A DNA stretch of 64,000 nucleotides, taken from positions 1 to 64,000 of IMG/VR virus record IMGVR_UViG_3300046514_000337, one strand, 5' to 3'. Made by a program: the position numbers and the translations under genes. The notes beneath the pieces were generated by a model. That model ran no database searches, had not been told where the DNA came from, and worked only from the letters and a program-made list of their open reading frames with translations. Each line of letters starts with the position of its first letter. Position 1 is the stretch's first letter. Shown here in pieces: positions 1 to 64,000 of this stretch. The DNA is from a virus.

Positions 1-1237
1 TCCATGTCCGCTCTGTTTTCTTAAGAGCGGCATTCCAGCTAATTTTCTGCCACCAGTGTTCCATTTTTAAGATGCGGGCTATTCTGGTTTTGGCGGAATT
101 ATCCTGTTGGTGGATTGGCACGCCCAGATCGGAGAGGAGTTGAGTGCTTGTTGTGCTAAGTTTGGCTGCGATTATGTCACGAACCCTTGGGGTCCAGACG
201 TCTTCGTCGAAGCGTATAGCCTGCTGATGGATTGCCTCGGATTGGAGTTCCTCGTTATCGAGCCAGATGCATTCTCCGGTTGCTTCTCTAGCGGCGGCCT
301 CTGCCCATAGTTGGCTGCGGAATTCTGCGATCCACTCGAAATCTGCTTTGGCGCACTGGATCGGCCAGAAGCGGCGATTGCCGGTTTCATCTCGGAAAAT
401 GTCGTCTCGGTTTGTGGTCCCGATGAAAACAGCTTGGCGCGGCTGTTCAATGAAGCTTCGCCCATAGGGTGGGCGAAAACGGTCGATGCGCCGCGCGAGA
501 AAGGACTTGACGGTTTCCAGCCCGTTGCGGTTGCCAAGTAGCTGGGCGACTTCAGCTAGTTCGATACCCCAGACACCGAGGAGGGCGTGGGGGCTATCTT
601 TGTTCGCGAGATCGTGCGGCAGATCGTCGGTGAACCACTCATCTCCGAAGAGGGATCGGCAGCAGCGGGATTTGCCGATGCCCTGTGCGCCTCCGAGCAG
701 CGGCATGTGGTCGAATTGGCATCCCGGGGAGCGCACCCGCCGCGCGGCGGCGATGAGGAACTTGGCGCTGACGGCGCGGGTGTATGCGTCGTTGTCGGCC
801 CCGAACGCTTCCACCATCCATGTGTCGATTCGGTAGACGCCATCCCATTTGATGCTGTCCAGCCACTGAAGGATGGGGTGAAAGGTCGTTGTAGCTGCGG
901 CGGCTGCCATCGCCCGCTCAACGGTGCTGTAGTTGAAATGCTCGGTATAGAAGCGGTGCAGGTAGGCTTGGACGAGGAAGCAGTCGTTGTCCGTCCACGT
1001 CCGGGGATACGGGCCTGGCTGCGGTGCCAGGTTGGATATTGCGGCAGGGACCGCTTGCGTGAGGATGTTCCGGCGGGTGAAAGCGTTGTGCGCGAATGTG
1101 TGGACGAGTTCCGGGTCGCGAGTGAGGAGGTATAGGGCGTTGGCTGCGGAGGGGATGACGCGGCCTTTTGCGTCAGCCGCTATGCCTGCGCGCCAGTTGC
1201 GTTTCTTGGATGGCAAGGGGATTGGTTCATCGGCCAC
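1..1237 (-). CDS. VapE/VirE-family P-loop helicase, C-terminus cut by the window edge
   Basis: The frame is open from a GTG at 1237 to the left edge, giving at least 412 residues. A P-loop (GGAQGIGKSRCC) lies near residue 180. It is followed by an acidic strand (GVWGIELAEVAQL), the arginine-rich stretch IDRFRPPYGRSF, and the block FIGTTNRDDIFRDETGNRRF, which is characteristic of virulence-associated protein E helicases. Phage members of this family act as replicative helicases, often with a primase part. The start is a GTG behind GAGG and overlaps the preceding stop, so it is translationally coupled at the end of the leftward early operon. The missing part lies left of base 1. Confidence 0.88.
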   Translation of the reverse strand, partial: MADEPIPLPSKKRNWRAGIAADAKGRVIPSAANALYLLTRDPELVHTFAHNAFTRRNILTQAVPAAISNLAPQPGPYPRTWTDNDCFLVQAYLHRFYTEHFNYSTVERAMAAAAATTTFHPILQWLDSIKWDGVYRIDTWMVEAFGADNDAYTRAVSAKFLIAAARRVRSPGCQFDHMPLLGGAQGIGKSRCCRSLFGDEWFTDDLPHDLANKDSPHALLGVWGIELAEVAQLLGNRNGLETVKSFLARRIDRFRPPYGRSFIEQPRQAVFIGTTNRDDIFRDETGNRRFWPIQCAKADFEWIAEFRSQLWAEAAAREATGECIWLDNEELQSEAIHQQAIRFDEDVWTPRVRDIIAAKLSTTSTQLLSDLGVPIHQQDNSAKTRIARILKMEHWWQKISWNAALKKTERTW

Positions 1238-2237
1238 GGTTTGCCTCGTGAATTGCCTGTATTGTGATTTCGGAGCGGAGAGAGGCGCGGTCGGCGGCGC
1301 GGGGCGGGTCGTCGTCAGGCCATGAATGCACCGAATGCAGCGGCCATGTGAGTGTTGGTCGGAGGAGGAGTCCTGCGGCTTCCGCCGTTGGCAGATAGGC
1401 AGTGGCGATCTCTGCCAGTTCCACTCGCCATGCGTTGCGCGCTACGCGTTCGGCTTCTTGTTGTCGTAAAGCCTCTGCCCGCTTGCGGTCGAGTTGGGCG
1501 AGGCGTTGTTTGTGCAGTTCAGCAGCAATGCGGGCGGCCTTTTGCTCGACGGCGTGCTTTGCGATTGCCGCCGCGGCTGCCTCTGCTTCGCGGGCTTCCT
1601 GAGCGCGCTTTTTTACCAGCCATGCCGCCATCCCCGCTTCGGTTCCCAGTTTCAGTGCCGAAAACAGCCACTCGCGGGGCGCTGCGCGAAGGATAAAGTC
1701 GGGGAGAAGAAGCGGGTCAATGGCTTCGCTATTGTGCCGCTTGTGCTGCGATGACAGGTCGATTTCTATCGCCGGCATTTTCAAGCGTGCATATTCGGCG
1801 CGCTTTTCCTGACTGACGCGATGGGCAACATACACTTCCACGGCCAACGCTGTGCGGGCATCGCGCAAGATCGCATCGGGCTGGATCGCACCAGCCCGTA
1901 TTTCCAGATCGACGCTATCGGCGATGAACTCGGCTGCGTCGCGGATGACCTTACGCCAGCGCTCTACGGTGGCCACAAGGGGGGGGAGCCACACCGAGCG
2001 GGCATCGGCGAGCGTCTGCTTTGCAAGTTTGTGGAGCATGGTTTCGAGCGCTCCGCCGCAATCGGCGTCCGCCTCGTGGGCAAAATGGGGGGATCTCTCC
2101 ATTCCCTTTTTGGCCACGAGGGGCTTGCCGCAATCAGGGCATACGCACCCGCAAGCAAGCCCCCGTTCAACCGTCGTTATATGCAGTAGGCGGCCGTTCG
2201 CAGCCAGTCCGTACGCCAACTGTACACCATCGCTCAC
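1227..2237 (-). CDS. CoiA-like nuclease-family protein
   Basis: About 336 residues. The N-terminus has a zinc-ribbon-like pair (CGCVCPDCGKPLVAKKG) followed by SPHFAH, the hallmark N-terminal block of competence protein CoiA and related restriction-like nucleases. The middle (IQPDAILRDARTALAVEVYVAHR) fits a PD-(D/E)xK-type core. The C-terminal half is a long Ala/Arg/Glu coiled coil. The GTG at 2237 was chosen because it forms a GTGA overlap with the upstream stop; longer in-frame starts run into the previous gene. It overlaps the VapE-like start by 11 bp, which suggests a role in replication or DNA processing. Nuclease activity is inferred. Confidence 0.65.
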   Translation of the reverse strand: MSDGVQLAYGLAANGRLLHITTVERGLACGCVCPDCGKPLVAKKGMERSPHFAHEADADCGGALETMLHKLAKQTLADARSVWLPPLVATVERWRKVIRDAAEFIADSVDLEIRAGAIQPDAILRDARTALAVEVYVAHRVSQEKRAEYARLKMPAIEIDLSSQHKRHNSEAIDPLLLPDFILRAAPREWLFSALKLGTEAGMAAWLVKKRAQEAREAEAAAAAIAKHAVEQKAARIAAELHKQRLAQLDRKRAEALRQQEAERVARNAWRVELAEIATAYLPTAEAAGLLLRPTLTWPLHSVHSWPDDDPPRAADRASLRSEITIQAIHEANRGR

Positions 2238-2458
2238 GCGGCCCGTCTCCGCTCTGCCTCGCGGGTGAGCACGCCCGACAGCCAGCGTTCGGCGGCCTCG
2301 GCGCGGTCCCATGTGTCGATGGTGCCGCGGTTGAGCGCCGATGCCATGAGTGCGTCAAGGGCTTCGGAGTGCGCGATGAGGCCAGCAGCGACGAAGCGGC
2401 CGAGGCGGCGAGCGTAGAGGGAAAGGGGGACGGGCTTTACTACGGGCGGTGTACTCAT
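2234..2458 (-). CDS. hypothetical protein, 74 aa
   Basis: A small helical protein with no recognised family. The ATG at 2458 follows a GGGAG about 12 nt upstream; a GTG at 2476 would add six residues. The stop overlaps the next gene's GTG in a GTGA junction, which is good evidence that it is translated as part of the leftward operon. The C-terminus is Arg/Glu-rich. Nothing indicates its function. Confidence 0.6.
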   Translation of the reverse strand: MSTPPVVKPVPLSLYARRLGRFVAAGLIAHSEALDALMASALNRGTIDTWDRAEAAERWLSGVLTREAERRRAA

Positions 2459-2538
2459 GGCGTCGCGTACTCCCACGGGTTGACAAAATCCGTAGGCGCG
2501 TTAGATACACGGCTGGTCGGGAAACCATGCGTGCTCAC
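2455..2538 (-). CDS. possible 27-aa micro-ORF in the gap after the GcrA-like gene
   Basis: The 212-bp gap between the GcrA-like gene and the 74-aa gene holds one reasonable ORF. It has a GTG at 2538 and a TGA overlapping the next ATG as ATGA. The predicted tail TDFVNPWEYATP looks protein-like. No clear Shine-Dalgarno sequence is visible. The rest of the gap (2539-2670) is GC-rich with no other feature seen. Confidence 0.3.
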   Translation of the reverse strand: MSTHGFPTSRVSNAPTDFVNPWEYATP

Positions 2539-2670
2539 GCGCGCCCTTAGTTCGAGCCGGTCGATCCTCGCGGGTTGGCCGGCTCGCGGCGTTTCAGGGG
2601 GGCGACACTGCGCCGCGCGGTGCGGCTTGGCAATGCGCGCCCGGTGATCAAGCGGGGCTCTTTCTTGTGG

Positions 2671-3216
2671 CTACGCCGCATTGTCCCGCCGCGGTGCTTT
2701 CACCCAGCATATCCGATGGTGCGCCGGGCAGTAGCTGCTGCCAGCCTTGCGTCGCGCATCGCAGAAAACCGTGTGCCGGCCTTGCGGCTCGTTTTCGATC
2801 CATCTGCAGCCGCCCACCATCTCGGGCAACGGGTAGCTATTGAGCCTCAGAGCGACACCGGCGAGGGTCGTGCCGACGATCGGCGGGCGCCTGTCGGCGT
2901 AATGCTCGAGCGGCCGTGCGCGCCCGCCTGTTCCGTACTGCTCCTTCGGGATGGCGAGGGGTGCGGCGATCTCGGGCTGCGGCTTGGCCATGGGGACGAG
3001 CTCCACCAGCTTAGGCGGCACAGGGAGAGGCTGGCGACGGGTGGGGATCGGGGATGGGCGCGAGGGGAGGCCGAGCCGGCACTTGCGGCCGATGACGGCG
3101 TTCTTGCCCTTGGGGCCGAGACGGAGGGCGATGGCGATCTTGGTGGTGCTGACGCCCTTAGCCCATAGCTCGCGGAGTTTCAGGTCGCGCCAGGGCTCAT
3201 CCCAGACGGAGGCCAT
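2671..3216 (-). CDS. GcrA-family cell-cycle regulator homologue
   Basis: 181 residues from an ATG at 3216 behind GGAAGGAAGAG. The N-terminus (WDEPWRDLKLRELWAKGVST, then NAVIGRKCRLGL) is the GcrA helix-turn-helix. The C-terminus has the second GcrA hallmark, GGCRWIENEP with a Cys/His set ending in YCPAHH. A proline-rich linker joins the two, as in the host family. GcrA is known from alphaproteobacteria, where it works with sigma70 at promoters carrying GANTC sites methylated by CcrM. A phage copy could redirect host cell-cycle or phage transcription. It sits next to a second HTH gene and two genes from a DNA methyltransferase. Confidence 0.8.
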   Translation of the reverse strand: MASVWDEPWRDLKLRELWAKGVSTTKIAIALRLGPKGKNAVIGRKCRLGLPSRPSPIPTRRQPLPVPPKLVELVPMAKPQPEIAAPLAIPKEQYGTGGRARPLEHYADRRPPIVGTTLAGVALRLNSYPLPEMVGGCRWIENEPQGRHTVFCDARRKAGSSYCPAHHRICWVKAPRRDNAA

Positions 3217-3258
3217 GGCTACTCTTCCTTCCTGGCCGACCACGGAGAGTGGCGCAAA

Positions 3259-3567
3259 CTAGCCGGCCCTCCTGATCGGCGACGGCCGCGGCGGGAAATC
3301 GTGGCGATGGGATACGCCCGCAATTACGTTCTTCGTGACGTTTAATTGCCGCGCGATCTCGCTGACGGAGAAGCCTTCCCTCCACAGTCGGCGCGCCTTG
3401 GCGACGAACGCGGCGTCGCGGGGGATCTGCTCGATGTTGCTGGGTATTCCCCTCTTATGCAGGATTTGCCGCACGCGCTCGCGGGTAATCCCGAATGCTG
3501 CGCCGATCTGCTGCAGCGTCAGCTTTTCCTTCGTGTAGAGGCGAACGATCTCATGGTTTCGCATCAT
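3259..3567 (-). CDS. HTH protein with sigma-region-4-like and GcrA-like helices
   Basis: 102 residues from tandem ATG codons at 3567/3564, with GGAG just upstream. The first half (LTLQQIGAAFGITRERVRQIL) matches sigma-70 region 4, the -35 recognition helix. The second half (ARRLWREGFSVSEIARQLNVTKN) is a second HTH like that in GcrA or SANT-type proteins. Two HTH units in so short a protein suggest a promoter-recognition or anti-sigma-like factor. It lies immediately upstream of the GcrA-like gene, in the same operon. Confidence 0.6.
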   Translation of the reverse strand: MMRNHEIVRLYTKEKLTLQQIGAAFGITRERVRQILHKRGIPSNIEQIPRDAAFVAKARRLWREGFSVSEIARQLNVTKNVIAGVSHRHDFPPRPSPIRRAG

Positions 3568-3578
3568 GGCGCTCCATT

Positions 3579-3770
3579 TTAGCCGTTTGGCCACCAGAAC
3601 ATCAGCCCATACACAAACAGCAGGACGCCAGGACAGGCGATAAGCCAACTACCGACGATATAGCTAATGTGCATATCGCTGTATTTCGTGCCTTTAAGAA
3701 GGACTACGAGGCCGGCAAAGAACAGGAACGGGCCTCCCAGCATCGAAGCCACAAATGGTCCGTTGCCCAT
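3579..3770 (-). CDS. small two-helix membrane protein, 63 aa
   Basis: Two hydrophobic segments (about residues 11-27 and 38-59, the second GSWLIACPGVLLFVYGLMFW) predict an inner-membrane hairpin. The ATG lies one base after the VRR-NUC stop. The function is unknown; superinfection exclusion or membrane anchoring are guesses. Confidence 0.6.
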   Translation of the reverse strand: MGNGPFVASMLGGPFLFFAGLVVLLKGTKYSDMHISYIVGSWLIACPGVLLFVYGLMFWWPNG

Positions 3771-3771
3771 A

Positions 3772-4284
3772 TCATTCCTCGTCCAGAAAATCCTGTAAGC
3801 GTTTTGCGCTCTCCTCCGCCGCCTGCTCGCCGGTCGGGAGCCGGTCCCAGCGGCGAGAGGCGCGCTTCGGGGCGGGCCGGACGGACAGGGCGGCGTCGTA
3901 TTCCATCGCCAGGATGCTCATAGAGCGCGGCAGATCGGGGAAAATCTCCCGCATGCGTGCATCCACCTCGGCGACGCTCCAGGCTGGGAACCAGTCGAAC
4001 CCATTGCCAATCATCGCGCACCCGAAAGCCTTCTCGGCTTCGGTTGGGGTATTGCGCCCCCACTTTAACTCCACCGCCACGCACTTGCCCCGCGCCCATA
4101 GCATATAGTCGGAGATCCCCGGCAGCACGCCCTGGCCTTTCCAGAAGGAGGCTTGTGCCATTCGTTCCTCCGCCGTGCCATCGAAGCGGCGCGCGTGCTC
4201 GATCGCGCTGTGAATGGCCGGCGGGGGGAAGGCGTGCCCCATCCACATGCGCACGCGGGATCTGAGGCGAGCTTCAGGGGTCAC
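3772..4284 (-). CDS. VRR-NUC domain endonuclease
   Basis: 170 residues. The motif GISDYMLWARGKCVAVELKWG is the PD-(D/E)xK catalytic core of VRR-NUC nucleases, with D at GISD and the ExK at VELK. The family includes Holliday-junction-type resolvases of phages and the nuclease part of FAN1. The GTG at 4284 overlaps the methyltransferase stop as GTGA; the longer open frame upstream lies inside the methyltransferase gene. It probably resolves recombination or replication intermediates and could work with RecT from the rightward operon. Confidence 0.75.
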   Translation of the reverse strand: MTPEARLRSRVRMWMGHAFPPPAIHSAIEHARRFDGTAEERMAQASFWKGQGVLPGISDYMLWARGKCVAVELKWGRNTPTEAEKAFGCAMIGNGFDWFPAWSVAEVDARMREIFPDLPRSMSILAMEYDAALSVRPAPKRASRRWDRLPTGEQAAEESAKRLQDFLDEE

Positions 4285-5477
4285 TGGTTTGCCACCTCGG
4301 CGAACAGCGGTGCATCTCCTGGAACATCGCGCGGAGTTTGAGGCGAAGCGGCTTGCTGCACTTCGACGTTCGCGAACAATCCGGCGTCGTTCTCTAGACG
4401 CTGCCGTCCCATCTCTACGTACGCGGGATTGAGTTCTATCCCCACGAAGGACCGCTGGAGACGGCTCGCGACCAGTCCAGTCGTAAATGCACCCGAAAAC
4501 GGATCGAGGACGGTGCACGGCACGGGCGGCGCTTCGGGGCAGCCGCACGTCGACCGCCAGCCGGTTGTGCGCGTGCCGATCGGTTCGTTATAGCTGGTGC
4601 CAGCGGTGCCTCTGGAATGCCGCGCTTCCTGCTTATCGCCGAACCATTTCTCGTGATGGCGGTATTCGGTTTCAGTCGTGCGCACCCACGGCGCCCCGCA
4701 CTGCGCGCAGCAGCCGCGCTCGCTGGTGCCAGCACGAATGCACCGCGCGGCCAGTTCGGGAGGGAATGTCGCAAAATGCGCCTCGGGGAACGGAGCGGTC
4801 GCGATCTCCCATACGTTGCGGACGTTGCGCGTGCCGGTTGGTTCGCGGCGAGATAGGCCGCCATTTCCGTTTGTCGAAACCAGATCGCCATGCAGCGCCG
4901 GTCCGCGCATCCGATCGCACTCGCCCGTTTCCCGCACCGCCTCGGCATCGAAGAAATACCGCGCCGATTTCGTCAGCAGGAAAATGTGCTCGTGCGCCGA
5001 TGTTGGTCGGTCGGTCACGCTCTCGGGCATCGGGTTCGGCTTGTGCCAGATGATGTCTGACCGAAGGAACCAGCCATCCGCTTGCAGCGCGAGCGCCACG
5101 CGGGCGGGGATCATCATCAGGTCTTTGGGCTTTAAGCCTTGCGGAATGCCCGCAAAATTAGGCGAACGTCCCGCCTGCTTCCATCCCGCCTCGGTATGGA
5201 GAGTGCGCGGCGCATTGTAGGTGCTGCTGCTGGCGTAGGCATCGCCCAGGTTCAGCCACAACGTCCCGTCATCGCGCAGCACGCGGCGCACCTCGGCGAA
5301 CACGGCCACCATCTCGGCCACGTATTCGTGCAGCGTGCGCTCAAGCCCGATCTGCCCGGCGACGCCGTAATCGCGCAGGCCCCAGTAGGGCGGCGAGGTT
5401 ATGCAGCATTGCACGCTCGCGTCGGGCAGAGTCGGCAGAAGCGCGCGGCAGTCGCCTTCGAGGACCCGGACGCTCAT
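4281..5477 (-). CDS. DNA modification methyltransferase (beta-class N4/N6), orphan
   Basis: 398 residues. Catalytic motif IV (TSPPYWGLRDY) is near residue 27 and the SAM-binding motif I (DPFSGAFTTGL) lies near the C-terminus. This order, catalytic before SAM-binding, defines the beta class, which includes CcrM-like enzymes. Cys pairs (CCAQCG, CGC) in the middle suggest a zinc knuckle in the target-recognition region. No restriction partner is visible, so it probably protects phage DNA or marks it for regulation. The target sequence cannot be read from the protein. Confidence 0.85.
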   Translation of the reverse strand: MSVRVLEGDCRALLPTLPDASVQCCITSPPYWGLRDYGVAGQIGLERTLHEYVAEMVAVFAEVRRVLRDDGTLWLNLGDAYASSSTYNAPRTLHTEAGWKQAGRSPNFAGIPQGLKPKDLMMIPARVALALQADGWFLRSDIIWHKPNPMPESVTDRPTSAHEHIFLLTKSARYFFDAEAVRETGECDRMRGPALHGDLVSTNGNGGLSRREPTGTRNVRNVWEIATAPFPEAHFATFPPELAARCIRAGTSERGCCAQCGAPWVRTTETEYRHHEKWFGDKQEARHSRGTAGTSYNEPIGTRTTGWRSTCGCPEAPPVPCTVLDPFSGAFTTGLVASRLQRSFVGIELNPAYVEMGRQRLENDAGLFANVEVQQAASPQTPRDVPGDAPLFAEVANQ

Positions 5478-5478
5478 G

Positions 5479-5718
5479 TCACTTCAGCGGCTCCGTCACG
5501 ACGCCGCCTGACGTGTGCTTCACAAACACGATGCGCCCGCCATCTGCGGCGGAGATCAGGATCATGTCGCCGGACGCCATCATGTCAGTGGCTTTGTCAA
5601 AAAATCCGGCAGCGCACACATCTGCGAGCGTCGCGGCCCCAGCCTTGTAGTGCCAGAGCGTGAAGCCCTGCGCGTAGCTGAGAACCGACGGGTCGCGGAT
5701 CGCAAAGGGGGCGCTCAT
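5479..5718 (-). CDS. hypothetical protein, 79 aa
   Basis: A soluble small protein with no recognised family. The centre (AGFFDKATDMMASGDMILISA) is followed by two predicted strands, resembling the small phage beta-proteins common near structural or early genes. ATGA overlap with the upstream gene and one base from the methyltransferase ATG support expression. Confidence 0.6.
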   Translation of the reverse strand: MSAPFAIRDPSVLSYAQGFTLWHYKAGAATLADVCAAGFFDKATDMMASGDMILISAADGGRIVFVKHTSGGVVTEPLK

Positions 5719-6038
5719 TCCGCGGCGTCGCCCTTCCCGTTGCCCGGCGCGGCTGCCACACCCTCCGGGGCCGGGACAGCGGCGCGCGGCCTGCGGGCGG
5801 GCTTGGCCGGTGTCGTCTGTGCAGCGCTCGGTTTCCGCCCACGTGTCGGTACCACGCCAAAGGCTGCGAGGACCGTCTGTAATGTAGCGTGCTCGGCGCG
5901 CGCTGCGTCCGCTCGCGCCGTGAGCTTGCGCAGCTCGTCATCCAGATTGGCGATACGCTGCCAGGCGGCGTCGAGTTGCGCCGTGATCCGCTCGCGTGCG
6001 TCGGCGAGCTGGCGGGCGGGCTTGATGCGGTCTGTCAT
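5715..6038 (-). CDS. coiled-coil protein with a basic tail, 107 aa
   Basis: Residues about 5-55 form a coiled coil (ARERITAQLDAAWQRIANLD). A short hydrophobic stretch (LQTVLAAFGVVPTRGRKPSA) and a Pro/Ala/Lys/Arg-rich tail follow, which may bind nucleic acid. The ATG at 6038 overlaps the upstream stop as ATGA. No family was recognised. Confidence 0.6.
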   Translation of the reverse strand: MTDRIKPARQLADARERITAQLDAAWQRIANLDDELRKLTARADAARAEHATLQTVLAAFGVVPTRGRKPSAAQTTPAKPARRPRAAVPAPEGVAAAPGNGKGDAAE

Positions 6039-6223
6039 GGTGTCCTTTCTGGAATTTGGGCCGTGACCATATTTCCGCATACTTCGCAGTAAGCGCATGG
6101 GCCGAAGCCTAGAAGCCAAGCGTCCTCGTCAAGACTAGAGGAGGGGCAATCGTCTCTCTCGCACCGAATATGGCAGAGCATGTCGGGGGCATCGAGGACC
6201 CAAGGCTTTGGCGCGCTGCTCAC
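6035..6223 (-). CDS. small Cys-rich zinc-ribbon-like protein, 62 aa
   Basis: Two Cys clusters (MLCHIRCERDDC and CAYCEVCG) suggest one zinc site. The GTG at 6223 overlaps the upstream micro-gene stop as GTGA and the TGA overlaps the next ATG, so the gene is coupled on both sides. The function is unknown. Confidence 0.55.
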   Translation of the reverse strand: MSSAPKPWVLDAPDMLCHIRCERDDCPSSSLDEDAWLLGFGPCAYCEVCGNMVTAQIPERTP

Positions 6224-6375
6224 GCTCCGACGCCGCGCTGGTCCTGCGGGTCGTACGCTCCCCCGTGTCCGCACTTGCCCATGCCGAAGCGGATGAACAC
6301 ACCGACGCACGCACCAACGCAGGCGGAGAGGCCGAGAGCCAGTCCGATCAACGGGAGAAAGTAGAGGGCGCTCAC
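6220..6375 (-). CDS. 51-aa membrane or lipoprotein-like micro-protein
   Basis: The GTG overlaps the XRE-gene stop (GTGA) and the TGA overlaps the next GTG. The N-terminus (MSALYFLPLIGLALGLSACV) is strongly hydrophobic and contains LSAC, which could be a lipobox. The tail is hydrophilic (KCGHGGAYDPQDQRGVGA). The two tight overlaps and good hydrophobic periodicity make it convincing despite its size. Confidence 0.55.
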   Translation of the reverse strand: MSALYFLPLIGLALGLSACVGACVGVFIRFGMGKCGHGGAYDPQDQRGVGA

Positions 6376-6575
6376 GTGCGCTTCCCCGGCTCTTCGTGTT
6401 TGGCCAACGTATCTAGGAGCCGCGCTACGTTCCGCAGGGTTGGGCTAGTCTCGCCAATTTCCCACCTGTTCAGAATGCTGACGGCCACACCCGCCTCTTT
6501 GCACAACCGGGTGATCGTCAGCCCCGCCCGTGCAGCGCGCTCTTTGATCTGGGCAGCCGTTGGGAGTTCGCTCAT
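6372..6575 (-). CDS. XRE-family HTH regulator, first gene of the leftward operon
   Basis: 67 residues with a Cro/C1-type HTH (IKERAARAGLTITRLCKEAG, then ILNRWEIGETSPTLRNVARL). It has no oligomerisation or cleavage domain, so it is Cro-like in size. The ATG at 6575 has GGAG only 2 nt upstream and the best leftward -10 sits right before it. This raises the possibility of a leaderless message, as for lambda cI from PRM. It faces the rightward operon across a dyad at 6607-6628, its likely operator. Confidence 0.75.
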   Translation of the reverse strand: MSELPTAAQIKERAARAGLTITRLCKEAGVAVSILNRWEIGETSPTLRNVARLLDTLAKHEEPGKRT

Positions 6576-6605
6576 GCTCCGACCATGCCACGCAGGATAT
6601 TTGTG

Positions 6606-6653
6606 TGTCAAGCATCTTTGCGCTTGACCGCGCATTTGTGCCTATGCTATCAA
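6606..6653. promoter_or_regulatory. divergent early promoters sharing one operator dyad
   Basis: The arms GTCAAGC (6607-6613) and GCTTGAC (6622-6628) form a perfect 7-bp inverted repeat with an 8-bp spacer. The leftward -35 TTGACA (6611-6606, minus) and the rightward -35 TTGACC (6624-6629) lie in opposite arms. The rightward -10 is TATCAA at 6648-6653 (spacer 18) with an extended TGC before it. A repressor dimer on the dyad would block both promoters, which is a natural switch for the XRE protein. Confidence 0.6.
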
Positions 6654-6682
6654 CATCCCAGCGAACGCAAGGAGCGTCGATC

Positions 6683-6871
6683 ATGCCAGACACAGACCAC
6701 CTCGCCAAAGTTGCCGAGACGCTGGACAGCCTCGCCAAAGAGGCGCTGCTTACGTCGGATCGCGCCATCATCTACCGCCGCGCTCTCACTGAAATACTGG
6801 GCGAGACGAACGATACCAAAATCCTGAACATTGTCCGCGGCGCTCTGCGCGAAGCGGAGAAACACCAGTGA
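6683..6871 (+). CDS. hypothetical protein, 62 aa, first gene of the rightward operon
   Basis: An all-helical, charged small protein. The ATG is preceded by AAGGAG at 6669-6674 (9-nt spacing) and a leader of about 23 nt from the predicted promoter. Its stop overlaps the next GTG. No family was recognised; being first after the switch region suggests an early regulatory or host-takeover role. Confidence 0.65.
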   Translation: MPDTDHLAKVAETLDSLAKEALLTSDRAIIYRRALTEILGETNDTKILNIVRGALREAEKHQ

Positions 6872-7179
6872 ACCACCCGATGCAGCCGGTTGAGTGGGAC
6901 GGCAAGGGCGTTATCCGGTTCAAGCGCAACGCGATCGTGGCGCATTTGCTTGACCTCACCACACTTGCCGGGATCTGCGATCTAAATCGCATTGTCATCG
7001 GTGTTGCACGGGGGCAATTCAGCAACGAGGACCAGGTACAACTCGCGCAACTGCTCGGGTATTCGGTGTCGGGATATGGCGATCTTGATTTTGTGCCGCG
7101 CGATGTGGTGCGCCGGGCAGATCGCCGAGCCGCAGCCCTGATTGTACGAGAGCCGCCCCGCCAGGAGGACGCACCATGA
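6868..7179 (+). CDS. hypothetical protein, 103 aa
   Basis: The GTG overlaps the previous TGA as GTGA. The segment HLLDLTTLAGICDLNRIVIGVARGQFSNEDQVQLAQLLGYS spans a helix-rich region with a possible HTH-like arrangement; the final third is Arg-rich. No confident family. Confidence 0.6.
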   Translation: MNHPMQPVEWDGKGVIRFKRNAIVAHLLDLTTLAGICDLNRIVIGVARGQFSNEDQVQLAQLLGYSVSGYGDLDFVPRDVVRRADRRAAALIVREPPRQEDAP

Positions 7180-7415
7180 CCGACCGCTTTCACTTTCCTT
7201 TCCGTGCCTTCCCCGCGAGCGAGCGGTGGCGCGAAACTTACGACGCGTGGAAACTGGCGACGCCCGAGGACGATGCCCGTGTGTGCGACGAATGCGGCGG
7301 GTGGCTGGCGCGCTCGATCGGCCCTGGCTGGCACTGCGAGCGGTGCGACGATCTCGACGTTGACCGGCTGCGTGAGGATCGCGAGGAGCGGCGGCGAATG
7401 GAGAAGGAGCCGTGA
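7176..7415 (+). CDS. zinc-ribbon protein, 79 aa
   Basis: Two CxxC pairs (CDECGG near residue 38 and CERCDD near residue 54) make a zinc ribbon. A highly charged Arg/Glu helix follows. ATGA overlap with the previous gene. It could be a nucleic-acid-binding or inhibitor protein; there is no direct evidence. Confidence 0.6.
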   Translation: MTDRFHFPFRAFPASERWRETYDAWKLATPEDDARVCDECGGWLARSIGPGWHCERCDDLDVDRLREDREERRRMEKEP

Positions 7416-7645
7416 GCGCGATGTACATCGAGTGGCACGAACAGTCCCTCCGAAACTCGCGTGATAGTCTGCGAACCGAGCGGCGGCGTTTTGATGCGGC
7501 CAAGGTGAACCTCCTGCGCCGCGAAGCGGAAGTTGCATTCTATGAGCAGCAAATAGAAGCGGCAAAGGCGCGAGGCATGGCGAAATTCGACCGGGATAAA
7601 TTGCTGATAACGAAGAAGGATCGCGAGCCGCGAGGAAGCAAATGA
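7412..7645 (+). CDS. coiled-coil protein, 77 aa
   Basis: Most of the protein is one amphipathic, charged helix (RTERRRFDAAKVNLLRREAE). The GTG overlaps the previous stop (GTGA) and the stop overlaps the next ATG. Function unknown. Confidence 0.55.
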   Translation: MSAMYIEWHEQSLRNSRDSLRTERRRFDAAKVNLLRREAEVAFYEQQIEAAKARGMAKFDRDKLLITKKDREPRGSK

Positions 7646-7827
7646 AGATCGTGGCCTGTGAGGACAACACCGGCTTCGCGCCGCCCTCGTGCCGTTGGTC
7701 GGCGATCGACGAGGACACCTACGATGGCGCGCACGACAGCCGCACGCGGAACCAGATCGGTTGGGGCCGCACGGAGGCCGAGGCCATCGCTGATCTCATG
7801 CAGCAGTTGGAGGATGATGCGCCGTGA
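7642..7827 (+). CDS. hypothetical protein, 61 aa
   Basis: An acidic small protein beginning MKIVACEDNTGF and ending in a helix with EAIADLMQQLED. The middle (SRTRNQIGWGRTEAEAIADL) resembles the small HicB-like fold in which a sheet precedes a helix, but the match is weak. ATGA coupling on both sides. Confidence 0.55.
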   Translation: MKIVACEDNTGFAPPSCRWSAIDEDTYDGAHDSRTRNQIGWGRTEAEAIADLMQQLEDDAP

Positions 7828-8072
7828 GCATGGATATTGACGAGGTAGTGGATTGCGACATGGCGAAGCTGCGGCAGATCGCAGACGCAATCCGGGAGGC
7901 GCTGATGTGCGTCCGCACGGTCGGGCCAACGGCGCACGCGTACGTTGCAGGCGAGGATTGGGAGGATTTTCTGGCGCGGCTACAGGACTTGGTGCCGGAC
8001 GTGTCGGCAGAGGCGGAGGCGCGGTTGCGGGCGCTGATCGAGGATAAGGCGAGGGCGGGGGAGATAGTGTAA
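7824..8072 (+). CDS. hypothetical acidic helical protein, 82 aa
   Basis: GTG start in a GTGA overlap. Mainly helical and acidic, with no Cys/His cluster and no membrane segment. Its stop overlaps the next start by one base (TAATG). No family recognised. Confidence 0.55.
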   Translation: MSMDIDEVVDCDMAKLRQIADAIREALMCVRTVGPTAHAYVAGEDWEDFLARLQDLVPDVSAEAEARLRALIEDKARAGEIV

Positions 8073-8293
8073 TGGATATGCAAATCAATCTTGTGTGCTG
8101 CACGGAAAAGAAATGCACGCAGAAAGATATCGCACTCATCTATGCGATGGCGATGAAGTCAGCGCATCAGAAGGCCGATACGCCTGATTGGCACGCGATC
8201 AATCGCGCAATCATCGGACGATGGAGCATGTCGGGATTGGAGCGCGTGAAGAAGATGGCGTACGATCTTTTGGCAGGAAAACGCGCGCTATGA
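8072..8293 (+). CDS. hypothetical protein, 73 aa
   Basis: The ATG begins at the last base of the previous stop. The N-terminus has CCTEKKC, and a helical, basic body follows (AINRAIIGRWSMSGLERVKK). No family recognised. It is coupled to the next gene by an ATGA overlap. Confidence 0.55.
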   Translation: MDMQINLVCCTEKKCTQKDIALIYAMAMKSAHQKADTPDWHAINRAIIGRWSMSGLERVKKMAYDLLAGKRAL

Positions 8294-8568
8294 CCCCCCT
8301 CTCCATCTCTGCTCGCCTCGCCGAGATCCGCCTGCGCCTGCTCGCTGCCCGCCTGCCCAACATGGCGCACGATGTGGACGCCATCATCCTTGACGTGTGC
8401 CGGATGGAGCGCACGCTGAACGAATTAGTCTCTGAGGCGCGGGAGCAGATGCATCTCGCTTTGGCAACGCAGCAGGCGGCGGTGCGGGCTGCTGCGCGTC
8501 CGCCGGCGACGGTGCTGCCGTTCAAGCGCCCCGTGCCGGCGCTTGTTGTGGGGGACGACAGAGCATGA
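8290..8568 (+). CDS. hypothetical helical protein, 92 aa
   Basis: The ATG at 8290 overlaps the previous stop. Two predicted helices (SARLAEIRLRLLAARLPNMA and the segment with MERTLNELVSEAREQM) are followed by an Ala/Pro-rich tail. Possibly a coiled-coil dimer. No family recognised. Confidence 0.55.
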   Translation: MTPLSISARLAEIRLRLLAARLPNMAHDVDAIILDVCRMERTLNELVSEAREQMHLALATQQAAVRAAARPPATVLPFKRPVPALVVGDDRA

Positions 8569-9098
8569 CCGCCGACATCCAGGCGCGCGCAGATGATCTG
8601 GCAGAGCGTGTGGCGCGGGCGTTATTGGGGGCGCTCAAAAAGAACCCGGACGCCTATGTCGGTGCCGACGATCCGGTTGAACCAATAACAGTCGATGAAT
8701 GGGGAGGACACCTCGGCGGCGTAACTTTGGATGGAAGGTTTGATATTGTAGAGGCAGCTCGTGCTGCGATTGAGGCAGTGCGCGGGTCCGCGATGCAGCC
8801 GCAACAACCTCCTGCCGACGAGTTGGCCTCCACCCGCGCCGCCATCGCCGCGCTGGAAAAGCGCGAGGCCGAGTTGCGGACGTTGATGCTCACCGATCCG
8901 TCCGCGCGCACGGGGAACAAAGTGGTCGCCGAAATTGTCACCGTGAAAACCTCACGCGTGGACCTGAAAGAGTTGCGGGCTATGCACGCCGACATCCTAG
9001 AGGCTTACACGTTCACGCGCGATGTGCAGAAGGTGGAACTGCGCGCGATCAGCGCGGACGGCGAAATCACGAACAGACCCAGACAACGGAGAGCGTAA
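8565..9098 (+). CDS. hypothetical protein upstream of the HNH and recT genes, 177 aa
   Basis: The N-terminal half is acidic and helical. From about residue 85 a coiled coil (TRAAIAALEKREAELRTLM) leads into a beta segment (KVVAEIVTVKTSRVDLKELR). This arrangement resembles small accessory proteins found beside RecT genes in other phages, but the likeness is general. It is translationally coupled upstream. Confidence 0.55.
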   Translation: MTADIQARADDLAERVARALLGALKKNPDAYVGADDPVEPITVDEWGGHLGGVTLDGRFDIVEAARAAIEAVRGSAMQPQQPPADELASTRAAIAALEKREAELRTLMLTDPSARTGNKVVAEIVTVKTSRVDLKELRAMHADILEAYTFTRDVQKVELRAISADGEITNRPRQRRA

Positions 9099-9099
9099 A

Positions 9100-9573
9100 A
9101 TGAAGCCTCTCGCTCCTCGGTGGAATCATTCCAAGCCGCTCGATGCCGTGTGGCTTTGGCAGCATGTTTCGCCCTGTCCTAACACTGGGTGTTGGTGGTG
9201 GACCGCAGCGCTCAGCGAAACTGGCTATGGTAATGCATCAGTGGCTGGCCGGTTCATTCCCGCCCATCGGGTGGTCTATCAATTAGTCCGGGGAGAAATA
9301 CCGCGCGGGTTGCATCTGGACCATCTGTGTCGTAACCGTGGCTGCGTGAACCCGTTTCATCTTGAGCCGGTATCGGTTGGCGAAAACTCTCGGCGTGGTG
9401 ACACCGGAAGCTATCTGGCAAAGATTAATAACGCTAAGACCCAATGCCCGCGCGGCCATCCGTATTCAGGCGATAATCTGTTTGTGACCCGCGCAGGGAA
9501 GCGCCTTTGTCGAACTTGCAAGAGAATGAATGAGCGGGCGCATTATTGGAAAAACAAGGGAGCTACCCCATGA
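9100..9573 (+). CDS. HNH endonuclease (HNH_3 type)
   Basis: 157 residues. The core LHLDHLCRNRGCVNPFHLEPV carries the HNH metal and catalytic residues (H, N, H), with the usual following GENSRRG. A C-terminal Cys set (CPRGHPYSGDN, then CRTCKRMNERAHY) is the common second half of free-standing phage HNH proteins. The ATG at 9100 is 1 bp after the previous stop. It lies between a recT-associated gene and recT, so it may be a mobile (homing) gene or belong to the recombination module. Confidence 0.8.
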   Translation: MKPLAPRWNHSKPLDAVWLWQHVSPCPNTGCWWWTAALSETGYGNASVAGRFIPAHRVVYQLVRGEIPRGLHLDHLCRNRGCVNPFHLEPVSVGENSRRGDTGSYLAKINNAKTQCPRGHPYSGDNLFVTRAGKRLCRTCKRMNERAHYWKNKGATP

Positions 9574-10601
9574 GCGGTTCACGCGTCTTGACGGTTTCCG
9601 ATGTGGAAAGAAAGCTAACGGAACTTACTCCGCAGTTTGCTCCTGTTTTACCCCCTGGCATGACACCGGAGAGGTTTGGACGGGTTGCACTCACTGCAAT
9701 ACAGAACGCGCCGAACTTGTTAAAATGCGAACCAGGGAGCCTCTGGAACGCTTGCATGAAAGCTGCCCAAGATGGCCTGCTCCCTGACGGCAGAGAAGGG
9801 GCAATTATTCCTCGTGCTGGGCAAGCTGTGTGGTCCCCGATGGTGCAGGGACTGATCGCGAAAGCTAAGCGCCGCGGCAGCGTGACAAACCTTGTCGCTA
9901 ATATCGTCTACGAGGGTGAGCCGTTTGAGGTGCTGATGGGCGATGAAGATCGCATTCTCCATCGCCGCGAACTCAACCGGGTGCAAAAGGGCAATGAGGT
10001 CGCCGTCTACGCCATCGCCACACTGAAGGACGGCACGAAAGAGCGCGAGGTGATGACATGGGAGGAGGTTCAGGCGGTACGGCGCATGTCAACGACGCCG
10101 AACGCCGGCCCATGGGTCACTTCGGAAGGAGAGATGGCGCGCAAAACCTGCATTCGCCGCCTGTCGAAGCGGCTGCCTGCGCTTGATGACGACGACGATG
10201 ATCTGCGGCAAGCGATTGAGCGTGTGGATGAACTGTATCCATTCGGCAAAAACGCCCCGCAGAAGCCGGCGCCAATCATTGAGCACGCCGCACCGCCCGC
10301 GCGTCCTGGCGGGATGGTCGAGGTTGCCCGCGAGATGGCGAACGGCGACGCGCCTACCGGGCAGACGCTGAAGCAGGTGGTGGCGCGGCTCGTGGTCGAT
10401 TTCGCGCAGGCGCAGAGTGCCGGCGGCCTCGCCGACATCGAGGCCCGCGAAGAGACAAAGAAGATCCTCGCGCGCGGGCCGGATAGCGATGCCGCAAAGG
10501 CCGTCGTCAAAGCTCGTGATGCGGCGCGCGAGCGGCTGCTGACGCTGCCGACGGAGGACGAGGGGGACGCCCGCCTCGAGCACAAGATGATGGAGACATG
10601 A
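9570..10601 (+). CDS. recT: RecT-family single-strand annealing protein
   Basis: 343 residues from an ATG at 9570 in an ATGA overlap. The N-terminal half has the RecT core: RFGRVALTAIQNAPNLLKCE, SLWNACMKAAQDGLLPDGRE, then MVQGLIAKAKRRG, LVYEGE-like and ARKTCIRRLSKRLP. RecT anneals complementary single strands during phage recombination and replication. No exonuclease partner is adjacent; VRR-NUC or CoiA-like proteins in the leftward operon could serve. An acidic run (LDDDDDD) follows the core, and the C-terminal 120 residues look variable. Confidence 0.9.
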   Translation: MSGSRVLTVSDVERKLTELTPQFAPVLPPGMTPERFGRVALTAIQNAPNLLKCEPGSLWNACMKAAQDGLLPDGREGAIIPRAGQAVWSPMVQGLIAKAKRRGSVTNLVANIVYEGEPFEVLMGDEDRILHRRELNRVQKGNEVAVYAIATLKDGTKEREVMTWEEVQAVRRMSTTPNAGPWVTSEGEMARKTCIRRLSKRLPALDDDDDDLRQAIERVDELYPFGKNAPQKPAPIIEHAAPPARPGGMVEVAREMANGDAPTGQTLKQVVARLVVDFAQAQSAGGLADIEAREETKKILARGPDSDAAKAVVKARDAARERLLTLPTEDEGDARLEHKMMET

Positions 10602-10807
10602 CCCCCGCCGAGCGCGACATCGCAACGCTCGTGGTCGAGATGGCCTTCACGACGGCTTCTCTCGATCGGAGAACCCCCGAATTTCGCGCCGCGTTTCAGC
10701 GCCTCAACGCGGCGCTCTATCCGGCTCCGCCAAGGTGCCCGCTATGCGGCGACGCCGGATGCGACGGCAGAGTTGTCGATTGTCCTATGGGGCTCGTTGA
10801 GCCATGA
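10598..10807 (+). CDS. hypothetical Cys-containing protein, 69 aa
   Basis: A helical N-terminus (MTPAERDIATLVVEMAF) is followed by a small Cys cluster (CPLCGDAGCDG, then VVDCPMG) typical of a minimal zinc knuckle. ATGA overlaps at both ends. Function unknown. Confidence 0.55.
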   Translation: MTPAERDIATLVVEMAFTTASLDRRTPEFRAAFQRLNAALYPAPPRCPLCGDAGCDGRVVDCPMGLVEP

Positions 10808-11064
10808 CCCGAAAGCGGCTGTTTCTTAACGATTGGAAAGAGAGGGACGCCTTCGCGCAGTTCGATAAGTTTGTGGCGCAGCACAACGTCACGGTCCTAG
10901 CGTCCCAGTACTACCGAATACCCGAAAGGCTGTGCGTCTGGGTTGAGTACGAAGTGGAACCCGAGTGGCCAGCGTATGCGACCGATGCGGGCTGGTGGCC
11001 TGTTCCTGGCACACCGGAAGACGCCGCCATAAACGCTGAGATACGAAAGGAAGCAGGGCTGTGA
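10804..11064 (+). CDS. hypothetical protein, 86 aa
   Basis: An aromatic-rich small protein with an alpha-beta appearance (QFDKFVAQHNVTVLASQYYR, then CVWVEYEVEPEWP). The stop overlaps the next GTG. No family recognised. Confidence 0.55.
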   Translation: MTRKRLFLNDWKERDAFAQFDKFVAQHNVTVLASQYYRIPERLCVWVEYEVEPEWPAYATDAGWWPVPGTPEDAAINAEIRKEAGL

Positions 11065-11912
11065 CCCCCACTGAGCGCATCGCCCTCCTCAAAGCCGCCG
11101 TGCGCTTCGTTCAACTAGTTCATGTGCCAGAAATGCGCGGGGCCGATGGCTTCAGTATTCGTGCAGGATATCTGCTCGCACTTGCTGAAGATGGCAGCAT
11201 GTGGACTGGCGAGGAACACGGTTACGGTCCCTGGGTATGCACTCGCACCATCGCCGACCGCCTCCGCGCGCCAGAGGGCGAGGCAGTGGGTGGGGCGCAA
11301 GCGCCTCCATACGCTGCCGTGAACGAGGCGTTCGACGCTGCGCGCGGGTCACATCCAACACTTCGCGCGGTAATGGCGGAACGCACGGCGCAATCGCCCC
11401 CGGCCGAGCCGAGCGAGGAGACGCTGCGCGAACTGGCCGTGCTATGGTGGTCCAGGCTGTTGTTTTCCGATCTACAACGCACCGGAGAACTGTTCGACAA
11501 GTTAGACAAATCTCGATGCGATGCGTGGATCGACGCCGCCCTCGCCGCCTGGCGCTTCTACCGCGAGCGCATGGGCAGCGCCCCACCATTGTCGGTCGCG
11601 ACGGGGCCAACACAGGAGCAAATCGCGGAGATCATCGAGCGGGAGCGTGCGACGGTTGAGCAGATGATCTCGGCGATCATCCAGCGCTGGCAGGGCATGC
11701 CTCTGACTACTGGCGAGATTTCGGATGGGGCGGCCTGCGCGATCGTCGCCCTCTTGCTCGACAAGGCCGCCCCGCCGATCCCCGCCGATCTGATCGAGCG
11801 CGCGCGGAAGATCGAGGCGCGATGGCGGCTCGGCCCCTACGACCACAACGCCGACATCACCGACCTGGTGCGGGATATTGCCGCTCTCGGTGCGGGCGGG
11901 GGAGAGGCGTGA
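11061..11912 (+). CDS. hypothetical protein, 283 aa
   Basis: GTG start in a GTGA overlap. Mixed helical protein with two helical repeats of about 20 residues (EEQIAEIIERER-like at 185-205 and PADLIERARKIEARWRL near 245). The central region (LRELAVLWWSRLLFSD) is hydrophobic but too short for a confident membrane segment. It is the largest unknown in the rightward operon, and no motif suggests a function. Confidence 0.55.
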   Translation: MTPTERIALLKAAVRFVQLVHVPEMRGADGFSIRAGYLLALAEDGSMWTGEEHGYGPWVCTRTIADRLRAPEGEAVGGAQAPPYAAVNEAFDAARGSHPTLRAVMAERTAQSPPAEPSEETLRELAVLWWSRLLFSDLQRTGELFDKLDKSRCDAWIDAALAAWRFYRERMGSAPPLSVATGPTQEQIAEIIERERATVEQMISAIIQRWQGMPLTTGEISDGAACAIVALLLDKAAPPIPADLIERARKIEARWRLGPYDHNADITDLVRDIAALGAGGGEA

Positions 11913-12049
11913 TGAAACCCGCTGAGCGCGCGCTGTTGCTGGAACTGGCCCGCGTCATCGAGGGAATACTCGTCGAGCGAGGCCCCGCGGCGGATGCTCC
12001 CCGGCTCGTGCTGGCGGGCTTGCGCGCGGCCGTCGAGCGGGAAGAATGA
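11912..12049 (+). CDS. 45-aa helical micro-protein
   Basis: Starts MKPAERALLLELARVIEGIL after the previous TGA with a one-base overlap (TGATG). The stop overlaps the next ATG. The N-terminus resembles those of the 69-aa and 283-aa proteins (MTPAER, MTPTER), which may mean shared ancestry. Function unknown. Confidence 0.5.
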   Translation: MKPAERALLLELARVIEGILVERGPAADAPRLVLAGLRAAVEREE

Positions 12050-12291
12050 GCGCTGAGATGGAAGCATGGCGGTGCCCGCATTGCGGCCATCCTGTGTTAT
12101 CCCCGACGGCGCAGCTTGAACTTGATTATGCAAAGCGAGAGGCCCCAAAGCGCGGTGGGTTTATCTGGGAGGGAGCGCGCGAAGCATACGAGGCGGGAAC
12201 CTACAAGGACGAAGTTCTGGACGAGCTTCTCGCTGCTGGCGCTATCGTGGCTCACCCCCTGAAGGGCTGGATGATTTCGCAGCGGTTTTGA
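12046..12291 (+). CDS. zinc-finger-containing protein, 81 aa
   Basis: CPHCGHPVLSP near residue 10 is a half zinc ribbon. The rest is helical and charged, ending GWMISQRF. It is the last gene of the rightward operon and ends 60 bp before the converging late genes. No terminator hairpin is obvious in 12292-12350. Confidence 0.6.
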   Translation: MSAEMEAWRCPHCGHPVLSPTAQLELDYAKREAPKRGGFIWEGAREAYEAGTYKDEVLDELLAAGAIVAHPLKGWMISQRF

Positions 12292-12350
12292 GCGCTACCG
12301 TGATATCTCCAGCACCAGCACACCCCGCGCCACGTTGAGTGATAGGATGC

Positions 12351-13247
12351 TCAGCCGGCGAGCACGGCATTCCGAAACGCGGTTGCACCCGGCCTCGGAC
12401 TGCCGTCGTTGTTAAACAGGCCCCACGGTCCAGACCGATCATCGTAAAGCCCGTAATAGATCAGGCCCGCGTTGCCTGCCTTCTTAGATGCGGCGACTGC
12501 CCGGGTGACATACTCGCCCGCGAGTTCCGGTGTGATCGAAGCGCCGCCAGTGCCGATCGGGTAGCCGAACTCCGTGTGGATCACCGACCGCTGCGGCGCC
12601 CCCATTTTCGCCAGATCAGTGAAGCGCGCGATGTCGCTTTCCGGCGGATCACCGTTCTGCGGATAGGTATGGGCATTGCCGAAATTGCAGTAAGCGGACT
12701 GGTCTCCGATGTTGGGGTAGTTCCCTTGATATAGCGGCGGGAACCAGTTGGCCCCGACGCTCAGATTGTTGACCAGCACCCTTGCTGCCTGGCCCGCCGT
12801 CCACACATGCGGCTGAAAGCTCTTTGCCCAGTCGAGAGTCATTCCTTGGCTCGTGGCGTAACTGCCGTCGGGCTCATTGCAGCCAGAAATGTGGGAAATG
12901 ATCTTCGCCGCGGCGAGTTGCGGCACTAGCGCGAGCGCCTGCTGGCACAGAGCGGGCGACCCACTTGGCAGATAGTCGATGAACTTCGCGCCCGTGGCGC
13001 TGGCTACCTGTTGCCACACGGGGATGATCGCCGCATCCGAGCAACTGTCGCGGATGAACTTCACGCCGAGATACTGGAGCGCCTTGATGGTCTGCGGGAT
13101 GTTCGAATATCCGCCGTCCGACCAGCCGAGATGCGCATTCACACCCAGGACAAAGCCGCTTGGCGTCGGCGTCGGCGGAATCGGCGGCACAGTAGCCGCG
13201 CCGACAATGCTGATCGTATCACCCGGGCGGACAATGATGGTGGTCAT
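12351..13247 (-). CDS. TIM-barrel glycoside hydrolase (clan GH-A type)
   Basis: 298 residues from the ATG at 13247. After a Pro-rich linker the fold begins LGVNAHLGWSDGG. The acid/base glutamate is E125 in CNEPDG (the NEP signature) and the likely nucleophile is E226 in HTEFGYP; that pair is diagnostic of clan GH-A. It probably cleaves a polysaccharide of the host envelope, capsule or peptidoglycan-linked glycan. It is the last gene of the late block, next to small membrane proteins, so a lysis or particle-release role is plausible. No signal peptide is seen. Confidence 0.7.
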   Translation of the reverse strand: MTTIIVRPGDTISIVGAATVPPIPPTPTPSGFVLGVNAHLGWSDGGYSNIPQTIKALQYLGVKFIRDSCSDAAIIPVWQQVASATGAKFIDYLPSGSPALCQQALALVPQLAAAKIISHISGCNEPDGSYATSQGMTLDWAKSFQPHVWTAGQAARVLVNNLSVGANWFPPLYQGNYPNIGDQSAYCNFGNAHTYPQNGDPPESDIARFTDLAKMGAPQRSVIHTEFGYPIGTGGASITPELAGEYVTRAVAASKKAGNAGLIYYGLYDDRSGPWGLFNNDGSPRPGATAFRNAVLAG

Positions 13248-13255
13248 GGCTGTAG

Positions 13256-13435
13256 CTATCGAAGCAGAGGTCCGTGTCCAAATGCGCCGAACAAAAGGTA
13301 GGCAATAAAGCACGCGAAAGCTAGCCAACCCAGATGCACCCTAACATACCACGGGGCTGGTGCTGGCGCGGCCGTGAAGATCGCCGCACAGACCGCAAAG
13401 ACGAAGCTGAAGACAAGAATGATCTCGCCGGACAT
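13256..13435 (-). CDS. 59-aa two-helix membrane protein
   Basis: MSGEIILVFSFVFAVCAAIF forms the first hydrophobic helix and GWLAFACFIAYLLFGAF the second, joined by TAAPAPAP. The ATG at 13435 follows GGGAAGG. It sits with other small membrane genes near a hydrolase, so it is a holin or antiholin candidate, but no family was recognised. Confidence 0.6.
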   Translation of the reverse strand: MSGEIILVFSFVFAVCAAIFTAAPAPAPWYVRVHLGWLAFACFIAYLLFGAFGHGPLLR

Positions 13436-13463
13436 GTCAGAAGCCTTCCCTATAGACGGTCCG

Positions 13464-13556
13464 TTACCAAAACCAGAGGAGCCAGTAAACGACGCTGAGA
13501 ACCTCCGCTATCAGCCCCTCTGGAATGAGCGACTCAGACTTTAGGCTTTCCGGCAC
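13464..13556 (-). CDS. 30-aa hydrophobic micro-protein
   Basis: The GTG at 13556 lies inside the end of the preceding gene (16-bp overlap). It reads MPESLKSESLIPEG and then a hydrophobic C-terminal helix rich in Leu/Val/Trp, ending WLLWFW. It fills the otherwise empty gap between two genes. No clear ribosome-binding site is visible, so it would depend on coupling. Confidence 0.4.
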   Translation of the reverse strand: MPESLKSESLIPEGLIAEVLSVVYWLLWFW

Positions 13557-14026
13557 TCGCAAACAACAAAGTCCACATCGCCGCCCACGTTGGCTTCGAG
13601 CTTTCCGCTAATAACTACGCTCGCCGTCCCCGCAGGATACTTGATGTCGTAGACGAGCGTGTTGATGATCCCGATGTTGTTTTCCTTCTCGACCATAACG
13701 CTTGAGCCAGGCCCGGTCTTAGTCCCGCCGGGGACAGTCTTCACGAACAGGGCGGCGAGGCCACTAAGGGCCTTCTGGTGGAAGTCGGCATGGAGCTGGG
13801 TGATGCCACCAGGGTACGTCACCGTGACGCCCCACTCGTAGGCGGCCGAGCCAACGAAGCTGCCCTGGAAAGTGAAGCGATTGGGGGCCAGCAGGAACGT
13901 CGTAACGGCGTCGACCGGCCAGTTGCTCGAAAAAGTCCAATTATCGTAGGTCATCGAGTCAATGGACACCGAGTCCCCGACGAGCTTACTGGCGGCGATG
14001 TGCCCTCCGGCTGCAAAGTTGAGCAT
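13541..14026 (-). CDS. hypothetical beta-rich protein, 161 aa
   Basis: The ATG at 14026 begins MLNFAAGGHIAAS. Beta-rich, with no signal peptide; internal segments (NWTFSSNWPVDAV, GVTVTYPGGITQLHADF) look like a virion decoration or fibre-type fold. The C-terminus contains VCECRKA. No family was recognised and a structural role is only inferred. Confidence 0.5.
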   Translation of the reverse strand: MLNFAAGGHIAASKLVGDSVSIDSMTYDNWTFSSNWPVDAVTTFLLAPNRFTFQGSFVGSAAYEWGVTVTYPGGITQLHADFHQKALSGLAALFVKTVPGGTKTGPGSSVMVEKENNIGIINTLVYDIKYPAGTASVVISGKLEANVGGDVDFVVCECRKA

Positions 14027-14076
14027 TTTATTTCTCCATAAGCGGTTGATCGGCACGGCACGGCACGCTCAGAAAT

Positions 14077-14229
14077 CTATAGCCGTCCCACCAACAGCAA
14101 CACGACGACAATTACGAGGATCAGCCCGAGCCCACCGCCATAGTAGTGGCCGTACCCGCCGCTGTAGAGACCGACCGGGAAACCTCCCAGGAGGAGCACG
14201 AGCAGCAGGACGACTAAAACTAGGCCCAT
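14077..14229 (-). CDS. DUF3309-type small membrane protein, 50 aa
   Basis: Two leucine/valine-rich helices (GLVLVVLLLVLLLGGFP and LGLILVIVVVLLLVGRL) flank a Gly/Tyr turn (YSGGYGHYYGGG). This is the pattern of DUF3309 proteins, tiny membrane proteins common in alphaproteobacterial genomes. In a phage it could be host-derived cargo or part of a holin system. Confidence 0.65.
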   Translation of the reverse strand: MGLVLVVLLLVLLLGGFPVGLYSGGYGHYYGGGLGLILVIVVVLLLVGRL

Positions 14230-14233
14230 ACCC

Positions 14234-14386
14234 CTACCTCCACGTCGTCGCGAGAACCGCCGCCACGACGGCGACGATCGCTACCGCCCAGAGCCCGGCG
14301 AAAAAATACCGCACGGATGATGGAACGCGCGGGCGGCGAGACTGTTCCGTGTCGGGCTTCCACCGACTGCCGCCTGTTCTCTCCAT
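14234..14386 (-). CDS. 50-aa single-helix membrane protein
   Basis: A basic N-terminus (MERTGGSRWKPDTEQSRRPR) is followed by one transmembrane helix (FAGLWAVAIVAVVAAVLA) and a stop. Ends 4 bp before the DUF3309-type start. An in-frame GTG two codons upstream is an alternative start. Function unknown. Confidence 0.5.
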   Translation of the reverse strand: MERTGGSRWKPDTEQSRRPRVPSSVRYFFAGLWAVAIVAVVAAVLATTWR

Positions 14387-14479
14387 GCTCACCAGGCGTC
14401 TCTCGCGCGCTCACCGGCCGGGGATTGCGCGCAATCAAGCAACGATGGCCCGCAAGAGCGGAAAGCGCGCCGTCAGGCC

Positions 14480-14665
14480 CTACGCCGTTCCTGCCTGCGC
14501 GGCCACCTTGGCGTCGAGCGCGGCCTTCGTAACGCCCAGTGCGTCGAGATCGGCATCGGTAAATTGGACGCCAGAGAACTCCTTTTGGATCAGCGGAATG
14601 AGCCCGGCGATCAGCGGCTCAAGTTGGGCAGCTAACTCAAGGGCGGCGATCAGTGCTGCGGACAT
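14480..14665 (-). CDS. hypothetical hydrophobic/helical protein, 61 aa
   Basis: Starts MSAALIAALELAAQLEPLIA and continues helical, with a short acidic motif FTDADLDALG. It is coupled (4-bp gap) to the lipoprotein upstream. The bases 14387-14479 that follow hold no clear gene. No family recognised. Confidence 0.5.
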   Translation of the reverse strand: MSAALIAALELAAQLEPLIAGLIPLIQKEFSGVQFTDADLDALGVTKAALDAKVAAQAGTA

Positions 14666-14668
14666 GGC

Positions 14669-15040
14669 TCAGTTCCCTTTCTTCACGGCAATATTGTTGG
14701 CGCCCAGCGCGGCTATCAGCGCGTTGATCGCGGTCTGCGCCGCTGCCTGCTCAGCCACCGCGTTGCCGGTTTTGCTCACCGCAGCGAACTTGTCCAGCGC
14801 AGCCGACGCTGCCAGACGCGTTGGCTCGATGGCGGCGATCTGGGCCTTCGTCACCTTGCCTGCCGTGAGCGCGCCCAGGTAGGCGGTATCGGCGGCGATG
14901 TAGGCGCCGAGGAGCCCAGCGGCCACCTGCTCGGCGGCGTTGGTGGTGGGCGTGCTGCCGGGCTGCACGTTGGCGACGGGCGTGCCGCAGGCGGTGAGGC
15001 CCAGCGTGAGGGCCGCGGCGAGGGCGAGGAGGCGGTTCAT
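14669..15040 (-). CDS. lipoprotein, 123 aa
   Basis: The N-terminus MNRLLALAAALTLGLTACGT is a complete lipoprotein signal with lipobox LTAC (Cys18). The mature part is Ala-rich and helical. A lipoprotein next to small membrane proteins fits an outer-membrane spanin (o-spanin) role, which is an inference. The ATG overlaps the upstream stop. Confidence 0.7.
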   Translation of the reverse strand: MNRLLALAAALTLGLTACGTPVANVQPGSTPTTNAAEQVAAGLLGAYIAADTAYLGALTAGKVTKAQIAAIEPTRLAASAALDKFAAVSKTGNAVAEQAAAQTAINALIAALGANNIAVKKGN

Positions 15041-15213
15041 GCTGTTTGCTCCTGATAATCTCGTTCGTCGTTGTCGGTGAACTGCTCGGCGATCAGAGAC
15101 ATGGAATGCGCCCACAGCACGGCCTTCTGGATAGAGCGCCGCGCCTCGGCATCTTCCAGTGCGGCGGCAAGGAGGTCCGTGAACCACTGATCTTGCTCCA
15201 CCTGGTCGAGCAT
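15037..15213 (-). CDS. hypothetical acidic helical protein, 58 aa
   Basis: MLDQVEQDQWFTDLLAAALE and further acidic helix. The ATG starts at the last base of the upstream stop (TGATG) and its own stop overlaps the lipoprotein start, so three genes form a tightly coupled unit. No family recognised. Confidence 0.55.
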   Translation of the reverse strand: MLDQVEQDQWFTDLLAAALEDAEARRSIQKAVLWAHSMSLIAEQFTDNDERDYQEQTA

Positions 15214-15671
15214 CACGCCGCGGCCTTCGCCACCGCAGGTACAGCTGCTACCTGTGCCGGGCTCGCGCCTTTGCTGAAGAAGCCGGCGATCGGGCTGGTG
15301 GTGACGTACCGCATGACATACGCCGCCACAGCAGTGCCCACGAGTGCCCCAGCGCCGCTCACCAGGTTGATGGTGTCCTGCGTCCAGCAGGAGGCCGTGG
15401 CGGTTGCCGCAGCGCTGCATGCAAGCCCGTAGTGCGGGATTGCCCAACCCAGCACGAGGCCGATGACGGTGCCCAGAGGCGTCTTGCTGGCGATCAACGC
15501 TTTCCCTTCAATGGAAGCCGCCAGCGCTGGGTCAACCACCTGCAGGCGGTTCACAAGGTCGGGGAGATCCCTCGCTGCTGCAACAGCCGCCGTCACCGGG
15601 GCCGTAGCGTGGGCCGCCGTAACCGTGCTGAACGGCGCGGGGCTGTCGGGCGTGGTGGTGGTGGCGCTCAT
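15213..15671 (-). CDS. holin-like membrane protein, 152 aa
   Basis: Two predicted membrane helices, about residues 65-85 (TPLGTVIGLVLGWAIPHYGL) and 103-124 (NLVSGAGALVGTAVAAYVM), with a soluble N-terminus and an Ala-rich C-terminus. Size, topology and place next to a lipoprotein make it the best holin candidate of the window. Confidence 0.5.
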   Translation of the reverse strand: MSATTTTPDSPAPFSTVTAAHATAPVTAAVAAARDLPDLVNRLQVVDPALAASIEGKALIASKTPLGTVIGLVLGWAIPHYGLACSAAATATASCWTQDTINLVSGAGALVGTAVAAYVMRYVTTSPIAGFFSKGASPAQVAAVPAVAKAAA

Positions 15672-15690
15672 TGAGGACAGGATCTCCGTT

Positions 15691-15978
15691 TCAGCTAATT
15701 TCGTCCCGCTCCGGGCGTTCCGCGGGCCAGTAGCCAGCGGACGGAGGCGAGATGCCCGCTAGTCCCACCCAGGCCGACCTCGGGTGCACTTGCGCCCCCC
15801 GGCGGAGGCCCCGCTTTATTTCCTTCGATTGGATTTGCGCAAGTGACCGCGTAAGGATGCGCGCGCTAGTCCTGGCACTGTTCCCGCGCCTATGGTTTGC
15901 GTCGAGCACCACAAGATCGTCGAGGGACCAAGCGCGATACCCACGCTTAGGTAAGTCGTGGCTAGTGATAGCGCTCAT
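15691..15978 (-). CDS. possible Myb/SANT-like DNA-binding protein, 95 aa
   Basis: From MSAITSHDLPKRGYRAWSLD, the segment W-S-L-D-D-L then ARTSARILTRSLAQIQSKE follows the Trp-helix-turn-helix pattern of SANT/Myb-like domains. The C-terminus is basic. The ATG at 15978 is the best start; the open frame continues upstream without support. A regulatory protein here would be unusual among late genes. Confidence 0.45.
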   Translation of the reverse strand: MSAITSHDLPKRGYRAWSLDDLVVLDANHRRGNSARTSARILTRSLAQIQSKEIKRGLRRGAQVHPRSAWVGLAGISPPSAGYWPAERPERDEIS

Positions 15979-16024
15979 GTGGCGCGTCTCCGTTTCGGCG
16001 AGTTTACCACTTTCACACGTCGTG

Positions 16025-16052
16025 TCATAGTCCGCTCGCGCTCCGTGCGCAC
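16025..16052. repeat. 28-bp direct repeat, copy 1 (gene end)
   Basis: Identical to 16237-16264 and spaced 212 bp apart. This copy covers the stop codon and last codons of the 71-aa gene; the other covers the end of the upstream gene and the start of the 71-aa gene. Confidence 0.9.
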
Positions 16053-16240
16053 GGCCTGTGCGCTGGCACCGGCTCAAGCACCCATCCTTTGTCCGTGCAG
16101 TACCGACGCACGTAGGCGATCGGCTTGCCGGACATCCACTTGATGATCGGCGCGGCCATGGTGACACAGCCATCCTGCGCGACGAACAGGCCGGCGCAGA
16201 AATGGCGCGCGGTGATGCGATAGAGCATATCGGGCATCAT
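16025..16240 (-). CDS. hypothetical protein, 71 aa
   Basis: Begins MMPDMLYRITARHFCAGLFV and contains a Cys near the C-terminus (RRYCTDKGWVLEP). It starts and ends in copies of a 28-bp direct repeat, so its last residues (CARSASGL) are identical to those of the upstream protein. No family recognised. Confidence 0.5.
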   Translation of the reverse strand: MMPDMLYRITARHFCAGLFVAQDGCVTMAAPIIKWMSGKPIAYVRRYCTDKGWVLEPVPAHRPCARSASGL

Positions 16241-16264
16241 AGTCCGCTCGCGCTCCGTGCGCAC
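16237..16264. repeat. 28-bp direct repeat, copy 2 (gene junction)
   Basis: Second copy of the 16025-16052 repeat. It contains the TGA of the upstream gene and the ATG of the 71-aa gene, so the intervening gene is flanked by identical junctions. This is what duplication or insertion of the 212-bp unit would leave. Confidence 0.9.
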
Positions 16265-16752
16265 TTCACCTCGCCACCCCAGAAGCAGACATAGGCGCGG
16301 CCATCGGGAGGATCGCCATCGGCCTTCGTCTCCAGCCACACGCGCTCGCTAATCTGCCGCCAATCGTCAGGAGCGTTCGGCCCGAACTGGTCCTTGCCGA
16401 TCCACGCCCAGCGCGTGCCATCGTCATTGAATTGGAGCGCGGTGCGCCGGCAGTCCCATGAGCTACAACACAGGCGTCCGTCAGGCGCTGTCAGCGTACG
16501 TATCCATCGCGCGATCGGCGAGTTTGGATCAGCACCCGGCGGCGGCGCGGCCAACGCATCCGTGACGAGCGCCATCTCCACCCCCAGGCACCAAGCGGAG
16601 ATTGCGACACACACGGCTAGTGCGAGGATTGCGAGGATGTCGGCGGCACGAGAGGTCCCACGGCCAGTATCAGGTCTTCGTGTCCGAGCGGACGATGGTG
16701 GCGTGGGAGCCACGACGCCGCGGCAATAGCACGTTTGCGGGGGCAGCCGCAA
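16237..16752 (-). CDS. membrane-anchored or exported Cys-rich protein, up to 171 aa
   Basis: From a TTG at 16752 a basic N-terminus precedes a hydrophobic helix (about residues 38-57, ADILAILALAVCVAISAW). The extracytoplasmic part has the block DGRLCCSSWDCRRTALQ and several Trp-rich strands, a pattern I associate with small periplasmic proteins of alphaproteobacteria. A start at GTG/ATG near 16575 would remove the helix, so the true start is uncertain. Confidence 0.5.
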   Translation of the reverse strand: MRLPPQTCYCRGVVAPTPPSSARTRRPDTGRGTSRAADILAILALAVCVAISAWCLGVEMALVTDALAAPPPGADPNSPIARWIRTLTAPDGRLCCSSWDCRRTALQFNDDGTRWAWIGKDQFGPNAPDDWRQISERVWLETKADGDPPDGRAYVCFWGGEVKCARSASGL

Positions 16753-16764
16753 TGAGGATCGGCG

Positions 16765-17040
16765 TCACTTCTCGTGCGGCGAAGCGAACATTGTAGCGCG
16801 CTCTAGCGCACCCACGCGCTTCAACAGATCGTCCACGTTGCGCATCACGACCTGCTGCCGTTCCGCCATGATCTGCCCAGGAGCACTCCCATTCCGCCGC
16901 AGGTCATCGACCTGCCGTTCGAGCATATCTTCCCTGTCAACCTGCCGTCCAACCAGGAAAGCCATCAGCAATGCCTGGCCAACGATAACGATGATCGCCC
17001 CGACGTAGACACTGCTGATGCGGATTTCAGAGCCGGACAT
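16765..17040 (-). CDS. membrane-anchored coiled-coil protein, 91 aa
   Basis: One transmembrane helix (VYVGAIIVIVGQALLMAFLV, about 11-30) is followed by a coiled coil (REDMLERQVDDLRRN, then NVDDLLKRVGALERAT). This N-in, periplasm-facing coil layout is that of inner-membrane spanins. Together with the lipoprotein genes it may form a lysis pair. Confidence 0.55.
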   Translation of the reverse strand: MSGSEIRISSVYVGAIIVIVGQALLMAFLVGRQVDREDMLERQVDDLRRNGSAPGQIMAERQQVVMRNVDDLLKRVGALERATMFASPHEK

Positions 17041-17062
17041 GCTCGCCCTGGCCCCGGCGCAA

Positions 17063-17776
17063 TCACGGTTTCGGCGCGGCTACGATCGCCCCAGCAGCAG
17101 CTGGTGCAGGCAGATAGACTACCTGCGGAGTTGCCCCCGGGCGTTGCCCAAACACCAATGGTGCCAGCCCGATCGCTATCGAGACAAGAACCCCCGCGAT
17201 CAACAGAGCCTGCCCCACCTCAGCACGATGGTCGACTCGCGTGTCACGCGCGCCAGAAACGCCGCCCTCACCGCGGTTCAGCCGTCCCTCCAGGTTGCGA
17301 ACGTCCGACTGGAATATCTGCTTCAAACTCTCGATCTTTTCATTGAGCGACTGCAATTCCTTGGTCGTCGAACCCTCGCTCTTGGTGATCGCGGCGCTGT
17401 TGCTCAGGTTCTGGGCGATGTTCAGCTTCTCTTGCGCTGCAAAGGCGGCTGCCACGGCTGTAGCGGCGGCGATCTTGTCCTCGCGGAAGGCGATCTTCAG
17501 CCCCTCGATGCGTTCGTTCGTCAGCTCCGCCAAGGCGTCCAGCCGCCCCTGGGAAAGCTCCCTCGCATGTCTGATCGAGGCACTGGCGGCAGTGTTGACT
17601 GCTTCAAGTTTTACCGAGATTGTTTCACGATGCGCCTCGGTGTTTTCCTTTGTGCTGGCAAGGACATCGCTAATCGCCTTTTCCATCTCGCGCTTTAGCT
17701 TCGCGATCTCGCGCGAGGTGATCTCAGTCGGGTCCGGAATCGGGATTGTGGACTGAACGGTTCGCGTCTCAGACAT
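17063..17776 (-). CDS. long coiled-coil protein with C-terminal membrane helix, 237 aa
   Basis: Residues about 18-180 are almost continuous coiled coil (AHRETISVKLEAVNTAASAS, then NEKIESLKQIFQSDVRNLEG). A hydrophobic helix follows near residues 192-210 (LLIAGVLVSIAIGLAPLVFG), then a Pro/Ala-rich tail. It is tail-anchored-like, and membrane attachment is clear. A role in lysis or membrane remodelling is an inference from its neighbours. Confidence 0.55.
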   Translation of the reverse strand: MSETRTVQSTIPIPDPTEITSREIAKLKREMEKAISDVLASTKENTEAHRETISVKLEAVNTAASASIRHARELSQGRLDALAELTNERIEGLKIAFREDKIAAATAVAAAFAAQEKLNIAQNLSNSAAITKSEGSTTKELQSLNEKIESLKQIFQSDVRNLEGRLNRGEGGVSGARDTRVDHRAEVGQALLIAGVLVSIAIGLAPLVFGQRPGATPQVVYLPAPAAAGAIVAAPKP

Positions 17777-17960
17777 GAGGTTTCTCCCTGCCCCACTCAG
17801 CCGTCATGGCCTCCTCGTCAAACTCCAGATCCGGCTTGATTTCCTTCAGCACCCCCACCACGAAGCGCAGCCCCCGCTCGCAGCGAAGGTGGTGATCCAT
17901 GCACTCGTCGAGCCGCCGGCTCAGCGCCTCCATCCGCTCGTGCAGTATGTCGTCGCTCAT
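17769..17960 (-). CDS. hypothetical helical protein, 63 aa
   Basis: Charged helical protein (MSDDILHERMEALSRRLDEC). The ATG at 17960 was chosen as the first ATG after the GH16 stop at 18010; it overlaps the next gene by 8 bp. The 49 bases upstream contain an A/T-rich run but no clear terminator. Confidence 0.55.
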   Translation of the reverse strand: MSDDILHERMEALSRRLDECMDHHLRCERGLRFVVGVLKEIKPDLEFDEEAMTAEWGREKPHV

Positions 17961-18009
17961 CGTGATCGCATCGTCAAATAATAAACGTCGGCGTCGATTT
18001 TTTTGAGCT

Positions 18010-18936
18010 TCACGGACGCTGCCACAGGCTAAAGTTCTTAGCCTGCAACGCCGAAGCAACGTAGGCATTCAGCATAAAAAAGAAATGGTACGTGTCGGCC
18101 AACGAGTAGTTCCCCCCCGCCGAATAACTGGTCGATGCCGTATTCACCCCGTTGAAGAACCAATCCGCCAGGCCCGTTCCGTGGTTCAGGTTCGACGTGA
18201 CCAACCGCATGCCGTAAGAGTTCCACCCAGTAGCGCCAGACGATCCAGCCATAACCGAGGATAAATCGTTTACGACGTTGGTATCGCCGGTGTTGATGCC
18301 GCTTTGGAATGTCTGATCGTGGAAGGAACCGGACAGATGCGATCCGTAATATTCCATCGCATCAAACTCGATGTTGTGCTGCACCGACGGGCCAGAGCCG
18401 CCGGTCACAAACTCGGTAGTTACCGCCCAGAAAGCTGGCCACCACGAACTACCCCCCGGAATGCCAGGCGGCCCAGCCGATCCTTTGGTAAAGCTGTAAG
18501 AAATCTCGGCGTAAAACCCGCCCTGGATCGCGGTGCCGACATACCCCGAACCGCCATCGGTGCGGATGGTTGACAGCTGCTGAGCGTCCCAAGAGTTGTC
18601 GCCGAGGAGACTGATCTGGCCGCTGGAAAGCGTAAACGACGAGGAGGACTGTGGTCCCGGAGAGTTCTGCCAGCCAGAAATCTGTGCGCACTGCGGCCAC
18701 GTATTGTGGAGGTACCATTGGAAGCCGCTGGCTCCGGTATCGTTGAGGTCGATCGTGCTCAGGCTAGTCATTGGGTCGAACGCGACCAGCTTCGTATATC
18801 CCCACTGGGCCGCTGCCGCCGGAATGGCAACTGGGGGTGATCCTCGCAGATTCGCAGCAGCCCGCGTGATGATGGCTGGCGCGGCCAGCGCCGATGCCGT
18901 CGCGATCAACCTCCGCCGTGGGATAAAGAGTGTCAT
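18010..18936 (-). CDS. GH16-like glycoside hydrolase with twin-arginine-type signal
   Basis: 308 residues. The N-terminus (FIPRRRLIATASALAAPAII) resembles a Tat signal: R-R-x-hydrophobic, then a moderately hydrophobic stretch. The catalytic signature is HNIEFDAMEYYG, with E190, D192 and E195 matching the GH16 ExDxxE motif in a concanavalin-A-like sandwich. GH16 enzymes cut beta-glucans and related polysaccharides. Likely to attack capsule or exopolysaccharide. A Tat-type signal on a phage enzyme would mean export of the folded protein before lysis. ATGA overlap with the upstream gene. Confidence 0.72.
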   Translation of the reverse strand: MTLFIPRRRLIATASALAAPAIITRAAANLRGSPPVAIPAAAAQWGYTKLVAFDPMTSLSTIDLNDTGASGFQWYLHNTWPQCAQISGWQNSPGPQSSSSFTLSSGQISLLGDNSWDAQQLSTIRTDGGSGYVGTAIQGGFYAEISYSFTKGSAGPPGIPGGSSWWPAFWAVTTEFVTGGSGPSVQHNIEFDAMEYYGSHLSGSFHDQTFQSGINTGDTNVVNDLSSVMAGSSGATGWNSYGMRLVTSNLNHGTGLADWFFNGVNTASTSYSAGGNYSLADTYHFFFMLNAYVASALQAKNFSLWQRP

Positions 18937-20105
18937 GGTGTGGCGTAGTAGTCTTGCGCGCTGGTGCGATACGCGGCCCGGTCTCCACTACTCATTGCCC
19001 CGGTCGCCTCGAAAAACTCCCCCTCATAGCCTATGCCCACAGTGGAAGAAGAATCACTAATCTGGATCGGTCCTGCGGGATCGGCAAAACCAAAGGTTGT
19101 TCCGGCGTTAAGACTGCTGGTCAGCACGCCATCGACATTGGCGGACGAAGACGCGCCGTTAAACACCACCGACACAGCGTGAACCGTATTATCAGTCGAC
19201 GTAAAATTACCCGAAGCGGCCCCAGCGAAAAGGTGCCTTGAATTTGTGCCGGTGCCGAAGATACCAAACCCATGCGACACGAAAACGTCGATACTAGCTA
19301 GAGCGTTATCCGAGTACGCCCCGCCAATGGTGGTTGGTTGTGCGTCTCCGCTGGCCGGATTTGCGCTGGCCATATAGCGCTGGCCGCTGCCCCCGGTGTA
19401 AAAGTTGACGCACGGCAGAGTAGTGTTGATGCAATTAAACGACAGCAGCGGAATTAAGCCCGCGCCAGTTTGCACAAGGTCCGGAAACGAAGCGGCAACC
19501 TGGTTATATTGCCGCGTCACATTGCACGTCGTTGCAGCGCAGAACGTCGCTGCCCCGGCCGTGTCGAAGTTGCCCGTATTGAGGATGTTGAACGTCTGCG
19601 TAGTGCTGTCGGACGCCCGCTTAATGTCACACGCCTTGTTTGTCCCCGTGGAATAGGCGGCGCTCACACCACGCGCGCAGCTAACGAAATAATGGATCGT
19701 CGCAGCCACCGCATCCGCCGGCAACGCGATCGACGTAAAGATGCCGGAGGTTCCGGAAGCACTCGTATTGTTGTGGTCGCGCACGCTGACAGTATGATTG
19801 CCTGTCGGTGCAGCAGGGGCAGTTGTTGTGAACGAGAATGAGCCGCCGCCAATTGTAGGGCTACTAACCGGATTGTAGCCTCCCGCGTCGAACTCAACAT
19901 CAATGGCGGTGACGGTGCCGGTGTAGGTGCCTGAGACCGTCATCTGTGCGCCCGCGTTCGGGTTTGCTGGCGTGGCGACGGTGACGCCTGTTCCGCCGCC
20001 GCCGCCAAGCGCACCGCCGGCACCGAGCAGGAGCATATCGGCTTGCGCCGATGCCGAGGCCAGAAGCAAAACTCCGGCAAGGAGAGATGCGCGCACAGTC
20101 GTCAT
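18933..20105 (-). CDS. exported Ig-like plus arabinofuranosidase-B-like protein, 390 aa
   Basis: A Sec signal peptide (MTTVRASLLAGVLLLASASA) and a Gly-rich linker precede an Ig-like module at about residues 40-125 (VSGTYTGTVTAIDVEFDAGG ... HTVSVRD). The C-terminal 250 residues contain ACDIKRASDSTTQTFNI and TTCNVTRQYNQ, the pattern of arabinofuranosidase-B-like (GH54-type) catalytic domains in a concanavalin-A-like fold. Cysteines are frequent, as expected for an exported protein. Probably binds or cleaves surface glycan. Activity is inferred. Confidence 0.6.
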   Translation of the reverse strand: MTTVRASLLAGVLLLASASAQADMLLLGAGGALGGGGGTGVTVATPANPNAGAQMTVSGTYTGTVTAIDVEFDAGGYNPVSSPTIGGGSFSFTTTAPAAPTGNHTVSVRDHNNTSASGTSGIFTSIALPADAVAATIHYFVSCARGVSAAYSTGTNKACDIKRASDSTTQTFNILNTGNFDTAGAATFCAATTCNVTRQYNQVAASFPDLVQTGAGLIPLLSFNCINTTLPCVNFYTGGSGQRYMASANPASGDAQPTTIGGAYSDNALASIDVFVSHGFGIFGTGTNSRHLFAGAASGNFTSTDNTVHAVSVVFNGASSSANVDGVLTSSLNAGTTFGFADPAGPIQISDSSSTVGIGYEGEFFEATGAMSSGDRAAYRTSAQDYYATP

Positions 20106-20986
20106 CAGTGGTCCGAATACGTTATGAACCCCGAGACATTCCCGGCACCGCTTTGGATTAAGCAAAGATGGTCAGCCGAGACTTTCATCTGGATAATAGG
20201 CATGAAACTCGTGGCGGAAAAACCACCGTTTGCCGCTACCTGCGTTGTGCCTCCGCTCCCACCAAGAAGGTAAGCGGTTCCTGTCCCGCAAACCGATCCT
20301 GTGCCCTCATTAATGGAGATTCCTTGCTGACTCGCAGATACGAGGACGATCGAACAAATGTAGCCCGTCGCCGACATTGTGTGGAGGTCGGTAGAAGTTG
20401 TCTGGTTAACTGCGAGCGTGTTGGGACAACCGGCGTTTGTCCCAGCTACGATAGCGCCCTGTGCCGCGTTCAGGATGCCCCGCAACAAGCTGTCGACCGT
20501 CCACGATCCGCCAGTACCGCTCGTTGCCGCGCTGTCGCCCTTTGCGCCCAGCGTGACGCTCGATCCGTCGGCAATCGACGTTCCTACCGGCGTCATCGAG
20601 GCGATGCCCTGGATGGTGATGACATCCGCCGAGGCCGTGCCTGCGGTTCCGAGTGCAGGTTGCTTCGCCGCCGTGGCCGCTCCCGTTGGCAGCGTGATCG
20701 TGCCGCTGATGTTGGTGATGTTCCACGTTCCGCTCTCGGCAGCAAGCAGCGGCGTCATCGAGGCGATGCCCTGAACGGTCAGCACGCCAGCATTGGCCGA
20801 TCCGGCCGTGCCCAGGATCGAGAGGCCGGCCGCATCAGAGAGAAGAACCTGTGCTTCTAGAACGCCAGCCCCGACGTCTTTGTAGTGCAGCGTAGTTCCG
20901 CTGCCAGCCGTAACCGTGAGGTTGTCGGCGGCGAAGGCAGAACCGAACGGTAGCGCCAGCAGCGACGCGAGGAAAAGCCGCTTCAT
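20105..20986 (-). CDS. exported repeat protein, 293 aa, fibre-like
   Basis: The signal peptide is MKRLFLASLLALPFGSAFAA. Two copies of a 22-residue repeat occur (LGTAGSANAGVLTVQGIASM and LGTAGTASADVITIQGIASM), separated by a threonine-rich stretch. The C-terminus (about 110 residues, with SIVLVSASQQGISINEGTGS and CGTGTA) resembles a small beta-domain often found at the end of phage or secreted repeat proteins. It lies between two other signal-peptide proteins; the start overlaps the upstream stop. Confidence 0.6.
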   Translation of the reverse strand: MKRLFLASLLALPFGSAFAADNLTVTAGSGTTLHYKDVGAGVLEAQVLLSDAAGLSILGTAGSANAGVLTVQGIASMTPLLAAESGTWNITNISGTITLPTGAATAAKQPALGTAGTASADVITIQGIASMTPVGTSIADGSSVTLGAKGDSAATSGTGGSWTVDSLLRGILNAAQGAIVAGTNAGCPNTLAVNQTTSTDLHTMSATGYICSIVLVSASQQGISINEGTGSVCGTGTAYLLGGSGGTTQVAANGGFSATSFMPIIQMKVSADHLCLIQSGAGNVSGFITYSDH

Positions 20987-21771
20987 AGCACCACCGCCAC
21001 ATATTGAGAGTTGCAGGCATCGGAAAAAACGAGGCTGTTGGAGCACCCACCACCGCCGGTGACGGTAAAGCTGCCCGATGTGTTCGCAACAAACGTGTGC
21101 GGCTGCTCGCGCACACCGACGACATGCGGGCCGGCAGAGGCGATCACTACATCAGCCGCAGTGGAGATCCACGCACCGGCCCCGATCGTAGGCGACACCA
21201 GCGCCGCGAAAGCCCCGCCGTCCACGTTGTAGTCCACGCCGGTCGGCGCGGTGCCCGTGTAGGTGCCGGAGATGTCGAAGCCAACTCCTGCGGTTTGCGG
21301 CGATGGCGTCGCCACGGCGATCGTCTGCGTCGGCGGGGCAGGACTTGTCCCACCACCCCGCATCGACAGGTAGCCCGTGCCAATCTGGATGGTAAGGACC
21401 TGCGTGCCGCTGCCCGAAATACCAGCCAGGTATGTTGCAGTTCCAACGGCAATTGTCATCTTTTGGCCCGCTGCGACCGGCTGCCCGTTCGCCGTCGTAA
21501 CCGTTACGCTGCTGTCCCCGAGGCGGACGAAAACAACGTCCGTGCCGGTATTGGTGATCCCAATGTTTGGGCCACCAGCCGGCAACGCCACGCGCGAACT
21601 GCTTCCCGTCGCCGAGAGCGTCGCGTAGCCTCCCGCAACGCTCACGAACGGCTGCGGCGAGACAACGGGCACGGTAGCCCCGTTTGGGGTGATTGCCGTG
21701 CTTTGCGCCCGCGCGCCCCCCGCCATCCCGACGAGCAGCAGCGTGGCAACAATGAGGAGACGAGCGGCCAT
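20983..21771 (-). CDS. exported protein with C-terminal Ig-like module, 262 aa
   Basis: The signal peptide MAARLLIVATLLLVGMAGG ends at ARAQS. Middle beta-rich part (about 30-150), then the same Ig-like module as the 390-aa protein (DISGTYTGTAPTGVDYNVDG ... SAGPHVVGVRE), and a short Cys-containing tail ending YVAVVL. The 5' end and leader are about 90% identical over 63 bp to those of the gene at 23541. A structural or adhesion role is inferred. Confidence 0.6.
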   Translation of the reverse strand: MAARLLIVATLLLVGMAGGARAQSTAITPNGATVPVVSPQPFVSVAGGYATLSATGSSSRVALPAGGPNIGITNTGTDVVFVRLGDSSVTVTTANGQPVAAGQKMTIAVGTATYLAGISGSGTQVLTIQIGTGYLSMRGGGTSPAPPTQTIAVATPSPQTAGVGFDISGTYTGTAPTGVDYNVDGGAFAALVSPTIGAGAWISTAADVVIASAGPHVVGVREQPHTFVANTSGSFTVTGGGGCSNSLVFSDACNSQYVAVVL

Positions 21772-21813
21772 CAGAGCACTCCTTCGGAGGTGCGGGGTGT
21801 AGCACGGGCGGAG
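21751..21813. repeat. 63-bp leader/signal-peptide repeat, copy 1
   Basis: Aligns without gaps to 23521-23583 with 6 mismatches; the last 23 bp are identical. It covers the untranslated leader, GGAG-type ribosome site and first codons of the 262-aa gene. Confidence 0.85.
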
Positions 21814-21841
21814 AGGGGATGGGGAGATATCGGGCATTCAC

Positions 21842-22786
21842 TTAGCACCCCGCCGACGACAGGCCCCACGCAGTCCGCTGATTCGTGCAAAGCGCGGTGC
21901 GAACCCCAGCCGTCACCGCGACATTATCTATAAAACCCATCTCCACGGCATTGATCGGATCGGAGGCGGATGCGCTCGGACTAAACGCACGTGACGTGAA
22001 GGCTTGCGAGACCCCCGTTACGGTGCCCGTCGTATCTGCTCCGTCGATGGAAAGCACAGATGATGCACCATTCACAACCCCGATCATCGAGTGCCACACA
22101 GTACTGCCCGAAACCGTTATGACCCCCGACGCACCGGCAAGCTGATAGCCGCATCCCGTCGCACCACCGCTCGTTTGAACCGTCATTCTATTGCCACTAC
22201 CCGCGCCATTCCCGCTCTCTACCATGGAAAACCACGCGCCAGTTGCACCACATGTGGGCCGCTGAAAGACCTGCATAATCGTGGTTACAACGGAAGATGT
22301 GAAAGACGCTCCAACTAAAACCGAAGTGGTCTGTCCCGTCGGTCCCTGCATGCACGGGAACGAAGTATTAATGCAGTTTGTTATCAACAGCGGTCGGTTT
22401 GCTACCGTTGCCTGAGTCCAATTGCTACCGCTCCGCGAACCCTGATTATACGCTATCTTCACATTACACCCAGCCCCTGGGCATGTGTGTGTGCCATCCA
22501 CGACCGCCGCTATGAGGTAGCCCGTCAATGGATCGCTAATCAAATCCGAACAACCATCATCGACGCCCGCGGTCGAGTGGCAGGCGTTGATAGCCGGCTT
22601 CCCGAGTTTCGCCGCACTACAGGAACGGACCCCTATCCAATCCGTAAATGGAACCCCGTTCTCAATAGCAATATCGCACGATTGATTATACACGACTACC
22701 TGCGGGACCGATTGCCACGAGGCAGCGGCAGGTGGCGGAGACGCCGCCACCAAACCAAACACCGAAGCGATCAGAAGATGCTTCAA
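21842..22786 (-). CDS. exported concanavalin-A/arabinofuranosidase-like protein, 314 aa
   Basis: The start is probably TTG at 22786, forming a TTGA overlap with the upstream stop. It gives a clean signal peptide (LKHLLIASVFGLVAASPPPA). The remainder (NACHSTAGVDDGCSDLI, CNVKIAYNQGS, LLITNCINTSFPC) parallels the C-terminal domain of the 390-aa protein, down to the NCIN...PC block, so the two are paralogues lacking or having the Ig module. Likely a glycan-binding or hydrolytic exported protein. Confidence 0.58.
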   Translation of the reverse strand: MKHLLIASVFGLVAASPPPAAASWQSVPQVVVYNQSCDIAIENGVPFTDWIGVRSCSAAKLGKPAINACHSTAGVDDGCSDLISDPLTGYLIAAVVDGTHTCPGAGCNVKIAYNQGSRSGSNWTQATVANRPLLITNCINTSFPCMQGPTGQTTSVLVGASFTSSVVTTIMQVFQRPTCGATGAWFSMVESGNGAGSGNRMTVQTSGGATGCGYQLAGASGVITVSGSTVWHSMIGVVNGASSVLSIDGADTTGTVTGVSQAFTSRAFSPSASASDPINAVEMGFIDNVAVTAGVRTALCTNQRTAWGLSSAGC

Positions 22787-23541
22787 AGTTGGTAGCCCCA
22801 CGCTGTTACCGATACCACCCCGCCCGTCCCCGGGGCCGCTGACACCACCGCTATTGCCGTGTTTGTCGCGCTCGAGGGCACGCACGGCATGAACACCTCC
22901 TCCGTAACCCCTAGCCCTGCCGCATTCGGAGCCGTCCACTGCGTGAAATTTATCGTCGCCGTGACAACCCCGGTCACCGTCGCATTCCCAGTCGCCGCAG
23001 CCGTGGCGTTCGCGCGGATCGAGAAGCCGCAGATGTAAGTCTTGAGAGTGGCATTCGCAGCGAGCGTCGCTGTCGTTGCGCCCGTCGTCCCCGTTGCTGT
23101 GGCCGTGATCGGGATCGCGCCGTTAGGATACGGACCGGCAGTGTTGCTCGCAATCGTAGCAAGCGATGTGTTGGCGGTGGTTTGGAGCGTCGATGTGGCA
23201 GGATTGGCCGGGAAATTGGTGACAGATGCATTGACGCCCGGAACCAACACAGCACCAGGCGATGTGCCGTAGTTTGCCATCGCCCCAAGCGTGCCGCCGC
23301 CCCATGTCGTAATGCTGTCCACCCAGGGCACCGTACCCTGTGTGACCGAACCGCCGCCGCCGCCGCCGCCGCCCGCCGTACATAGCGTGCCGGTCTGATC
23401 CATCGTGATGATGCCGAAACCCAGCGGATAACCAGCCGTGCCGCAGGTGGCAAGGACACGCCCGCTAACGTCCTGAGCGTGTGCGTCCCCCGCCAACCAA
23501 GCGATCAGTAGCGCAGCGGCAACGAGGAGGCGAGCAGCCAT
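22783..23541 (-). CDS. exported protein, 252 aa
   Basis: A signal peptide MAARLLVAAALLIAWLAGDA with cleavage near AHAQ, closely like that of the 262-aa protein. A run of nine glycines follows (about residue 57), then a Thr/Ala-rich beta region and a C-terminal domain (TYICGFSIRANATAAATGNA ... VVSVTAWGYQL) similar in style to the C-terminus of the 293-aa protein. Probably another fibre or surface-associated protein. Confidence 0.58.
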   Translation of the reverse strand: MAARLLVAAALLIAWLAGDAHAQDVSGRVLATCGTAGYPLGFGIITMDQTGTLCTAGGGGGGGGSVTQGTVPWVDSITTWGGGTLGAMANYGTSPGAVLVPGVNASVTNFPANPATSTLQTTANTSLATIASNTAGPYPNGAIPITATATGTTGATTATLAANATLKTYICGFSIRANATAAATGNATVTGVVTATINFTQWTAPNAAGLGVTEEVFMPCVPSSATNTAIAVVSAAPGTGGVVSVTAWGYQL

Positions 23542-23583
23542 CAGGGCACTCCTTCAGATGTGCGGGGTGTAGCACGGGCGGAG
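23521..23583. repeat. 63-bp leader/signal-peptide repeat, copy 2
   Basis: Second copy of the 21751-21813 repeat, ahead of the 252-aa gene. Conservation extends past the coding part into the leader, so it is not explained by protein similarity alone. Confidence 0.85.
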
Positions 23584-23590
23584 CAGGCGG

Positions 23591-26500
23591 TCACGGCGGG
23601 GCTCCCATGGTGATGCGGCCCTTTGCGTTCTCCTTCATCCTGGCACGCAGGGCGCGGATGTCCTGCCGCTGCTGATATGCTTCCCCGCGCTGTGGATTGG
23701 TGATCGACTGCGGGGCCGGTTGAATGCCGAAGAAGTTGAGCGCCTGCGTCAGCGACGACGCCCCCGCTTCCCACGTTTTCAACCAGCCGCGCCAAGAGAA
23801 CGGGATGGCTTGGTTCAGCAGGTATTCAGGGTAGGATACCATCGGATTGTCTACGCCAGGCATATTGATGATGCCGCCGTAGTAATCTCGGTTCTTGCCC
23901 AACTCAATGCCGGTCTCAAAAAGCGGCTGGGTTTTATTTCCGATCGTGCCAAGCGGGTCGTTCTTAAACGCCATCACGTCCTTGATGTAGCCGGGTAGCG
24001 TCGTGCGATCTGGCACTCCAGGCTGCGTTTCTGAGCCAGTCCTTGGGTAAAAGTAGTCCAGCAGCGATTGCGGTCCCTGTCCGGTCATCGCATAATTCAG
24101 GAGTGCGCCGTACATGCCGGTGATGATCGGCATGGCGATGACATAGGCCATGCGGTTCGTCAGTTCTGGCTTCCGGCCCCGCACCATGTCACCAACGGCC
24201 TTCACAGCATCGACACCGCCACCGCCGATCTCGCGCACACTGCCGAGGTTCCACCCCACCGAGCGCGTCGTGATGAACGCCAAGTCCTTCGACACCTTGT
24301 TCCAGAACAGGTTATCGTAGACGAGTTGCCCCATTCTGTTGTCCACGCTGTCCCATGCCTTCGTCATGGCGGCGGCGAACTGTTCGTCGGTGGCTTCTGG
24401 ATTGCGGCGGAGGAAATCCGAGGCGAGTTCGGAGAAGACCCCGAGCTTGGCGCGCGGAACCATGACGCCCATAAGCGGCTGATTAAGTGTATCGATGAAA
24501 CGGCCCACAATACGGAGGGGAGCAGCGATCGGCGTGTCCTTCGCCATCTGCCAGGCGTCATGCAGTATTCCTGATGGATTTTTCAGATCGCCCATGTTCT
24601 TGATGAACGAGCCGGCCGCTGTGGAGCGGTAGAACGGATCCATGGCAATCCGCCCACCGCCCTTGACGAGCGCCTGCACGAGACGCCGCATCTCTGGGCT
24701 GGCGTTCTCCGGGTGTAGATACGCCTCCCGCAGTGCCGAGCCGCGCGCCACCGTCGAGAAGATCGTCGTCGGCGACAGCCCCTTGGCCATCGTTCCCAGC
24801 CCACGGATCGGCTCACCGCGGCTCAATTGCTGGATGCCGAGCGCCAGCTTGCTCATCATCGTGTCGAAGGCGATGAACGTGGCGTGGAAGCCGCTGAACG
24901 AAAGCTGCGCCGAGTTCAGGGCATTGCCGGCCCCGCGAACCGCATCATAGATTGACGAGTGTCCGGCCAATCCGCGCGACACGTAGTTGTTGAAGACGCG
25001 CGCCACCTGTTCCGGCGCCCACCAATTGCCGTATTCCTTGCGGCCATACTCGCCCGGCTCGGTGACGCGAGGCTGGAATGCTGTGTCGTCGAGCTTTGCG
25101 TAACCGGACGCCCGCGCCGCGCCCTCATCATTGTAGGGCACCCAATGCGCAAGCCCGCTGTTCTTGATGTCCTCAGCCAGCTTCACGCCATGATAGAAGC
25201 GCTGCATTTCGTACAGCTTCAGCAACTGCATCTCGATCGGGTTCTTTGTAACCGGGATCAGCCCGGCATCCATGCCCTCGCGCTGCGTGTCGAACGTGCG
25301 CTGCTTCAGGAACGCACCGCTGCCCTTGAGTGGTGACTTGCCCCGCGCCTGTGCCTGCGCGATGCCTTCGCCACGGGCCTGAGCCGCCGCTTCTTCGGCC
25401 TCGATGCCCGCCTTCCACTCTGGGTAGTTCGCCCAGATATGCCCCATGTAATTCTCGCGCAGCGTCTTCAGGTATTCGGGGCCTAGCGAGCGGATTTTCT
25501 GCGCCCACTGTCCCTGCTGCTGGCGAAGTGCGTCGATGACTTGGTTCAGTTCCGGCGTTGGCTGCGCTTCCCCGCGCTCGCGGCGGTCAGTGATAGCGAG
25601 TTGTTCCGCCTCGGGCAGCCGAGCGATCATGTGCCCGAACCGCTCGAGCGCATCCGTGGATCTGGCGTTCGCTTGGGCACGCTCAGCCGATGACGCGCGG
25701 ATCAGATGCTCCGTGCTCTTGGCCTGCGGCCCGCGCGATGTCGGGGAGAAGAGTTGCTTGACCTCATCGGCTACGCGCTTGGCGAAGCCGAGGCGATCTT
25801 TGGCGGCGGCGGCGAGCGGCAACTCCTTCTCCCGCCGCCCCATCTGTGCCTCTGGCGCCGGCCTCCGCCCCTGCGCCGTCTCAAACCGCTGCGCTGCCGC
25901 CTGGCTCTCTGCCAGCGACGGCGCATGAGCAGCCGGCTCGCGCGCACCGATCTCTCCGCGCTGCATCGCGCCGAACACGTCCTCCGCCGTGCGGAAGCCT
26001 CGCCCAGCGAGCGCATTGCGGAGCCGGTCGAAGAACTGCGTGATCTTCGCCCCGAGCCGCTGGATGATCGGCACCGTGGCCTTCGGTGTCGTGGAGTAGC
26101 GCGCGAACTCCTCCGCGATGGCCTCGCGCATCTGCTGCTGCGGCGTCTGCTCGGGGTAGCGCTCGGCGATGCGGTGCTGCTCTGCCCAGTTGCCTCGTTG
26201 CGCTGCCGCCTCGAGCGCCTTCATCTCGCCGGGCTTGAACACGCCCAGCGCCTCGAGGGCATGCACCGCTTCGTGGTTCAGGTTCCACGCGGTGCGTTCC
26301 GGCTCGATCGCTGCGCGGATCAGGCGGCCCAGTGTGTAGCCGAACACCTGCTCCTCGTGCCCGTCGGGGAAGCGGACGCGGAAAGCGTCGTGCGCGGCGT
26401 CGTACGTCTCAATACGTACGGACTTGCCCGCGATGCGTTGAGCGGTCTCTACGGCTGCGCGGACGGCTTCCGGGTGGGGGCGCTCATCGGCTGCTGTTGG

Positions 26501-29500
26501 CTCACGGCGTCCGAACTCGGGCGCGCCTTCATGAACGCCGCCGCCTTCCGGGCGAACGCCTTGATCTCCGCGTCCGACATCGGCTTCTCCTCCGGGTCCG
26601 GGTCGCTGATCCAGGGAGCCCACTGCGCGGGCGATGGCATCTTCGGGCACTCCTTTGCTGCGGGCGAGGTCACTGATAGCCGTCGCGTAATCGACGTTGA
26701 TTCCCTCGCTGTCCCGTCCCCCGAGCTTACCATAAAGCTCCTTCTCCGGATACCACAGAATGGCCTGAAGATCAGCGTTGGTGAGGTTGATCCCCTCTTG
26801 CGCGAGCAGCTCGCGGGTTCTGGCAACGCGCTCTCGTATCCACTGCCGCTGCGCGCCGGATTTGGGTGTCTCGTTAAGACCGTCCTTACCGGCAACCACG
26901 CGCTCCGCCGCGAGGACTAGTTCTGACTTGGTGTACTTGCCAGAGTTGTAGTCTTCGCGGTTAGCGTTGAAGTGCTTTTCATGTGCGTCAAAGATGCGGT
27001 TGGCTTCTTTCAGCAACCCCGGCGTCGTTTGCGGAACCTTCATCTGGTTCAGCGCCATTTCTGTCCGCAGTCGCTCCTGCTGCTTCGCAACCACCTCCGG
27101 TGATAGCCCGACCAACGTCCCGGTAAGCCTTCCCCATGTCCGCATGAACCACAGGTCCATGGCGACCGGATTATAGTTGCCGTTGAGGTTCTGGTAGAAG
27201 CCTTGGCCGATCTTTGGCCCGAGAATGGCCGACCCTTTGACCGCCGTGTCCAGGTTCTCGCCACCAATCTTGTGGCCCATGGCTGTCAGTTCTCTGACCG
27301 TGAAGTCCCTGGAAAGGAAGTCGCGCAAGCCATCTACCCCGCGGCCAGGCGCAATCTGTTCATGCGCGTCCATCAGCGCGTTTAGCTTGGCAAAATTGCG
27401 GTTCATCGCCGCCGCTTTTTTTGCCTTGATGTCCGTCGGGAAACGCCCGTTTTCCTTGAAGTATGCGTAGGCTGGCTCTGCCAACCGCACGTTCAAGGGG
27501 ACAGTCTCGCCCTGGCTGGTGATCGCGAGCGCTGCCGTAAAGCCCATCCGCGCGTTCGGATCTGTCTCGATTTCCGGGTGAATGGTGGTAGCCGCCGCCA
27601 TCGCCTGGCGCACTTTCCGTGTGTACCAGTCGAAGCCCGAGCCGCCCGTTCCCCACGCTCGTTGCAACGCTGCTTTGGCTTCGGACGCGAGTGAACGCGA
27701 CAGCAGTTCATCGGTGTGCGGCGCGGGACCTTCGATCTTTCCCGACCGAATGCCGAGCATTCTGAGCGCGGATTGACCGCGTTCCATAAGTTGCCGACCT
27801 ACAGTCGGAACGGCAACCGAGCGCAATGGCATGGCCGGATAGCGCGGATCAAGAAGATCGAGGGACGAAAGATTACGCTCAAGTTGCTGCCTGACCCCGA
27901 CTGGATTGGCGCCGGCAAAGCCGCGGCGTCCGAACAGCGGGTTCTGCTCCGTCTCCTTCGGTGCAAACAGCCCTTCGTCCGCCGGCTTCTGCCCCCCGCG
28001 CGGTCCTGCTTGGTCGCGCGCCGCCTGCGCCTGCACCGCCGATGGCTCGGTGCCCAGCAGCCCAAGTTGGCGCGGATCGTTGCGGATCGTCGGTTCGGCT
28101 GTTTGCGCCGTCGCGCGCTCTGGAGGCAGGATCTGCACCGCCTCGTATGCGCGGTCATAGCGCGCCATGAGGGCGTCACGGGCTTTGCGAGCCGTAAGGT
28201 ATTCATCATCCCCGATTTTGCGCGATCGGTAATCAGCCAATGTCTGCTGGTAGGATGGCTCCCCTGCCCGGAATGCTGCGTCCGCATCCGTGAGTTCTTG
28301 CCTGATTTGCTGCGGTGATCGTTCACCCAGTAACGGCGCACCAGATTGCGGCGGAACAGGCAGCCGCCGCCCGAACGGCACATCCTCGACGTTGCTTCCG
28401 AACCGCGTCGCCTCGTGGATCGCCTGCGCAACCGGCATCCCGTACTGCGCAAGCTGCACCGCATGATCCAGCGTCGCCCCGCCGAGCTGCACACCAGCGT
28501 CGTCAGCCGCCATGCGCACGTCTTCCGTCAGCGCCTCACGCCGCGCTTCCTCGCGCCCAGTAACATCAACGCCCGGCGTGATTTGCTCCGGCAGATGATT
28601 GCCGTATTGCTTCTGCCCCTTCAGTTCGCGGCTGACGAGATCAAGGAAATCGCCGATGGTGCTGTCCATTGGCAAGAAGCCAGCCTCGGCCGCAGCCTCC
28701 CGCGCGTAGTCGAGTTGCATCCCAGTTTTGCGCACGAGCCCGGGGCGAGCAATGTGCGCATCCATGGCGCGGAGATCGCCATGCGGCTGCAGACCACCGC
28801 GTTCGATTAGGAATGGCAGCAGCGAGGTACCGGGATCGGGGCGGCCAATTGCACCGATACTGGCGTCATTCGCCGCGCGCGGGGGGCGAAACGCTCCTAC
28901 GCCTTTCTCGAAAGCATCGACCGCATGTTTCGCGGCCTGCTGAGGTTCCGCCCCGCTTTCGGATGCTCTACGATATTCGGCCAGTAGATTACTCAGCGTA
29001 TTTTCGTAGCCGCTAGGTTGGCGCATCGCTACATTAGGGAAATCTGCGGTCCCTTCCATAAATTCCGCGAACGCCTCATGCGACGCGCTTTCCGCTTCTA
29101 AGTGCCCAACTCCGCCTTCCATAGCATCGGCATACACGCGGTCGGCGTAATCCCATGCGGCCTGCTCAATCCGTGACGGCGGTTTGACGGCAGGCGTGGA
29201 GCGCACCTCCATCGCCGGACGCTGATCTGGCGGTACGGCTTCGGGCGCAGTTGCAGGCGGGACAGAAGCAACAGGCGGCGTTGCTTCCATAGGCTTCGGT
29301 TCAGGTGGTGTAGCCACGGCTTGCGCCGTCTGTTCCAACTCGGTGCGCGCCGCCTGATCTGCCCGCTCGACCGGCTGAATGGCTGCCGCTGCTGCCGCTG
29401 GCTGCTTCACGGCCTCCGTCGCCGCCACGCGCTGCGCTGCCTCCGGGCCGATGCCGTCCTCGTTTTCGATCTCCTCTGGCGTCCGCACACGCGGCACGGC

Positions 29501-30415
29501 GGGCGGGGTCTCTGCCGACGGTGCCGGCCCCGATGGGTGCCCCGCAAGACGGCTCACAACAGCATGCCCCGCCGCAGGAATCGCCGTCGTCACCGCGGCG
29601 TTCAGCGCCGCTTCAGACATCCCCTCCGTGACCGGCTTACCCTGCTCGACGTTCTCCACACCGCGCTGCGCCACCGCTGCGCCGGGTTGAGCGACGAACG
29701 CCTGGAACAGAATGTCCTTCGCCGCCTGCTTGAACGGAGCCCAGCCGAACAGCGCCCACGATGCGCCCGTGAACGCGCCTTCCTGTCCGGCACGCAACAG
29801 CGCCCGATCGAAGGCACCGTTCGGATCGCCGCCCTTCGCCGTTTCCTCCGCAAGATACGGCGCGAGCGACTGAACCGCTGACACGCCGCCGGCACCCAGT
29901 GCAGCCCCTACCAACGGCCCGACGGGTCCGGTCGCTTCGGATGTGGTCGCGCCAGCGAGGCCGCCAGCAATGCCTCCGACCAGCGATGGCATGCTCTTCG
30001 CCAGCCCGTAAGCGATCTTCGGCGCGGCGCGCGACGGCGACAGCAAATCGCCGAATGAAAGCGGCTCCGTGTAGTAGGGCTGCGCTTCCTTTGGTGTCGA
30101 CGGCGCGGTGCCTGCCATTGCCGCGGGCGCCTGCGACAGTTCCCGAACAGCGCCAGCCACGCCCGAAACAGCGGCGCGCGGAATATCGGAGAGCGACGGC
30201 TGCGGCTCCTCCGGCGGTAGATCCTCCGCCTTCGCCACAGGGAGCGCCGCGCGCGAGGGGCGACCGCTGCCCTGCTGCGCGTAAAGGTTCCACGGCCCTT
30301 GCGCTGGAACAGCAGACGCCGCTGGGGGCGCTTGCTGATACAACGTCCATGGTCCAGCCGCTGGCGCGATTGGTGCGGCGGTATCGTCCTGTGGGGTGCT
30401 ATCGAGAGGGGGCAC
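23591..30415 (-). CDS. giant polyvalent internal virion protein, 2274 aa, with HExxH zincin-like motif
   Basis: A single open frame of 2274 residues. The N-terminus has two repeated blocks (GPWTLYQQ and GPWNLYAQ) and a Gly/Ala-rich hydrophobic region at about 150-200 that could enter membranes. A helical domain near 920-1100 (GFDWYTRKVRQAMAAA onward) resembles domains of phage polyvalent proteins. Near residue 1380 the motif NHEAVHALEALG gives HExxH, a zinc metallopeptidase signature, with downstream glutamates (REAIAEEFARY) as possible third ligand. The C-terminal 700 residues are helical with a hydrophobic segment. Such giants are packaged and ejected with the DNA in short-tailed phages. 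Confidence 0.75.
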   Translation of the reverse strand: MPPLDSTPQDDTAAPIAPAAGPWTLYQQAPPAASAVPAQGPWNLYAQQGSGRPSRAALPVAKAEDLPPEEPQPSLSDIPRAAVSGVAGAVRELSQAPAAMAGTAPSTPKEAQPYYTEPLSFGDLLSPSRAAPKIAYGLAKSMPSLVGGIAGGLAGATTSEATGPVGPLVGAALGAGGVSAVQSLAPYLAEETAKGGDPNGAFDRALLRAGQEGAFTGASWALFGWAPFKQAAKDILFQAFVAQPGAAVAQRGVENVEQGKPVTEGMSEAALNAAVTTAIPAAGHAVVSRLAGHPSGPAPSAETPPAVPRVRTPEEIENEDGIGPEAAQRVAATEAVKQPAAAAAAIQPVERADQAARTELEQTAQAVATPPEPKPMEATPPVASVPPATAPEAVPPDQRPAMEVRSTPAVKPPSRIEQAAWDYADRVYADAMEGGVGHLEAESASHEAFAEFMEGTADFPNVAMRQPSGYENTLSNLLAEYRRASESGAEPQQAAKHAVDAFEKGVGAFRPPRAANDASIGAIGRPDPGTSLLPFLIERGGLQPHGDLRAMDAHIARPGLVRKTGMQLDYAREAAAEAGFLPMDSTIGDFLDLVSRELKGQKQYGNHLPEQITPGVDVTGREEARREALTEDVRMAADDAGVQLGGATLDHAVQLAQYGMPVAQAIHEATRFGSNVEDVPFGRRLPVPPQSGAPLLGERSPQQIRQELTDADAAFRAGEPSYQQTLADYRSRKIGDDEYLTARKARDALMARYDRAYEAVQILPPERATAQTAEPTIRNDPRQLGLLGTEPSAVQAQAARDQAGPRGGQKPADEGLFAPKETEQNPLFGRRGFAGANPVGVRQQLERNLSSLDLLDPRYPAMPLRSVAVPTVGRQLMERGQSALRMLGIRSGKIEGPAPHTDELLSRSLASEAKAALQRAWGTGGSGFDWYTRKVRQAMAAATTIHPEIETDPNARMGFTAALAITSQGETVPLNVRLAEPAYAYFKENGRFPTDIKAKKAAAMNRNFAKLNALMDAHEQIAPGRGVDGLRDFLSRDFTVRELTAMGHKIGGENLDTAVKGSAILGPKIGQGFYQNLNGNYNPVAMDLWFMRTWGRLTGTLVGLSPEVVAKQQERLRTEMALNQMKVPQTTPGLLKEANRIFDAHEKHFNANREDYNSGKYTKSELVLAAERVVAGKDGLNETPKSGAQRQWIRERVARTRELLAQEGINLTNADLQAILWYPEKELYGKLGGRDSEGINVDYATAISDLARSKGVPEDAIARAVGSLDQRPGPGGEADVGRGDQGVRPEGGGVHEGAPEFGRREPTAADERPHPEAVRAAVETAQRIAGKSVRIETYDAAHDAFRVRFPDGHEEQVFGYTLGRLIRAAIEPERTAWNLNHEAVHALEALGVFKPGEMKALEAAAQRGNWAEQHRIAERYPEQTPQQQMREAIAEEFARYSTTPKATVPIIQRLGAKITQFFDRLRNALAGRGFRTAEDVFGAMQRGEIGAREPAAHAPSLAESQAAAQRFETAQGRRPAPEAQMGRREKELPLAAAAKDRLGFAKRVADEVKQLFSPTSRGPQAKSTEHLIRASSAERAQANARSTDALERFGHMIARLPEAEQLAITDRRERGEAQPTPELNQVIDALRQQQGQWAQKIRSLGPEYLKTLRENYMGHIWANYPEWKAGIEAEEAAAQARGEGIAQAQARGKSPLKGSGAFLKQRTFDTQREGMDAGLIPVTKNPIEMQLLKLYEMQRFYHGVKLAEDIKNSGLAHWVPYNDEGAARASGYAKLDDTAFQPRVTEPGEYGRKEYGNWWAPEQVARVFNNYVSRGLAGHSSIYDAVRGAGNALNSAQLSFSGFHATFIAFDTMMSKLALGIQQLSRGEPIRGLGTMAKGLSPTTIFSTVARGSALREAYLHPENASPEMRRLVQALVKGGGRIAMDPFYRSTAAGSFIKNMGDLKNPSGILHDAWQMAKDTPIAAPLRIVGRFIDTLNQPLMGVMVPRAKLGVFSELASDFLRRNPEATDEQFAAAMTKAWDSVDNRMGQLVYDNLFWNKVSKDLAFITTRSVGWNLGSVREIGGGGVDAVKAVGDMVRGRKPELTNRMAYVIAMPIITGMYGALLNYAMTGQGPQSLLDYFYPRTGSETQPGVPDRTTLPGYIKDVMAFKNDPLGTIGNKTQPLFETGIELGKNRDYYGGIINMPGVDNPMVSYPEYLLNQAIPFSWRGWLKTWEAGASSLTQALNFFGIQPAPQSITNPQRGEAYQQRQDIRALRARMKENAKGRITMGAPP

Positions 30416-30418
30416 TGC

Positions 30419-33400
30419 CTACGGCCCCGCTGGCGCCCACGAAGTCTGCACGCTCGGATCGCCGCCGAGGAACTTGAAGCCCTGCACCACATCGCCGACT
30501 TTCGGTGCAGGTGGCGGCGCCGGAGCACCGCTCGGCTGGTTCAGTCCACGCGCCGTCTCCCCTGCCGCATGTGCCTGTGCCGGCGTCAGTTGCGGTTTGC
30601 CCATCAGGTCTTTGTAGTTTTCTTTCAGGTCCTGATCGGTCATCCGCAAGATGCGATCCTGCTCAGCCTTGTCCTTTGCCTGAGCTAATGCGGCCTTCCG
30701 TAGTGCGATATTCTGTGCTGCCACGTCGCTGCGCGCCGCCTGATCCGGCTTCATGTTGATCGGCTGATCGCCCGATTTCATCGTGCCGGTGCGAGTGTCC
30801 ATGAACAGCGGCATTCCCTGCCCATCTGTCCCGACGTAACTGAAGTGCCCGTTTTCAGCCCGCGTCGATGCTGCCTGCGCTGCGAGGTGCGCAGCATACG
30901 CTTGATCGCGCGCCGCCATTGACTGAACGCGCTGCCCGTAGATGTCCGTGCGGTTCTCCGCATTGTGCGCCATCTGCTGCCGATACTGATCCAACTCCTG
31001 CTGCTTGAGCTGGTTGTATTCCAACTGCTGCTGCCGTAGCTTCTGGTTCTGCGCCCAGGTCAGCCCCTCGAGCGCGCCGTGGCCAATGTTGACGCTGGCA
31101 TACGGTGACGACCCGCTCAGAATACCGAGTCCCGCCGCCATCAGCGCCGCGCCCGGCGTTTGCGTCCAGTCTCCGGTGCCATGCGTACTCGGCGGCCCAA
31201 GCGCTCCGTGCGGGGCCGGCGCGGCTTCCTGCGCATCCTGCGCTGCCGTCACCTGATGCGCTGGTGGAGGCCCAAGCGCCCCATTGCCCGCCGCAGCAGG
31301 GCCGCCCGCAACGCTCGTGCCCATCGGCTGCGTTATGTCGATGCCTGGCATTGCCGCTTGCAGCGCCTTGACTGTGCGCGGGTCCCATCGCTGCACCGGG
31401 ATAATGTCGGCTACCATCGTCTGCGTGTCTTTATCAGCATCGTCAGCGGTGGGGTATTTGCGCAGATCGACGCCAGCCTTCGGGGCGAAATCGCGCCAGG
31501 TGCCGTCTGTAATCTGGTAGAAGCCGCGAGCGCGGCCCGAACTTGTCATGGGACCAGCGCCGTGCTCGCGGCCTGAATTTTCGGCAGCCCCAGTAACATC
31601 ATGCACGATGTCGAGCGGCCCACGGGGCGCACCCAGTACGTTGCCAGCCGAGGCGCCTGGCATCATTAGCGGAGCCTGCGGCGGCCCGAGGGCAGTGGCA
31701 GGTTGAGGAGCCGACGGCGGAAACATCCTTGCCCCAGAGTAGGTATCCGGCACGGAGTTTGGATTGCGCAACCCGGCGGTTTCGCTCGCAATGTCAAAGT
31801 GCGCAGGCAAGTCTAAGGCTGCATCAGGCATCGACTCCGGTGGGGGGGCCTGCATATGCTGCCACGCACCGCGAGCACGGCTACCAACCGCTCCCAACGC
31901 GCGCGCCATCGGACTGTCCGGTGCAATGAAAGGCTCCGCTCCAGCATCGCTCGGCCCACCGTAATCGTCATCTGCGACGCCACCGCTCGCCATCCCCATA
32001 CCCGGCAAGCCGCCCAGCCCCTGCATCATCGGCTGAGGCTGCTGCGCGAGCGCCGGATCGCTCTGCGGCATCATCTGGCGCCGCCGCAGCACCGCCTGCA
32101 CCAGCCCGCCCTGCTGCGAGCCAGGCGGTACACGCGCCTGCAACTCGCGCAGCTTCTCCGTCGGCATCGAGGACAGTTGGTTCAGCGCGTTCCCGTACAT
32201 CGGGTTGCCAGAGCCGAGCCCCGCCTGCGATACCGGCGACAGGCCCGGCGTCGGCCCGAGGGCTAGCGGCAGCGCACCGCCGTCGTCGTAGCCGATCGGG
32301 CCGCCGAGTGCGCGATGTGGGATGCGTCCGCCGCGAGCGCCGCCAGTATAGTACCACCCGGTATCCGCAGCACCCGTCGCACCCGCAAGGCCGGTGTCTA
32401 TTGCGTTGCCGCCAGAGCCACCGAACCAGTTCCCCATCCCGTTAAACGCACCGCTGTTGTACAGCCCCAGCCCTGTCAGCCCGAGCCCCGCGGCCTGGCT
32501 AGCGATCGATGGCCCCGGCGTCGTCGTACTGCCCGAACTACCCGCGCCGTCCGCACCCGTCGCCAGCCCCAACTCGAAATTGCTGATCTGATACGGGAAC
32601 GCCTGCGCCTGCTGAAACTGCTGATACGGCACGTTCAGTTGCTGCTGCGCCAGCCCCTGCATCTGGTTGCCGATGCCCAACTGCGCATTGGCCCCGCTCA
32701 GCCCGAGGCCCTGCGCCTCCTGCCCCAGGTTCGCCATCCCGAACGCGCCCTGCGACGCCAGCCACGCATTCGCCTCCTGCGAGGACAGCCCCGTGCCGAG
32801 CGCGCTCTGATAGGCAGCTTGTCCTATGTTTCCGAGTTGCCCGAGTGAACCGGCCGCGCCCAGCCCCAACTGCGCATTGGTCGTGCCAGTCTGCATCGCC
32901 GCGCCGAGCGCCTGCCCGTAGCCAGACTGCAGCACGTTCGCGAGCGAAGCATTGTTGGCGAGATCCTGTTGACCCGCGAGCGTCGATTGCGCGATGGCCG
33001 CCCGGTCGCCGCCGAACGCGCCAGCACCGACAGCCGAGCCAACAAGTTGCTGCTGCTGGATGGCATCGTTTTGCTTTTGCAGCGCTTGCAGCGAGGACGT
33101 GACGTTCTGCGTGTACGGCGACATGAAATTCTGCACGCCGAACTGGCCGCCGAGCGGATTCATGCCCTGCCCAGCCGTAGTCGCGAACTGCGATGCCGGC
33201 CCTAAGTAGCCTTGCAGTGCCGGATTGGAATACTGTCCTACGGTGGACGCCGGGTTGACGCCGGAGGTGCTCGCGTTAATGAGGTTCGCGGCTTGGCCTA
33301 GGTATGGCTGCGCGAGGCTAGAGGCGGCGTTGATGTTTCCAAATGCCGCCTGTTGCTCGGGGTTGAAGCCAGCAACGAGGGGGCTGTTGTACGTGGGATA

Positions 33401-33577
33401 TGGAGCCTGAGCTACGTTAGTCCCGGTGTTAATGGCTGTCTGGTACGCTGCCTGGGCAAGTGGGTTCGGCGTCGTCGTCTGGGTGACAGTCGAGTTATTG
33501 CCACCACCCTTACTTCCAAACAGGAGAATAGAAGCGCGGTCTAGATATCTCGCAAAGCCTGTGTTACTCTGGCTCAT
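30419..33577 (-). CDS. internal virion/DNA-transfer protein with lytic transglycosylase-like domain, 1052 aa
   Basis: The first 350 residues are Gln/Gly/Ala-rich helical repeats (QQQQLVGSAVGAGAFGGDRA region), typical of ejected internal virion proteins. Near residues 665-720 the sequence AENSGREHGAG ... GFYQITDGTWRDF matches lytic transglycosylases, with the catalytic Glu in AENSG. It would thus open peptidoglycan during genome entry, like T7 gp16. A coiled coil follows near 850-920 and a Pro-rich tail ends it. Gly-Gly motifs (RGGRIPHRALGG) occur mid-protein. It stops 4 bp before the 2274-aa gene's start. Confidence 0.75.
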   Translation of the reverse strand: MSQSNTGFARYLDRASILLFGSKGGGNNSTVTQTTTPNPLAQAAYQTAINTGTNVAQAPYPTYNSPLVAGFNPEQQAAFGNINAASSLAQPYLGQAANLINASTSGVNPASTVGQYSNPALQGYLGPASQFATTAGQGMNPLGGQFGVQNFMSPYTQNVTSSLQALQKQNDAIQQQQLVGSAVGAGAFGGDRAAIAQSTLAGQQDLANNASLANVLQSGYGQALGAAMQTGTTNAQLGLGAAGSLGQLGNIGQAAYQSALGTGLSSQEANAWLASQGAFGMANLGQEAQGLGLSGANAQLGIGNQMQGLAQQQLNVPYQQFQQAQAFPYQISNFELGLATGADGAGSSGSTTTPGPSIASQAAGLGLTGLGLYNSGAFNGMGNWFGGSGGNAIDTGLAGATGAADTGWYYTGGARGGRIPHRALGGPIGYDDGGALPLALGPTPGLSPVSQAGLGSGNPMYGNALNQLSSMPTEKLRELQARVPPGSQQGGLVQAVLRRRQMMPQSDPALAQQPQPMMQGLGGLPGMGMASGGVADDDYGGPSDAGAEPFIAPDSPMARALGAVGSRARGAWQHMQAPPPESMPDAALDLPAHFDIASETAGLRNPNSVPDTYSGARMFPPSAPQPATALGPPQAPLMMPGASAGNVLGAPRGPLDIVHDVTGAAENSGREHGAGPMTSSGRARGFYQITDGTWRDFAPKAGVDLRKYPTADDADKDTQTMVADIIPVQRWDPRTVKALQAAMPGIDITQPMGTSVAGGPAAAGNGALGPPPAHQVTAAQDAQEAAPAPHGALGPPSTHGTGDWTQTPGAALMAAGLGILSGSSPYASVNIGHGALEGLTWAQNQKLRQQQLEYNQLKQQELDQYRQQMAHNAENRTDIYGQRVQSMAARDQAYAAHLAAQAASTRAENGHFSYVGTDGQGMPLFMDTRTGTMKSGDQPINMKPDQAARSDVAAQNIALRKAALAQAKDKAEQDRILRMTDQDLKENYKDLMGKPQLTPAQAHAAGETARGLNQPSGAPAPPPAPKVGDVVQGFKFLGGDPSVQTSWAPAGP

Positions 33578-33603
33578 CGCCGTCCCACCGTAGAGGCAAT
33601 GGC

Positions 33604-34122
33604 ATGCTCACCGCCGAAAGGCTGCGGGAAGTTATTCGATATGACCCGGAGAGCGGACTCATTTATCCGCTGCAGCAACCAAATCGCCCAAAACGAAATG
33701 ACCTTGGACGCTCCGTAGGAAGAATGAGCGTTCATGGCTACGTCAGGCACAAAATCGAAGGCAAAGACCGCTGGGTTCACCGCTTGGCGTGGCTTTATAT
33801 GACCGGAGAATGGCCGGCCGCTGAGGTCGATCACGTTAACGGCGTTAGACACGACAACAGATGGGGCAATTTGCGAGCCGCTACCAAAGCGGAAAATGCT
33901 AAGAATAATAGAGGCAAATCGGTAAATGGGTACCTTAAGGGCACCTATCCGCACTATCGCAAATGGTCCGCCGCGTTGCGGGTTAATGGCAAGCGCTTGT
34001 TGCTGGGCTATTTTGCTACCGAGATTGAGGCACATAACGCCTATATGGAGGCAGCGAGAAAACACTACGGAGTCTTCGCCACACGCGGGAAGGTGGCAAA
34101 TCAGCGCGGCATTCATGACTGA
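33604..34122 (+). CDS. HNH homing-type endonuclease, opposite to the late operon
   Basis: 172 residues from an ATG behind GAGG (7 nt). An NUMOD-like start precedes the HNH core WPAAEVDHVNGVRHDNRWGN with D-H, N and N in place; an AP2-like DNA-binding region follows (YRKWSAALRVNGKRLLLGYF). Rightward, while all neighbours are leftward; its stop overlaps the convergent stop of the 132-aa gene. A classic free-standing mobile endonuclease inserted between two virion genes. Confidence 0.85.
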   Translation: MLTAERLREVIRYDPESGLIYPLQQPNRPKRNDLGRSVGRMSVHGYVRHKIEGKDRWVHRLAWLYMTGEWPAAEVDHVNGVRHDNRWGNLRAATKAENAKNNRGKSVNGYLKGTYPHYRKWSAALRVNGKRLLLGYFATEIEAHNAYMEAARKHYGVFATRGKVANQRGIHD

Positions 34123-34511
34123 ATGTCCCTCATCATTACGAGGCCGTACCTCGTCCATCCACGCTTAGCTAAAAACGGCTCCCATCCTTCGCGTCCGCAC
34201 TCCGTCAGCGCCGTGCAGCCCTGTTGGCGCGCGAACTCCTCCATCTGGGGAATGAGGGAAAGGCAAGCGTCCAGTTCGCCGATCGCAAGCCAGATGTTCA
34301 TCACCTTGCGGCGGGGATAAACCGTAACTTCGGTGATGCACGCGCCCCTGTCATCACCGAAGAACTGCGCAGCGCCGCGCTGGATCATGGCGATGATGTC
34401 GCCGACTGTGTGTGTGTCGCCCGCGCGGCGAAGGGCACGGAGCAGCGGCGTCCGAAGCGCCAGAAGCGCGTCGATCCGCGGATCGGTCTGGAATGCGACG
34501 GCTTCGCTCAC
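34113..34511 (-). CDS. GNAT-like virion-region protein, 132 aa
   Basis: Fold pattern: helix, strand (ACITEVTVYPRRKVMNIWLA), helix, then ECGREGWEPFLAKRGWTRYG and a final strand. The end matches the last part of GNAT acetyltransferases (arrival at a bulky residue after a glycine). T7-like phages carry a GNAT-fold protein near the ejection genes. It lacks a clear acetyl-CoA pyrophosphate loop, so a structural role is also possible. The start overlaps the upstream stop. Confidence 0.5.
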   Translation of the reverse strand: MSEAVAFQTDPRIDALLALRTPLLRALRRAGDTHTVGDIIAMIQRGAAQFFGDDRGACITEVTVYPRRKVMNIWLAIGELDACLSLIPQMEEFARQQGCTALTECGREGWEPFLAKRGWTRYGLVMMRDIQS

Positions 34512-34966
34512 GCCGCCCTCACCAGAAACATCGAGCCGGCCCGTGCCCCGTTCTTGGCGAACAGGCGCGATTTGCCGCCGTCCCCATCGGTCCAGTCCAT
34601 CAGGTAAACGCGCAGCCCCAACTGTGCGCCGAACCAGTCCGAGAACTTCACCAGATCGGCGGCGTGGCTGGACTTCCGGTGGTCAGAATGCACGTGGCCT
34701 CCGAAGAACGACATCACCGCGTAGTCGTCCGAATACCACCAATTTTGGATATGAAGTCCAATAGCGGCAACGACAATATTGCCCTCTTTGATTATCCCAA
34801 ACACGGGATTCACCCGCTTGGTGATGGCGTTCGTGACCGTGTTCCACACCTTCTCAGTGTTCACCGGCGCGTGCCGCATTTCCTCGTGCGCGGAGATGCA
34901 GAACGTGTAGAGCGCGTCGGCATCCGCCTCGGTGGCGATTTTCACGCTGGTTGGACACGCGATCAT
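34508..34966 (-). CDS. GNAT-family acetyltransferase-like protein, 152 aa
   Basis: A GNAT-like order: N-terminal helix pair, then strands (PVFGIIKEGNIVVAAIGLHI), then VHSDHRKSSHAADLVKFSDW, which fits the acetyl-CoA-binding loop and helix (R-K-S-S-H in place of RxxGxG/A). LFAKNGARAGSMFLVRAA closes the fold. Coupled to the 132-aa GNAT-like gene and the gene upstream. The target is unknown. Confidence 0.6.
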   Translation of the reverse strand: MIACPTSVKIATEADADALYTFCISAHEEMRHAPVNTEKVWNTVTNAITKRVNPVFGIIKEGNIVVAAIGLHIQNWWYSDDYAVMSFFGGHVHSDHRKSSHAADLVKFSDWFGAQLGLRVYLMDWTDGDGGKSRLFAKNGARAGSMFLVRAA

Positions 34967-36588
34967 TTCTGCGGCCCCGGCAAACGCTTAATGACAGAAA
35001 TGTTATGTTTTCGGAACTTCACGATGAAATCGTCGAGGAGCGCATGGCCGTGCTCTAAACTCTTGCCAGAGAGCTTCATCACTTCCTCCGGGGACACTAT
35101 TCGCTCTCCCCCGGCCACGATTACAGGGACGAGCCCCTTCGTTCGCCCGCCGCGCGAGAAGTGGTGCGCTCCGACCATGCGTGGCGCTGACGGTGGCCGA
35201 GGTAGCGTGCCGTGCAGCTTAGGCATCGGCAACGAGGTCCCGAACGGCCCCTGATGGATCATCGCATCAAACTGATGCGCGCCAGAAGCGGTGTTTCCCT
35301 GTCCCATGCCGGACATTATGTCAGCAGGCATAACATAGCTGCCATGTGGCAGCGAAAGCGGGATGTGATCGCTCCGCCCCCCTATGGGGCTATTAATCAG
35401 CCCCGACGGGTGTTCCGTGTTCCGCGCCTCGTTGCGCTCAAACCATGGTGCGGCCTGTCCCATCGGCATCATGCCGCCGCCGTTCGCGCGCTTTTTGATC
35501 CGGCCACCGCGGGCCTGACCGCCGCCCGTGATGTCGCCCATACCCTGGCCGCTCTCAAGGCCAGCGCCCAGCGCGTTAATTCCCAGGTCGCCAGCCACGG
35601 CCTGCGCGCCTGGATCCTGCGACGTGCCTGGGTCAAATCCCCCAATTGCGCCGCCGATGCCCCCCCCCACCAACGAACCCAATGGTCCGAGCCCCAAGAC
35701 AGAGCCAATCCCGGCGCCTATCTTTGCTCCAGTGCCAGAAAAGCCAAACGACGGTCCCTGGCCGCCGATGATATCTACCACCGATGGGTTGCCACCCCCG
35801 ACCCCCGCATTGACGCCGCCGACCTCGGCGTTCCCCGCGCCCTCCGGCCCGCTCCCGGGTTGCCCGGCTTGTCCAGACGGCTGCGCACTGGCGGCTGGCG
35901 CCCCCGCCTGCTGCCCCCCGATATTCAGCCCCCGCTGCGCCAGCGTCCGTAGCGCTGCCTGTGTCCCTGGCGTCAGCGCCCCCGTCATCGGATCGAGGCT
36001 GAAGTCACCCGTCTGCGGGGTGTTCATAAAGCCAGCGGAGTTGATGCCCATGTCGCTGGGCACCTGCGGGCTGTAGCGCGGCAGGTTCGCGAGGTTCACG
36101 GGGCTACCGGCGGTGCCGGCCAGATAGGACGGAGCCTGCGGGAGAGGTCCGGCAGGCGACTGTCCCGCTGGCGACTGCCCCGAGGAACCGCCTGGCGGGG
36201 CAAACACGTCCCGCGCATACTGCTGGGCCCCCGCATGGGCTGCGGCGATGGCATCGTAGCCGGCCTGGATCGCATCACTCTGGCTGACACCACCGCCGCC
36301 AGCAGGCGACTGCCCCGACGGAGTGCCCGTACCGAAAACCCCCTGCGCATACTGCTGCGCCCCTGTACGGGCTGCAGCAATGGCATCGAAGGCAGCCTGC
36401 ATAGGATCGCTCTGGCCGACTCCACCGCCCGCGGCACGCTTCTTCACCCGCGCGTTCGCTGTGGCGATGGCCAGGCCCTCGTCGCCTGTCCGCTTCAGGA
36501 TGGCGTTGGCAATGCGCGCCGCGTGCGCCGACTGCCCTGGGGAGAGCGCTCGGTTGTGCTTTCGGAAGCTGGCTTGGTCCCAAGGCAT
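34963..36588 (-). CDS. virion-associated Gly-rich protein, 541 aa
   Basis: The N-terminus (WDQASFRKHNRALSPGQSAH, then IANAILKRTGDEGLAIATAN) is a small helical module I know from alphaproteobacterial phage and chromosomal proteins. Two repeats follow (AFDAIAAARTGAQQYAQ and GYDAIAAAHAGAQQYAR), then Gly/Pro/Gln-rich sequence with a hydrophobic Gly-zipper (GAGIGSVLGLGPLGSLVGGG). C-terminal parts carry the Gly-Gly motif (ARGGRIKKRANGGG, SRGGRTKG). Probably an internal or tail-tip protein; no enzymatic motif. Confidence 0.6.
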   Translation of the reverse strand: MPWDQASFRKHNRALSPGQSAHAARIANAILKRTGDEGLAIATANARVKKRAAGGGVGQSDPMQAAFDAIAAARTGAQQYAQGVFGTGTPSGQSPAGGGGVSQSDAIQAGYDAIAAAHAGAQQYARDVFAPPGGSSGQSPAGQSPAGPLPQAPSYLAGTAGSPVNLANLPRYSPQVPSDMGINSAGFMNTPQTGDFSLDPMTGALTPGTQAALRTLAQRGLNIGGQQAGAPAASAQPSGQAGQPGSGPEGAGNAEVGGVNAGVGGGNPSVVDIIGGQGPSFGFSGTGAKIGAGIGSVLGLGPLGSLVGGGIGGAIGGFDPGTSQDPGAQAVAGDLGINALGAGLESGQGMGDITGGGQARGGRIKKRANGGGMMPMGQAAPWFERNEARNTEHPSGLINSPIGGRSDHIPLSLPHGSYVMPADIMSGMGQGNTASGAHQFDAMIHQGPFGTSLPMPKLHGTLPRPPSAPRMVGAHHFSRGGRTKGLVPVIVAGGERIVSPEEVMKLSGKSLEHGHALLDDFIVKFRKHNISVIKRLPGPQK

Positions 36589-36651
36589 TACCGCCGCTCC
36601 TTCACGCAGCGCCGGAAGGATAGCGGGTTATCCCCCGTTTTTCCAGCGGTC

Positions 36652-37104
36652 TTATTTTAGATACCATATCGTCGCCACGACCGACGCGCTGCCCCATGCC
36701 GCCGAGGCCACGTAAACGGTCTGCGGAGCCGTCCACGCCTGGAGCAGGAACGCGCTCACCGGCACGATCGAGTTGGCCGCCACGGCCGTCGCACCCAGGA
36801 TCTGTGCCCCACCCGGTGACGTGCCGAGCGACACGCTGACGTTGTGTCCCGCCGTCTCGCGCAGCGTCACGGCGATAATGATGGCGTTGGCCGGGATCGT
36901 GTCGAGCGCCCCGTTCGCGCCGAACGCGCCAGATGCTTTGTCGATCGGGGAGTTCGCCTCGTCGATTGCGGCATCGGCCGCAAAGGAGCGCTCGATCTGC
37001 GCCATGGCGTTGTTGAACGTACTGGCGTCTACCTGCGGCCCGCGGGCACGCGGATATGGCGGTGCCGAAAGAATGCCGCTTCTACCTTTGACACTCCCGC
37101 TCAT
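36652..37104 (-). CDS. structural protein, 150 aa
   Basis: The N-terminal half is helical (FNNAMAQIERSFAADAAIDE), the C-terminal half a beta domain (IIIAVTLRETAGHNVSVSLG ... ASVVATIWYLK). The start overlaps the tail protein's stop as ATGA. In position it follows the nozzle-like gene, where podoviruses have tail-needle or plug proteins; this is an inference. Confidence 0.5.
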   Translation of the reverse strand: MSGSVKGRSGILSAPPYPRARGPQVDASTFNNAMAQIERSFAADAAIDEANSPIDKASGAFGANGALDTIPANAIIIAVTLRETAGHNVSVSLGTSPGGAQILGATAVAANSIVPVSAFLLQAWTAPQTVYVASAAWGSASVVATIWYLK

Positions 37105-38669
37105 CGGCGGCCGTCAGAAGCGACGCGGATGCGCGTGCGGCCGAGGCGCCACGGGAGCGTGCTCCCATTATTTGAGAAACGAAAGGCGATTTGGCGGCCC
37201 CGCATGCGGAAATTCACGTTTCCGACCGCGGGGTTGAACGCATACGGCCCATATGCAGTCGGGGGGTTAACCGTCGGATAATCGGAACCGTAAACCGTAA
37301 CCTGCCCGCTAGTGCTCGCGCCAATCTGATCTGCGATGAGCCAATCAACGAACGAGAAATTTTCGCCGTTGGACATGTCCATAAACCCACTCGAAAGCGT
37401 CCATGGCAGAGCCAAAGGGAATGAGCCGAGGGCTAACTCAAACGGCGCTCCTGTTTCTTGCTTCCAGACCTTACCCGCATCGTCAACACCGATCGGATAC
37501 CCAAGCGTGGGGACGAAATCCGTCATAGCATTGCGCCCAACCGAAGGGCTGCTGATTGACGTTCCGTAGCCCCATGTGCCATTCAGCACATTGTACGAAA
37601 CGTAGGTGTCGCAAGCAGTGCTGCTGGGATTAGAGGGGAAATCCCACCGGATCTCCTGGTATTTGCTGTTCGTGGATGCCGATACTGCAGTCGCCGCTAT
37701 CGAGTTTGGCAGCACGGTATCAATGCAGAACTGCCTAATTGGGCATACAAGCGGACGAACAACACCGTCGTAAGAGAAAAACTCGCCGTTGGAAGACCAC
37801 CAAAACGCCTGTCCACCCAGCGTTGCTGCAGCCAGCGGCCCGATGCTTCCGCAGCCCGTGCCAAGTTGCTGGAACCCGTAAATCAAATTTCCGCCTTCAA
37901 ACTGCATCGAATAAAGAGCCGAGTCCGTCAGCGGCAACAACTGTCCCTGCGCCGGTAGGATCGTCATAATCTGCGAACCCTGCGTCAGTCGGAAGCTGCC
38001 GGCCGCATTCGTCGCCAGCGGAACCCAGGATGTGTAATCGCTGTAGTCAGTCCATGCGATGAGCATAGGGTCCTGAACGCCTGTCCATCCCGCCGCTGCT
38101 CCGTCTTTGTTCACACCCCACGCAATCAACTGCTGCGCTGGGCTCGACACGACGCAGCCGTTACAGTTCAGTGGAGCACCGCTTATTGCGGCTGCCGGGA
38201 GGTAGGCATTCGTCGGAGGCCACGCATAGATCGTGGTGCCTGGCGTTGTGCCACTGAGCCTGCGCACAGCGACAAGATTTTGGCCGAAGTTATCAATGGC
38301 CCACGACGCGACGCCAGCAACATAACCAGCGGGAGTGATATCGTGCGCTGTCGTGTAATCGAAAGCATAGAGTTTGCTCGACGTACCTATGGCGAGAAGC
38401 GGCGTAATCGTACCCGCTGTTATCGCGCCCGGTAGCGGCGACCATGCATGCAATCCACGCGGAGACCCCGCTACGCTCGTAAACTGTCCCCACCCGCCGA
38501 TTACCTCTGGCAGGCCCTGCGCATCGGCGGGAAATCGTATGAGACTCGAACTAGGAGTGAAACCCACGGCACTATCGTATTGCTGACCAAGGAACCATCC
38601 GGTCTCCAGCACAAGCGGCGTAACCTGACTGAAAAGACCGGGGTGGAATTTGAGGCTTTCGAATGGCAT
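37101..38669 (-). CDS. tail tube nozzle/stabilisation protein, 522 aa
   Basis: Long beta-rich protein with repeated strand pairs (LLAIGTSSKLYAFDYTTAHD, QNLVAVRRLSGTTPGTTIYA), consistent with a beta-propeller as in P22 gp10 and T7 gp12. It lies next to a connector-like gene. Cys residues and aromatic patches are scattered. The family assignment rests on order and fold appearance, not on a short signature. Confidence 0.6.
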   Translation of the reverse strand: MPFESLKFHPGLFSQVTPLVLETGWFLGQQYDSAVGFTPSSSLIRFPADAQGLPEVIGGWGQFTSVAGSPRGLHAWSPLPGAITAGTITPLLAIGTSSKLYAFDYTTAHDITPAGYVAGVASWAIDNFGQNLVAVRRLSGTTPGTTIYAWPPTNAYLPAAAISGAPLNCNGCVVSSPAQQLIAWGVNKDGAAAGWTGVQDPMLIAWTDYSDYTSWVPLATNAAGSFRLTQGSQIMTILPAQGQLLPLTDSALYSMQFEGGNLIYGFQQLGTGCGSIGPLAAATLGGQAFWWSSNGEFFSYDGVVRPLVCPIRQFCIDTVLPNSIAATAVSASTNSKYQEIRWDFPSNPSSTACDTYVSYNVLNGTWGYGTSISSPSVGRNAMTDFVPTLGYPIGVDDAGKVWKQETGAPFELALGSFPLALPWTLSSGFMDMSNGENFSFVDWLIADQIGASTSGQVTVYGSDYPTVNPPTAYGPYAFNPAVGNVNFRMRGRQIAFRFSNNGSTLPWRLGRTRIRVASDGRR

Positions 38670-38671
38670 CG

Positions 38672-39382
38672 TTACTGCCTCGGCGGCGTCGCAGCGCGCG
38701 ATGGCATCTGGCTCGACCAGCTAGCCGCCGTGTACGAGCGGCGCGCTTCCTCCATGTCGATGCCTTCCATCAGTTTCGTGAACTGGCTCTCCCAATACGG
38801 TGCGGCCTGCGGATCATCGCTGCTGGCTGTGAGGTAGTCCTTGCGCCATCCGCTCAGATTCACCATGCACGCCGCCACAAAAGCTTCCGGCAGATTGTCG
38901 CACAACCAGGTCGTCGTCACGGTCGCAGAGATCGGAGGAGGACGGTACACGCCGAATACGTCCGTGCCATACGCGCTATCTGGATATGGCCCGATCAGCG
39001 CAGTTTGGGTGTCCAGCATTGTGTAGTCAGACGGCAGTCCCGTGACCGATGGATCGCCCCACACCATATCCAAGTACGGCTTTGACTGCTGCGTCAGCGG
39101 CCTCAGCGCCGAACCGACTTTGATGTTGATCTGCTCCACCACAACCAGCGCTGTGGTCAGAGCGCTCAGATCCACGATTCTGCTCCCGAGCGTCAGCGCC
39201 GGCCCATTTTGTGACGTGCTGAACTGGAGGAAATCCACCATCCTACAGATGCGGTTGTTGGCGTAGGATATAGCCAGGGGAAGCGCGATGATGAAGTCGG
39301 GATCGGTCGGCACCCCTGCCGACTGCAACGACAGCGGCACGAGGTAGTCGGCGAGAGTGGTTACAAGCGTCGGATAATCCAT
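38672..39382 (-). CDS. head-tail connector/tail adaptor protein, 236 aa
   Basis: From the ATG at 39382: MDYPTLVTTLADYLVPLSL. The pattern ALPLAISYANNRICRMVDFL ... FVAACMVNLSGWRKDY fits phage adaptor proteins (P22 gp4, T7 gp11 family): helices at both ends and a beta middle. Ends 2 bp before the nozzle gene. The name is an inference from position and pattern. Confidence 0.6.
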   Translation of the reverse strand: MDYPTLVTTLADYLVPLSLQSAGVPTDPDFIIALPLAISYANNRICRMVDFLQFSTSQNGPALTLGSRIVDLSALTTALVVVEQINIKVGSALRPLTQQSKPYLDMVWGDPSVTGLPSDYTMLDTQTALIGPYPDSAYGTDVFGVYRPPPISATVTTTWLCDNLPEAFVAACMVNLSGWRKDYLTASSDDPQAAPYWESQFTKLMEGIDMEEARRSYTAASWSSQMPSRAATPPRQ

Positions 39383-39388
39383 TATGAT
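39361..39388 (+). promoter_or_regulatory. possible promoter for the rightward zinc-ribbon gene
   Basis: TTACAA at 39361-39366, a 16-bp spacer and TATGAT at 39383-39388. The -10 matches consensus at 5 of 6 positions; the -35 is poor. It would start a message about 15 nt ahead of the gene's ATG. Confidence 0.4.
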
Positions 39389-39410
39389 GCCCACAACGGA
39401 GGAGACAGAG

Positions 39411-39584
39411 ATGGACGAAGACAGGTTTGTGGTTGCCGGGTGCCATGAGTGTGGCGACCGCGCGTATCATGCAGCGGCGGACGTTGAGCGCGGCCTGCGG
39501 TGCAGCAACTGTGACGCCCCGCTGGTAGCGTTGCTCGATGTGACCCTGGACGAGATTGCGCCATACACATGGGCATCTAGTTAG
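39411..39584 (+). CDS. 57-aa zinc-ribbon protein, rightward island (moron-like)
   Basis: MDEDRFVVAGCHECGDRAYH then CSNCDAPLVALLD: two CxxC pairs form a complete small zinc ribbon. GGAGGAGA lies just upstream of the ATG at 39411. Orientation is opposite to the whole late operon. It overlaps the convergent tailspike stop by 8 bp. A promoter candidate is visible. It fits a moron: an independently expressed accessory gene. Confidence 0.65.
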   Translation: MDEDRFVVAGCHECGDRAYHAAADVERGLRCSNCDAPLVALLDVTLDEIAPYTWASS

Positions 39585-42525
39585 CCGCCATAATTTGCCA
39601 ATTTACGCCGTCAGACTGGAGCGTACAGTATTTCCCGGCGGTTGCCGCTAGGATCGCCGTGCCGGCTGCTCCACCCGCCAGAGGCACCACATTAGTAGTC
39701 GCGCTCGCAACCGCATGTGCAGCAATCAACTTCAGGTTCAGGATGCGGCCGAAATACGATGCAGCCGCGAGAAGCGTGAGGGTGAGATCGCCGCTCGGAT
39801 TGAGAACCAGCGAGAAGTCAGCCTCCGTCTGAGTGTACGTCGTATTCGTAACCGGCCTATTCGTCGCCGCGATGCCTCCCGCCGAATGCACGCCATGCGC
39901 GTCTATGGAAGCCGCTACCCCCATGACAACAGAGCCGCGCGCTGCGGTCGAGCCGTTTACCGGCGTGGAGAACGTGACGCCAGGAAAGACTGTGTAGCCA
40001 GAGCCAGCAAGAGTAACGGCGACGCCGGTTCCGTCCTTCCTCACGCCCCACGCCAGCGGGCTTATGACGAGGCCCGTGCCAGAGCCGCCGGTGGTTGTCG
40101 TAGCCCCGACGGGGGGATAAACAGAGTAGCTCCCAGGCGTAAGTCCGGTGAATGAGGTAACGCCGCCCGCGCCATCCACGCTGGCCACTCTCAACTGCGC
40201 CGCAGTACTATGGGTACCGCCGACGAGCGTAGGGATGTCGCCGACCACGTATCCAGTGCCCGGCGTGATGATATGCTGATCGCTCAGCCACTGCATCGCT
40301 GTGACCGTTGCGGTGGCGCTTACGCCAGCAGAGGCGTCAATCGCGACCGTTGGGTAATCGGGATTAGTGTAGTTCCCAAATACGTTGACCGTGATCGAGG
40401 CCACGGTGCCATCAGACGCGCTGATAGCCCCTATGGATTGGATGCCCGCACTAACCTGCAGCGTCCCGGCAACGCTTGCGTTGTTTTGCTCCATTATGTT
40501 GTAGGAAAATAACTCCGGCCCCCCAGCCCCGATTATCACAACAAAACCAGTCATATCTGCGGGGGTATTATTTGACCAACGCTGCTTGATGCCCTCGGGA
40601 CCAAGCACAATGCCGGAAAAAGTCACGTTGGTTGGGTTGCTAAAGTACTCAGCGGTCGTGCTGTTGAAGGCGACATTGATCAGCGTACTGAACATCCGTA
40701 CGTTGACGATGCCAGGCTGCGAGGTGTCGAACAACTGTTCCGTGATGGCACATGCCGCGTCGCTGAACTCAAACCGGCTGAACTGAGGCGTGCCATAGCC
40801 ACTCGTCGGCCCCTTGCGGAACGATACCACATGCCGGGCCTGCTCGACGTGACACATCTTCGCCTGCAAACCAGCTGTGACACCGCAAAGTGCCGAAACG
40901 ATAATAACGAAAACATCCTGTTGGCAGAAGAAATACGAGTTGCTGTAGTCATGGTCAGCGCCACCGAGCATCCACACGCCGCACCCGTTCGGATGGTGGT
41001 TGATTATGGATAGCTGGCCGGGGTTGCCGCCTTGGAAGGGTTGCGCGTGGTCTTTCGTTGCAGCGTTGGTGATGTACTTCGACGTGACATTCCAGAAGCT
41101 GCTGTTGCACGTATCCACAATCCGGCAATAGGGCGCGTTGAAACCGCCTCGGACTAGACCAATGTCGGTAGCCTCGGAACAGAACGAATAATCAAAGCCT
41201 GCATCCGCGAACGTGCCCTCGATAATGAGCTGATCGAAGGTGTTCGCCGGCGCAACTATAGTGTTGGAGACGCGGCCATATTGGTAGGACCAGCGCGGGA
41301 TGAATGTTGCGTCTCCGGTAATTGTCAGGTTGATGTTGGCGACAGCGGCCGAGCCAAGTTCGTCAAATACCGGCAATCCCGCCGCCGCCGAATAGATCTT
41401 TGCGCGCTGCCCGTCAATGGTGAGGCGCGACAAGCCCGTAAAGTTCAAGCTATCCAGAACAAGATAGTCACCGCCAAAGGCGAACACCAACTTGCCATAG
41501 ATCGCATTGCGGCCCGACGCGTCAGGTACCGATTGCGCGCGCATCGCTGCCGAAGCGGCGTTGATCGCTGGCGCGTTGTCGGTGCCGATGACCACGGTGG
41601 GTGCCGTCCACGATACGTTGAACGTAACTCCGGTGCCTGGGCCAGTCGCACTTACGGGGTTCGCGGGAACGGCAGAGTAACCGCCCGGCACGGTCACGGC
41701 GGCAATTGACCCAGGCTGGCCCTGGATTTGAACGTTGTTCGCACCCATAACGATAGCAACGGTCGCGCCGACAAGGCCGCTGACGCCGCCGACATCGACA
41801 ATCGGCTCGGCCGCTAAGTTGGGCGGATTGGCCTGATAGATGCCGGGAGTTGTCGGGGTAGCAACGACGCTCGCAAGCACGCCGCCCGTGATCGTGCCGG
41901 TGAAGCGAAACTGGGTTGCGGCTGGCGACGTGCCGATGAAGGTATAAACCCCGTCGATGCCTCCGGTGCCGTTAGTATTGCGCGCTACAGTGTTGACCTT
42001 CGTCGTCTGCACCGTCACCTGGGCAGGCACCACAAAAGTCCCACCAAGCAGCGTGTAAACGTCGAGGGGACTGACGCCGGTGCCGGCGGCAGCGATTGTG
42101 GGATTGCCGGTCGCCTGGAAAGCAACGCCTGACAGCGCTGTTGTCGCGGCGCCAGAGAGCGTGATCTGGCTGGCCAAAGCATTTACCGAAACGACGGGAG
42201 CAAGAAGCCCCGTGCCCCCCGGGCCGCCAAGAGGCAGGATCGCGATTTGGCCAGGAACGACGGTGCTTACGTCGGCGCCCGCGATCGTAAGCACCGAACC
42301 GCCAGCGTCAATGGACAGCGTGCCAGAGTACTGCTTGCGATCGCCCTTCGCACCGTAGGTGCTGACGGAAAACTCCGTCGCGCCGCCGAGCATGTCGGCC
42401 AACGAGTACCGCAGCACCGGAGCCGTGGCAGAACCTGATGTGGCGGCCAGGAATTGCTCCAGCCCCGTCATCGGTCGCGAGCCGAGAGGCGTGTTGTTCC
42501 ATAGGTTCGGGTAGGCGCCGCTCAT
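39577..42525 (-). CDS. tailspike/tail fibre with pectate-lyase-type beta-helix, 982 aa
   Basis: A short N-terminal virion-binding part is followed by EFSVSTYGAKGDRKQ near residue 52, the standard entry to right-handed beta-helix (pectate-lyase-superfamily) tailspikes. Hundreds of residues of Asn/Gly/Thr-rich strands follow, with turns containing Asn and Gly. The C-terminus (TQTEADFSLVLNPSGDLTLT ... YCTLQSDGVNWQIMAAN) is a typical fibre-end domain. It likely recognises and may cut host surface polysaccharide. Catalytic residues cannot be assigned by eye. Confidence 0.75.
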   Translation of the reverse strand: MSGAYPNLWNNTPLGSRPMTGLEQFLAATSGSATAPVLRYSLADMLGGATEFSVSTYGAKGDRKQYSGTLSIDAGGSVLTIAGADVSTVVPGQIAILPLGGPGGTGLLAPVVSVNALASQITLSGAATTALSGVAFQATGNPTIAAAGTGVSPLDVYTLLGGTFVVPAQVTVQTTKVNTVARNTNGTGGIDGVYTFIGTSPAATQFRFTGTITGGVLASVVATPTTPGIYQANPPNLAAEPIVDVGGVSGLVGATVAIVMGANNVQIQGQPGSIAAVTVPGGYSAVPANPVSATGPGTGVTFNVSWTAPTVVIGTDNAPAINAASAAMRAQSVPDASGRNAIYGKLVFAFGGDYLVLDSLNFTGLSRLTIDGQRAKIYSAAAGLPVFDELGSAAVANINLTITGDATFIPRWSYQYGRVSNTIVAPANTFDQLIIEGTFADAGFDYSFCSEATDIGLVRGGFNAPYCRIVDTCNSSFWNVTSKYITNAATKDHAQPFQGGNPGQLSIINHHPNGCGVWMLGGADHDYSNSYFFCQQDVFVIIVSALCGVTAGLQAKMCHVEQARHVVSFRKGPTSGYGTPQFSRFEFSDAACAITEQLFDTSQPGIVNVRMFSTLINVAFNSTTAEYFSNPTNVTFSGIVLGPEGIKQRWSNNTPADMTGFVVIIGAGGPELFSYNIMEQNNASVAGTLQVSAGIQSIGAISASDGTVASITVNVFGNYTNPDYPTVAIDASAGVSATATVTAMQWLSDQHIITPGTGYVVGDIPTLVGGTHSTAAQLRVASVDGAGGVTSFTGLTPGSYSVYPPVGATTTTGGSGTGLVISPLAWGVRKDGTGVAVTLAGSGYTVFPGVTFSTPVNGSTAARGSVVMGVAASIDAHGVHSAGGIAATNRPVTNTTYTQTEADFSLVLNPSGDLTLTLLAAASYFGRILNLKLIAAHAVASATTNVVPLAGGAAGTAILAATAGKYCTLQSDGVNWQIMAAN

Positions 42526-42535
42526 CTGACGTCCT

Positions 42536-42925
42536 TCATGGCGGGATCACGCGCTCAGGTGTGTTCGCACCGATCTGCGGCGCAATCGCATTGATGACTG
42601 AGCTATCGTTCCTTCGGATGATCGCCCCGTTGTTATCAGTCAGCACGTAAATTTGCATCGGAGGCCCGATGTCCAAATCCGGTCGCGGATTCCAGATCGG
42701 CAGCGGATCGGGGGGCGGAACGTATGTGCGAAGCTGCGCCTGCGGGATATCGAGGCAACCCGGGCACACGAGAATGCGCAGATTCGCCAGTTGGGCGCCG
42801 CGCCAGTCGTACTGCCAAGTCAGCCGACTGTGGTTGTACCACAGGCCGCATCTATCGCAGCATCCAAACGCGCGGGGCCTGCGCGATGATATCTGAACTC
42901 GACCTCGGGCTTGGACGAACGCCAT
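42536..42925 (-). CDS. phage zinc-ribbon structural-region protein, 129 aa
   Basis: CDRCGLWYNHSRLTWQYDWR and LVCPGCLDIPQAQLRTY form a CxxC...CxxC ribbon with conserved WY, DWRG and PQ. This is a family I recognise from tail regions of many tailed phages, function not known. It is followed by PPPDPLPIWNPRPD, also conserved. Starts one base from the upstream gene's stop. Confidence 0.65.
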   Translation of the reverse strand: MAFVQARGRVQISSRRPRAFGCCDRCGLWYNHSRLTWQYDWRGAQLANLRILVCPGCLDIPQAQLRTYVPPPDPLPIWNPRPDLDIGPPMQIYVLTDNNGAIIRRNDSSVINAIAPQIGANTPERVIPP

Positions 42926-43170
42926 CAGGGTTTAGCCGCTCCCTTCGCGGCTGCCAGTTCGTCCTGCGCCTTCTTCAACTCGGCGGTGAGCTGTTGGATT
43001 TTCACCTGCGCGTCCATGAGCGACACCTTGGCGCTCAGGCACGCCATTGCCTCCTGGCCGATCACCTGGGCGGCGAACGGCGAGGTCTGCGTATCCTGCG
43101 CCGCGCATGGCGCTACTGCCAAGACCGCCAGACCCACAGCCGCCAACAGTGCGCGCATGATCTTTCCCAT
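42925..43170 (-). CDS. exported coiled-coil protein, 81 aa
   Basis: A signal peptide (MRALLAAVGLAVLAVAPCAA, from the second ATG at 43158; the first is at 43170). The mature part is a coiled coil (VKIQQLTAELKKAQDELAAA) ending in Ala/Lys. Exported coiled coil of this size suggests a periplasmic or spanin-like partner. Its start overlaps the fibre gene's stop by one base. Confidence 0.6.
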   Translation of the reverse strand: MGKIMRALLAAVGLAVLAVAPCAAQDTQTSPFAAQVIGQEAMACLSAKVSLMDAQVKIQQLTAELKKAQDELAAAKGAAKP

Positions 43171-44555
43171 CAGCAGTGCGTCACGATGCCGCCGACGCTG
43201 GCGAAGCTGATGGTCGGGGCACCAGAGCACGACACGCCGGCGGTTGCCCCGGAACTAAAGACGCCGGTTGCGGAAATCGCGGCCTTCGTCACGCCGGCCA
43301 CCTGGTAGAGCAGCGACGTGCTGCCGGTGTCGTAAAGCAGCGTATTCCGCGCCGCTGGGGATAGCGTTGTGTCGTCGCCGTTGAACTCGATTGCCTGCCC
43401 CGCGTCCATATTCAAACCAAACACCGGGGCACTTGAGCCCGTCGGCGCAATCGCACCACGCGCATCGTAGGCACTATAAGTCTGCGTGCTTTTTGCGAAC
43501 CCGAAAGCGCTTCCGAAATTAGTATGATCGTCGTGAGTGATGCTGCCAGCGGGATCAGTCGTCGAAAGCCAAACTCCTAGGCCGATCTGGGTCTGAGTAG
43601 TGTCTGTGGTAATTTGCCGAATGCCCGCCAGATGTATCCCGCTGCGGATACCCGCGCCGCCAATCCAGGAAGGGTTGGTGGCATCGTCGGCCTTGTTGGT
43701 GCTCACATCTAATTCCAAGGCGTTAAGTAATGCGTTCCCGGTCGAAGACGTTACATCAGTCAGATCAAGAGCCGACGAAATACTGCCCTTGATCCACGCA
43801 TTCGATCCGACGTTGCGGATGCCTGTAAAAAAACCACCGAGGCAAAACCCCGAGACCGTCGAATTGCTCGTGCATTTCCCGACGATGTTCCACTCATTGC
43901 TGCCATCAGTGGCTGCAGCAGTGGTTTCGACGCCAAGCGCCCGCACGATATTGGCGAGTGTACCGCCGCCAGTGGTAACGCGCAGAATACGGAACGCCGA
44001 GTAGTCTGCCGGTTGCGCCGCGTTCATGTTGAAGATCAGGCCGCCGCCCGTGGGAAGAAACAGCCCCGGCAGGCCGCCGACCGTGGTGAGTGGCCCTAGC
44101 GCCTTCCCAATCGCCGTGCCAAACCCGGTGATCGTCGTGCCAGCGACCGTCAAATTCCCGGTGCTCGAAAGCGTCGTGAATGCGCCAGCACCCGGCGTTA
44201 CCCCACCGATCGCTGCGCCATCAATGGTGCCGCCAGTGAACGCAACCCCTCCGCTCAAAAGGGTGGCGAACGTCCCGGTAGTGGCACCGAGCGTCGTGAA
44301 CAGCCCCGTGTTTGGTATCACGTTGCCAATCGGAGGCGGCGTGCTCCATGGAACCGCCCCACCCCCCACCGCCGCCTGGATCTGCGAAATCGTGAATTTG
44401 ACGGTGTTGCCGCTCTGGCCACCAAGCACAAGGTCGTTGGCGCCTGGCGTCGTGCCGGCGGTGCAACTGTAGGGGAGGACGCCAGTGCAGCTTGCCTGGG
44501 CAGCCAGCGGGCTGGCGAAGGCGGCGGCGAGGCCGAGCCAGAAGAGCGGTTTCAT
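43170..44555 (-). CDS. exported tail-fibre-like repeat protein, 461 aa
   Basis: A signal peptide (MKPLFWLGLAAAFASPLAAQ) is followed by repeats of the fibre type (GATTGTFATLLSGG, IGGVTPGAGAFTTLSSTG) seen in prophage side fibres. The C-terminus is beta-rich with AGVSCSGAPTISFASVGGIV. A signal peptide on a fibre-type protein is unexpected. The ATG at 44555 follows the upstream stop by one base; an ATG at 44567 would add four residues. Confidence 0.6.
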   Translation of the reverse strand: MKPLFWLGLAAAFASPLAAQASCTGVLPYSCTAGTTPGANDLVLGGQSGNTVKFTISQIQAAVGGGAVPWSTPPPIGNVIPNTGLFTTLGATTGTFATLLSGGVAFTGGTIDGAAIGGVTPGAGAFTTLSSTGNLTVAGTTITGFGTAIGKALGPLTTVGGLPGLFLPTGGGLIFNMNAAQPADYSAFRILRVTTGGGTLANIVRALGVETTAAATDGSNEWNIVGKCTSNSTVSGFCLGGFFTGIRNVGSNAWIKGSISSALDLTDVTSSTGNALLNALELDVSTNKADDATNPSWIGGAGIRSGIHLAGIRQITTDTTQTQIGLGVWLSTTDPAGSITHDDHTNFGSAFGFAKSTQTYSAYDARGAIAPTGSSAPVFGLNMDAGQAIEFNGDDTTLSPAARNTLLYDTGSTSLLYQVAGVTKAAISATGVFSSGATAGVSCSGAPTISFASVGGIVTHC

Positions 44556-44556
44556 G

Positions 44557-45321
44557 TTAGCGATCATAATAACTGGCCAAGCCGGGGGCAATGTAGATGG
44601 ACACAACCTCCCTTTCCGCGATCCGCGCTCGCTGGTAGCTTGCAGCGGCCTTTGCTGTCAGCGCGGCGGACATTTCCGGCGCATAGGTGTAGGAAAGCTC
44701 GACCGCCAGCGCGTCTACGTAGGCCATCAACCAACGAGCGGGTATCGCTACCTGTGTGCCACCTGCCAGCGTTGCATCCTGCGACTTTTTAAACCGCCAG
44801 TAGAAAAGAACGTATGGTCCATTCCGGTCCGGCACGGGATAGAGATGGATGACAGGCGATATGAGCCGGTCAAACCAATAAGTTGTGGTAGGAGCCTGCA
44901 AGAACGGGTTCGGGTATGACGCAAACTCGCTACGCCCAACCGGAAAGATCACCCGATTGTTTGCGAACTGCGTGCTGCCGTTCGCCATCAGCGCGCCGCT
45001 CTCGTCCACCAGCGGAACGCCTACATTGTCCGTCAGAAAGCCGGATGCCTGGGTCTGCACATAGGCATCGGCAACCATGATCGTATCCGGCGGGCACTGC
45101 ACAATCTGCTGCCCCTGAGCCAGCGGGGCCGTTTGCAGGTCCACATCCCACAGCAGGGGCTGGTCAGTACTCCAATCGCTAAGTATCAGGTTTGCCGCCA
45201 TATAGGCGTCGGCCAGATGCTCCTGAAGGACGGCAGTGCGGCGCACCTTCACGCGGCCAAGCGCGTAAACCGCGAGGCCGCCGAGCGCCGGATTGAAGGT
45301 GGTGGTGCCGGTGGTAGTGAT
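44557..45321 (-). CDS. tail adaptor-like protein, probable ATC start
   Basis: The first standard start is GTG at 45252 (231 aa). The frame continues upstream 23 codons to an ATC at 45321, with a perfect AGGAGG (45328-45333) 6 nt before it. The added residues (TTTGTTTFNPALGGLAVYAL) match the N-terminus of the TATFN...L...A..RCG family of phage adaptors, followed by MAANLILSDWSTDQPLLWDV. So ATC is the likely start codon. An in-frame TAG lies just upstream. The protein probably joins portal and tail. Confidence 0.65.
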   Translation of the reverse strand: MTTTGTTTFNPALGGLAVYALGRVKVRRTAVLQEHLADAYMAANLILSDWSTDQPLLWDVDLQTAPLAQGQQIVQCPPDTIMVADAYVQTQASGFLTDNVGVPLVDESGALMANGSTQFANNRVIFPVGRSEFASYPNPFLQAPTTTYWFDRLISPVIHLYPVPDRNGPYVLFYWRFKKSQDATLAGGTQVAIPARWLMAYVDALAVELSYTYAPEMSAALTAKAAASYQRARIAEREVVSIYIAPGLASYYDR

Positions 45322-45376
45322 GGCGCGCCTCCTGCCCGCAGACTAGAGCCGGGCGGCGGGCTCCGCCAGTGTTACC

Positions 45377-45715
45377 TCAGCGGGACGACATCCCCTGGAT
45401 CGTGCGGAACGTGATGCTGCCGCCCGACGGGCCGGTGGTGACGTTGATCCGCAGGAACTGGATCGGCTCGGTGATGAGGCCGTTGGCGTTGCCTGTGGCC
45501 GCCGTCACCACGTCGGTCCATACCGGAGCCGCCACCGTATTCACGTCATCGAAGGTCTGCTGCACGCTGAAGGTGCCCGTAACCGCCGTGCCCAAATTCT
45601 CAACGCTCCAGGAAAGCCCGAACGGAGTCTGCATCCAATCGCAGTTGTAGGGCGCCTGGGCCCCTGCCGGCGAGCCGGTCCCCACGTTCGCCACGGTTTG
45701 CACGCGGAGAGCCAT
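45377..45715 (-). CDS. beta-rich structural protein, 112 aa
   Basis: MALRVQTVANVGTGSPAGAQ, then strands (GLSWSVENLGTAVTGTFSVQ) and LRINVTTGPSGGSITFRTIQ. Compact beta-sandwich-like protein between adaptor and head genes, probably a virion component. Overlaps the preceding stop by one base. Confidence 0.55.
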   Translation of the reverse strand: MALRVQTVANVGTGSPAGAQAPYNCDWMQTPFGLSWSVENLGTAVTGTFSVQQTFDDVNTVAAPVWTDVVTAATGNANGLITEPIQFLRINVTTGPSGGSITFRTIQGMSSR

Positions 45716-46485
45716 CAGGAGCCTCGCCCGATGTCAGGATACTTCGCATGAACCTTCGCGCGCACGGTCGCCTTCTGCGCCGGAGAGCCGTGCTGCGATA
45801 CCCGCGCGAGGGCGTTTCTGGCGTGAGAGGCATCTGGGATCGGATACGAGCCAGACCCAGCCCCCTTCGGTCCCGCGCCCTTGCCTGGCAGCGCGAAATC
45901 GCTCTTGGGGAGATGCTGACGCTCGGAGGCAGTCAGACGCCCCCCGCCAGCCAGCTTGATCGGCTTGTGCTCGCCGCCGTGCTCCGCCGTCTCATGCTGG
46001 CGGATCGCGCTACGGATCATCGAGGCATCGGCTGCCCGGTCGTCGTGTGTTTCACGTGAAACACTCCCGCCGCGCGCCCGGTTATGCACCGCCGGCAGCG
46101 CGCCAGGCTCGTCGATCGTCGGACGCGCGGGCTGGTCATGCGCAGCGGCGTTGAACCGCTCCTTGATCGAGCCGCCAGCCGCGCGTTGCCGATAGCGATC
46201 AATGTTGTGCTGGGCAGCATCGCCTATGCGGTGCGAGTCCTCGATCAGTCCAGAAACAGCACCGAGCGAATCGCTCGGGCCGACATTTGACGCAGTTGGA
46301 CCTGGATATGGCTCGCCGCTTGGCCACGCCTTGCCGCGCGAGTAGATGTCGTCATTGGCCGAACCGCCCGTCGCCCGCTTCTTCGCCGGAGCACGATCCA
46401 GCCGCCGCTTTGCGCCCTGGCCCTCTACCGAGCCGCCAAAGGCACGCCGCAACCGCTTCGCGTAGAGCTTCTCATGCGGCTGCAT
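45715..46485 (-). CDS. virion-region protein with repeated Gly-Gly motifs, 256 aa
   Basis: Basic N-terminus (MQPHEKLYAKRLRRAFGGSV). Repeated short motifs: KRATGGS, QRAAGGS, NRARGGS, LAGGGRL. The C-terminus (KSDFALPGKG ... SYPIPDASHARNALARVSQH) is a small helical module typical of phage/prophage proteins with ALP-SYPI-HARNALARV. The codons of GSVSRET carry a perfect parS site (46048-46063). Function unknown; perhaps a scaffold- or DNA-associated protein. Confidence 0.55.
   Translation of the reverse strand: MQPHEKLYAKRLRRAFGGSVEGQGAKRRLDRAPAKKRATGGSANDDIYSRGKAWPSGEPYPGPTASNVGPSDSLGAVSGLIEDSHRIGDAAQHNIDRYRQRAAGGSIKERFNAAAHDQPARPTIDEPGALPAVHNRARGGSVSRETHDDRAADASMIRSAIRQHETAEHGGEHKPIKLAGGGRLTASERQHLPKSDFALPGKGAGPKGAGSGSYPIPDASHARNALARVSQHGSPAQKATVRAKVHAKYPDIGRGS
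46048..46063. other. parS: perfect parS site 1 (ParB-binding sequence)
   Basis: TGTTTCACGTGAAACA, the 16-bp consensus of chromosomal parS, inside the coding sequence of the 256-aa gene (VSRET in frame). One more flanking base pair (G...C) extends the palindrome. Chance occurrence of an exact 16-mer in 64 kb is about 1 in 70,000. Confidence 0.9.
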
Positions 46486-46648
46486 CTAGGCTCTCGCTCG
46501 TCGCGTCACATTGGAGCTGCACGCACGCCTCCAATGAGGCTGGGTGCCTAACTATGGCGGCGCTGTCTGGCAACAGGATATAACTGCCATCGTCCGACAG
46601 TTCCCCGCGCTCATCTTCCCAGTGTAGTCGCCGCTCGATAACCACCAC
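46472..46648 (-). CDS. 58-aa hypothetical protein
   Basis: GTG at 46648 behind GAGG, filling the space between two genes and overlapping the next start by 14 bp. Sequence begins MVVIERRLHWEDERGELSDD, then GSYILLPDSAAIVRHPASLE, an acidic alpha-beta protein. The exact fit between neighbours (10 bp after the upstream stop) supports it. Confidence 0.5.
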   Translation of the reverse strand: MVVIERRLHWEDERGELSDDGSYILLPDSAAIVRHPASLEACVQLQCDATSESLDAAA

Positions 46649-46658
46649 GCCACCGACC

Positions 46659-47099
46659 TCAGTCGTCCCGCTTGTCGGTCGAGGTCTGCAGCGAAGCCCC
46701 CGACGGCGCCGTCAGCCGGGCAGCCGACGTCATGGGCGACGTGTCCGCACCAATCCCGCCGCCACGCTTGCGCCCTGGCACGCGGTCCATCCTGTGATGC
46801 CGCGGGGCCTTTCCATCAACGTGCATCGGCATCGAGCCATGATGCACACCGCCGCCGCGCTTCAGTGCGATCGGGCCGCCTTGCTGCAGCACAATCGGGC
46901 CGCCTTGGGCGCGCTTGTGATGCTTCGCCCGGCCGCCGTGCTTGTGGCCGCCGTACCCGCCGGCCATGGCGTCCTTCTCGGTCTTCGACCCGACCGCGTT
47001 GTACTTCTGCGATCCGCGGCCTTCCTTCTCGTCCTCGGCCAGCTCCTCCATGCGCGACTCCTCAGCACCGCCGCCAGAAGCCCTCTTGTGGTGTGCCAT
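46659..47099 (-). CDS. Gly-Gly motif protein, His/Lys-rich, 146 aa
   Basis: MAHHKRASGGGAEESRMEEL from an ATG behind GGAGG. Motifs recur: KRASGGG, HGGRAKHHKRAQGG, LQQGGPIALKRGGG, GRKRGGG. Rich in His and Lys, low complexity, probably unstructured. May bind nucleic acid or capsid; no family. Confidence 0.5.
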   Translation of the reverse strand: MAHHKRASGGGAEESRMEELAEDEKEGRGSQKYNAVGSKTEKDAMAGGYGGHKHGGRAKHHKRAQGGPIVLQQGGPIALKRGGGVHHGSMPMHVDGKAPRHHRMDRVPGRKRGGGIGADTSPMTSAARLTAPSGASLQTSTDKRDD

Positions 47100-47114
47100 C
47101 AACTGGCCTCCTTA

Positions 47115-48386
47115 TTAAAACTGCGCGTTGCCCATGAGCGAGGTCGCGCTCACGGCATTCGCCAAGATCATCTCCGACAGCGAGTTCCGCACGCCCATCG
47201 AAAGAATGACGCCCGTGAATGCCGTGCCTGAGTGGGATCCGTTCGAGGCGGTCGAGCCGATGCCTCCGCCGAGGCCGCCGATCGCCGATGTCTGGATCGT
47301 GCCGCGCACATCAGCCGTCGTGGCCGTGCTCGCCGTGCCGGAGGCCAGACCTGCAGTGAAGCCCGTGGCAGCCACGTTCATGCCAGCGTTCCACCAAACC
47401 TCGGTGTTCTCGATCTGCGCCGCCCTCGTCGCGAAGCCGAATACATCCGATGTGCCCACCGCATAGGTGTAAGTAGCATCAGTGAAGGCCGGTGTCACTG
47501 ACGCAATGTACTTGAACGCCTTGATGCCATAGGTCGTGACCGATGTGCCCGGCACGCTCGTGATCGTCTCCGTCATGGCCTGGCCGTAGACGTCGTAGCC
47601 CTTGACGGTAAGCGCGCCGCCAGCGCCCAGCGCGTTGTTGCAGGTGATGACCACGCCCCGCGCAATCGCCTGCCGCGGATCGAGGAACAGCCCGGGCCCC
47701 GAGGCAAAGTAAGGAGCCGCCGCCGTAGGCACGCCTGCCGAGCCGCCTTCGATCGGCTGCCAGATATTGCCCGTGCCAACCCGTGCGCCGCCTGTCGCCG
47801 CCGAAAACGGCGCCGTGCTCGTCATCACCGCTACCGTCGCCGAGGTGATGCTCTGCACCGTCGTCATCCACGGCGTGGTGGTCGTCGCGATGGCCGCAAA
47901 CACCAGCGGCATGCCGGGCACCAGCACCGACGTATCCGCAAATGTCACGTTGGCCGAGCCACTCACCAGCGTGGCCAGCCCAAACCCGAAGTCGAGGCAC
48001 AGCGCCGGCGTGACGATCGTCTGACCGCCGTATCCGTTGCCCGTTGCCGATATCGGCGAAATCGGGATGTTCGCCACCGCGCCGAAGGACGGCACCGCCA
48101 GCGTCATCGCTACGCCGCTCGCCACCGTATGCGCAGCCGCAATATTTGTGGTGAGGTGCGCCGCTGGCGTTCCAACCGCCGAGCGGTAAAGCGCGGCATT
48201 GAACAGCGCCGGAGCAATGCCCTTAAAGCCCCCCGCGCGTTCCTTGTCGAAGATAAACCGCGGATCGGGCACGCCGTAGCCGTGGTAGAACATCGACGGG
48301 CCGAGACCCTGCTCGCCGCCCGCGACGCCGCCCGCAGAGAGCGAGCCGTAGGCAACGAACGGGCCTTGACCACCTGTCATTGCCAT
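47115..48386 (-). CDS. virion protein adjacent to the major capsid gene, 423 aa
   Basis: Beta-rich Ala/Gly/Thr protein (FGFGLATLVSGSANVTFADT, VLVPGMPLVFAAIATTTTPW). Helical N-terminal part (AGGFKGIAPALFNAALYRSA). Size and position directly downstream of the capsid gene suggest a head decoration, fibre or cement protein. ATG behind GGAG. Confidence 0.55.
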   Translation of the reverse strand: MAMTGGQGPFVAYGSLSAGGVAGGEQGLGPSMFYHGYGVPDPRFIFDKERAGGFKGIAPALFNAALYRSAVGTPAAHLTTNIAAAHTVASGVAMTLAVPSFGAVANIPISPISATGNGYGGQTIVTPALCLDFGFGLATLVSGSANVTFADTSVLVPGMPLVFAAIATTTTPWMTTVQSITSATVAVMTSTAPFSAATGGARVGTGNIWQPIEGGSAGVPTAAAPYFASGPGLFLDPRQAIARGVVITCNNALGAGGALTVKGYDVYGQAMTETITSVPGTSVTTYGIKAFKYIASVTPAFTDATYTYAVGTSDVFGFATRAAQIENTEVWWNAGMNVAATGFTAGLASGTASTATTADVRGTIQTSAIGGLGGGIGSTASNGSHSGTAFTGVILSMGVRNSLSEMILANAVSATSLMGNAQF

Positions 48387-48435
48387 TTCAGGCGCTCCTT
48401 AGTTGGCAGGTCATGCTATTTCTTCCCCACCACGG

Positions 48436-49350
48436 TCAAGATGTGGGGAACGTGCCCCAAATACCTCTTGGGTTTTTATACCCAGCAAAGTACCTTTCGT
48501 AGCCTTTCACTAATAGGTTATCAGTCGAGTCATCCACCCACATGGACATCTCGAACTCCTGCCGCTGCAGGTAGAGCAGCCCGTCGTAGTTCGTCTGCAC
48601 GAACCAGGCGAAGTTCGACGTGAAGAAGTCCATGACCTCGTAGCCGTCGGGGAGCGAGCCGGTGGCGCGCATGGCGTTGGCATCGTTGTCCGCGGTGCCG
48701 GGGCGCAGCGTCGTGTGCCACAGGCGCGCGGCGACCCACTCGTTGTAGGGATGCACGAGCAGCCGGCGCCCCCGCCAGAAGCCCTTCAGGCCCGCTTGAT
48801 CGCGGAACAGCGTGCGGATCGAGGTGAGTGCGGTGAGGAGCGCCGCTTCGTTCAGGTCGAGTTGCGCGCTCGACGGCGTGTTCGCCCAGGTGCCATAGTC
48901 GTAGGGATGCGACGCGGAGCACATGGCCACGCCGTCCCCCTGGACCGCACCATTATAGACATTGGCGGTGTTCAGGACGTTGGCAGCCTGGATTTCCTTG
49001 TACTGCGCGAAGCTCTCGTGCAAGCCAAGGTTGGAGGCCGGGAACTCCGCTTCATACAGGTTGTCGTCGATCGCCTTGCGGGTGATGGCGTAGCCCAGCC
49101 CCACCTCGAAGTGCTCGTGGTTATAGATGAAGCGCTCGCCGGCGTTGTTGTCCATGTAGGTCGCGGCGCCCTCGGTCTTGAGAGCAGCGAGACCCATGTA
49201 GCGGTTCTCGGCGGTGCGCTCGATGCCGAGGTTCGACTTGCCTTGCCAGAAGATTTTGCTCCACTGAGTCGGGATCTGCTCGTATTTGCCTTCGATGCCG
49301 CGGAGGCCGGGGCGGGTGAGGTCGTAGATGGAGGCGACTGAAATGGCCAT
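48436..49350 (-). CDS. major capsid protein, 304 aa
   Basis: MAISVASIYDLTRPGLRGIE from an ATG behind GGAGG. The sequence includes NAGERFIYNHEHFEVGLGYA and the domain YFAGYKNPRGIWGTF at the end. Pattern of helices and strands fits an HK97-fold coat protein of about 300 residues: E-loop and spine helix N-terminal, P- and A-domain after. Flanked by scaffold-type genes upstream and a decoration-type gene, in the expected order. No signature peptide is decisive. Confidence 0.7.
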   Translation of the reverse strand: MAISVASIYDLTRPGLRGIEGKYEQIPTQWSKIFWQGKSNLGIERTAENRYMGLAALKTEGAATYMDNNAGERFIYNHEHFEVGLGYAITRKAIDDNLYEAEFPASNLGLHESFAQYKEIQAANVLNTANVYNGAVQGDGVAMCSASHPYDYGTWANTPSSAQLDLNEAALLTALTSIRTLFRDQAGLKGFWRGRRLLVHPYNEWVAARLWHTTLRPGTADNDANAMRATGSLPDGYEVMDFFTSNFAWFVQTNYDGLLYLQRQEFEMSMWVDDSTDNLLVKGYERYFAGYKNPRGIWGTFPTS

Positions 49351-49362
49351 TGCTTCGCCTCC

Positions 49363-50007
49363 TTATGCGACTGCTGTGACGGTGCGGGTTTCGGCGAAGT
49401 TGAACATCACCACCACCCAGTTGTAGGCGGTCGTGTCGTCCACACCCGGAGAGCCCACCTCGAGGAAGTCACTGGCAAGGCCAACGATGCGGAAGGGCAG
49501 CGTCGTGCCCGCCGAAGCGACCGCCGTGAAAAGATCGATGTAGCAGGACGACTGCCCGGTCGTGGTGTTGCCGACGTTCGAGGCGCCCGTGTAGTTGATG
49601 TCCACGGTATTGCCGACGTTGGCGATCGTGGCTGGGCTGACGGTGCCGCTCGAGGCCCCGGTCTGCGCGAGAAACCGCGCGTTGGGGTTCGTGAAGATAT
49701 TGGCCGGGAACGGGTTGGCGAGGGCGTCGCTCGTGCCCGGCCAGAACTTCGACATCACCGGGATTTTCCCGGCGATGGAGTAGTATTCGCAGTCCCAGAA
49801 GACGCCGGCCGCCTGGGCGCTTGAGCCCGCCGCCATCTGGCGGATGTAGCCGGCCTCCGTGGAGGTGCCCGTGACGACCGGATCGCCGCGAAAGATCGCG
49901 GTCGTGTCGGTCTTCAGGATTTTCCGGGGATTGAAGCTGAAGTTCGTGACCGTGCCGTCGCCAGACCAGAGCGGCATCAGGCCGAATGGAAGATTGGTGT
50001 TTGCCAC
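49363..50007 (-). CDS. head protein, 214 aa
   Basis: The GTG at 50007 (9 nt after GGAGG) is preferred to a TTG two codons upstream. MANTNLPFGLMPLWSGDGTV start, then beta-rich with TGSSAQAAGVFWDCEYYSIA. Ends 12 bp before the capsid gene. Likely a head decoration or minor head protein; position is the main evidence. Confidence 0.55.
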   Translation of the reverse strand: MANTNLPFGLMPLWSGDGTVTNFSFNPRKILKTDTTAIFRGDPVVTGTSTEAGYIRQMAAGSSAQAAGVFWDCEYYSIAGKIPVMSKFWPGTSDALANPFPANIFTNPNARFLAQTGASSGTVSPATIANVGNTVDINYTGASNVGNTTTGQSSCYIDLFTAVASAGTTLPFRIVGLASDFLEVGSPGVDDTTAYNWVVVMFNFAETRTVTAVA

Positions 50008-50200
50008 GGGCAACAGCCTCCATCGCTCGGAAGCTGGTGGCGGGCTCCGCCTGGGCTACCGATGATGAGGCTTGGTTCCCGGCATGGGAACGGTCGCGGC
50101 CGACGCGGCGGCCAGACCCCTCGAATGCCTCCAGCGCGGAGGCGGCGGGACGTTAGGCGCAAGCGGTGAGACAGGTCAAGCTAATTGTTCTAGAGAAAGC

Positions 50201-50233
50201 GGGGAGGCAGTGGTTCCCGCCGCTGGCCTCCCC
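50201..50233. other. strong hairpin in the gap before the head genes
   Basis: GGGGAGGC (50201-50208) pairs with GCCTCCCC (50226-50233). Inside, AGTGG pairs with CCGCT (one G-U) around loop TTCCCG, giving about 13 bp with one bulge. On the minus strand U-poor sequence follows, so it is not a classical terminator. The gap 50008-50266 holds no gene. Confidence 0.6.
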
Positions 50234-50266
50234 TAAGCCTGCACCCTTATGCAGAAGGATGCAGCT

Positions 50267-50623
50267 ATGAGCGTCGTAGAAATACGCGAAACCACCGTAA
50301 CACAGGATTTATCTGGCGCAATCGTTCAGCTTCGGATTTCCGACGCAAAGCTGCCAGACGACCCTGCCGAAATTCGTCTAACCATTCAGGCGGCAGTTCC
50401 GGCATTCGAACTGCCTTTGCTCGCACAGGTTCAGGGGGATGCGCTAAAGGCAGCATCATCTGTACCACGTGTTGCCGAGGCTTGCGCCCGTCATTTTCCC
50501 TCCGTTACTCTCAGCGCACGTCAAGAGGATTGTTGCTGCGGGCCGGAGTATACACCGGCTATGGCGGTGTTCCTCCGCCTCGGCATGCCGGCGATCAACC
50601 CGGCTTTCGGCAATGTAGTCTAG
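50267..50623 (+). CDS. 118-aa hypothetical protein, rightward island
   Basis: The ATG at 50267 has AAGGA 8 nt upstream. MSVVEIRETTVTQDLSGAIV, LRISDAKLPDDPAEIRLTIQ and PAFELPLLAQVQGDALKAAS look like a real alpha-beta protein. CCC in QEDCCCGPEYTP and a hydrophobic end (VFLRLGMPAINPAFG). Opposite to surrounding late genes. A 67-aa leftward frame (50265-50468) overlaps but lacks a ribosome site. Confidence 0.5.
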   Translation: MSVVEIRETTVTQDLSGAIVQLRISDAKLPDDPAEIRLTIQAAVPAFELPLLAQVQGDALKAASSVPRVAEACARHFPSVTLSARQEDCCCGPEYTPAMAVFLRLGMPAINPAFGNVV

Positions 50624-50679
50624 CCTTTCCGCGCGTGTCCTCTCCACGCCGCCGCAGCGTCTACGCTATACCACGAAAC

Positions 50680-51258
50680 TTACTCAATAGCCATCCCATC
50701 GCTGATCGGCATCCGCGTCACGCGCACGCTCGGCGCGATGCCCGGATGGTTCCGTGGCCCGGTGCCAGACGGTGCCGTCGCCAGCATGGCGTTCGCGTTC
50801 TGCTTCGCCAGCTTCGACTTCAGGTATGCGCCACGATGGCGGTTGTATGCCTCGTTCTCCGGCAGTTCGTAGAGCCGCTGACCCTCAAGTTCGATCGCGC
50901 CCTGATGGCCAGGCGGCATGAACAACCCATCATGCCGTGAGGCCGGCACGGGCCGCCAGCCATTGCGCTCGGCCCGCTGCGCACGGCGGTTCGTGTCCGG
51001 CATGCCGTAGACTTCGGTGCGAAACCACTGGTACACCATGCCGGCGGGGATGATTTCCTCCGGCACCTCGAACTGCAGCGTCTCGTCCTCAAAGCCGCGC
51101 GCGATGATCTCCTCGTCCGTCAGGCGGCGCGATTGCAGACCATGCGGCTGCAGCGGCTCGCTGAGCGGCTTCTGCGCCGCCGTCAGCTCAGCATCCATAA
51201 CGCTGGCGTCGAGACGGAGCGGCTTCTTAGCCGAGGGAGCATCAGCCGAGGTGCTCAT
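50680..51258 (-). CDS. hypothetical virion-region protein, 192 aa
   Basis: MSTSADAPSAKKPLRLDASV from the ATG at 51258. Then a region (GMVYQWFRTEVYGMPDTNRR, then NGWRPVPASRHDGLFMPPGH) resembling a small phage protein family found beside scaffold genes. Overlaps the scaffold stop as ATGA. Structural role inferred. Confidence 0.55.
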   Translation of the reverse strand: MSTSADAPSAKKPLRLDASVMDAELTAAQKPLSEPLQPHGLQSRRLTDEEIIARGFEDETLQFEVPEEIIPAGMVYQWFRTEVYGMPDTNRRAQRAERNGWRPVPASRHDGLFMPPGHQGAIELEGQRLYELPENEAYNRHRGAYLKSKLAKQNANAMLATAPSGTGPRNHPGIAPSVRVTRMPISDGMAIE

Positions 51259-52226
51259 CGTGCGTTCCTCCACGGATTGCCTCTCTTGAAGCCCTCGCTC
51301 CCAGTGGCCTGCTCCATGCGCAACGCCTCAGCCCAGGACTGTGATACGAGCTGCATGTCGGGCACCTGCCGCCCATTCTCCTTCTTCGTAAAGCCCCATA
51401 CCTTCATGGCGTGATCCACGAACTCCTTGGGAATGTGATCTCCTCTCGGGCGCGTTTGGCTGTGGAGAGAAGCCGTCTGCCGTCCGGGCGCGGCCTGCGG
51501 AATCTGGCGCTGGCCACCGTTGGGAGGTGCCGGCTGCTCTGGATTGGTCAACCCTGCTGTCCTTTCGACGAACTGGAAATACTCCGGACTGTTTTGAGTG
51601 AGACCGCTCCCCATCGCGAGAGAATGAGCGCCGACAACACGAGCCTGGAACGCCGGATCGGTGTAGAACAGCGGACGGCCATCGGAGCCTACGTGGCTTC
51701 GTATCCAAGTCGCCGCCCGGGCATCGCGCGTTGCCAGATCGGCTTCAATCGGATCGGCACCATCCTGCGGCTGTTGTTGCCTAGGCTGTTGCGCTGGCTC
51801 GCGAAGCTGCTGATTGCGCCGCGCCTCCATCTCCCGCTTGCCGGCCTCGAGTTGCGTAATCCGCGCTCCCACCTGCCCGGCCTGCACCGACAGATCCGCC
51901 ACCTTCTCGAAATCGCCGGCTTCACCGGCAGCCTTCATCTGCCCCCGGATCAGATCGGCCTGGCGCAACTCGGCATCAAGCGCATTGCTGACTGAGGCGA
52001 AGTCCGATGTCTCCCGCTCCTGCGTGACGGTCTGCAACTGCTCGGTGACGTTGGCGACCTGCGCTTGCGCCGACCGGAGGCTCGCCTGATAGCGCCGTTC
52101 ACGCTCGACGCGATCCGTCTCGAACTGCGCCTTGATCGCATCGATGGACGTAGCGGGGTCGGCGGGATCTGGCTTGTCGTCGATCGGTTCTTGTTCGGGC
52201 GGGGCGGCTTCTGCTGTTTCGCTCAT
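51255..52226 (-). CDS. scaffolding protein, 323 aa
   Basis: Acidic N-terminus (MSETAEAAPPEQEPIDDKPD), then coiled coil (RYQASLRSAQAQVANVTEQL, about 45-145), a Gln-rich linker and a basic C-terminus (GSEGFKRGNPWRNAR), which in other phages contacts the coat. Absent Cys, low complexity and place in front of the capsid gene fit a scaffold of podovirus type. Confidence 0.65.
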   Translation of the reverse strand: MSETAEAAPPEQEPIDDKPDPADPATSIDAIKAQFETDRVERERRYQASLRSAQAQVANVTEQLQTVTQERETSDFASVSNALDAELRQADLIRGQMKAAGEAGDFEKVADLSVQAGQVGARITQLEAGKREMEARRNQQLREPAQQPRQQQPQDGADPIEADLATRDARAATWIRSHVGSDGRPLFYTDPAFQARVVGAHSLAMGSGLTQNSPEYFQFVERTAGLTNPEQPAPPNGGQRQIPQAAPGRQTASLHSQTRPRGDHIPKEFVDHAMKVWGFTKKENGRQVPDMQLVSQSWAEALRMEQATGSEGFKRGNPWRNAR

Positions 52227-52789
52227 CAGAACACCACATCCGGCCGCGACACTGGCATTTTGATCGCCCGCTCATTCACGAAGTGCAGGCAGTTCACGCC
52301 GTTGATCGAAAGCCTGAACCCGTTGGCATCACCGCGGCGGAAGATCACCCAGTCATTCACCTCGAACTTGTCGGCGTCGGTCCACGTCAGTTGGGGCGTC
52401 TCCTCGAAACACCGCGCCCCCATCTTCAGCACCAGCCCAACATGGCCCTGGTAGATGTCCTCATCGAGAACCCGATCAGGCCGCTGGATGCTTTCCCACG
52501 GGAACTTGTCGGGCCGCTTGTACACCGCCACCAGAACCGCGTTCAGCGTCACCCGCACCGTATTCAGCGCCCACCCGACTTGATCGCGAATACGCTGCTT
52601 TTCGGACTCAAAGAACGCCATCGCCTCCGCCGTGTTGGGGCCGACCTCGACGCCAGGAACACGCTGCGGCGGGGCATCCTCGGCTTCTGCAGCAGCCATC
52701 GCGGCCGCACGCTGTTCCTCCGCCCGCCGCGCGTTCCGCTCCTGCATCCGCGCCTCACCGATATGCCTCGGCAACACCAAACTAGACAC
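52226..52789 (-). CDS. GroES-like-fold structural/assembly protein, 187 aa
   Basis: A helical N-terminus, then a beta barrel with VGLVLKMGARCFEETPQLTW, FEVNDWVIFRRGDANGFRLS, ending IKMPVSRPDVVF. The order (entry strand, GDWV-like turn, small hydrophobic strands) resembles phage co-chaperonin-like proteins. Could assist capsid folding or be a head component. GTG at 52789 overlaps the upstream stop; SD not ideal. Confidence 0.5.
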   Translation of the reverse strand: MSSLVLPRHIGEARMQERNARRAEEQRAAAMAAAEAEDAPPQRVPGVEVGPNTAEAMAFFESEKQRIRDQVGWALNTVRVTLNAVLVAVYKRPDKFPWESIQRPDRVLDEDIYQGHVGLVLKMGARCFEETPQLTWTDADKFEVNDWVIFRRGDANGFRLSINGVNCLHFVNERAIKMPVSRPDVVF

Positions 52790-53090
52790 CGTACAGCGGC
52801 TCCTTCTTTTCTACGGCCTCGGGCTCGCCGCTCGCCTCGCGCTCAGCCTCCCTGATGGCCTTCAATGCGTTCGAGTACCCGCGCAGTTCCCCTACCGCCT
52901 CGCGATAGGCTTCCAGCGTTGGGAGCGTGCCTTCCGTCAGCGCGCCGCGCACCCGCTCGGAATGCTCCTGCAATAGGCGCGTCAACCGGCCAATGACCGT
53001 CTGCTCGGCGTAGGTCAGCGACGGCTTCGGCTGCGGGATAACCCCCTGTTTGAGAGGCGCCCAGGCGTCGGGGTTGAGATCGATCCTCAT
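52782..53090 (-). CDS. hypothetical helical protein, 102 aa
   Basis: MRIDLNPDAWAPLKQGVIPQ then helices (EQTVIGRLTRLLQEHSERVR, EAYREAVGELRGYSNALKAI). Its ATG directly abuts parS site 2 (53091-53106), so the parS occupies the ribosome-binding position and no SD is seen. Position suggests a head-assembly protein. Confidence 0.55.
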   Translation of the reverse strand: MRIDLNPDAWAPLKQGVIPQPKPSLTYAEQTVIGRLTRLLQEHSERVRGALTEGTLPTLEAYREAVGELRGYSNALKAIREAEREASGEPEAVEKKEPLYGV

Positions 53091-53106
53091 TGTTTCACGT
53101 GAAACA
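53091..53106. other. parS: perfect parS site 2
   Basis: TGTTTCACGTGAAACA, identical to site 1 at 46048-46063, in the 27-bp gap between two leftward genes, immediately upstream of the 102-aa gene's ATG. It is not in a coding region, so codon use cannot explain it. Confidence 0.92.
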
Positions 53107-53117
53107 TTTGGCAGACC

Positions 53118-53672
53118 CTAGTCAATCCGCATCTCTTTCTTTTGGGCAATCGACTTCTCGATCCGCCCCAACCCGCCGCCCGAGCCGGCATCCATCTTCG
53201 GCGGCTTCACCGCGCCGCCGCCCTTCATTCCAGGCGGGCGCATACCGGGCGGCGGTGGCATCCCGCCAGGGGGCGAACCCATCGGACGCGGCGGCATAGC
53301 GCCCGGGGGCATTCCACCCGGCGGTCCACCGGGCGGACCCCCCGGAGGCCCACCCATCTGCGGCATCGGAGGCCGCGCCGGAACCGGAACCGGCACCGCC
53401 TGCGGAGCGGACTGCTGCGCCGGTGGCACCAGCACGTTCACGCTCACATGCGCCTTCCCCTTGTGGCGATCGGCGCGCTTCTTGCTCGCACCACCCTCCA
53501 CCGCCCCACCGTCAGCGTAGCCGGCACGATGATCCGGCTTCGAGTGATGCTTGCCGTGCGTCCCAGTGCGGGCATGGGGCACAGAACCCCCGCGACTTAC
53601 CCCTGCCCGTTCCGCAATCCGCCCACCGCGAGCCTCGGCGCACGCCGAACGCATGCTGCGATAGTCAGTCAT
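53118..53672 (-). CDS. Pro/Gly-rich protein with Gly-Gly motifs, 184 aa
   Basis: Starts MTDYRSMRSACAEARGGRIA at 53672 (alternate ATG at 53687). Motifs EARGGRIAERAGVSRGGS, DGGAVEGG and KGGGAV recur. The centre is a Pro/Gly repeat of the type PPGGPPGG. Low-complexity, probably unstructured. A flexible virion or assembly component is inferred. Confidence 0.5.
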   Translation of the reverse strand: MTDYRSMRSACAEARGGRIAERAGVSRGGSVPHARTGTHGKHHSKPDHRAGYADGGAVEGGASKKRADRHKGKAHVSVNVLVPPAQQSAPQAVPVPVPARPPMPQMGGPPGGPPGGPPGGMPPGAMPPRPMGSPPGGMPPPPGMRPPGMKGGGAVKPPKMDAGSGGGLGRIEKSIAQKKEMRID

Positions 53673-53937
53673 GTGATGTCCTTCCATCAAAGACGGCAGT
53701 TCCGTCCTTATCAAGATATAGCGGTGGAACCGAGGGCCGGACCGGCGGGACAAGCTCTATTGGCCCTCCGTGCAGCTTCATCAACGCATCCATCGCCGCA
53801 ATGAGGTAATCCGTTGGATCACGCAACCCAACCCGCAACGGTTTCCCATCCTCCCCGATACGGCAACGCATCCCATTCTTTAGTGCCTGCGCCACTTGGC
53901 TGGCAGCCTCGAATGCAATGGATGCCTCAGCCATCAC
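53665..53937 (-). CDS. hypothetical protein, 90 aa
   Basis: Helical N-terminus (MAEASIAFEAASQVAQALKN), then GLRDPTDYLIAAMDALMKLH and PPLYLDKDGTAVFDGR. Coupled to neighbours by 4-bp and 8-bp overlaps. No family. Confidence 0.5.
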   Translation of the reverse strand: MMAEASIAFEAASQVAQALKNGMRCRIGEDGKPLRVGLRDPTDYLIAAMDALMKLHGGPIELVPPVRPSVPPLYLDKDGTAVFDGRTSHD

Positions 53938-54254
53938 GCACTCCCCTGCAGGTTGTCGAGAATTGCAGCCTGTTCGGCCCAGTTCGTCACAGCCTCGAAC
54001 GCCTCATCGCACATGCAATGAACCTCCAAAAACACGTCCGCCCCGGTTACAGACCGCAACACCGGGAATTTGCGAACGATGCCCTCGATTAAGTCCAACA
54101 GCGTCAGCCCGCGGTCATAGAGCGCGGCAATTTCCTCGGGAACCTCAGCACCGCAGGCGACTGCCATATCGAGAACAGCACGAGAGCATTCCCGCTGTTC
54201 CGCTCCCGCAGCAAGCAACGCCTGCAAGCGCTCTTCGTGCGACCGCTCAACCAT
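53934..54254 (-). CDS. hypothetical protein, 106 aa
   Basis: An acidic helical protein (ALYDRGLTLLDLIEGIVRKF; CMCDEAFEAVTNWAEQAAIL). Cys-Met-Cys but no zinc pattern. Overlaps neighbours. No family. Confidence 0.5.
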   Translation of the reverse strand: MVERSHEERLQALLAAGAEQRECSRAVLDMAVACGAEVPEEIAALYDRGLTLLDLIEGIVRKFPVLRSVTGADVFLEVHCMCDEAFEAVTNWAEQAAILDNLQGSA

Positions 54255-54507
54255 CGGACACCCATAGGCGCTTCCACTGCCGCGCCCGACCCTTCACCCT
54301 GTCGCCCCCGTAATCCATGAAAGCAACCAGCGTGTCGCCCAGCACCCGCCAGCGGTACGGGCCCTGGTCGTAAACAACCTCGCCATTCGTGCCCGCCCAT
54401 CGCGCGGCTTTCGCCGGAATGGGCGGGACATCAGCCCGGGAAATGAAGACACAGCCCTCTGGCATCATGTCCCGGTGCCCGAGATCAATGATTAGCGTTA
54501 CGCTCAC
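54247..54507 (-). CDS. hypothetical protein, 86 aa
   Basis: Mixed alpha-beta, aromatic-rich (YDQGPYRWRVLGDTLVAFMD), C-terminus basic (GRARQWKRLWVSDG). ATGA overlap upstream and 8-bp overlap downstream. No family. Confidence 0.5.
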   Translation of the reverse strand: MSVTLIIDLGHRDMMPEGCVFISRADVPPIPAKAARWAGTNGEVVYDQGPYRWRVLGDTLVAFMDYGGDRVKGRARQWKRLWVSDG

Positions 54508-55211
54508 GCGCCCGCCGGCACCGCCGCCGTTGTCTCGAAACTCCCAGAGACACCCGACACGCCAGGATTGGCACGATCACGAACCGCCAGCACATGCGAT
54601 CCAGCCGCCGGCGCCGCTGCCTTGAACGACCACTTCTCCGCTTCGATAGTGGCACCCTCCGCCGGGACCCACCCGCTGCCGTCGAACTCGTAATCCAGCG
54701 CAGCCGGTGCTGCACCAGCATACGTGCCGGTGTAGGTCGTCTCAGTCCCCGCCACTGCAGCAGCCGGCAGATCAACCACGATGGCCTCCTTACCCACGAC
54801 CGGCGCCGTACCCGCAAAAAGTGCGTGGACATCCGTCGCCAGCACCGCGATCGTACAGTTACCGCGCGCCGCAACGCCAGCCTTCGCTGCCAGTTCGAGA
54901 TCCAGAAGATCAGCCGCCGTCGGCTCCGTCGCCCGCCAAACCGTCCATTCGAGGTTGCCCTCAACGTAGAACTCCACGAGGAACCCAACCTTCTGCCGAC
55001 CGCTCCTGACGACGATCGTAGGCAGAACCACCGGAAGAGCCTCCCGCGCCTTCTCCGCCGCCGCAGCGCGCTCCTCCGCCGCCGCCTGCTTCTCCTTGGC
55101 CGCGGCATCGGCCTTGGCCTTCACCGCATTCGGATCGCTGCCAACCGCCGCCGACGGCGTAGGGATGGGCGGCCAGATCGTAGCGGTCGGCGTAGTGAGG
55201 GTCGTTGACAT
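54504..55211 (-). CDS. coiled-coil plus Ig-like protein, 235 aa
   Basis: Residues about 30-65 are an Ala/Glu/Lys coiled coil (AKEKQAAAEERAAAAEKARE). A beta region follows, and residues about 150-225 are the same Ig-like module as in two exported proteins (TYTGTYAGAAPAALDYEFDG ... GSHVLAVRDRANPGVSGVSG). No signal peptide. Probably displayed on the head. Ig-like domains in phage virions commonly bind surface glycans. Confidence 0.6.
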   Translation of the reverse strand: MSTTLTTPTATIWPPIPTPSAAVGSDPNAVKAKADAAAKEKQAAAEERAAAAEKAREALPVVLPTIVVRSGRQKVGFLVEFYVEGNLEWTVWRATEPTAADLLDLELAAKAGVAARGNCTIAVLATDVHALFAGTAPVVGKEAIVVDLPAAAVAGTETTYTGTYAGAAPAALDYEFDGSGWVPAEGATIEAEKWSFKAAAPAAGSHVLAVRDRANPGVSGVSGSFETTAAVPAGA

Positions 55212-55273
55212 GCTATTTAGCCTCCTGATGCCGGGGAACTACCCGGAGTTGTAGGGGAAGATAGCGGGTTGCC

Positions 55274-55528
55274 TCAAGCTCGTGCATCCCAAAACCAATA
55301 ACGACGGTTGCCATCGCGGGCATACATCAGATTCGAGAGCCAATCGCCCTCAAACCATGTTTGAACGCCATCAGCGCGTCGCTTAATGTCCAATTCCTTC
55401 CGGGGATGAAGCTCCGCCAGAAGATCGCGGCCGTTCACATGGCTGAAACTGGCATGTACAAGCGCATCAAAGCGCTTTTGCTTCTCGTCCGCCGACAGAG
55501 CCAGTAATTCAGCTTTGGTAGCCATCAT
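55274..55528 (-). CDS. hypothetical protein, 84 aa
   Basis: MMATKAELLALSADEKQKRF, then HASFSHVNGRDLLAELHPRK and a Trp-rich C-terminus (RYWFWDARA). The ATG starts at the last base of the portal stop. No family. Confidence 0.55.
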   Translation of the reverse strand: MMATKAELLALSADEKQKRFDALVHASFSHVNGRDLLAELHPRKELDIKRRADGVQTWFEGDWLSNLMYARDGNRRYWFWDARA

Positions 55529-57948
55529 TATGGCCCTCCCCCCGGTTGAGGTCGCGTTGCCAGTCCAGCCGCAGCAACAGCGTGGTCGTCCGCGTGCGCA
55601 ACCATCTCGTGCTGTAGCCTCAATCTCTCCGTCTGCTCGCGCGTCATATCGATCTCGGTCTTCGCCGCACGATCCGCCGCACGGTCCTGGCTCTCGACCA
55701 TCGCCTCGTGCGCCCGCAACTGCTGATCGGCCCCAACCGCCGACCCTTCCGCCGCCGTCTTCTGCGTCTGCGCCCCCAGCAGCGGCACCTTCGCATCGGC
55801 CTCCTTCGCCCGCGCCTGCGCCGTCGCAATCGACGCCTGCGCCTGCATCATCTTCGCCTGCGTCGCCTGCGGATCCGGTGGCTTCGCGCCGGCCCCACCA
55901 GCCGCCGCTGCCTGCTGCGCCTGGAACGCCTCGAACTCCTCCTGCGTGTTCAGAAGCGAGTCCGTGCTCGTGACACCCATGCCGCGCAGAACCCACTCCG
56001 CCGTAGGCACCACCTTGAACACCCCCGGCGGTGTCTGCAGCGCCATCTGGAACACCGCCATCCGCTGCATCACCCGATGCAACATCGACGGCGTATTCGG
56101 ATCAGCCGCCGGCACCAGATCGTAATCGTCCAGCGCCGCCAGCAGCGTAGCCTCATCCCACTGACGCGCCGGCTTCTTATTGTGACGCCAAAACGCCTCC
56201 GGGTCCTCACGCAACCGCTCGGCAATCAGCCCAAACTCCTCCGCCTGCGCCGCATGCAGCCGCTTAAACACCGCACCCGTCAGCTTCGTCGCCTCGATGA
56301 TGTTCGCCATCACCGTCCCGACCGGAGCGTTCTGCACACCCTCGCCCGTCGGTACATTCGGCCGCGACCCCACCCGAGCCGCCGCCTGCGCCACATTGTC
56401 CAGCAGCGACAACCCCGCAGGCTGCGGCCCCTTGTACGGCAGCGGCGAGATCATGTTCCCGATGGGCTGCCCACCAGTCTGAATCGGAACACCGGCCCCA
56501 GGCGCAACCCGGAAGATGTTCGTCAGTTGCTTCCCCAGCACATCCACATACAAAAAGCCCGGGAAGTTGGAAAACATCATCGAATCGAGCATCAGCCGCC
56601 ATCCGGCCGTCAGTGCCATCGTCGTATTGCCGAGGATGTGCATCAGCCCGATGCCGTAAAAACTAAGGACCGGCGCAAACGAATACTTCACAAACGTCCG
56701 CCGAGCCGCAAAGTCCTTGTCGCCAGGCATCCAGTCGCGCCGAATCTCGAACACCTGTCGACTGTCCCGGTCCATCGATACCTTGTACGGGCGCGGCACC
56801 CGGATTTCGCCGTCGTCCGTAAACCCGCCACCGTTCCCCGGCGCCCCATCATCCAACCCACGGATATTCAGTTTCGTATAGCACTCCCAGACCGTGTGCG
56901 GCTTGTCTTCAGGACGCTGCGCGCTGCGATCATACCCCTGCGCCTCAGCCACAGCCTCCTGCACAGGATTCTGCACATACAGGGGCTGGCTAATCCGCCC
57001 CTCCGCGTATACCCCCGCTTCCATCAGCTTCAGGATATCGTCCTTCAGCTTCTCCATTTCGTGCGTTACTCGCGGCGCATTCGCCGTGTCAGTCACACCA
57101 GCATCGACAATCAGATCCTTGGAACTGATGCTCTCGCTCACCGGACGACGCCGCAGTGGGCAGTTGAACACCTTCTTAAACGCACATCCCAGCAACCCAA
57201 CCACGAACGCCATCTGGTCAGTATCTGGGTAATACTCCGTCGCCGTATTCGTCAGAAAGTGGTTCAGGTCCTTCTCGAGATCCGCCGCCAGCTCATCGCC
57301 CATATCCAGGGCTGGGCCGCCGTTGTGCCCCATCCCGGCTTCGTTCGCCGCCATAACAGCCTGAACCGCCGTATCCACGTTCTCCGGCGCGATCACACCA
57401 GCCGTCGCCATCGCCTGCACAGCGAACCGAACAACCTCCTCCGGCACCCCACTCGGAGCCGTGGCGTCGTTCCGCACCTTTACCGGACCATCCGCCGGCA
57501 GCATCTCACCCCTGAAATCCGACTGAAACCCAAGACACGCCTCGAGCAGCAGCGGATGCCGAACCGTGCTCATCCCCTCCAGAGGCGCACCACTCCCACC
57601 CGCATCGCTCCGCGGCGGCTCCAACCGCAGCCCAAGCATCCGAATGGCCTCGGCCGTCATCTCCATCACCCCGCGCCGGCTGGCGATGTCCGCCGTCACC
57701 CCGCGCCAGACCTCATCCCCGATCCGCGCCACCTCGTTCTGGTCCAGCACGTCCACCAGGTTCGCGAAGTGCTTCCCGTTCCCCGCACGCTTCGCCGGTC
57801 GCCACTCTTCCTCGGGCAGTTCGTCGATCGAGTTGTCGTCGTTGAGGATCAGCAGGCCGCCGGTATCGGGGTTGACCGTCCCCTCGCGCCCGTCCGGGGC
57901 GGTACCGTACTCGGTGTCCTCACGGGGGCGGAGGTTTACGACGACCAT
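55528..57948 (-). CDS. portal protein, 806 aa
   Basis: Large P22/podovirus-type portal. N-terminus acidic; the central part has LDSMMFSNFPGFLYVDVLGK and IFRVAPGAGVPIQTGGQPIG, followed by a helical region (HRVMQRMAVFQMALQTPPGV) and a long C-terminal coiled coil (about residues 690-790), the barrel-type extension found in portals with short tails. Position between terminase and scaffold genes fits. Length is at the upper end for portals. Confidence 0.8.
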   Translation of the reverse strand: MVVVNLRPREDTEYGTAPDGREGTVNPDTGGLLILNDDNSIDELPEEEWRPAKRAGNGKHFANLVDVLDQNEVARIGDEVWRGVTADIASRRGVMEMTAEAIRMLGLRLEPPRSDAGGSGAPLEGMSTVRHPLLLEACLGFQSDFRGEMLPADGPVKVRNDATAPSGVPEEVVRFAVQAMATAGVIAPENVDTAVQAVMAANEAGMGHNGGPALDMGDELAADLEKDLNHFLTNTATEYYPDTDQMAFVVGLLGCAFKKVFNCPLRRRPVSESISSKDLIVDAGVTDTANAPRVTHEMEKLKDDILKLMEAGVYAEGRISQPLYVQNPVQEAVAEAQGYDRSAQRPEDKPHTVWECYTKLNIRGLDDGAPGNGGGFTDDGEIRVPRPYKVSMDRDSRQVFEIRRDWMPGDKDFAARRTFVKYSFAPVLSFYGIGLMHILGNTTMALTAGWRLMLDSMMFSNFPGFLYVDVLGKQLTNIFRVAPGAGVPIQTGGQPIGNMISPLPYKGPQPAGLSLLDNVAQAAARVGSRPNVPTGEGVQNAPVGTVMANIIEATKLTGAVFKRLHAAQAEEFGLIAERLREDPEAFWRHNKKPARQWDEATLLAALDDYDLVPAADPNTPSMLHRVMQRMAVFQMALQTPPGVFKVVPTAEWVLRGMGVTSTDSLLNTQEEFEAFQAQQAAAAGGAGAKPPDPQATQAKMMQAQASIATAQARAKEADAKVPLLGAQTQKTAAEGSAVGADQQLRAHEAMVESQDRAADRAAKTEIDMTREQTERLRLQHEMVAHADDHAVAAAGLATRPQPGGGP

Positions 57949-58244
57949 CAGGCCGCCACCTCATACATCGTGTCCGTTACCGTCACCAGATGCCCAACGG
58001 CGGGTTTCCACTTAACAAAACCGCAGTCCAAAGCGTGGCGGAAGCCAGCCTCAGTCGCAACGAGTTCTATGCGGCCATCCGCAGCGTCGCGCGCCTCACA
58101 CAACCCGGCGTCAATCAACTCCATAACAGACGATAAACTACCCGCGTCAACCTTCCACCGGCCTAGCACCACGGCCTCCTGCAGTATCGCCACATGGTGA
58201 CGACGAAGGGGTTCGACGCCGATCATAAACCCGCCAGTTACCAC
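57948..58244 (-). CDS. hypothetical protein, 98 aa
   Basis: Helical segments (LSSVMELIDAGLCEARDAAD, then ATEAGFRHALDCGFVKWKPA) suggest a winged-helix-like fold, but no motif is decisive. Its stop overlaps the portal ATG. No family. Confidence 0.5.
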   Translation of the reverse strand: MVTGGFMIGVEPLRRHHVAILQEAVVLGRWKVDAGSLSSVMELIDAGLCEARDAADGRIELVATEAGFRHALDCGFVKWKPAVGHLVTVTDTMYEVAA

Positions 58245-58280
58245 ACCACAGCCGAGATGTCACCCAATCCGTTCAGACGC

Positions 58281-58553
58281 TCACCACGCCTCACGCTCCA
58301 GTAGATCCTCGTGCCACCAGTTCTCCAACCATGGGTCCAAAATAAAACCGGCAGCCGCCACTTCTTCCGCCGTCACCCAGCCGTCAAGGATCGCCTCCCG
58401 GAAAATAACCGGGCGGTTCAGAAGATAAGCACGCAGAAACTTCCGACGGACAGATCGCTCAGCGTCAGTCGCATCGGGGGGAAGGCACAGTTGAATACCC
58501 ACCGACCGCGCCAATTCTGCGGCCAGATGCGATTCTTGCCAGACGCCCATCAC
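58281..58553 (-). CDS. hypothetical protein, 90 aa
   Basis: Helical, Trp-rich C-terminus (DPWLENWWHEDLLEREAW). The N-terminus has AAELARSVGIQLCLPPDATD. Overlaps the upstream stop. No family. Confidence 0.5.
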   Translation of the reverse strand: MMGVWQESHLAAELARSVGIQLCLPPDATDAERSVRRKFLRAYLLNRPVIFREAILDGWVTAEEVAAAGFILDPWLENWWHEDLLEREAW

Positions 58554-58858
58554 TCAATCTCCAACTCCGCCGCGTGCAGCCGCCCCAGCCGCCGCCCCAC
58601 CCCCGCCACATTCGGCGACGGAAGCCACTCGTCCGTCCGCAGCGGGCCAGCACGAACCATGTCCCCCGTGATCCGCCCGTAGATCCCACGCCCCGCCTCG
58701 ATCATCGCATCCTGCTGCGCCATCCGCCCCTCAGCCGCCCACTTCTGTCGCACGTAGGCCGCCTCCGTCTCCCGCGCTACCTCCGCCATCCGCTCACGCC
58801 ACGCCGCCAAATCCTCCCGATACTGGCGAGCAAACATACGGGCGCGAGCGGGGTTCAT
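58550..58858 (-). CDS. coiled-coil protein, 102 aa
   Basis: Strongly charged helices (REDLAAWRERMAEVARETEA), then GRITGDMVRAGPLRTDEWLP. Sits in a run of tiny coupled genes between terminase and portal. No family. Confidence 0.5.
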   Translation of the reverse strand: MNPARARMFARQYREDLAAWRERMAEVARETEAAYVRQKWAAEGRMAQQDAMIEAGRGIYGRITGDMVRAGPLRTDEWLPSPNVAGVGRRLGRLHAAELEIE

Positions 58859-59061
58859 GCCAAAGCAGGCTTCAGAGCATCAATCGCCGCCCGCGCGGCC
58901 GCGTCCTCCACGCCCGCCTCCCAACGCGTGTAGATCAACCCATACTTCCCGCAATTGCCGCACCCATTCACGCAGGCAATGCTCGTCCCCTCGTGAACCT
59001 CACTCTCCCACCCGCATTGGCGACACGAGAAAACAGTGCGGTTTTCGCGCCCAGTGCGCAT
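58855..59061 (-). CDS. zinc-ribbon protein, 68 aa
   Basis: CRQCGWESEVHEG then CVNGCGNCGKYG: Cys set of a small zinc ribbon. ATG at 59061 starts at the last base of the upstream stop. Function unknown. Confidence 0.6.
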   Translation of the reverse strand: MRTGRENRTVFSCRQCGWESEVHEGTSIACVNGCGNCGKYGLIYTRWEAGVEDAAARAAIDALKPALA

Positions 59062-59354
59062 CACCCCAACCCCTCCATCAACTTCCCAACACACTCAGGC
59101 ACCGGATACACATCCCCCAAGTCAAACAACTCCGCCACCAGCCGATCCCGCTCCGCCAAATCCACACCTCCCACCATCTCGCCCCTCCTCACACGCCGCA
59201 CCAACTCATACGACCAGCCCCCAGCAACGGGCAGCGCACGTACATGATCCACAATCCACAACTCCCCACCAATCTTCGTCACATACCGATGCCGCCGAAA
59301 TACCAACTCCCCACCCGCCGGAGGCAACCACGCCAAGGGTAGAGCGTGCTTCAC
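59061..59354 (-). CDS. hypothetical protein, 97 aa
   Basis: GTG start in a GTGA overlap (59354). Alpha-beta protein (ELVFRRHRYVTKIGGELWIV, then LVAELFDLGDVYPVPECVGK). No family. One of the run of coupled small genes. Confidence 0.5.
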   Translation of the reverse strand: MKHALPLAWLPPAGGELVFRRHRYVTKIGGELWIVDHVRALPVAGGWSYELVRRVRRGEMVGGVDLAERDRLVAELFDLGDVYPVPECVGKLMEGLG

Positions 59355-59515
59355 GCTTCATCCCATGGCAACTCGCCCATCGGGATAGGATCAATCTCGC
59401 AATCCCCATACGTTACCCGAGGCCGACAGCGACCACTCCACTCGCTCTCGCCAACCAGACGAGCCGGCTCACTCACCCGCGTTACATCCTCCCACACTCG
59501 TTCACCCGGGGTCAT
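59351..59515 (-). CDS. 54-aa hypothetical protein
   Basis: MTPGERVWEDVTRVSEPARL from an ATG 6 bp after the terminase stop, ending MGELPWDEA; the TGA overlaps the next GTG. A predicted acidic protein with two Cys. Exact fit between neighbours supports it. Confidence 0.5.
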   Translation of the reverse strand: MTPGERVWEDVTRVSEPARLVGESEWSGRCRPRVTYGDCEIDPIPMGELPWDEA

Positions 59516-59520
59516 GCCGC

Positions 59521-61164
59521 CTAGGTCCTGTATAGGGGTTGAAGCCGCCCAGCCCGATCATCTGCCATCGCCCCCAACCGATCCGCCTCCACAGCCTCAA
59601 CCTCCCGCATCAGCATCCCGTTGTCCCGCATCCATCGAAGCGCGCTCGTTACAGCATCGCACCTATCATCATGCCGCCCACGCGGAAACAAACTAATCTC
59701 ACGGATCGTATCCTCACACCACTCAGGCCACGCCAGTTCGTCCGTCCCCGCACGCAACACCCGAGGCGCATACACCATCCCATCCTCAAACAACGGCACA
59801 ACACTCATCACCCGCGACACCTTATCGTACCCTCGCCGCCCCGCCACACTCCCACGCGGATCAGTCATCGTTATCGAATACGGCTTGCCTTGAAACACCC
59901 GACCCAGTTCCTGCACCACACTATATCCCGTCGCCTTGTTCTCAACCAGCAACGTATTCACCTTATACCGCCGAGCCGTCTCATCTATCCGCTGAACCGC
60001 ATCATTCAACGCCATCCGATCAGCCCAACACCGAATCAACATCACCTTCGGCATTCCATGACGCTGCTCGGTGAACGTCCCCAAAACCGCCATCGCCGTC
60101 GGATCGTTCACCGTGCGCTCAGTGAACGCCCCGTCAACCCACGCCACCACAAAATCAAACCGGGGAAATTTCGGCGCGCTCACATCAACAGGGTCCCACG
60201 GCTGCCACCAGTCATCCCGAATGATCGCCCCACCACGCGGCACCGGCAACTGCTGAAACTGAGACGCTACCGCATATTGCCCCATCGCACGCTTGTCGCG
60301 CTCGACAACCCACGCCGGGAAACGCTCAGGGAAACACAACTCCCCTCGCACCTCCCACCATTGCCGGTCGTTCCGACCAGGCTCCAAGTCCTCAACCGTC
60401 CGCGGCTCTCTCCAACCTATCGACGTCTCGCACCGCCGCTCGTCCAACTCCATCGGGATCATCAGGTGCGTGTAGTCCCCACCATCACTCAACAGCGTCC
60501 CCGTCGCATCATCCTCATGCGTCCGCTGCTCAATCGCCACAATCGCACTCGCCTGCGGATCGTTCATACGTGTCGGCAGCGTCTCCCGAATGTACCGCTG
60601 CGCCACCCCGCGAACCACAGGACTGTCCGCCTGCTTCACCGAAATCAAGTCATCCAACAGCACCCGATCGCCGCGCTCCCCCGTCCCCACCCCATCCACC
60701 GACGTCGCCAGCTTCCACCCCGTCTTGTCATTCGCCAGCTTGCCTACCCCCGTCTGCGTCACCTCAAACCGATCGCCCCAATACTTCGTAAACATCGGCG
60801 ACCGTAGCAACTGAAGCGCCCTCCCATTGTCGCGCTCTGTCAGCGATGACGTATACGACACACACACATACCGCATCGACGGATGCCGCACCCACTCCCA
60901 GCACGGCCAGAATACCTGCGTCGTCAAACTCTTCGACATCCCAGGAGGGCAGTTGATAATCAGCCGCGCTATCTCCCCTGTCGTCACCGCCTCAAGATGT
61001 TCGCAAATCGCCCCGATCGCCCAACCGTTTACGAACGGACGCGATGGCTCTACCGCACTCCAGCAAAAACGTATGAAATCAATCAGCCGCTCCTCAGCCT
61101 GCGCCGCACGCAGAAACTCAATGTCCGCAGCCGTCAGCCCGCCTAGGTCAAGCGGGGCCGCCAC
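59521..61164 (-). CDS. terL: terminase large subunit
   Basis: 547 residues from a GTG at 61164, with GGAGG 9 nt upstream and a 17-bp overlap with the previous gene. Walker A is INCPPGMSKSLTT near residues 70-82. Walker B is DRVLLDDL near 166-173 (Asp in place of the usual final Glu). Nuclease residues include AWVDGAFTE and the terminal RHDDRCDA. It powers DNA packaging and cuts the concatemer. Family: phage terminases with PPGMSKS-type loops. Confidence 0.9.
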   Translation of the reverse strand: MAAPLDLGGLTAADIEFLRAAQAEERLIDFIRFCWSAVEPSRPFVNGWAIGAICEHLEAVTTGEIARLIINCPPGMSKSLTTQVFWPCWEWVRHPSMRYVCVSYTSSLTERDNGRALQLLRSPMFTKYWGDRFEVTQTGVGKLANDKTGWKLATSVDGVGTGERGDRVLLDDLISVKQADSPVVRGVAQRYIRETLPTRMNDPQASAIVAIEQRTHEDDATGTLLSDGGDYTHLMIPMELDERRCETSIGWREPRTVEDLEPGRNDRQWWEVRGELCFPERFPAWVVERDKRAMGQYAVASQFQQLPVPRGGAIIRDDWWQPWDPVDVSAPKFPRFDFVVAWVDGAFTERTVNDPTAMAVLGTFTEQRHGMPKVMLIRCWADRMALNDAVQRIDETARRYKVNTLLVENKATGYSVVQELGRVFQGKPYSITMTDPRGSVAGRRGYDKVSRVMSVVPLFEDGMVYAPRVLRAGTDELAWPEWCEDTIREISLFPRGRHDDRCDAVTSALRWMRDNGMLMREVEAVEADRLGAMADDRAGRLQPLYRT

Positions 61165-61423
61165 GCCGCCGATCCTCCGCCGCCTGCAACTCACGCAGGA
61201 ACGCAACCTCCGCAACCGTCAAACCACCGCGCCACTTGCGCCGCCCCGGAGGCACCAGCCGCCCCCGCTCCATCCGCCCCGCCTGCCGCAGCATCGACGA
61301 CGCCATCCGCAAGTTCCCCGCCACATCACCCACGCCGCCGAGCCGCGCCACGCGATGCGCCAGCGTCTCCGCCTCCATCGCCAGACGCTCGATCTCTGCC
61401 TGGCGGAGGGGGTCAAGTAACAT
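61148..61423 (-). CDS. hypothetical coiled-coil protein before terL, 91 aa
   Basis: Helical, Arg-rich (RQAEIERLAMEAETLAHRVA, then GLTVAEVAFLRELQAAEDRR). Its place directly upstream of terL and its helical DNA-binding look make a small-terminase role possible, but no HTH is clear. Overlaps both neighbours. Confidence 0.5.
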   Translation of the reverse strand: MLLDPLRQAEIERLAMEAETLAHRVARLGGVGDVAGNLRMASSMLRQAGRMERGRLVPPGRRKWRGGLTVAEVAFLRELQAAEDRRRGGPA

Positions 61424-61694
61424 CGCCCAGCTCCGTCAGCCCGTCGAGCGTCTCCCGGTGCCGCCGCTCCCGCACCTCCGCCTCCGCCCACGTCTCACGC
61501 AGTCGCCGCACACACACGTCGTGCATCGCCACCGCATCCCGGTTCGCATTCGCAAACCGCGGACCGCTCACCGATGTCAGCGCCGCCAGCGCCTTGAAGT
61601 GCGCCATCGCCGCGCGCAACTGCTCCTCCGAGATCGGCGCGTGCGTCACCAGCGCGTTTGCAGTCTGGATCGTCATTCGCACTTCGTCAGTCAT
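61413..61694 (-). CDS. hypothetical protein, 93 aa
   Basis: MTDEVRMTIQTANALVTHAP then two helices (RDAVAMHDVCVRRLRETWAE). ATG at 61694 forms an ATGA overlap. No family. Confidence 0.5.
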   Translation of the reverse strand: MTDEVRMTIQTANALVTHAPISEEQLRAAMAHFKALAALTSVSGPRFANANRDAVAMHDVCVRRLRETWAEAEVRERRHRETLDGLTELGDVT

Positions 61695-61918
61695 TCCACA
61701 TCCTCCGCCGCATCCTCCCGCGCTAACCTCTCCGCCTCCGCAAATGCCCCACGAACAGGCCAACGAGCCAGCATCCGCACCATAGGATTCGCATGGTCAA
61801 GCAGCGGGTGGCCATACGGCGGCGGCGCAACCCACCCCAGCCGCACCCAATCAGCCAGCACCGTTTCAGGATCGTCGGGTTGCCAGGGTACGTATGGCGC
61901 GTATGGCGCATCAGTCAT
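61691..61918 (-). CDS. hypothetical protein, 75 aa
   Basis: Pro/Tyr-rich N-terminus (MTDAPYAPYVPWQPDDPETV), helical C-terminus. ATGA overlap at both ends. No family. Confidence 0.5.
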   Translation of the reverse strand: MTDAPYAPYVPWQPDDPETVLADWVRLGWVAPPPYGHPLLDHANPMVRMLARWPVRGAFAEAERLAREDAAEDVE

Positions 61919-62127
61919 CCCACATCCTCCGCCGCTGCCCCAAGCCAGAACGCATACCGCGCCACCGCCGCCGCGCGCGCCGCATCCATCGCATCGGTGT
62001 CACAAAGAGGAACATCGTACAGAGAACGTGACTCACAAAAGGTCATCGGCCGTGCGCGCCCCTTCAAGTAGACGAACTCTCCGGTTCGTATATCAACGCC
62101 AGCGGTAACGAATGGGTACTCTACCAT
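61915..62127 (-). CDS. hypothetical protein, 70 aa
   Basis: Starts MVEYPFVTAGVDIRTGEFVY, strands then an Ala-rich helix. Overlaps the upstream stop and the next ATG. No family. Confidence 0.5.
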   Translation of the reverse strand: MVEYPFVTAGVDIRTGEFVYLKGRARPMTFCESRSLYDVPLCDTDAMDAARAAAVARYAFWLGAAAEDVG

Positions 62128-62333
62128 GCCATATCCCGGTGCCGATTAATCTCCGCATTCAGCCGGGCGTACAGAACGCGGTTGGTTTGCACGAGTTCGC
62201 AATGTGGCGGATTGCAGTCCAGCGTGATGCGAACATACTCGCGCCAACGCTCGAGCGCCGACAGCACGAGGTCATCTTCATGGGGTTCGGGCAGCCCTAC
62301 CACGTCTGACACATCCACTGTCCCGCCATCCAA
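62121..62333 (-). CDS. hypothetical protein, up to 70 aa
   Basis: From TTG at 62333; a GTG at 62318 is an alternative. Overlaps the lipoprotein gene by 37 bp in another frame. Helical (DLVLSALERWREYVRITLDC). The start is uncertain. Confidence 0.45.
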   Translation of the reverse strand: MDGGTVDVSDVVGLPEPHEDDLVLSALERWREYVRITLDCNPPHCELVQTNRVLYARLNAEINRHRDMAW

Positions 62334-62509
62334 TGGCAGTTGGTGCTCACCGGACGCGCCGGCGTGTAACTGCCATATGCTCCCATCATCCCGAGCCCGG
62401 TTTGAATCAACAGCTGGTTCGTCGCCGGGGTGCCGTAGCTATAGCCGCCCTGCGCGCCGGGCCCACACGCCGCTACCGCCAGCGTCGCCGCAAGGACCAT
62501 CCACCGCAT
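62297..62509 (-). CDS. lipoprotein, 70 aa, first gene after the late promoter
   Basis: MRWMVLAATLAVAACGPGAQ has a lipobox (VAAC). The mature part is Gly/Tyr/Trp-rich, ending NCHWMAGQWMCQTW with two Cys. GGAGGG lies 7 nt before the ATG. Similar tiny lipoproteins occur in alphaproteobacterial phage genomes. Could act as an outer-membrane exclusion or lysis protein; inferred. Confidence 0.65.
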   Translation of the reverse strand: MRWMVLAATLAVAACGPGAQGGYSYGTPATNQLLIQTGLGMMGAYGSYTPARPVSTNCHWMAGQWMCQTW

Positions 62510-62538
62510 CTCTCTACCCTCCGCCATCACGGGGCGCA

Positions 62539-62567
62539 ATTATGCGCGTCGGCGGCCGCAGGATCAA
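62539..62567 (-). promoter_or_regulatory. late promoter candidate
   Basis: On the minus strand TTGATC (62567-62562), 17-bp spacer, CATAAT (62544-62539): 4 of 6 and 5 of 6 matches to sigma70 consensus. The predicted start is about 22 nt ahead of the lipoprotein ATG. It may drive the whole late block. Confidence 0.6.
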
Positions 62568-62604
62568 GCGCAATCGACATACCGCCATGGGAGCCAGCAT
62601 GCGA

Positions 62605-62631
62605 AAGGCATCACCATCATGGTGATACCTT
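62605..62631. promoter_or_regulatory. 27-bp operator-like dyad upstream of the late promoter
   Basis: Arms AAGG/CCTT and ATCACCAT/ATGGTGAT, with one mismatched pair and a single central C. The centre lies about 51 bp upstream of the promoter's -35, a typical activator position. A half site (GCATCACCAT) recurs at 63480-63489. The surrounding 62568-62783 has no gene that I can support. Confidence 0.55.
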
Positions 62632-62783
62632 CACGCATGACCCGTCTCACTGTCGCCTGGCGGTTCGTTCATCTTGTTACCCCCACATCCAGCGGAGCCC
62701 TGCCGTACACAATCACAAGACACCGGCAATCGGTCGTTTGTAAACGATGTCGGCATTCTGTACGCCAACTAACATCGATCACG

Positions 62784-62987
62784 TCACGCATGCCCTGGCT
62801 CATGATCGGTAACGCGGACGACGCGCCAAATCTGAGCGCCGTCAGGAGCCCGGCCAGCGCGCACCAGCATCGTGCCCACGCTGCTCACCAGACCCTCGAT
62901 CGATTCAAGCGCGCGCTCAATCTCGGCCGCAGTGAGTCGGCAACAGCGCGAGGCTAGTTCGGCAGCGGTGTTCCTGTCGGTCGCCAT
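62784..62987 (-). CDS. hypothetical helical protein, 67 aa
   Basis: MATDRNTAAELASRCCRLTA, then IERALESIEGLVSSVGTMLV and IWRVVRVTDHEPG. Helix followed by strands. No clear ribosome site was identified. No family. Confidence 0.5.
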   Translation of the reverse strand: MATDRNTAAELASRCCRLTAAEIERALESIEGLVSSVGTMLVRAGRAPDGAQIWRVVRVTDHEPGHA

Positions 62988-63035
62988 CGCTAGTTCGTTC
63001 CTCTCTTGTTCTAGGAGAACGTTTGATCAGGGACC

Positions 63036-63440
63036 TTAAGAGCGTTCGTCCGGCTCCTTAAGGCCACCATCAGGCTCCGCTTCCTCCGCAACCGCCTCGA
63101 GCTGCTGAACCTGCGCCGTGGCCATAATGTCGAGAATCTGTTGGCGCTGCTGATACGAGAGACCGCGCAGCATGTCACGGCGGCGTTCCATGTTCGGATC
63201 CGGCGTTTCCTGTATCGCAACAGCGGCAAGGCGCGGATGAACGTAGGGTGCTGCAGCAACAGCCATCGCAACTTGATCGGCGGTCAGCTCCATCGCCCAA
63301 CGTACACCGTTCATGCGCGCGAGCATGACCTCAATCGGCGTGCGTTGAAAGCGCGCGAGCCACGGGATTGCAGCTGAAGCAATGCGTTTCAGCTCACCGG
63401 TTTTGACGTTTTGGATACCTTTACGGCTCACAGATTCCAC
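63036..63440 (-). CDS. possible small-terminase-like protein, 134 aa
   Basis: GTG at 63440. IPWLARFQRTPIEVMLARMN, then VAMAVAAAPYVHPRLAAVAI matches a short phage family (TPLE-ML ... AAPYVHPRLAAV) usually found at the start of packaging modules. Acidic C-terminus. It lies first in the late order, upstream of terL by 1.9 kb with small genes between. Terminase role is inferred. Confidence 0.5.
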   Translation of the reverse strand: MESVSRKGIQNVKTGELKRIASAAIPWLARFQRTPIEVMLARMNGVRWAMELTADQVAMAVAAAPYVHPRLAAVAIQETPDPNMERRRDMLRGLSYQQRQQILDIMATAQVQQLEAVAEEAEPDGGLKEPDERS

Positions 63441-63747
63441 TCATAGCACGAAGCTCGACGCAAGCGGCTGAATACTCGTGCATCACCATGAAAGCAAGGA
63501 CTTGCAAATTGCGGTAACTAGATCGTAACAGCGAATACCCAAATCACATACCTCGCGGCACGAGCCATGCACATTATCCCTATTGCGGAACGGGGACAAT
63601 TGGCGCATAAATGCATGTGTCGAGGCAATCAGGCCCGGCGAGGAGAACCACCACAGTCCTTAGCACCGCAGCCCTGAGTGCAACTGGGGCGGTTTGAGCC
63701 GCCCCTCACCTGCCGGGCGCGTCCCGGCGAACTGAGGAGAAACCACA
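63441..63747. other. intergenic region between divergent genes
   Basis: 307 bp without a supported ORF. It holds A/T-rich sequence (63490-63620), a GCATCACCAT half site near 63480, a weak rightward promoter candidate (TTGCGG near 63585, CATAAA 17 bp on) and the paired hairpins described separately. Promoters for both flanking genes are expected here. Confidence 0.5.
63686..63728 (+). promoter_or_regulatory. two consecutive hairpins in the leader of the right-edge gene
   Basis: Stem 1: GGGGCGG (63686-63692) with CCGCCCC (63699-63705), loop TTTGAG. Stem 2: GCCGGG (63712-63717) with CCCGGC (63723-63728), loop CGCGT. Both are perfect. No U-tract follows. The ribosome site (GAGGAG) is a few bases downstream of stem 2, so the leader may control translation. 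Confidence 0.55.
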
Positions 63748-64000
63748 ATGTCACGCTTTCATGACTTCACCAGCTACAGCAACTACGGCAACAGCGCATC
63801 GCGCGCTGAAACACTGCGGATAGCGTCAACGATCGACCTAGATGCGATCGACGTGGACGTGTTCTTCGGGCCGATCGGCAGTTGCGGGTTCAGGAGTGGC
63901 ACTTGGACCGCCCGGTATGACGGCGAGACCTGGCGGTTCTTTTCCAGCGTTCCGCACAGCAGCGACCTGGATACGCAACGCGCGAGGCTCCAGCACGACG
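63748..64000 (+). CDS. rightward gene cut by the right edge
   Basis: ATG at 63748, 8 nt after GAGGAG; open through the window end (84 codons). MSRFHDFTSYSNYGNSASRA, then VDVFFGPIGSCGFRSGTWTA and RYDGETWRFFSS. A polar N-terminus, then a small beta domain. No family recognised. It points away from the late block, so it begins another module. Confidence 0.6.
   Translation, partial: MSRFHDFTSYSNYGNSASRAETLRIASTIDLDAIDVDVFFGPIGSCGFRSGTWTARYDGETWRFFSSVPHSSDLDTQRARLQHD

Follow-up and report, generated by a model that had tools for sequence, protein, structure and literature searches.

During bacterial chromosome segregation, a DNA tag termed parS is read by the protein ParB. Two perfect copies of this tag lie among the late structural genes of a phage in which neither ParA nor ParB is detected, which raises the question of what a virus would gain from a bacterial centromere site that it appears unable to read itself. 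Here, we address this question in a stretch of 64,000 nucleotides (henceforth the window) taken from a viral record of 65,422 bp.

Two exact parS sites in a late gene region

The initial annotation had reported exact parS sequences at 46048–46063 and 53091–53106, and both were recovered at these positions. They conform to the 16-bp palindrome of chromosomal parS, TGTTNCACGTGAAACA, with its core GTTNCACGTGNAAC (PMC7022226). The sites and the surrounding late region comprise the following features:

46048–46063, no strand assigned: parS site 1, TGTTTCACGTGAAACA, exact match, within the coding sequence of a 256-aa gene (codons for SVSRET)
53091–53106, no strand assigned: parS site 2, TGTTTCACGTGAAACA, exact match, in a 27-bp gap and adjoining the ATG at 53090
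53091–53117, minus strand: 27-bp intergenic insertion holding site 2, from the sequence and comparison with the relative L152
45715–46485, minus strand: 256-aa late gene carrying site 1, its C-terminal domain kept in other phages (phrog_16160)
52782–53090, minus strand: 102-aa late gene directly after site 2, an open reading frame with a homologue in L152
53118–53753, minus strand: 211-aa Gly/Pro-rich late gene directly before site 2, an open reading frame with an L152 counterpart at the same junction
55528–57948, minus strand: portal protein gene, a marker of the late region (phrog_1216, E 1.6e-12; relatives)
59521–61215, minus strand: terminase large subunit gene (phrog_38, E 9.2e-78)

The two sites are the only exact copies in the complete record; the window contains no other perfect palindrome of 16 bp and no further match at up to three mismatches. 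Dinucleotide-shuffled sequences contained on average 0.13 matches at this tolerance, and none of 100 shuffles reached two. The initial annotation had judged two copies to exceed chance from an expected count of about 1.5e-5; our estimates agree, with 6e-6 exact copies under a third-order Markov model and, for the late genes, 1e-5 when protein sequences and codon usage are held fixed. The six-codon spelling of site 1 alone has a probability of 5e-6. As had been described, site 1 is read in frame through VSRET, and site 2 occupies most of the 27-bp gap up to the start codon of the 102-aa gene. The same gap also holds a mini-ORF of six codons, ATGTTTCACGTGAAACAATGA, which may have a role of its own and ends in a stop that overlaps the start codon following it.

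A reading of the sites as intrinsic terminators or hairpins was rejected, as neither has an extended palindrome or a U tract after it. The same holds for phage parS in general, since an extended palindrome is wholly absent at 60% of 146 parS sites in IMG/VR; extended arms are confined to some phages, Gordonia phage Woes among them.

Host group, partition genes and relatives

Two further genes of the window, the first of which bears on the identity of the host, are as follows:

2671–3243, minus strand: homologue of the cell-cycle regulator GcrA (PF07750, E 7e-14; match to PDB 7ye1)
4281–5477, minus strand: N6/N4 DNA methyltransferase (PF01555, E 1.7e-41)

The second-best PDB match of the methyltransferase is Caulobacter CcrM (6pbd, E 3.5e-15), and GANTC is depleted in the phage (55 observed, 247 expected). 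Since the GcrA homologue had no relative in the bacterial genomes searched, the host was narrowed through homologues of the portal protein, which revealed prophage relatives in Rhizobium, Bradyrhizobium and Acidisoma. Together, the GcrA homologue, GANTC avoidance and these prophage relatives indicate that the host is an alphaproteobacterium. Chromosomes of the same three genera carry clusters of TGTTTCACGTGAAACA or close variants, with 0–2 exact copies per related host genome, and the 16-mer serves as a natural parS in the group to which the host likely belongs (PMC7022226). It is identical to the site used by the chromosomal ParABS systems of Caulobacter, Hyphomonas, Rhizobium and Bradyrhizobium; unlike those, however, the phage sites lie on a genome without ParA or ParB and away from an origin.

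Searches of the phage for ParB_N (PF02195) and for ParA-type AAA_31 (PF13614) were both empty in this possibly incomplete record, in line with the initial annotation, which had seen neither gene. The phage thus differs from P1 and from RedRock and other cluster A mycobacteriophages (PMC7157519), which also present ParB-binding centromere sites on phage DNA but encode their own ParA and ParB and use their own repeats, whereas the sites studied here are of the chromosomal type. No tyrosine integrase (PF00589) was detected in the phage, and no replication initiator was found among the proteins scanned, many of which match no family. The earlier proposal of a plasmid-like prophage is therefore not supported: these searches revealed no integrase, replication or partition genes, and virulent groups include several of the phages that carry parS.

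Conservation in relatives, which had been proposed as a check, gave a divided answer. The positions of both sites are kept in independent near-identical contigs, and no conservation was found beyond them. In L152, the closest relative, the site-2 gap is absent and the two flanking genes overlap as ATGA, while site 1 falls in a linker whose length varies between the 256-aa gene and its L152 counterpart. L152 nevertheless carries a different parS core of its own elsewhere in the same region. Among the 37 relatives in the records searched, two have a perfect core and most have none, and a megablast search with the late region returned no matches among annotated phages. From these sequence comparisons, both sites are lineage-specific gains.

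Host-type parS in phages without ParB

The exact 16-mer occurs in 286 of 50,697 annotated phage records, compared with 1, 0 and 0 records for three control palindromes. Likewise, at least 120 IMG/VR stretches contain exact parS, as against 11 and 1 for control palindromes. These scans largely refute an origin of the sites by chance, through codon usage or as an artefact of assembly or misbinning. A single metagenome-derived record with positions unconserved in more distant relatives could invite such a view, yet the codon-aware expectation is near 1e-5, the controls are nearly missing from the same collections and independent contigs hold both sites, which leaves it extremely improbable.

Carriage of parS without ParB is not particular to the phage of the window. 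ParB_N was found in four of 120 parS-bearing viral contigs, and none of the 18 parS-bearing cultured phages examined has a ParB. These 18 phages contain 51 core sites, 33 of them beyond the site by which each record was selected, while a reversed control gave 0. Phage parS sites tend to avoid genes, being noncoding in 40% of cases, compared with 8% for random positions. The 14-bp core does not vary among eight Korravirus genomes, whereas the outer pair has switched symmetrically from T-A to C-G.

The phage encodes helix-turn-helix proteins of its own, for example a sigma-70 region 4/GcrA-like protein at 3259–3648, and one of these could in principle use the palindrome as an operator that resembles parS by convergence. 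We consider this very unlikely, as the identical 16-mer is found in unrelated tailed phages, inoviruses and microviruses without a common regulator, and a Pseudomonas variant of the site tracks Pseudomonas phages. A role in transcription timing, in which ParB spreading from both sites would repress or delay the late structural operon, is suggested by the location of both sites inside this minus-strand operon and of site 2 within a translation-initiation region. In other phages, however, sites occur in many kinds of region, including a terminal repeat, the interval between polA and purA, and gene ends; a common late-gene role does not fit, and we regard this explanation as unlikely.

The site variant is matched to the host only in part. 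The Pseudomonas-type site, equal to native Pseudomonas sites (PMC7022226), was found in 58 records, 17 of them Pseudomonas phages. RaK2-like Klebsiella phages also bear it, and Enterobacteriaceae are without chromosomal par (PMC7022226). A further test of host matching, with the streptococcal variant AGTTTCACGTGAAACT, was negative and returned only four Sulfolobus virus records.

Probable capture of host ParB

The explanation that we favor is that both sites are functional cis-acting parS elements read by host ParB, so that the phage genome is held or segregated with the host origin machinery; we place its probability slightly above even, at about 0.55. Because two perfect sites occur without a ParB gene, and the same pattern recurs in many unrelated phages, the phage probably borrows the host chromosome-segregation protein. 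The initial annotation had raised recruitment of host ParB, and this suggestion is well supported, if indirectly, by the identity of the site with the natural parS of the host group, its strong and specific enrichment in phages and the general lack of ParB in those examined. Counting against it are the positions unconserved beyond near-identical contigs, the scarcity of perfect cores among relatives, and the incomplete match between site and host in the Sulfolobus virus and RaK2-like Klebsiella cases.

Mechanistically, ParB of the host would bind both palindromes, where it would form a CTP-dependent clamp and presumably slide over the surrounding late region. Phage DNA would thereby bear the nucleoprotein tag of the host origin and might interact with ParA, the polar anchors and SMC of the cell. 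The advantage, most likely, would be that an infecting or replicating genome is kept at, or segregated with, the host origin machinery. By analogy with phi29 and Spo0J as cited in a later article (PMC9437464), such retention may guard against genome loss during delayed lysis or host division.

Bound ParB could also act in other ways. As decoys, many replicating phage genomes might soak up host ParB and disturb chromosome segregation and division in the phage's favor, while phage DNA itself would not be segregated. In exact sites, one phage genome equals or exceeds the entire genome of a related host, whose sites would soon be outnumbered as phage copies accumulate; virulent groups, for which partitioning seems less useful, carry parS; and ParB is listed as essential in Caulobacter and Hyphomonas (PMC7022226). 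One or two sites nonetheless form a modest sink where arrays would be expected of pure decoys, and phages with a single site exist (W09 and W10 among the cultured phages), which makes titration improbable, if the most serious competitor. Alternatively, ParB on the phage sites could load host SMC, as cellular ParB-parS does (PMC10197239, PMC7022226), to organize, resolve or help package replicated DNA. Both sites are central in the late region, but they do not adjoin the terminase genes, inoviruses that package single-stranded DNA bear up to six sites, and there is no direct sign of SMC loading. We consider it doubtful.

Capture of host ParB has a precedent in phi29, for which Spo0J, the ParB of Bacillus, takes part in trapping the phage genome in spores (Meijer et al. 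2005, as summarized in PMC9437464). In both cases, a phage that lacks a ParB of its own uses, or here would use, the segregation protein of its host, and exact parS sites occur in the phi29-like phages B103, Goe1, BSP11 and Chedec 11. The phi29 case differs in its sporulation setting under Spo0A control; alphaproteobacteria form no spores, and for the phage studied here use of ParB is inferred. SGI1, which hijacks the parABS of IncC plasmids (PMC10954446), is likewise a mobile element using the partition system of another replicon, although SGI1, which is no virus, draws on a helper plasmid instead of the chromosome. Closer to the likely host group, alphaproteobacterial phages carry sites for the cell-cycle regulator CtrA that are linked to lytic deferment, and GcrA homologues are known in phages that co-opt host regulators (PMC9437464). 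The phage of the window also presents sites for host cell-cycle machinery, but with ParB-parS instead: CtrA sites are not enriched in it, which leaves a lytic-deferment circuit unsupported.

While use of host ParB is known from phi29, such use would apparently be widespread beyond it, judging from sequence. In the literature searched, chromosomal-type parS was not reported as a general feature of ParB-less phages; the primary phi29 paper and a 2007 parS survey may discuss it. It is likely, and we hold this more firmly than the function of the two sites, that tailed phages of many hosts, inoviruses and microviruses have repeatedly evolved a widespread strategy of carrying host-type parS in the absence of ParB, which parasitizes the host centromere machinery with variants at least partly matched to the host's ParB, of which the present phage, with its GcrA homologue, is an alphaproteobacterial case.

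If true, annotation would overlook this strategy because it consists of a 16-bp site rather than a gene, and scans for the 16-mer would provide a simple predictor. Culturable pairs such as Bacillus subtilis and phi29-like phages, Ruegeria pomeroyi and DSS3P8, or Arthrobacter and Korravirus phages make the idea testable. How genomes survive deferred lysis is an open question for alphaproteobacterial phages (PMC9437464), and parS carriage would bear on how virulent phages persist when cells grow slowly or divide. Should ParB of the host load on these genomes, phages would gain a second life in the host chromosome-segregation system without lysogeny genes.

Two parS sites in the late region

Both exact copies of TGTTTCACGTGAAACA, the 16-bp palindrome bound by bacterial ParB, lie where the initial annotation had placed them, among the following features.

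early region: RecT, a GcrA homologue and an N6/N4 methyltransferase
2671-3243, minus strand: GcrA homologue
3259-3648, minus strand: small protein adjoining the GcrA homologue, with a sigma-70 region 4 match and a GcrA-like N-terminal match
23591-30415, minus strand: 2274-aa protein with no PHROGs match
late region, minus strand: terminase, portal and head-stabilisation-like protein
46048-46063: parS site 1, in a 256-aa late gene
53091-53106: parS site 2, in a 27-bp gap before a 102-aa late gene

Chance was rightly dismissed, as the expected number of copies is 6e-6 under a third-order Markov model and 1e-5 after codon-aware recoding of the late proteins. The window holds no other perfect 16-bp palindrome and no further match to parS at up to three mismatches, and the whole 65,422-bp virus record has no third exact copy. 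At site 1, in a late region of 63% GC, the codons AGT, GTT, TCA, CGT, GAA and ACA are mostly rare locally (joint probability 5e-6), so that the unusual feature is the DNA sequence and not the protein. Site 2 does touch a start codon, abutting the ATG of the 102-aa gene and taking up most of the gap. The window phage has no match to ParB_N, AAA_31 ParA or phage integrase, and thus indeed lacks visible ParA and ParB genes.

Conservation in relatives, proposed as a check, is partial. Both sites are kept in near-identical contigs wherever these cover them, but are absent from the corresponding positions of L152, the closest distinct relative (59% portal identity). Where site 2 lies in the window, the two L152 genes overlap (ATGA), and the 27-bp stretch is therefore an insertion relative to L152; the position of site 1 is a length-variable linker. 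L152 nevertheless has a perfect core, the 14-bp centre of parS, of its own (CGTTCCACGTGGAACG at L152:17021). Such cores occur in two of 37 relatives (L152 and G008) and the reversed control in none, a difference that weakens at up to one mismatch (10 versus 5 records). The two sites thus appear to have been gained within this lineage, at places where they disturb little, rather than inherited at a fixed position.

Distribution of parS among phages

Across 50,697 annotated phage records, the exact 16-mer is found in 286, a redundant set of which 87 are Listeria, at 824 places over both strands (412 sites); identical searches with three control palindromes gave 1, 0 and 0 records. The matches listed cover many unrelated groups, including Listeria and Lactobacillus herelleviruses, phi29-like Bacillus phages, phages of Gordonia, Arthrobacter, Microbacterium and Clavibacter, Roseobacter DSS3P8, Vibrio phi 3, Butyrivibrio phages, gokushoviruses and inoviruses; in these raw counts, which are not per-host rates, no Escherichia or Salmonella phage is listed. 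In IMG/VR, exact parS occurs in at least 120 stretches versus 11 and 1 for controls, and among the matches listed only 4 of 120 contigs have a ParB_N match, although some short ones could be misclassified bacterial DNA. These sites fall outside crude gene calls in 40% of cases, versus 8% of random positions. Four uncultivated viral contigs (L018, L045, L054, L064) carry three to five exact copies within ~1 kb and have no ParB_N match.

Cultured phages allow a cleaner comparison: ParB_N was not found in any of 18 parS-bearing records, which hold 51 perfect cores, 33 of them beyond the selecting site and a few being terminal-repeat duplicates (e.g., Vibrio phi 3), versus 0 for the reversed pattern. 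A 5.9-kb inovirus (L224, PQ006149.1) has six exact copies, at 635, 662, 1414, 2857, 4096 and 5628, three directly 3' of stop codons. In eight Korravirus genomes (L256-L263, Arthrobacter), the intergenic site between polA and purA (locus 901-916) keeps its 14-bp core, with the outer pair changed symmetrically from T-A to C-G; as these genomes were picked by exact match, they illustrate the pattern but give no unbiased measure of conservation. The C-G form is present in 89 Arthrobacter phage records.

Placement varies in other cultured phages. At 3001 and 3422 of Gordonia phage Woes (L227), parS is central in longer perfect palindromes whose arms differ between sites. In two phages the sites cluster close to the genome ends, perhaps in the first DNA entering the cell: Pseudomonas phage vB_PpS_SYP (L230; 294, 963) and Vibrio phage phi 3 (L231; 821, 2934), where they lie within the terminal repeat, next to the A1/A2 genes. 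In Listeria phage A511 (L233; 2001-2016), the site overlaps the annotated gp51 start, the GTG within the palindrome being positioned as the start codon.

Site variants match hosts only in part. The Pseudomonas-type TGTTCCACGTGGAACA, which agrees with native P. aeruginosa and P. putida sites (PMC7022226), occurs in 58 phage records, 17 from Pseudomonas phages. Against such matching, the streptococcal type turned up in Sulfolobus viruses alone, and RaK2-like Klebsiella jumbo phages carry the Pseudomonas type in annotated baseplate genes; Enterobacteriaceae are without chromosomal par (PMC7022226).

Probable host and proposed role of the sites

The host is very probably an alphaproteobacterium, judging from the GcrA homologue, the methyltransferase, whose second-best PDB match is Caulobacter CcrM, and portal homologues in Rhizobium, Bradyrhizobium and Acidisoma genomes. 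The CcrM target GANTC is also strongly depleted across the whole window (55 observed versus 247 expected), consistent with its avoidance. Together with its sigma-70 region 4 neighbour, the GcrA homologue may allow the phage to interfere with host cell-cycle transcription. The genomes with portal homologues contain clusters of TGTTTCACGTGAAACA or of variants differing from it at one or two bases, and a site of this type is listed for Caulobacter and Hyphomonas (PMC7022226).

Recruitment of host ParB, as initially suggested, fits a site type native to the likely host group. Probable binding of host ParB to the phage sites is the best-supported, though inferred, mechanistic step; what would follow is less certain. 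On chromosomes, ParB loads at parS, spreads, and recruits SMC and ParA (PMC10197239, PMC7022226). The main rival is that the phage sites titrate ParB; SMC loading and the timing of late genes rank after it. Segregation of a plasmid-like prophage, also put forward initially, is unlikely as a general answer, since several of the phages with parS are from groups known as virulent (herelleviruses of Listeria and Lactobacillus, and phi29-like phages).

One case of the principle is known, phi29, whose genome is reported to be trapped in Bacillus spores with the help of host Spo0J (ParB) (Meijer et al. 2005, according to PMC9437464); the window phage would be another. In an alphaproteobacterial counterpart, the genome would be held while lysis awaits the cell cycle; how phages survive lysis deferment is called unknown in PMC9437464. 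CtrA sites are not enriched in the window phage, and a tie between its parS sites and cell-cycle lysis deferment is therefore only suggestive. The literature searched, key older papers apart, yielded no report of chromosomal-type parS as a general feature of ParB-less phages. Given this and the phi29 precedent, we rate the finding as a known principle with an unexpectedly wide distribution.
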